This document shows, in pieces, positions 1 through 18,380 of a DNA stretch of 18,380 bases (within the stretch, counting starts at the first letter, position 1; the number at the start of each line of letters is the position of its first letter). Source of the DNA: Oscillospiraceae bacterium (GTDB lineage: Bacteria; Bacillota_A; Clostridia; Oscillospirales; Oscillospiraceae); NCBI GenBank assembly GCA_902795095.1, contig CADBKB010000016.1, positions 1-18,380 of the forward strand, given 5' to 3'. The notes under the pieces are model-generated. The model saw only the letters and a list, made by a program, of their open reading frames with translations, was not told the origin of the DNA and did no database searches. The translations under genes and the position numbers were made by a program.

Positions 1-573
1 TCCGGCCCCTCCGGCGTCGGCAAGGGGACCGTGGTGAAGGAGCTGCGCCGCAGGAGCGATCGCATCGTCCTGTCCGTCTCCGCCACCACCCGCGCGCCCC
101 GTCCCGAGGACGTGGAGGGCGTGACCTACTTTTTCAAGACCATGGCCGAATTCGAGGCCATGATCGCCCGGGACGAATTCCTGGAGCACGCCGTCTACAG
201 CGGCAACCGCTACGGCACCCCCGCAGGCCCCGTGGATGCGCTGCTCGACGCGGGATACGACGTGGTGCTGGAGATCGAGGTGCAGGGCGCCCTGCAGGTG
301 ATGGAGCGGCGGCCCGACGCCGTGTCCGTTTTCGTCGCCGCCCCCAGCTTTGCAGAGCTGGAGCGCCGTTTGCGCGGCAGGGGCGACACCGTGGGCGCCG
401 ACCTGGAGCGCCGGCTGCAGACCGCCCGGATCGAATATACGTTCGCCCCCAAATACGATTACATCGTGGTCAACGACCGCGTGGAAGACTGCGCCGATGA
501 GGTCATGGCCATCCTCACCGCCGATAAATGCAGGGCCAAATACCGTTTAGATCTTCTGAAGGAGGACGATTGA
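1..573 (+). CDS. gmk: Guanylate kinase, 5'-truncated by the window edge
   Basis: Phosphorylates GMP to GDP with ATP in the cytoplasm, feeding GTP and dGTP synthesis. The frame is open from base 1, and the first codons encode the P-loop SGPSGVGKGT (bases 1-30), so only the first ten or so residues are missing; 190 codons remain against a usual length near 200 residues. The GMP-binding segment TRAPRPEDVEGVTYFF and the EHAVYSGNRYGTP stretch that follows are typical of the family. The GTG at base 31 is an internal Val codon, not a start, because the P-loop lies before it in frame. The stop at 571-573 is one base before the rpoZ ATG, and the rpoZ ribosome-binding site AAGGAGG (559-565) lies inside the end of gmk, so the two are probably translationally coupled. 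Confidence 0.96.
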   Translation, partial: SGPSGVGKGTVVKELRRRSDRIVLSVSATTRAPRPEDVEGVTYFFKTMAEFEAMIARDEFLEHAVYSGNRYGTPAGPVDALLDAGYDVVLEIEVQGALQVMERRPDAVSVFVAAPSFAELERRLRGRGDTVGADLERRLQTARIEYTFAPKYDYIVVNDRVEDCADEVMAILTADKCRAKYRLDLLKEDD

Positions 574-574
574 T

Positions 575-781
575 ATGCTTTACCCCCCGATGTCTGAGCT
601 CCTGGAGCACGTGGACAGCCGTTATCTTCTGGTGAATCTGGTGGCGCGCCGCGCCCGGCAGATCGCCCTGGAGGCGGAGGAATTCCACGAGACCCTTCCC
701 GACAAGCCCGTCACCATGGCCATCAACGAGGTGGCCAACGGCGAGCTCACCGCCAGCGTCAAGGAATCCTACTTCCAGTAA
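575..781 (+). CDS. rpoZ: RNA polymerase omega subunit
   Basis: A small RNA polymerase subunit that assists folding and assembly of beta-prime. The 68-residue product has the expected length. It carries the omega core: DSRYLLVNLVARRARQIA (the conserved SRY...ARRARQ helix), followed by KPVTMAINEVANGEL, which matches the usual KPV..A..EI..GK segment. The ATG at 575 is preceded by AAGGAGG at 559-565 with nine bases between. A second in-frame ATG at 590 is less well placed. It directly follows gmk, the standard pairing in Firmicutes. In Bacillus subtilis coaBC comes next; here priA follows after 19 bases. Confidence 0.93.
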   Translation: MLYPPMSELLEHVDSRYLLVNLVARRARQIALEAEEFHETLPDKPVTMAINEVANGELTASVKESYFQ

Positions 782-800
782 GCCGAGAGGAGGCCGTCAT

Positions 801-3251
801 TTGATCGCCCGGATCGCTGTGGCAGCGGCGGTATACGCCATCGACAAGCCCTACAGCTACCGTATCCCCGCAGGGACGGACGCGCGTCCCGGCATGCGGG
901 TGCGCGTGCCCTTCGGCGCCGGCAACCGCCGCACCGAGGGCGTGATCCTTGCCCTGGAGGCGGGCGACGAGACCGGCCTGAAAAGCATCGACGAGGTCCT
1001 GGATGACACGCCTGTCCTGTCCGAGGGACTGCTGCATCTGGCCGGCTTCCTCCGCGAGCGCTATTTCTGCACCCTCTACGACGCGGTGCGCGCCATCCTG
1101 CCCGCGGGTCTCTGGTTCTCCGAGCACGGCACCGTCTCCCTGGCCGATCCCCTGCCCCCCGACTGGGAGGCGCAGATCCGCCGCAAGCCCGACGCCCGGC
1201 GCGTCATCCTGGCCCTGCAGGACCTGGGCGGCAGCGCCCGGGAGCAGCAGCTGCGCGAGGCGCTGCCCGAGCTCTCCCTGCCCGAGTGCATCCGCTATCT
1301 CACCGGCAAGAAGCTCATCGCCGTGGACTACGATCTCAAGCGCCGGGTGAACGACCGCATGGATCTGTTCGTGCAGCTCGAGGCCAGCGCCGCCGAGATC
1401 CAGGACCATCTGGCCCGCCGGGGCAAATCCGCCCCCCTGCAGCGCTCCGTGCTGGAGCTGCTCTCCGCCATGGGCAGCGCCTGCGCCAAGGACGTGTGCT
1501 ATTTCACCGGGGCCTCCATGCCCACCCTGCGCCGGCTGGAAAAGCTGGGCCTGGTGAGCTTCTTCTCCTGCGAGGTCATGCGCCGGCCCAGGATCGCCCC
1601 CGCGGCGGATCCCGGCCCGACGGAGCTCAACGCGGAGCAGCGCGCCGCCTATGAGGGCCTGTGCGCCCAGATGGACCGGCCGGACCCCGGCGTGGCCCTG
1701 CTCTACGGGGTCACCGGCAGCGGCAAGACCGCCGTCTACCTGGAGCTCATCGCCCGCTGCCTGGCTTCCGGCAGGCAGGCCATCTTCCTGGTGCCGGAGA
1801 TCGCCCTCACCCCCCAGCTTCTGGGCACGGTGGCGGCCCGCTTCGGCCGCGGCGTGGCGGTGCTGCATTCCAGCCTGCCCATGGCAGAGCGCTACGACGA
1901 ATGGAAGCGCGTGCGCGCCGGCGAGGCGCGACTGGTGGTGGGCACCCGCTCGGCGGTGTTCGCCCCGGTGCCGGAGCTCGGCCTCATCATCGTGGACGAG
2001 GAGCACGAGCACACCTACAAATCCGAGAACACCCCCTATTACCACGCCCGGGAGGTGGCGATCTACCGCGCCAGCGCGGCGGGCGCCCTGACGGTGCTGG
2101 GGTCGGCGACGCCCTCGATCGAGTCCATGTACCGGGCCAGGACCGGGGTTTTCAGCCTCTATACCCTCTCCCACCGCTATTCCGGCGCCTCCCTGCCGGA
2201 GGTGCTGGTGGTGGACATGAAAAAAGAGATCCGCGACGGCAACGGCGGCGCCGTCAGCAATCCCCTGCTCGCGCGGATGCTCGACGCCCACGCCCACGGC
2301 AGGAAGACCATCCTCTTCCTCAACCGCCGCGGCACCAACCGCATGGCGGTATGCGTGGAATGCGGCCATGTGCCCCAGTGTCCCCGCTGCAGCGTCCACC
2401 TGACCTACCATGCCGCCAACCGGCGGCGGATGTGCCACTACTGCGGCTATTCCGAGCCCGCCTCCGACCGCTGCCCGGTATGCGGCGGCAGGATGAAGCA
2501 TCTGGGCTTCGGCACCCAGTGGGTGGTGGACGAGCTGGCGCGCAAGGCGCCGTCCCTCGGCTGTGTGCGCATGGACGCGGACACCGTCTCCGCCGCCAAT
2601 CCCCATGAGAAGATCCTCTCCGCCTTCGAAAAGGGCAGCGAGGCCGTGCTCATCGGCACCCAGATGGTCACCAAGGGTCTCAATTTCGAGGCCGTGACGC
2701 TGGTGGGCGTGCTGGACGCGGACAGCGCGCTCTATGTGGACCATTTCCGCGCCTCGGAGACCGCCTTCTCCATGATGACCCAGGTCATCGGCCGCGCCGG
2801 CCGCTTCCGGGAGCCGGGCACCGCGGTCATCCAGACCATGACCCCGGAAAACCCCGTCATTCAGCTCGCCGCGAAGCAGGACTACGACGCCTTCTATGAA
2901 ACGGAGCTGGAGCTGCGCCGGCTGCGCCAGTGCCCGCCCTTCTGCGATCTCATCACCATCACCGTGGCGGGTCAGGAGGAGACGCGGGTGCGCGAAAGCA
3001 TCCGCACCCTGCGCGCAGCCTTCGAGGGCGCCCTGCGCACCGAGGCCTTCCGCAGCCTGCAGGTGCGCCTGCTGGGCCCCGCCGGCGCACCGGTGCCCCG
3101 GGTCAACAATACCTGGCGCTACCGGCTCACCCTCTGCGCCAAAAACAGCCGCCCCCTGCGCGCGCTGGTGGCGGACTATCTCAGACAATTCTCGAAGGAC
3201 AAGCGCAACAAAGGCGTATTCGCCTTTGCTGACGTGAACGCCTACGATTAA
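801..3251 (+). CDS. priA: Primosomal protein N' (PriA), replication restart helicase
   Basis: A superfamily 2 DNA helicase that recognises stalled forks and D-loops and starts primosome reassembly. The 816-residue product is of full family length. After the N-terminal fork-binding region comes Walker A GVTGSGKT (about residues 303-310), then the DEEH box at 399-402 followed by the aromatic-rich loop HTYKSENTPYYHAREVA. Eight zinc-binding cysteines follow (C518, C521, C527, C530, C545, C548, C558, C561). The C-terminal helicase motifs include GTQMVTKGLNFE and TQVIGRAGR. The start is TTG at 801, chosen because GAGAGGAGG (785-793) lies seven bases upstream and the N-terminus (IARIAVAAAVYAIDKPYSYR) matches PriA proteins from its first residues. 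The stop codon TAA forms part of the def ribosome-binding site. Confidence 0.96.
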   Translation: MIARIAVAAAVYAIDKPYSYRIPAGTDARPGMRVRVPFGAGNRRTEGVILALEAGDETGLKSIDEVLDDTPVLSEGLLHLAGFLRERYFCTLYDAVRAILPAGLWFSEHGTVSLADPLPPDWEAQIRRKPDARRVILALQDLGGSAREQQLREALPELSLPECIRYLTGKKLIAVDYDLKRRVNDRMDLFVQLEASAAEIQDHLARRGKSAPLQRSVLELLSAMGSACAKDVCYFTGASMPTLRRLEKLGLVSFFSCEVMRRPRIAPAADPGPTELNAEQRAAYEGLCAQMDRPDPGVALLYGVTGSGKTAVYLELIARCLASGRQAIFLVPEIALTPQLLGTVAARFGRGVAVLHSSLPMAERYDEWKRVRAGEARLVVGTRSAVFAPVPELGLIIVDEEHEHTYKSENTPYYHAREVAIYRASAAGALTVLGSATPSIESMYRARTGVFSLYTLSHRYSGASLPEVLVVDMKKEIRDGNGGAVSNPLLARMLDAHAHGRKTILFLNRRGTNRMAVCVECGHVPQCPRCSVHLTYHAANRRRMCHYCGYSEPASDRCPVCGGRMKHLGFGTQWVVDELARKAPSLGCVRMDADTVSAANPHEKILSAFEKGSEAVLIGTQMVTKGLNFEAVTLVGVLDADSALYVDHFRASETAFSMMTQVIGRAGRFREPGTAVIQTMTPENPVIQLAAKQDYDAFYETELELRRLRQCPPFCDLITITVAGQEETRVRESIRTLRAAFEGALRTEAFRSLQVRLLGPAGAPVPRVNNTWRYRLTLCAKNSRPLRALVADYLRQFSKDKRNKGVFAFADVNAYD

Positions 3252-3265
3252 GGAGTATTATTTCT

Positions 3266-3760
3266 ATGGCACTTCGCACCATCATGACCCAGGAGCAGCC
3301 GACCCTGCATAAGGTCGCCCGCCCCGTGACAAACTTTGACGATCGGCTCCACGACCTGCTCGACGACATGGCCGAGACCCTGGCGGCGGCCAACGGCGCC
3401 GGCCTGGCCGCGCCCCAGGTGGGCATCCTGCGGCGGGTATTCCTCATCGACGTGGATGAGCGTGGCCTGATCGAGTTCATCAATCCCGAGATCCTGGAGA
3501 CCTCCGGCGAACAGGACGGCGTGGAGGGCTGCCTGAGCCTGCCCGATCAGTGGGGCATGGTCAAGCGGCCGAACCATGTGAAGGTCCGCGCCCAGGACCG
3601 CAGCGGCGCCTGGTTCGAGCTGGAGGGCGACGAGCTGACCGCCCGCTGCATCCTCCACGAGTACGACCATCTGGAGGGCCATCTCTATTCCGAGAAGGTC
3701 CACAAATGGCTCAGCGAGGAGGAGATCGAGGCCATGATGGGGGAGGCCGAGGCCGAATGA
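3266..3760 (+). CDS. def: Peptide deformylase
   Basis: Removes the formyl group from the initiator Met of nascent proteins, at the ribosome exit. The 164-residue length is normal. All three family motifs are present: GAGLAAPQVG (from residue 44), EGCLS with metal-ligand Cys89, and HEYDH with ligands His131 and His135 and catalytic Glu132. The ATG at 3266 follows TAAGGAG (3249-3255), where TAA is the priA stop. The gene overlaps fmt by four bases (ATGA, 3757-3760). It is placed beside fmt, the enzyme that adds the formyl group it later removes. The tail is short and acidic. Confidence 0.96.
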   Translation: MALRTIMTQEQPTLHKVARPVTNFDDRLHDLLDDMAETLAAANGAGLAAPQVGILRRVFLIDVDERGLIEFINPEILETSGEQDGVEGCLSLPDQWGMVKRPNHVKVRAQDRSGAWFELEGDELTARCILHEYDHLEGHLYSEKVHKWLSEEEIEAMMGEAEAE

Positions 3761-4683
3761 GGATCGTATTCATGGGCACCCCCGACATCGCCGCCGCCTG
3801 CCTCGAGGGGCTGTGCGCGGCGGGCTTTGCCCCCGTGGGCGTCTATACCAAGCCCGATATGCCCAAGAACCGGGGCATGAAGCTCAGCATGTCCGAGGTC
3901 AAGGAGGTCGCCCTGGCCCATGACCTGCCCGTCTTCCAGCCGACCACCTTCAAGGACGACGCCGTGGTGGAGGAGCTGCGCGCCCTCCGGCCGGACGTGA
4001 TCGCCGTGGTGGCCTACGGCAAGATCCTGCCCCAGCGGGTGCTGGATATCCCGCCCCTGGGCTGCATCAATATCCACGCCAGCATCCTGCCCCAGCTCCG
4101 CGGCGCCGGCCCCGTGCAGTGGGCCATCCTGAACGGCCTTACCGAAACCGGCGTCACCGGCATGTATATGGACGCGGGCATGGACACCGGCGACATCATC
4201 GAGATCCGCCGCACCCCCATCGACCCGGATGAGAACGCCCAGTCCCTTCTCGACCGCCTGGCCGGTCTCGGCTCCGGCCTGCTGACAGAGCTGATGGAGC
4301 GGCTGGCCCGGGGAGAGCGGCTTCCCCGCACGCCCCAGGACCACGAAAAGGCCACCATGGCCCCCATGCTCTCGAAGGCCCTGTGCCCCATCGACTGGAC
4401 CCGCCCCATGGCGGCGATTTACGATCAGATCCGCGGCCTGGACCCCTGGCCCGTGGCCACCGCGGCGCTGGGCGGCAAGCGATTCAAGATCTACAGCGCC
4501 CGCAAAACCGACGAGCGCACTGACCGCGCCCCTGGCACGGTGCTGGGCCTGCGCAAGACCGGCCTGCGCATGGCCTGCGGCGACGGGGCAGTGCTGGAGA
4601 TCACCCGGCTGCAGGCCGAGGGCGGCAAACGCATGGCCGCGCCCGACTATTTCCGCGGCCATCCCCTGCCCGAGACCCCATGA
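3757..4683 (+). CDS. fmt: Methionyl-tRNA formyltransferase
   Basis: Transfers a formyl group from 10-formyltetrahydrofolate to Met-tRNAfMet for translation initiation. The 308-residue protein starts MRIVFMGTPDIAA, the expected Rossmann N-terminus. The catalytic residues are visible: Asn105 and His107 in NIHASILPQLRGAGPVQ and Asp143 in MDAGMDTGD. The C-terminal OB-like domain follows from about residue 205. The true start is the ATG at 3757, overlapping the def stop. An open frame continues upstream to 3550, but that part is out-of-frame def sequence. The stop overlaps the rsmB ATG (4680-4683), so def, fmt and rsmB are probably translated in series by re-initiation. Confidence 0.96.
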   Translation: MRIVFMGTPDIAAACLEGLCAAGFAPVGVYTKPDMPKNRGMKLSMSEVKEVALAHDLPVFQPTTFKDDAVVEELRALRPDVIAVVAYGKILPQRVLDIPPLGCINIHASILPQLRGAGPVQWAILNGLTETGVTGMYMDAGMDTGDIIEIRRTPIDPDENAQSLLDRLAGLGSGLLTELMERLARGERLPRTPQDHEKATMAPMLSKALCPIDWTRPMAAIYDQIRGLDPWPVATAALGGKRFKIYSARKTDERTDRAPGTVLGLRKTGLRMACGDGAVLEITRLQAEGGKRMAAPDYFRGHPLPETP

Positions 4684-5981
4684 GCGCCCGCAATACCGCC
4701 CTGGCGGCGCTGATCGCCTGCCGTCGGCGCAACGCCTGGTCCGACGGCATTCTGAAGGAATACATCGCCCGCGACGGCCTGGACCGCCGGGACGCCGCCC
4801 TGGCCAGCCGCCTGTGCTACGGGGTGCTGCAGAACCGGATGCTGCTGGATTTCTATATCAGCGCTTTCCTCAAAGGGAAGCTCCGGGATCTGCAGCCTGT
4901 GGTGCTGGATATCCTGCGCCTGGGCGTCTACCAGCTCACCATGACCGATAAGATCCCGCCCTCCGCCTGCGTCAACGAGGCGGTGGAGCAGGGCAAGAAA
5001 TACGCCAACGCCCGGGCCGCCGGCCTCATCAACGGCGTGCTGCGCGCCGTCACGAGGGCGGAGCGCCTGCCCGAGCCCCCGGATCTCGCCACCCGCTTCA
5101 GCCACCCGGCGCCCCTGGTGGAGCTGCTGCGGCAGAGCGTGGGCGACGAGCTCCTCCCGGCCCTCCTGCAGAGCCATAACGAAGCGCCCCGCACCTGCGT
5201 GCAGGTGAACACGACGAAACTCACCCCCGCCGCGGTCGCCGCGCAGATGGAGCGCAACGGCATGGGTGTGGAAAAACACCCCTGGCTGCCCGGCTGCTAT
5301 GAGCTGACCGGCACCGGCAGTCTGGAGGCTCTGGACGCCTGGCGCGACGGCCTGGTGTACGTCCAGGATCCCGCCGCCCGTCTGGCGGTGTACGCCGCGG
5401 GCCTGACCCCCGGGATGCGGGTGCTCGACTGCTGCGCCGCCCCCGGCGGCAAGAGCTTCTCCGCCGCCGTCGACATGGAAAACCGCGGCGAGCTGATCAG
5501 CTGCGATATTCACAGGCATAAGATCGCCCTCATCGAGAAGGGCGCGGAACGGCTCGGCCTGACATGTATCAGGGCCATGGAGCACGACGCCAGGACCCCG
5601 ATGCCGGAATGGCGCGAGGGCTTTGACGCCGTCATCGCCGACGTGCCCTGCTCGGGTCTGGGCGTCATCCGCAAAAAGCCCGACATTCGCTACAAGGACC
5701 TCGGGCCCACCGAGGCGCTGCCGGCGCTGCAGCTGGCGATCCTCCGGCAGCAGGCGGAATATGTCCGCCCCGGCGGCGTGCTGCTCTACAGCACCTGCAC
5801 GATCCTGCGCCGGGAAAACGAGGACGTGATCCGCGCCTTCCTGGCCGATCACCCGGAATTCTTCCCGGAGAGCATCTGCGCCCCGCCGGACTGCCCGGTG
5901 TCGGGCCCCATGGTCACGCTCCTTCCCTGCCTGCACAGCGCCGACGGATTCTTTATTGCGAAACTGAGGAAACATTCATGA
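4680..5981 (+). CDS. rsmB: 16S rRNA m5C967 methyltransferase (RsmB/Sun family)
   Basis: An S-adenosylmethionine-dependent enzyme that methylates a cytosine of 16S rRNA (C967 in Escherichia coli numbering). The 433-residue protein has an N-terminal NusB-like helical domain (about residues 1-135, ending at INGVLRAV). The Rossmann methyltransferase domain follows: SAM motif DCCAAPGGK (250-258), motif IV DVPCSGLGVIRKKPD with Cys324, and motif VI YSTCTILRRENED with catalytic Cys373. Two cysteines at these places are diagnostic of the RNA m5C family. The start ATG overlaps the fmt stop and the stop overlaps the rlmN start, both as ATGA. Confidence 0.95.
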   Translation: MSARNTALAALIACRRRNAWSDGILKEYIARDGLDRRDAALASRLCYGVLQNRMLLDFYISAFLKGKLRDLQPVVLDILRLGVYQLTMTDKIPPSACVNEAVEQGKKYANARAAGLINGVLRAVTRAERLPEPPDLATRFSHPAPLVELLRQSVGDELLPALLQSHNEAPRTCVQVNTTKLTPAAVAAQMERNGMGVEKHPWLPGCYELTGTGSLEALDAWRDGLVYVQDPAARLAVYAAGLTPGMRVLDCCAAPGGKSFSAAVDMENRGELISCDIHRHKIALIEKGAERLGLTCIRAMEHDARTPMPEWREGFDAVIADVPCSGLGVIRKKPDIRYKDLGPTEALPALQLAILRQQAEYVRPGGVLLYSTCTILRRENEDVIRAFLADHPEFFPESICAPPDCPVSGPMVTLLPCLHSADGFFIAKLRKHS

Positions 5982-7003
5982 CCGATATCAAGTCCATGAC
6001 CCGGGACGAGCTCGGCGCGGCCTTCGCCGCCATGGGCCAGCCCCGATTCCGGGCGGGCCAGGTCTTCGCCTGGCTGCACCGGGGCGTGCGGAGCTTCGAC
6101 GAGATGACGAACCTCCCCAAGGCCCTGCGGGAGCAGCTGGCGGCGGAATATGAGCTCACCGCCCCCGCCGTTGCCCGAAAACAGGTCTCGGCAAAGGACG
6201 GGACGATCAAGTATCTCTGGCGTCTGGGCGACGGCCACTGCGTGGAATCCGTGCTCATGCGCTATCACCACGGCAATACCGTGTGCATCTCCTCCGAGGT
6301 GGGCTGCGCCATGGGCTGCGCCTTCTGCGCCTCCACCCGCGGCGGCCTGGTGCGCCGGCTGCGGCCCTCGGAGATGCTCGACCAGGTGCTCTTTACGCAG
6401 CTCGATTCCGGCGCGCCGATCTCCAACATCGTGCTCATGGGCATCGGCGAGCCCCTGGACAACTACGACAATGTTCTTCGATTTCTTGCCCTTGTGAACG
6501 ACCCTGAGGGCATGAACATCGGCATGCGCCACATCAGCCTGTCCACCTGCGGCCTGGTGCCGGGGATCGACCGGCTTGCCGGGGAGGACCTGCAGCTCAC
6601 CCTGTCCGTATCGCTGCACGCCCCGGACGACGAGGTCCGCAGCCGTCTGATGCCGGTCAACCGGCGCTATCCCATCGGCGAGCTGCTTGCCGCCTGCCGA
6701 CGCTACTTTGAAACCACCGGCCGCCGCATCTCCTTCGAGTATGCCATGATCGACGGCCTGAACGATACGCCGGAGATGGCAAACACGCTGATCCGGCGCC
6801 TGCGGGGCCTCCCCGCCCATGTGAATCTCATCCCTCTCAACCGCATCGAGGAGAGCCCCCTGCAGCCCAGCGCGCGGCAGGCGGTGGCGGCCTTTCAGAA
6901 GGCCCTGGCCGATGCGGGGATCACCGCCACGGTACGCAGGACCCTGGGAAGCGACATCGACGCCTCCTGCGGGCAGCTGCGAAAGAAATACGAGCAAATC
7001 TGA
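5978..7003 (+). CDS. rlmN: Dual-specificity radical-SAM methyltransferase RlmN (23S rRNA A2503 / tRNA A37)
   Basis: Adds a C2 methyl to adenosine in 23S rRNA and certain tRNAs, using a radical-SAM 4Fe-4S cluster. The 341-residue length is typical. The cluster motif is CAMGCAFC with Cys110, Cys114 and Cys117. The C-terminal Cys331 in GSDIDASCGQL is the conserved partner of the methyl-carrying chemistry. Also present are MGIGEPLDNYDNV and SLHAPDDEVRSRLMPVNRRY, segments typical of RlmN rather than Cfr. Its ATG overlaps the rsmB stop (ATGA at 5978-5981). Antibiotic-resistance Cfr was considered, but the housekeeping context and the RlmN-type sequence argue against it. Confidence 0.95.
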   Translation: MTDIKSMTRDELGAAFAAMGQPRFRAGQVFAWLHRGVRSFDEMTNLPKALREQLAAEYELTAPAVARKQVSAKDGTIKYLWRLGDGHCVESVLMRYHHGNTVCISSEVGCAMGCAFCASTRGGLVRRLRPSEMLDQVLFTQLDSGAPISNIVLMGIGEPLDNYDNVLRFLALVNDPEGMNIGMRHISLSTCGLVPGIDRLAGEDLQLTLSVSLHAPDDEVRSRLMPVNRRYPIGELLAACRRYFETTGRRISFEYAMIDGLNDTPEMANTLIRRLRGLPAHVNLIPLNRIEESPLQPSARQAVAAFQKALADAGITATVRRTLGSDIDASCGQLRKKYEQI

Positions 7004-7015
7004 AAGGAGGCAGCC

Positions 7016-7747
7016 ATGGAGGCATGGGGACTTTCGGACACCGGCAACGTCCGAAAACAGAATCAGGACTACTATAACCTCATACATTTCGGGCCCGAGT
7101 GCCTGCTGGCCATCATCTGCGACGGTATGGGCGGCGCCAAGTCCGGCAATGTGGCAAGCCATCTGGCCGCGGACGCCTTCTGCGCCGAGGTGCGCAGAAA
7201 CATCCGCCCCGACCTTCTGGTGGAGGACGTCAAGCGCATCATGACCGGCGCCCTGGAGCTGGCCAACCGGGCCGTCTATGAGCACGCCCAGCTCAGCGAC
7301 GACTACACCGGCATGGGTACCACCCTGGTGGCCGCCTTCGTCTGCGGCAAGACCCTGGTGGTCGCCAATGTGGGCGACAGCCGGGCTTACCTCGTCTCCA
7401 GCGGCAGCATCCGGCAGATCACAGTGGATCACTCCGTGGTGCAGATGATGCTGCGCCGGGGGGAGATCTCCCGGGAGCAGGCCCGCAACCATCCCGTCCG
7501 CAATCTCATCACCCGCGCCGTGGGCACCGAGGCCCGGGTGGTCTGCGATATCTTCACCCTGAGCGTCGATCACGGCGACCACGTGCTGCTGTGCTCCGAC
7601 GGCCTGACAAATCTGATTACAGATCCCGAGCTGCTGTTTGAGATCGCCCACAGCGCGGACAAATCCGCCTGCTGCGAGCGGCTCATCGCCATGGCGAAGG
7701 ACCGCGGCGCGCCGGATAATGTGACGGCTGTGCTGATCTCAATCTGA
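7016..7747 (+). CDS. prpC: PP2C-type Ser/Thr protein phosphatase
   Basis: A cytoplasmic metal-dependent phosphatase that reverses phosphorylation by the adjacent PASTA kinase. The 243-residue protein has the PP2C signatures in order: NQD (Asp18), CDGMGG (Asp36), GMGTTLVAAF, VGDSRAYLV, ITVDHSVVQMM, CSDGLTN (Asp195) and DNVTAVLI (Asp234). The aspartates form the dinuclear metal site. ATG 7016 follows AAAGGAGG (7003-7010) by five bases. It starts 12 bases after the rlmN stop. The 72 bases to prkC hold no convincing promoter, only a short hairpin at 7773-7792, so phosphatase and kinase are likely co-transcribed as in other Firmicutes. Confidence 0.95.
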   Translation: MEAWGLSDTGNVRKQNQDYYNLIHFGPECLLAIICDGMGGAKSGNVASHLAADAFCAEVRRNIRPDLLVEDVKRIMTGALELANRAVYEHAQLSDDYTGMGTTLVAAFVCGKTLVVANVGDSRAYLVSSGSIRQITVDHSVVQMMLRRGEISREQARNHPVRNLITRAVGTEARVVCDIFTLSVDHGDHVLLCSDGLTNLITDPELLFEIAHSADKSACCERLIAMAKDRGAPDNVTAVLISI

Positions 7748-7819
7748 ACAAACGCACCCGATCTTTGGTGATCCGCCGGCCGGAATCGGCGGGGCCGCTG
7801 GGCGGCAAAGGAGTTGTAT

Positions 7820-9832
7820 ATGGATAATTACATAGGAAAAATGCTGGACGACCGCTATGAGATCCTCGACGTCATCGGCACCGGGGGAATGGCCGTCGTC
7901 TATAAGGCAAAGTGCCACCGGCTCAACCGGCTTGTGGCCATCAAGATCCTCAAGGATGAATACTCCAGCGACGAGGAATTCCGCCGCCGTTTCCGGGCGG
8001 AGTCCCAGGCGGTCGCCATGCTGTCGCATCCCAACATCGTCTCGGTATACGACGTGTCCCAGTCCGGCGACACGGACTATATCGTCATGGAGCTGATCGA
8101 CGGCATCACCCTCAAGCAGTATATGGAGAAGAAGGGCGTGCTCAACTGGCGCGAGACCCTGCATTTCTCCATCCAGATCGCCAAGGCGCTGGAGCACGCC
8201 CACAGCCGCGGCATCATCCACCGGGACATCAAGCCCCACAACATCATGATCCTGAAAAACGGCAGCGTGAAGGTGGCCGACTTCGGCATTGCCCGGGTCC
8301 TGTCCGCCCAGAACACGCTGACCCGGGAGGCCCTGGGCTCGGTGCACTATATCTCCCCCGAGCAGGCCAAGGGCAGCCGGGTGGACAATCGTACCGACAT
8401 CTACTCCCTGGGCGTGGTGATGTATGAGATGCTCACGGGCCGTCCCCCCTACGACGGCGAGAGCCCCGTGGCTGTGGCCATCAAGCATATCAACGCCGGC
8501 GCTCCCATGCCCAGCGAGCTCAATCCCAATATCCCCGGCGGCCTGGAGCAGATCACCATGCACGCCATGTGCGCCAATCTGGATGAACGCTACGCCTCCG
8601 CCACGGAGATGCTCTACGATCTGGAGGAGTTCCGCAAGGATCCCACCGTCCTGTTCCAGTTCAAGGGCGCTCCCGCCGCGCCGGCGCGGCCGAAGCCGAA
8701 CCGCATCCAGGAAAAGACCCCCGCCGAGCGCCGCAGCGAGGAGCGCGCCCGCCTGCGCAAGCTGGAGGAGCAGCGCCGCGCCGCCCGGCGCAAGCGCATA
8801 CGCAACATTGCCTTCATCGTCGGCTCCATCGTCCTGCTGGCTCTGATCATCGTCCTGGTGGCCAGCGCCTGCAGCAAGAAGGACGTGCAGCTCGTCACCG
8901 TGCCCAATTTCACCGACAAGGTCTTCGCCGATCTGTCCGCCTCGGACTATCCCGGCCTGCGCCTGGTGGAGAACACCAAGGAATACAGCGACGAGTATGA
9001 GGCCGGCCACATCATAGACCAGTCTCCGAAGCCCAACGCCCAGGTGGCGGAGGGCACCCGGGTGCTGCTCACGATCAGCCTGGGCCGGATGAGCACCCAG
9101 ATGCCGGATCTGCAGGAGATGCGCTCCAGCGAAGCGGAGAAGCTGCTGAAGAATCTGGACCTGGATCTGACCATCCGCATCGTCACCGTTTTCGACGATA
9201 TTGTGGAGGAAAATCGGGTCATCCGCACCGAGCCCAGCGCAGACGTGACCCTGACCGAGGGCCAGACCGTCACCCTGTATGTCAGCCGCGGCCCCGAGGC
9301 GGCGAAGATCGCCGTGCCCTCGGTGGAGGGCGAGCCGCTGGCCAAGGCCATCGCCATCCTGACCGAGGCCAAGCTCGACTACAAACGCACCTATGTGGAC
9401 AGCGACAAGGAAAAGGATACCGTCGTCAGCCAGAGCGTCAAGGCCGGCGAAGAGGTGCCCGAGGGCACGGTCATCACCCTGGAGATCTCCCGCGGGCCGA
9501 AGGAAGATGAGAAGGAGCCCGAGCCGGAACCCGAACCGGAGCCGGAGCCCGAGCCGGAGCCCGAGCCCCAGCCCCAGCCCCAGCCCGACGATCAGCCCAG
9601 CGCCGGCGAACAGATGACCACGAAGATCTATTCCGTCAACGTGGCTGACCATACCGAGCCCGTGTCGGTGGACGTGATCTGCGCCCCCACCGGCGAGGTC
9701 TGCGGCGAAACCCAGTACCTGGAGCCCGGCGAGAACTCCATCAACATCGCCCTGACGGGCTCCGGCACCGTGACCTACAACGTCTATGTGGACAACTCGT
9801 ACTACACCTCCTTCACCATGACCTTTGACTGA
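7820..9832 (+). CDS. prkC: Membrane Ser/Thr protein kinase with three PASTA domains (PrkC/Stk type)
   Basis: A Hanks-type kinase that senses cell-wall fragments or lipid II outside the cell and phosphorylates targets inside. The predicted length is 670 residues. The kinase domain (about 11-275) has glycine loop GTGGMAVVYKA, Lys42 in VAIKILK, HRDIKPHN (Asp136) and DFG (Asp154). A basic juxtamembrane stretch precedes one membrane helix (about 329-350, IAFIVGSIVLLALIIVLVAS). Three PASTA repeats follow (about 357-423, 426-492, 496-563), then an EP/QP dipeptide linker (566-589) and a C-terminal beta-rich segment of about 73 residues that is not PASTA. The start is ATG 7820, six bases after AAAGGAG (7807-7813); the in-frame TTG at 7814 directly abuts that site and is unlikely. 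Confidence 0.94.
   Translation: MDNYIGKMLDDRYEILDVIGTGGMAVVYKAKCHRLNRLVAIKILKDEYSSDEEFRRRFRAESQAVAMLSHPNIVSVYDVSQSGDTDYIVMELIDGITLKQYMEKKGVLNWRETLHFSIQIAKALEHAHSRGIIHRDIKPHNIMILKNGSVKVADFGIARVLSAQNTLTREALGSVHYISPEQAKGSRVDNRTDIYSLGVVMYEMLTGRPPYDGESPVAVAIKHINAGAPMPSELNPNIPGGLEQITMHAMCANLDERYASATEMLYDLEEFRKDPTVLFQFKGAPAAPARPKPNRIQEKTPAERRSEERARLRKLEEQRRAARRKRIRNIAFIVGSIVLLALIIVLVASACSKKDVQLVTVPNFTDKVFADLSASDYPGLRLVENTKEYSDEYEAGHIIDQSPKPNAQVAEGTRVLLTISLGRMSTQMPDLQEMRSSEAEKLLKNLDLDLTIRIVTVFDDIVEENRVIRTEPSADVTLTEGQTVTLYVSRGPEAAKIAVPSVEGEPLAKAIAILTEAKLDYKRTYVDSDKEKDTVVSQSVKAGEEVPEGTVITLEISRGPKEDEKEPEPEPEPEPEPEPEPEPQPQPQPDDQPSAGEQMTTKIYSVNVADHTEPVSVDVICAPTGEVCGETQYLEPGENSINIALTGSGTVTYNVYVDNSYYTSFTMTFD
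9515..9586 (+). repeat. Glu-Pro / Gln-Pro dipeptide repeat in PrkC
   Basis: Twelve dipeptides in a row: nine Glu-Pro then three Gln-Pro, encoded by alternating GAG/GAA or CAG with CCC/CCG. The repeat lies outside the membrane, between PASTA domain 3 and the C-terminal segment, and would act as a stiff extended spacer. Synonymous codon mixing shows it is not a fresh slippage product, though its length may vary between strains. Confidence 0.9.
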
Positions 9833-9839
9833 GGCAGCC

Positions 9840-10721
9840 ATGACCGGACGAATCGTAAAAGCACTCAGCGGCTTCTACTATGTAGAAGCCGCTGACGGCA
9901 TCCATGAATGCCGCGCCCGGGGGATCTTCCGCAAGCAGGGCCAAAGCCCCCTGGTGGGGGACCTGGTGGAATTCTCCCGCGCCGGCAAAGGCGGCACCGT
10001 CGACGCCATTGCCCCCCGGCGCAACCGCTTCGTGCGCCCGGCGGTGAGCAATGTGGACCTGCTGGTGCTGCTGGCGGCGGCCTGCAACCCGGTAACGGAC
10101 CCCTTCCTTCTGGATCGGGTGCTGGCCATCGCCGCCGCCCGGGACGTGCGCTGTCTCATCTGCATCAACAAATGCGATATTGACCCCGGCGACACGCTGG
10201 CGGGGATCTATGAACGCGCCGGCTTCGACGTGCTGCGCACCAGCGCGGTGACGGGCCGGGGCGTGGAGCAGCTGCGCGGCCGCATCGCGGGCAAAACCGC
10301 CGTCTTCACCGGCAACTCCGGCGTGGGCAAATCCAGCCTGCTCAACGCCCTGGCGCCGGATTATGCCGTGCCCACCGCCGAGGTGTCGGAGAAGCTGGGC
10401 CGCGGCCGCCACACCACCCGTCATGTGGAGCTCTACCGCATCGCGCCGGACACCTATCTGGGCGACACGCCGGGCTTCTCCTCCTTCGATCTGGAGCAGA
10501 TGGATGTGATCCTGAAGGAGGATCTGCAGTATGCCTTCCCCGATTTCGCGCCGTTTCTGGGCCAATGCCGCTTCCAGGACTGCGCCCATCTGCGCGAGCC
10601 CGACTGCGCGGTGACGGCCGCCCTGGAGCGCGGCGAGATCGAGCCCACCCGCTACCGCAGCTACGTGCGGCTGTATGAACAGGCAAAGGAGTATAAGCAG
10701 TGGGAAATGAAACAGCCCTGA
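9840..10721 (+). CDS. rsgA: Ribosome small-subunit-dependent GTPase RsgA
   Basis: A GTPase that checks late 30S subunit maturation. The 293-residue protein has the circularly permuted order that defines the family: an N-terminal OB fold (about 1-65), then G4 NKCD (110-113), then G1 GNSGVGKSS (158-166) and G3 DTPG (209-212). A C-terminal zinc site follows, with Cys243, Cys248, His250 and Cys256. ATG 9840 is preferred, with GAGG at 9831-9834 overlapping the prkC stop TGA (9830-9832). An in-frame TTG at 9825, inside prkC, would add five residues but has no good ribosome-binding site. The last 22 bases overlap thiN. Confidence 0.95.
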   Translation: MTGRIVKALSGFYYVEAADGIHECRARGIFRKQGQSPLVGDLVEFSRAGKGGTVDAIAPRRNRFVRPAVSNVDLLVLLAAACNPVTDPFLLDRVLAIAAARDVRCLICINKCDIDPGDTLAGIYERAGFDVLRTSAVTGRGVEQLRGRIAGKTAVFTGNSGVGKSSLLNALAPDYAVPTAEVSEKLGRGRHTTRHVELYRIAPDTYLGDTPGFSSFDLEQMDVILKEDLQYAFPDFAPFLGQCRFQDCAHLREPDCAVTAALERGEIEPTRYRSYVRLYEQAKEYKQWEMKQP

Positions 10722-11329
10722 TCTTCGGCGCCATGGATCACCGCGACTGGTCCTTCCTGGCGCCCTGGCGCGGCCGCGTCACCGTACTGTGCGCCGACGG
10801 CGGCGTATCCTCGGCCCGCAGCGCCGGTTTCGCGCCGGATTACTACATCGGCGACGGCGACAGCGGCGGCGTTGCTCCCGCGGGCGTGCCCGCCGTACAG
10901 CTGCCGGTGCGCAAGGATCTGACGGATCTGCAGGCCGCCTGGGAGCAGGCCTTTGCTCTGGGCTTCCGCAGCATCCTCTTCACCGGCTGCACCGGCGGGC
11001 GGCAGGACCATTTCCTCGCCGCGGTGCAGCTTCTGGAGATTGTCGCACGCCGCGGCTGCGCCGGCGCGATCCTGGACCCGGACAACGAGATCTCCTTTCT
11101 CCTCCCGGGCACACACCGCCTGGCGCCGGGGGCCTTTCGCTTCTTCTCCCTGCTGAGCGCAGAGGCTGAGGCCACGGTGTCCATCCGCGGCGGGGAGTAC
11201 GACCTGTCCCGGGGCCGAATCGCCCGGGGCGACTCCCTGGGCGTGAGCAACGCCTTCCGGGCGGGACCCGTGACCGTGCAGGTGCACGAGGGCGCCTGCT
11301 ACCTGGTGCGCTCCGCCAGGATCCGATGA
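10700..11329 (+). CDS. thiN: Thiamine pyrophosphokinase
   Basis: Transfers diphosphate from ATP to thiamine, giving the cofactor thiamine diphosphate. The 209-residue length fits. Visible motifs are CADGG (31-35), IGDGDSGG (50-57, with the metal-binding aspartates), LPVRKDLTDLQAAW, GCTGGRQDHF, and near the C-terminus GDSLGVSNAF. The usual GDFDS motif has Gly in place of Phe, which leaves both Asp residues intact. The start is GTG 10700, inside rsgA, with AAAGGAG at 10685-10691 eight bases before it. In Bacillus subtilis rpe separates rsgA from thiN; here it is absent. A hairpin at 11338-11370 follows nine bases after the stop region. Confidence 0.92.
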   Translation: MGNETALIFGAMDHRDWSFLAPWRGRVTVLCADGGVSSARSAGFAPDYYIGDGDSGGVAPAGVPAVQLPVRKDLTDLQAAWEQAFALGFRSILFTGCTGGRQDHFLAAVQLLEIVARRGCAGAILDPDNEISFLLPGTHRLAPGAFRFFSLLSAEAEATVSIRGGEYDLSRGRIARGDSLGVSNAFRAGPVTVQVHEGACYLVRSARIR

Positions 11330-11337
11330 AACATCCC

Positions 11338-11370
11338 CATGCCCCCCGCATAGGCTGTGCGGGGGGCATG
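11338..11370 (+). terminator. Perfect 13-bp hairpin after thiN, terminator-like
   Basis: Bases 11338-11350 (CATGCCCCCCGCA) pair exactly with 11358-11370 around a seven-base loop. It lies eight bases after the thiN stop and probably ends or weakens the housekeeping transcript. The downstream tract is only CTTTATG, poor for an intrinsic terminator, and the next small gene starts five bases after the stem. Partial termination, mRNA 3'-end protection or control of that gene are all possible. Confidence 0.6.
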
Positions 11371-11374
11371 CTTT

Positions 11375-11524
11375 ATGTGCAGAAAGTATCAGACGGCGGG
11401 GGTCTGCCTCATCACGGCGGGCCTCGGGATGCTGCTCGGCCTGCTGCTGGGCGGCGGGGCGCTGACGGTGATCGTCAGTCTCGGACTGCTGGCCGCGGGG
11501 GCGGCGCTGGCAGGGAAAAAATAG
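11375..11524 (+). CDS. Small hydrophobic protein, 49 residues, unknown function
   Basis: The frame starts ATG 11375 and stops at TAG 11522-11524. It encodes MCRKYQTAGV followed by a strongly hydrophobic, Gly/Leu/Ala-rich stretch (about residues 9-46, with GLGMLLGLLLGGG in the middle) and a Lys-Lys end. This could form one long or two short membrane helices; the positive N-terminus (Arg3, Lys4) suggests N-in. No sequence-specific function is recognised. It sits between thiN and the SPOCS/LysM gene, five bases after a hairpin whose G-run (11361-11366) is the only possible ribosome-binding site, eight bases before the ATG. Its stop codon overlaps a sigma-E-like promoter. Chance is possible at this size, but the membrane-like composition and basic ends favour a real gene. 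Confidence 0.55.
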   Translation: MCRKYQTAGVCLITAGLGMLLGLLLGGGALTVIVSLGLLAAGAALAGKK

Positions 11525-11552
11525 CATATTCCCGCTTCTTGCCGCATATCGT
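11524..11552 (+). promoter_or_regulatory. Candidate sporulation sigma-E-type promoter
   Basis: GCATATT (11524-11530) is followed after 14 bases by CATATCGT (11545-11552). The first element matches the Bacillus subtilis sigma-E -35 consensus KMATATT at all seven positions; the second matches CATA and the final T of CATACAHT. Spacing is in the accepted range. A start near 11559 would leave a leader of about 22 bases with AAGGAG at 11568-11573. It stands out as AT-rich in a GC-rich region and precedes a spore-type gene. Confidence 0.5.
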
Positions 11553-11580
11553 TAGGGTAGAACGGACAAGGAGTGATGGA

Positions 11581-13068
11581 ATGGAGCTGGAATTTCGACC
11601 GGTGCAGATCCCCTGTCTGCACTGCGTTTTGTATGAGACGGTGACCCAGGAGGTGCGGGGGGAGGTCCCGGTGCCGGAGGACGCCGGAGATCCGACCCGG
11701 ATCATCGGCGCCCTCGCCGACGCGGTGGTCCGCACCCGGCAGTGCGGAAACGGCGATCTCAGCCTCAACGGCGACGTGCAGGCCTGCGTGCTGCTGGAAG
11801 CCGCCGACCGGCCGGAGCCCCTGACCCTGAGCGTCTATCTGCCCTTCACCCTGGGCCGCAGCGTGGCGCCGGAGGCGACGTCCTGCGCGGTGCGCTGCCG
11901 CGTCGCCGGGGCGGAGGCCCAGCTTCTGGGGGCGCGGAAGGCGGGTGTCCGGGTGGTGCTGCATCTGACCCTGTGGGCCTGGGCGCCCCGGGAGCAGACC
12001 TGCTTCCGGCCGGAGGGCCGGGACCGCCGGGTGCAGCTGCGGCTGCGGGAATACCCCATGCGCCTGGTGCGCGAATGCGCGCAGAAAACGATGCTGCTGC
12101 GCGATACCCTGCCCCTGGCCGCCGGAGCGCCGGAGGCCGCCCGGATCGTGCATACCCGGACGCGGTGCGAGATCAGCGACGCCAAGCTCAGCGGCAGCCA
12201 GGCCGTATGCAAGGGGACCCTGCATCTGAGCCTGCTCTACGAGACCCCGGCGGGCGAGCTGTGCGCAGGCGAGCTGGCCATGCCCTTCTCCCAGCTCATC
12301 GACCTGGCAGGCAGCTATGATGAGCAGAGCGCGGAGATCCTGCCCCAGCTCACCGCGGCGGAGGCTCTGGCGGAGGACGGCGGCGTCGCGGTGGAGGCGG
12401 GGATCGAGCTGCAGTGCATTGTGCGCCAGACCGTCGCCGTGCCCATCGTGGAGGACGCCTACGCCCTGCGGGGCGAGCTTCAGACCCGGACCCAGAGCGT
12501 AGAGCTGACGCCCATGCTGGACATCCGGACCCTGCGGCAGGACCTGGCTCCGGAGCTCCCCGGCCGGGCCCGGGAGATCCTGGCCGTGGACGTCTTCCCC
12601 GGCACGCCCCAGATCGAAAGCCGCGACGGCGCCTGCCGGATCCGCGCGCCGGTACAGATCTGCCTGCTCTATCGGGACGAGACCGGCGCCTGCCGCCGGG
12701 CGGAGGGCAGCGCCTGCTTTGATCAGCAGGTGAGCGCCGCCCCCGCCCTGTGCCGGGCGGAGGCCGGGATCGAGGGCACGGTCTTTGCCGCCCCCGGCGC
12801 AGGCCGGATCGAGCTGCGCATCCCCGTGGCGGTGCATGCCCGCTGGTACGATGAGCGCCCGCGGCAGAGCATCTGCGCCGCCCAGCTGCGGGAGGGCCCC
12901 CGGGAGGAGCGCCCCGCCGTGGTCATCCGCACCCTGGAGGCCGACGCCCCCCTTTGGGACATCGCCAAGGAGCTGCGCACCACCGTCAGCGCCATCCAGA
13001 TCGCCAACGACATGGACGCCGATGTGGCCCCCGCGGGCATGATGCTTCTGATTCCCATCGTTGCATAG
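11581..13068 (+). CDS. SPOCS (DUF3794) and LysM domain protein, SipL-like spore morphogenesis type
   Basis: The 495-residue protein has repeated SPOCS/DUF3794-type beta-rich segments: the first spans about residues 1-155 (ELEFRPVQIPCLHC onward), and more copies lie between about 160 and 440. It ends in a LysM domain (about 452-495, LWDIAKELRTTVSAIQIAND, then a typical LLIPIV end). In Clostridioides difficile, SipL has this SPOCS-LysM layout and joins SpoIVA at the forespore surface. Equivalence here is inference, since clostridia often have more than one such protein. There is no signal peptide, as expected for a mother-cell cytoplasmic protein. ATG 11581 is chosen because AAGGAG (11568-11573) is seven bases upstream; an in-frame ATG at 11326 would swallow the hairpin and small gene and gives a low-quality N-terminus. 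Confidence 0.85.
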   Translation: MELEFRPVQIPCLHCVLYETVTQEVRGEVPVPEDAGDPTRIIGALADAVVRTRQCGNGDLSLNGDVQACVLLEAADRPEPLTLSVYLPFTLGRSVAPEATSCAVRCRVAGAEAQLLGARKAGVRVVLHLTLWAWAPREQTCFRPEGRDRRVQLRLREYPMRLVRECAQKTMLLRDTLPLAAGAPEAARIVHTRTRCEISDAKLSGSQAVCKGTLHLSLLYETPAGELCAGELAMPFSQLIDLAGSYDEQSAEILPQLTAAEALAEDGGVAVEAGIELQCIVRQTVAVPIVEDAYALRGELQTRTQSVELTPMLDIRTLRQDLAPELPGRAREILAVDVFPGTPQIESRDGACRIRAPVQICLLYRDETGACRRAEGSACFDQQVSAAPALCRAEAGIEGTVFAAPGAGRIELRIPVAVHARWYDERPRQSICAAQLREGPREERPAVVIRTLEADAPLWDIAKELRTTVSAIQIANDMDADVAPAGMMLLIPIVA

Positions 13069-13101
13069 CGCGGCGCAGCCGCATAATTGCTGATTTTGCG
13101 G

Positions 13102-13156
13102 AAAAAACCGGAAGAATTGCGGAAATGCTCCGCAATTCTTCCGGTTTTCGGTTTTA
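13102..13156. terminator. Strong 19-bp hairpin terminator, probably bidirectional
   Basis: Bases 13104-13122 pair perfectly with 13130-13148 around a seven-base loop. Rightward, the stem ends in TTTT and is followed by CGGTTTTATT, ending the SPOCS/LysM transcript. Leftward, the A-run at 13102-13107 becomes a T-run, so the same hairpin can end the convergent TetR-family transcript. Confidence 0.88.
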
Positions 13157-13211
13157 TTCGTGAATCCCTGTTCCCGCCCCGCGATCCGTCCGCAGGATGC
13201 CGCAAACAGAA

Positions 13212-13251
13212 GCACCGGCCAAGCCATCTTGGGCTTTGCCGGTGCGTTTTT
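13212..13251 (+). terminator. Second intrinsic terminator, 14-bp stem
   Basis: Bases 13212-13225 pair with 13232-13245 with one mismatch around a six-base loop, followed by GTTTTT (13246-13251). It would back up the terminator at 13102-13156 for rightward transcription and shield the leftward regulator gene, whose stop is 11 bases further on. The leftward T-tract is poor. Confidence 0.75.
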
Positions 13252-13261
13252 GCGCTGCTGT

Positions 13262-13840
13262 TTATGATTCCGCCTGCGGCGCAGGCCCGAGTGCTTGCGA
13301 AAATCGCTCGAATAGTGTCTGCAGAAGCTCCGGCTTTTTTGCCACCACCATATAGCCGATATCCTCCAGCTCCGTGCCGCCGTCGAACAGCCAATCCCGG
13401 AACAGCTCGATGATGCCCAGCACATAGTACTTGACCTCCACCAGCTCCCGCCGGGGCATCTCCTCGCCGGTGACCGACTTGTACACATCCCGGGCGCCCT
13501 GGATCATGATGGTCTGCATGTATTCCCGGAGGGAATTCTGGGACTGATCCGAGAACGCCTTCTGATAGAAGGTCTTCCGCTTGTGCAGCCGTTCGTTCAC
13601 CACCGCAAGGCTGTCGGGGCTGAAGTCCGGCGGTCCGTCCTCTGGACCGGTGGAGATATCCTGCAGATAGATCCAGGATACCAGGTCATACTTATCCCGG
13701 AAATAATAATAGAAGGTGGCCGGCACCGTACCGCAGCGCTTGCACAGGGCTGTGACGCGGACCTTCTCCAGCGGCATCGTTTCCAGCATCTGGATCAGCG
13801 CGTCCGCGAAAGACTTCTTTGTGCGCTCCTTGATCTGCAT
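13262..13840 (-). CDS. TetR/AcrR-family transcriptional regulator
   Basis: The 192-residue protein has an N-terminal TetR helix-turn-helix (about residues 8-58). Its recognition part reads VRVTALCKRCGTVPATFYYYF and is followed by RDKYDLVSWIY, a form common in the DhaS-like TetR subgroup of Firmicutes. The C-terminal ligand and dimer domain is helical and not diagnostic of any effector. The start is ATG 13840-13838, because AAGGAGG (13854-13848) is seven bases upstream; the in-frame GTG at 13846 is only one base from that site. The gene is divergent from the secreted glycosidase gene, which with a dyad in the shared intergenic region makes self-control and control of that gene plausible. Many regulators of this subgroup act on unlinked genes, so the target is unproven. 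Confidence 0.88.
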   Translation of the reverse strand: MQIKERTKKSFADALIQMLETMPLEKVRVTALCKRCGTVPATFYYYFRDKYDLVSWIYLQDISTGPEDGPPDFSPDSLAVVNERLHKRKTFYQKAFSDQSQNSLREYMQTIMIQGARDVYKSVTGEEMPRRELVEVKYYVLGIIELFRDWLFDGGTELEDIGYMVVAKKPELLQTLFERFSQALGPAPQAES

Positions 13841-13869
13841 GCCCACCCCTCCTTATTTAATCTGTTTAT

Positions 13870-13898
13870 ATAATAACACATTAACATCCGATAATCAA
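13870..13898 (-). promoter_or_regulatory. Leftward promoter for the TetR-family gene
   Basis: Read leftward, TTGATT (13898-13893) and TATTAT (13875-13870) are separated by exactly 17 bases, and TG lies one base before the -10, making it an extended -10 element. This matches the vegetative sigma-A pattern well. A start near 13863 would give a short leader before the ribosome-binding site at 13854-13848. Confidence 0.65.
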
Positions 13899-13899
13899 A

Positions 13900-13939
13900 T
13901 ATAATTTGCATTTTATCTGAAGATTTTGCACAAATTGTA
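13900..13939. promoter_or_regulatory. Concentric dyad, candidate TetR operator
   Basis: Two inverted repeats share one centre (between 13919 and 13920). The outer arms TATAATTTG (13900-13908) and CAAATTGTA (13931-13939) pair at eight of nine positions; the inner arms are ATCT (13915-13918) and AGAT (13921-13924). It lies immediately upstream of the leftward -35 element and spans the place of a rightward -35 for the TATAAT at 13943. AT-rich DNA yields chance symmetry, so this remains a candidate. Confidence 0.4.
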
Positions 13940-13942
13940 CTT

Positions 13943-13948
13943 TATAAT
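13943..13948 (+). promoter_or_regulatory. Candidate -10 element for the glycosidase gene
   Basis: A perfect TATAAT lies about 105 bases before the glycosidase ATG. No good -35 stands 16-18 bases upstream: a 17-base spacer gives AAGATT, and TTGCAC at 13926-13931 is only 11 bases away. An alternative pairing is TTGCAC with TATTAA (13948-13953) at 16 bases. A weak -35 would suit a regulated promoter. Confidence 0.4.
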
Positions 13949-13996
13949 ATTAAGATGAATGAACATCCTGTACATTTTTTATAAGGAAGGAGCGTG

Positions 13997-14035
13997 ATGA
14001 TTCCCTCGGAACACATTACCGCACAAACCCGTTAA
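13997..14035 (+). CDS. Possible 12-residue leader ORF before the glycosidase gene
   Basis: ATG 13997 opens MIPSEHITAQTR and stops at TAA 14033-14035. A strong ribosome-binding site, AAGGAAGGAG (13983-13992), lies four bases upstream. The stop is 19 bases before the main ATG, and the main site AAAGGAGGAG lies at 14041-14050. Two good ribosome-binding sites in tandem are unusual. It may be a leader peptide or a remnant; no terminator-antiterminator pair was seen around it. Confidence 0.3.
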   Translation: MIPSEHITAQTR

Positions 14036-14054
14036 GATTCAAAGGAGGAGCAAA

Positions 14055-17000
14055 ATGAGAAAAACCAAACGCGGCATTGCGTGGCTCATCTGCCTCGTGA
14101 TGCTTCTGAGCATGCTTCCTGCCGTCTCCCTCGCGGCGGATCCGGAAGCGCCCGAGGTGGACAAGGCCAATGTGGCCAACCCCTACCTGCCGATGTGGGA
14201 GCACATCCCCGACGGCGAGCCCAGAGTCTTCACCGATCCCGCCAGCGGCGAGCAGCGGCTGTACATCTACGGCTCCCATGACAGCAGAAGCGACGCCTAC
14301 GGCTACTGCGGCAAGGACCATGTCACCTGGTCCGCCCCGCTGGACGATCTGACCGACTGGCGCTTTGAGAACACGCTGATCGACACCTCCGCCCTGGTGG
14401 GTGTGACCTACACCGACGCCGAGGGCAACGAGCAGGTCATGGAGGAGAACACCAGCCGCGTGCTCTTCGCCCCGGACGTCATCTACTATCCCGACAACGA
14501 GACCTATTACATGTTCCTGTTCCCGAATCCGGACAACAAGATCTTTGTTGCCACCAGCAAGAGCCCCGCGGGCCCCTTCACGGATCCGAAGTACGTGTGC
14601 GACGGCTTCGATCCCGCCGCCCTGGTGGACGACGAGCTGGACGAGAACGGAAAGCACAAGGTCTACCTCTACTATTCCACCGAGAGCGGCCGCGACGGCT
14701 ACGCCTGCCAGCTCGATCCCGACAACGGCATGAGCGTCATCCCCGGCACCCTGCACTATCCCGATACCTTCAAGACCGACGCGGACGAGACCGTCTCCGC
14801 CAAGGCGACGATGCTCTCCAAGAACCTGGCGCCGTTCCACTTCTTCGAGGGTCCCTCCATCCGCAAGGTCAACGACTGGTATCTGCTGTCCTATCAGCGC
14901 TCGGCCCCGACCAACCCCGAGAATACCGGCAACGGCAAGCTCGCCGAGATCGGCTGGGCCTATTCCAAGAACCCCTACGGCGATCCCAACTACCCCGTGG
15001 AGGCGCTCCGCGACGAATGGCATTACGGCGGCGTGATCGTCAGCAACCTGGGCGAAAACGTGGCCAACCCCTACGCCGAGGATCCCGAGAATCCCGACTA
15101 CATCGATACCTTCTACGGTCAGAACACCCACGGCGGCATGGTGCAGGTGGGCGACCAGTGGTACCAGGTATACCACAGAGCCACCGGCAACGGCATCAAG
15201 CGCCAGTCGCTGATCGAGCCGTTCACCATGGAATTCGACGAGACCGACGGCCATCCCATCATCCAGCAGGTGGAGATGACCTCCCAGGGCGTGCAGGCCG
15301 ACGGCCTGGATCCCTATCAGAACTACTATGCCGCCATCGCCTGCTATAAGATCGGCGGACAGTACGTCACCTGGTCCTGGGGCGACTGGGTGTTCTACGG
15401 GGATTACCCGGTCTTCAACTGCACCACCGACGGCAACTATGACGCCAACGGCGAGCACGGCGACTGGTATCCCATCGAGCAGATCCGCAACCGCACCTGG
15501 CTCGGCTACAAGTACTTCAACTTCGGCCAGGGCGTGGGCGGCGGCGAGGTGACGCTGACCCTTTCCCTGAAGGAATTCGCCCTCGCCACCGTCAATGTCT
15601 ACGCCAGCGATCCCAAGGCAAACTATGAGGACACGGAGAAGCCGAAGACCCTCATCGGCACCCAGGAGCTGACGGGCGAGGACGCCGAGGAGCACGAGAT
15701 CGACATCTCCCTGGATCCCGCCGGACTCACCGGCAGGAAGGGCATCTATCTGGAGTTCCTCTCCGCCGACGGCAGCTCCGAGACCGAGCTCGTCAAGCTG
15801 AACAAGCTCGGCTTCAGCAAGACGGAGCCTGTGCTGGAATACCGCCTGGCCGAGAGCTTTGAGCCCGGCAAGACCTATGTGGTCGTGGCGGACGACGCCT
15901 ATGCCCTCAGCGCCAACACCAACGCCCAGGGCAGCCTCAGCGCGACGCCTGTCACCGTCGACGCCGACGTCATCACCAGCGAGGTCACCGAGGATATGCT
16001 CTGGACCTTCGACGAGGCCCAGGGCGTGGCCGCCCCCACGGACGGAAGAGAGCTGTATCTCATCTCCGACGCCGAGGGCCGCAACATCCGGCGCGGCTCC
16101 GGCGGCACCGCCACGCTGCAGCTCGGCACCTTCGACGCCGCCAGCTCCCGGTACTACACCTGGTCCCTGGCAGAGCGCACCGCGGAGGACAGCGCCTACA
16201 CCCTCTATGTCAACTCCACCAGCTCCTATGTCTACTATGTGACCGGCGCCGAGACCGGCTTCAGCGTGAGCTATGTTTCCAGCTCCGGCTGGGATACGCA
16301 GAACAGCGGCAGCTCCATCCGGCTGTACGAGCTCACCGGCAGCGGCCCCTCCGTCAAGCTGGACAAGACCGCCATCCGCGCCGCCATCCGCGCCGCCGGT
16401 GCCGTCCGGCGGGAGCTGTACACCGACGAGACCCTCGCCGCCCTGGACGCCGCCCTGGCGCAGGCCAACGCCGCCCTGGCGCAGGCCCAGACACAGCAGG
16501 CGCTGGACGACGCCGCCGCAGCGCTGAACGAGGCCATTGCCGCCCTGGAGCGCAGACCCGTCGAGCCCAACAAGCCGGTGGAGATCCCCGACGACGGCGT
16601 GCAGGCCGCGAACCCCTACCTGCCCATGTGGGAGCGCATCCCCGACGGCGAGCCCAGGATCTTCCCAGATCCCGAAACCGGCGAGGAGCGGATGTACGTC
16701 TACGGCTCCCATGACACCACGGGCTTCTACTGCGGCCCGGATCACGTGGTGTGGTCCGCCCCGCTGACCGATCTGACGAACTGGCGCTATGAGGGCCTGG
16801 CCATCAAGACCACGGACCTCGACGGCATCCCCTATGTGGATCAGAACGGCGCCGACCAGATCCTGCACATCCAGTCCGGCCACCTGTTCTACGCGCCGGA
16901 TGTGGTCTACAACCCCACCACGGAAAAATACACCCTCATCGGCTTCCTGTCCGAGGCCAACCCCCGCTCGTTCATCTTCGCCGCCACCAGCGACACCCCG

Positions 17001-18380
17001 GGCGGTCCCTTCACCGATCCCCACTTCATCGGCTGGGGCTTCGACCCCGCGGTGCTCGTGGATGACGAGCTGGATGAGAACGGCCACCAGCGGATGTACC
17101 TGTACTGGTCCGTGGAGGCCGACCGCTCCGGCTGGGCCGCGGAGCTGGATCCCGAGACCGTCACCATCATCGACGGCACCACCCACAGCCCCCGCGTGAA
17201 CGGGACCGTGGAGGGCCTGAACACCATGTTCTCCAAGGGCGACGCGCCGTTCTACTTCTTCGAAGGCCCGTCCATCCGGAAGATCGACGACACCTATGTG
17301 CTGAGCTACGCCCGGTCCAAGCCGCTGGAGGGCGACTCCAACGGCTACCTGTCCGAGATCGGCTACGCCACCAGCGACAACCCCTTCGGCGACCCCGCCC
17401 TGGGCAGCGAATGGGAGTACGGCGGCGTGATCATCGACAACAAGGGCGAGCTGGTGGCCGATCCCTACGCCGCGGGTTCCACCACCTACACCTACTTCGG
17501 CGGCAACAACCACGGCGGTATGATCCAGGCCGGCGACGACTGGTACCAGATCTACCACCGCGACACCAACAAGAGCTCCAAGCGCCAGTCCATGGCTGTG
17601 AAGCTCAACGTCTACTTCGACGAAGCGGGCAAGCTGAAGATCGATCAGGCGGAGTTCACCTCCGAGGGCTTCCGCACCGAGGGTCTGGATCCCTATGAGC
17701 GCCTGTATGCGGCCTCCTTCTGCTACGCCCTGCCCACCACCGGCGGCAGCTGGTGGAGCGCGGCGGGCCCCGTCATCGCCACCAACGACGCGCTGAACTT
17801 CGACCCCGCCGCCGAGCGCGACAACTGGTACGGCGTGAGCAATCTGAAGAACCACACCTGGGTCGGCTACAAGTACTACAACTTCGGCGACGGTCTCGCC
17901 TCCGGCGATTCGCTGAAGCTGGTGCTGACCCTGAAGGAGCTCGGCGCGGGCACCGTCAATATCTACGCCTCCGACGCCAAGGAAAGCTACGCCGATCCCG
18001 AGCAGCCGAAGACGCTGATCGGCACGATTGCCCTCACCGGCGAGAACGCCGAGGCCCATACCGTGGAGGGCCAGATCACCAACACCGCTGTGCTCAAGGG
18101 CAAGCAGGCCATCTATCTGGAATTCCTGACCGAGAGCACCGCCTCCATCGCGGAGCTCAATGAGCTGCAGTTTGTCAAGGAGGCCGGCGCCACCGTCGAT
18201 AAGGCCGCCCTGGAGGCCGCCATCGAGACCGCCGAAGCCGAAGCCGCACATACGGATATCTACACCGCCGAATCCCTGGCCGCGCTGAATGAGGCGCTGG
18301 CTGCGGCCAAGGCTGTGGAAGAGAATCCCGACGCCACCCAGGAAGAGGTGGACGCTGCCGCCGAGGCTCTGGAGGCCGCC
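14055..18380 (+). CDS. Secreted double GH43 glycosidase with CBM6-like and FIVAR modules, 3' end beyond window
   Basis: The frame runs 1442 codons with no stop to the window edge. ATG 14055 follows AGGAGG (14043-14048) by six bases. A signal peptide (about 1-28: basic start, WLICLVMLLSML core, SLAA end) predicts export. Approximate modules: GH43 (42-415), CBM6-like (417-592, with GYKYFNFG), unnamed beta module (593-768), FIVAR (769-836), second GH43 (853-1208), second CBM6-like (1210-1376, GYKYYNFG) and second FIVAR (from 1380). Each GH43 keeps the expected base, pKa-modulating and acid residues: Asp53/Asp141/Glu265 and Asp864/Asp949/Glu1070, within PDGEP, APDV and FFEGPSIRK. GH43 enzymes cleave arabinose, xylose or galactose linkages in plant polysaccharides; the exact substrate cannot be read here. 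A wall anchor may lie beyond the window. Confidence 0.9.
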   Translation, partial: MRKTKRGIAWLICLVMLLSMLPAVSLAADPEAPEVDKANVANPYLPMWEHIPDGEPRVFTDPASGEQRLYIYGSHDSRSDAYGYCGKDHVTWSAPLDDLTDWRFENTLIDTSALVGVTYTDAEGNEQVMEENTSRVLFAPDVIYYPDNETYYMFLFPNPDNKIFVATSKSPAGPFTDPKYVCDGFDPAALVDDELDENGKHKVYLYYSTESGRDGYACQLDPDNGMSVIPGTLHYPDTFKTDADETVSAKATMLSKNLAPFHFFEGPSIRKVNDWYLLSYQRSAPTNPENTGNGKLAEIGWAYSKNPYGDPNYPVEALRDEWHYGGVIVSNLGENVANPYAEDPENPDYIDTFYGQNTHGGMVQVGDQWYQVYHRATGNGIKRQSLIEPFTMEFDETDGHPIIQQVEMTSQGVQADGLDPYQNYYAAIACYKIGGQYVTWSWGDWVFYGDYPVFNCTTDGNYDANGEHGDWYPIEQIRNRTWLGYKYFNFGQGVGGGEVTLTLSLKEFALATVNVYASDPKANYEDTEKPKTLIGTQELTGEDAEEHEIDISLDPAGLTGRKGIYLEFLSADGSSETELVKLNKLGFSKTEPVLEYRLAESFEPGKTYVVVADDAYALSANTNAQGSLSATPVTVDADVITSEVTEDMLWTFDEAQGVAAPTDGRELYLISDAEGRNIRRGSGGTATLQLGTFDAASSRYYTWSLAERTAEDSAYTLYVNSTSSYVYYVTGAETGFSVSYVSSSGWDTQNSGSSIRLYELTGSGPSVKLDKTAIRAAIRAAGAVRRELYTDETLAALDAALAQANAALAQAQTQQALDDAAAALNEAIAALERRPVEPNKPVEIPDDGVQAANPYLPMWERIPDGEPRIFPDPETGEERMYVYGSHDTTGFYCGPDHVVWSAPLTDLTNWRYEGLAIKTTDLDGIPYVDQNGADQILHIQSGHLFYAPDVVYNPTTEKYTLIGFLSEANPRSFIFAATSDTPGGPFTDPHFIGWGFDPAVLVDDELDENGHQRMYLYWSVEADRSGWAAELDPETVTIIDGTTHSPRVNGTVEGLNTMFSKGDAPFYFFEGPSIRKIDDTYVLSYARSKPLEGDSNGYLSEIGYATSDNPFGDPALGSEWEYGGVIIDNKGELVADPYAAGSTTYTYFGGNNHGGMIQAGDDWYQIYHRDTNKSSKRQSMAVKLNVYFDEAGKLKIDQAEFTSEGFRTEGLDPYERLYAASFCYALPTTGGSWWSAAGPVIATNDALNFDPAAERDNWYGVSNLKNHTWVGYKYYNFGDGLASGDSLKLVLTLKELGAGTVNIYASDAKESYADPEQPKTLIGTIALTGENAEAHTVEGQITNTAVLKGKQAIYLEFLTESTASIAELNELQFVKEAGATVDKAALEAAIETAEAEAAHTDIYTAESLAALNEALAAAKAVEENPDATQEEVDAAAEALEAA
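14178..18180 (+). repeat. Protein-level duplication of the GH43 and CBM6-like unit
   Basis: The unit at 14178-15825 (residues 42-590) recurs at 16611-18180 (residues 853-1375). Matching anchors include NPYLPMWE.IPDGEPR, a GFDPA.LVDDELDENG stretch, F.FFEGPSIRK, a GLDPY start for the carbohydrate-binding part, and KPKTLIGT versus QPKTLIGT. DNA has diverged clearly, so this is an old duplication, not a recent tandem copy. The beta module at 593-768 has no second copy before the window's last FIVAR. Confidence 0.9.
16371..16490 (+). repeat. Short tandem repeats in the first FIVAR segment
   Basis: GCCATCCGCGCC occurs twice in tandem at 16371-16394 (AIRAAIRA). A 21-base unit at 16449-16469 recurs at 16470-16490 with two mismatches (AALAQAN then AALAQAQ). 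Both are in frame and lie in Ala-rich helices, so the FIVAR spacer seems to grow by small in-frame duplications. Confidence 0.75.

Follow-up and report, generated by a model that had tools for sequence, protein, structure and literature searches.

A rightward open frame of an Oscillospiraceae bacterium encodes two related GH43 units with a predicted beta-trefoil module between them

The window, i.e. the whole stretch of 18,380 nucleotides analysed here (contig CADBKB010000016.1 of an Oscillospiraceae bacterium), contains a large GH43 gene at its right end and, upstream of it, the run gmk, priA, def, fmt, rsmB, rlmN, PP2C phosphatase, PASTA kinase, rsgA, thiamin pyrophosphokinase and a gene for a SipL/LysM protein. 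A TetR-type regulator gene lies divergent to the GH43 gene, and no other carbohydrate enzyme was recognised within the window. A strong terminator-like hairpin of 20 pairs was observed after the SipL/LysM gene (13104–13148). The upstream run is found in the same order in the genome of Oscillospiraceae bacterium SIG463 (G001; 11 genes, 64–95% protein identity), and the order is kept for 10 genes in the stretch examined of another genome (G105). The TetR and GH43 genes were not found in the next 5.8 kb (G001) and 8.9 kb (G105) after the run. Because both genomes keep the run without either gene next to it, the GH43 gene is placed at a synteny break.

The GH43 gene is a rightward frame that begins with ATG, contains no stop over 1442 codons and has its 3′ end open at the window edge, while the sole complete long frame over this region in the ORF scan is leftward (14016–18251, 1411 aa), both as described in the initial annotation. 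The rightward protein matched the Pfam profile PF04616 in two stretches with E = 2.3e-32, whereas the leftward frame gave zero Pfam matches up to E = 1. The codon usage of the rightward frame correlated with that of eight window genes at 0.88 compared to 0.44 for the leftward frame. These results together identify the rightward frame as the real gene. Its GC3 was 0.82–0.95 in all 12 full blocks of 120 codons, and owing to this steadiness no frameshift is apparent in the existing sequence. The start positions of both frames are multiples of 3, which puts their codons in register, and therefore antisense stops are possible solely through the sense codons TTA, CTA and TCA. None of these occurs in the GH43 gene and they make up 4 of 5696 codons over 12 genes, the GH43 gene counted; from the usage of the other genes about 1.5 would be expected in it, and the probability of finding none is about 0.21, or about 1 in 5. 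The ORF scan found five further antisense frames, of 442–809 aa, that overlie housekeeping genes and have no Pfam match above the curated cut-off. Thus, the long antisense frame results from codon bias and is no feature in itself. That it is the only complete long frame there could speak for an antisense gene; given the missing Pfam match, the lower codon correlation and the explanation by codon bias, this candidate was rejected, and we see next to no chance that the leftward frame is the real gene.

Table 1. Positions of the features in the window (U1 and U2, first and second GH43 unit).
Feature	Position	Strand	Basis or remark
Long antisense frames over housekeeping genes	759–3188, 4647–5975, 5849–7651, 7739–9841, 11389–13488	-	Codon-bias by-product, as over the GH43 gene
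TetR-type regulator, divergent to GH43 gene	13262–13846	-	Annotation of window genes
Shine-Dalgarno-like AAAGGAGG	14041–14048	+	6 bases upstream of ATG; sequence
Open frame, whole	14055–18380	+	1442 codons; ORF scan, translation, codon usage
Signal-peptide-like N-terminus, aa 1–28	14055–14138	+	Basic start, hydrophobic core, SLAA before D29; judged by eye
U1 GH43 catalytic part, about aa 39–430	14169–15344	+	Boundary taken from structure model
U1 catalytic base D53	14211–14213	+	Alignment with ten canonical GH43 sequences
U1 pKa modulator D186	14610–14612	+	Family rows and canonical alignment
U1 general acid E265	14847–14849	+	Family rows and canonical alignment
U1 C-terminal beta-rich part, about aa 431–590, at CBM6 position	15345–15824	+	CBM_6 in relatives
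Middle module, aa 595–762, predicted beta-trefoil	15837–16340	+	No Pfam/NCBIfam family
FIVAR-like spacer, aa 766–843	16350–16583	+	Under Pfam cut-off
U2 GH43 unit and C-terminal beta-rich part, aa 851–1375	16605–18179	+	C-terminal part by homology to U1
U2 catalytic base D864	16644–16646	+	Alignment
U2 pKa modulator D997	17043–17045	+	Alignment
U2 general acid E1070	17262–17264	+	Alignment
Second FIVAR-like spacer, aa 1379–1442	18189–18380	+	Cut by window edge

The encoded chain starts with a signal-like stretch, which was judged by eye from the translation and agrees with the signal peptide annotated initially, followed by U1 (aa 39–590), the middle module, a FIVAR-like spacer, U2 and a second FIVAR-like stretch from residue 1379 onward. 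The two GH43 units of the initial annotation were thus recovered, and two points that it did not contain are now added, the middle module and the early separation of the units from each other. Its term "CBM6-like" finds only partial support: PF03422 (CBM_6) was matched by 10 of 53 family members, and the window protein itself gave no PF03422 match. The FIVAR profile (PF07554) scored 26.6 bits against a cut-off of 29.2, with the second copy cut by the window edge. The C-terminus lies beyond the window. The relatives P0003 and P0004 have SLH domains, and because a close relative of U1 ends in such domains a wall anchor is likely; the missing C-terminus probably carries SLH domains that bind the cell wall.

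The two units are 49% identical over 559 columns. The match to PF04616 reached 113 bits against a curated cut-off of 32.2, which places the domains inside GH43, and all 53 members of the family set, U1 and U2 among them, matched this profile at E ≤ 0.001. The GH43 fold, a five-bladed beta-propeller, was also found. At the positions of D53, D186 and E265, every family row that extends to them carries that acid (123, 127 and 130 of 130 rows, respectively). Furthermore, all three columns were invariant against ten canonical GH43 sequences in three MAFFT modes, whereas D141 was not; these ten were hand-picked, from three genomes, out of 20 frames that matched in four genomes (a DP motif was present in 18), and each was trimmed so as to begin 14 residues ahead of its DP motif, a step that favours the anchoring of the base column. 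When L113, one of the ten, was aligned by profile without trimming, PDGEP was set over PDPAP, in agreement with D53. An alignment with a single distant GH43 domain had put E55 in the base column, and this Glu base of the DGEP motif was dropped as D53 aligned with the ten canonical sequences in all three modes. For the base question, a GH43-like endo-xylanase of C. boliviensis, as described in an excerpt of PMC11022575, was also considered and was not taken as the closest relative. With D53 and D864 taken as the bases, D186 and D997 as the modulators and E265 and E1070 as the acids, both active sites are intact on paper, in line with the three catalytic acids per unit of the initial annotation.

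The middle module matched no Pfam family up to E = 1 and no NCBIfam family, and among solved chains it had no sequence match (best E 0.21). A search of 12 members of the module against Pfam up to E = 0.1 found no ricin or CBM13 model and returned two chance-level matches in one member each (Gp34_trimer, 0.056; DUF3144, 0.068). The module is predicted to fold as a beta-trefoil; it differs from the ricin-B-type beta-trefoil lectin and CBM domains in having no sequence match to the ricin or CBM13 families of Pfam and NCBIfam. Further copies lie in proteins that have GH10, GH67, esterase, SLH and FIVAR domains, and 11 of the 15 large proteins carrying it, the window protein left out, have SLH domains. 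Other partners are metallophosphoesterases (P0163 and L091), CotH (P0014) and a cellulase-type N-terminal domain (L054, from G001). The middle and FIVAR parts are present elsewhere in G001, where a 2734-aa leftward frame that runs into the contig end (L087:3-8204) was seen to contain three trefoil modules, GH10 and four FIVAR stretches. Unclassified, predicted to be a trefoil and present mostly in proteins with SLH domains, the module is a straightforward candidate for a new family of binding modules and the part of the gene most worth following. A more ambitious proposal would make it a new beta-trefoil carbohydrate-binding family that serves as the shared targeting tag for xylan breakdown by an SLH-anchored, non-cellulosomal group of enzymes (GH10, GH67, esterases and GH43) in Oscillospiraceae relatives, and that here keeps two complementary arabinofuranosidase/xylosidase sites of one clade close, one clearing the substituent that blocks the other; taken as a whole, this would be improbable.

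The origin of the two units was examined in a tree of 77 of the 130 family rows, in which long branches were flagged among the distant rows. U1 grouped with P0003, P0041 and P0042 (support 100/100), and U2 grouped with P0002 (97/99), apart from U1. These separate and well-supported branches of one GH43 clade indicate that, by sequence, U1 and U2 are old paralogues; a recent internal duplication was rejected by the tree, and an assembly repeat is unlikely with units at 49% protein identity. P0003 corresponds to the U1 half (75% identity) and has this single unit followed by SLH domains, whereas P0002 corresponds to the middle module, FIVAR and the U2 half (70% over aa 595–1442) and has a GDSL esterase in place of U1. 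As these closest database proteins, both unnamed, divide the gene between them, the chain appears to have been put together by module shuffling. As listed, P0041 and P0042, also close to U1, begin with the catalytic unit itself and have no obvious signal peptide, and so the U1 lineage may also exist inside cells.

No relative with the whole architecture was found among 7991 candidates scored (proteins of 0.55–1.75 times the query length); 39 of them matched at E ≤ 0.001 and the best covered 59% of the query. The family profile matched 214 proteins and locus frames, and of these the window protein alone has two full units of the clade, P0006 having one such unit plus a distant GH43. A genome search gave 64 loci at 29–44% identity. 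In a search of 300 genomes of the related family 62 matched, and with at most two first-look candidates scored per genome no frame listed spans both units. This search missed a distant single-unit member of the clade in G001 that was later found by profile search (L096, a 1155-aa frame, G001:C9:4479-5207 by Pfam; 27–31% identity, with PDTEP for PDGEP). Viral contigs gave no match.

The frame, the domains, the triads and the kinship of the units are read directly from the DNA and its alignments. The gene encodes a real, well-formed enzyme that is probably attached to the surface. The explanation that we favour with moderate confidence is an exported multimodular GH43 enzyme, SLH-anchored and inverting, that acts on (arabino)xylan, is held by its trefoil and carries two old paralogous sites with different preferences. 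The product would be exported through its signal peptide and fixed to the wall, with its parts in the order signal peptide, GH43 unit 1, beta-trefoil, FIVAR-like, GH43 unit 2, FIVAR-like and a missing C-terminus probably with SLH. Each site, going by the family, would invert its substrate in a single displacement, one Asp serving as base, a Glu as acid and a second Asp as modulator, and would take terminal arabinofuranose or xylose units off (arabino)xylan. The predicted trefoil might tether the enzyme to its substrate or to the cell surface, and the preferences of the two sites would probably differ in the linkage or in the substituents nearby.

Of the solved structures, TerARA (PDB 9no3), an arabinofuranosidase/xylosidase from the metagenome of Pseudacanthotermes militaris, is nearest. 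This relative, together with module partners such as GH10 and GH67, suggests xylan or arabinoxylan rather than arabinan, and the substrate would most likely be arabinoxylan. Against the favoured explanation as a whole stand the identity of just 34% between TerARA and U1 in a family whose specificity changes easily, the apparent lack of a signal peptide in P0041 and P0042, the metallophosphoesterases, CotH and cellulase-type domain among the module partners, and the absence of the module from L096, the sole clade member found in G001. Debranching of arabinan or arabinogalactan in place of xylan would fit the breadth of GH43, which includes enzymes for both; the two-GH43 chain BlArafE of Bifidobacterium longum, which debranches arabinogalactan protein, acts on gum arabic according to an excerpt of PMC8939339. 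The xylan enzymes among the partners of the module and the activity of the nearest solved relative argue otherwise, and we consider such a substrate rather improbable.

The two units could also share one specificity, the gene being a dosage or avidity fusion that doubles the density of active sites on the surface. Their triads and most motifs are alike, and they belong to the same clade at the identity given above. On the other side, they sit on separate well-supported branches, and at 20 columns of the catalytic part the 4 rows of the U1 branch share one residue and the 7 rows of the U2 branch another. These include T358/N1152, adjoining the invariant His; this column holds T in 56 and N in 40 rows across the rest of the family, and being common both ways it need not mark a new specificity. 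Equal specificity is thus an unlikely alternative that still deserves weight beside the favoured division of labour. The gene would offer a clean test of whether two related active sites in one chain outdo the same sites apart; according to the excerpted text of PMC8939339, such a comparison is still outstanding where the substrate is soluble.

Two GH43 domains per chain are already known. A search of four other genomes found frames with two separate PF04616 matches, for example G401:C282 (933 aa) and G403:C10 (869 aa), and in G402:C1 (3050 aa) one of the two matches is partial. The excerpt of PMC8939339 cites 228 multidomain GH43 enzymes, of which 143 contain GH43_34, and the R. josui enzyme Abf43A-Abf43B-Abf43C, in which several GH43 domains share one chain and two degrade arabinan together; this triple enzyme differs from the window protein in combining three different subfamilies and in its arabinan substrate. 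TerARA is a single unit of 506 residues, too short to hold a trefoil, a FIVAR domain or another unit. BlArafE (BLLJ_1850) resembles the window protein in having two GH43 catalytic domains in one surface-type chain, and mutation of each domain showed their sequential action (PMC8939339, excerpt). As described there, its domains are of different subfamilies (GH43_22 and GH43_34) and are accompanied by LamG/Ig domains and a transmembrane anchor, whereas the units of the window protein come from one clade. A chain that joins units from two branches of one clade through a predicted trefoil was found, among the sequences compared, in this protein alone.
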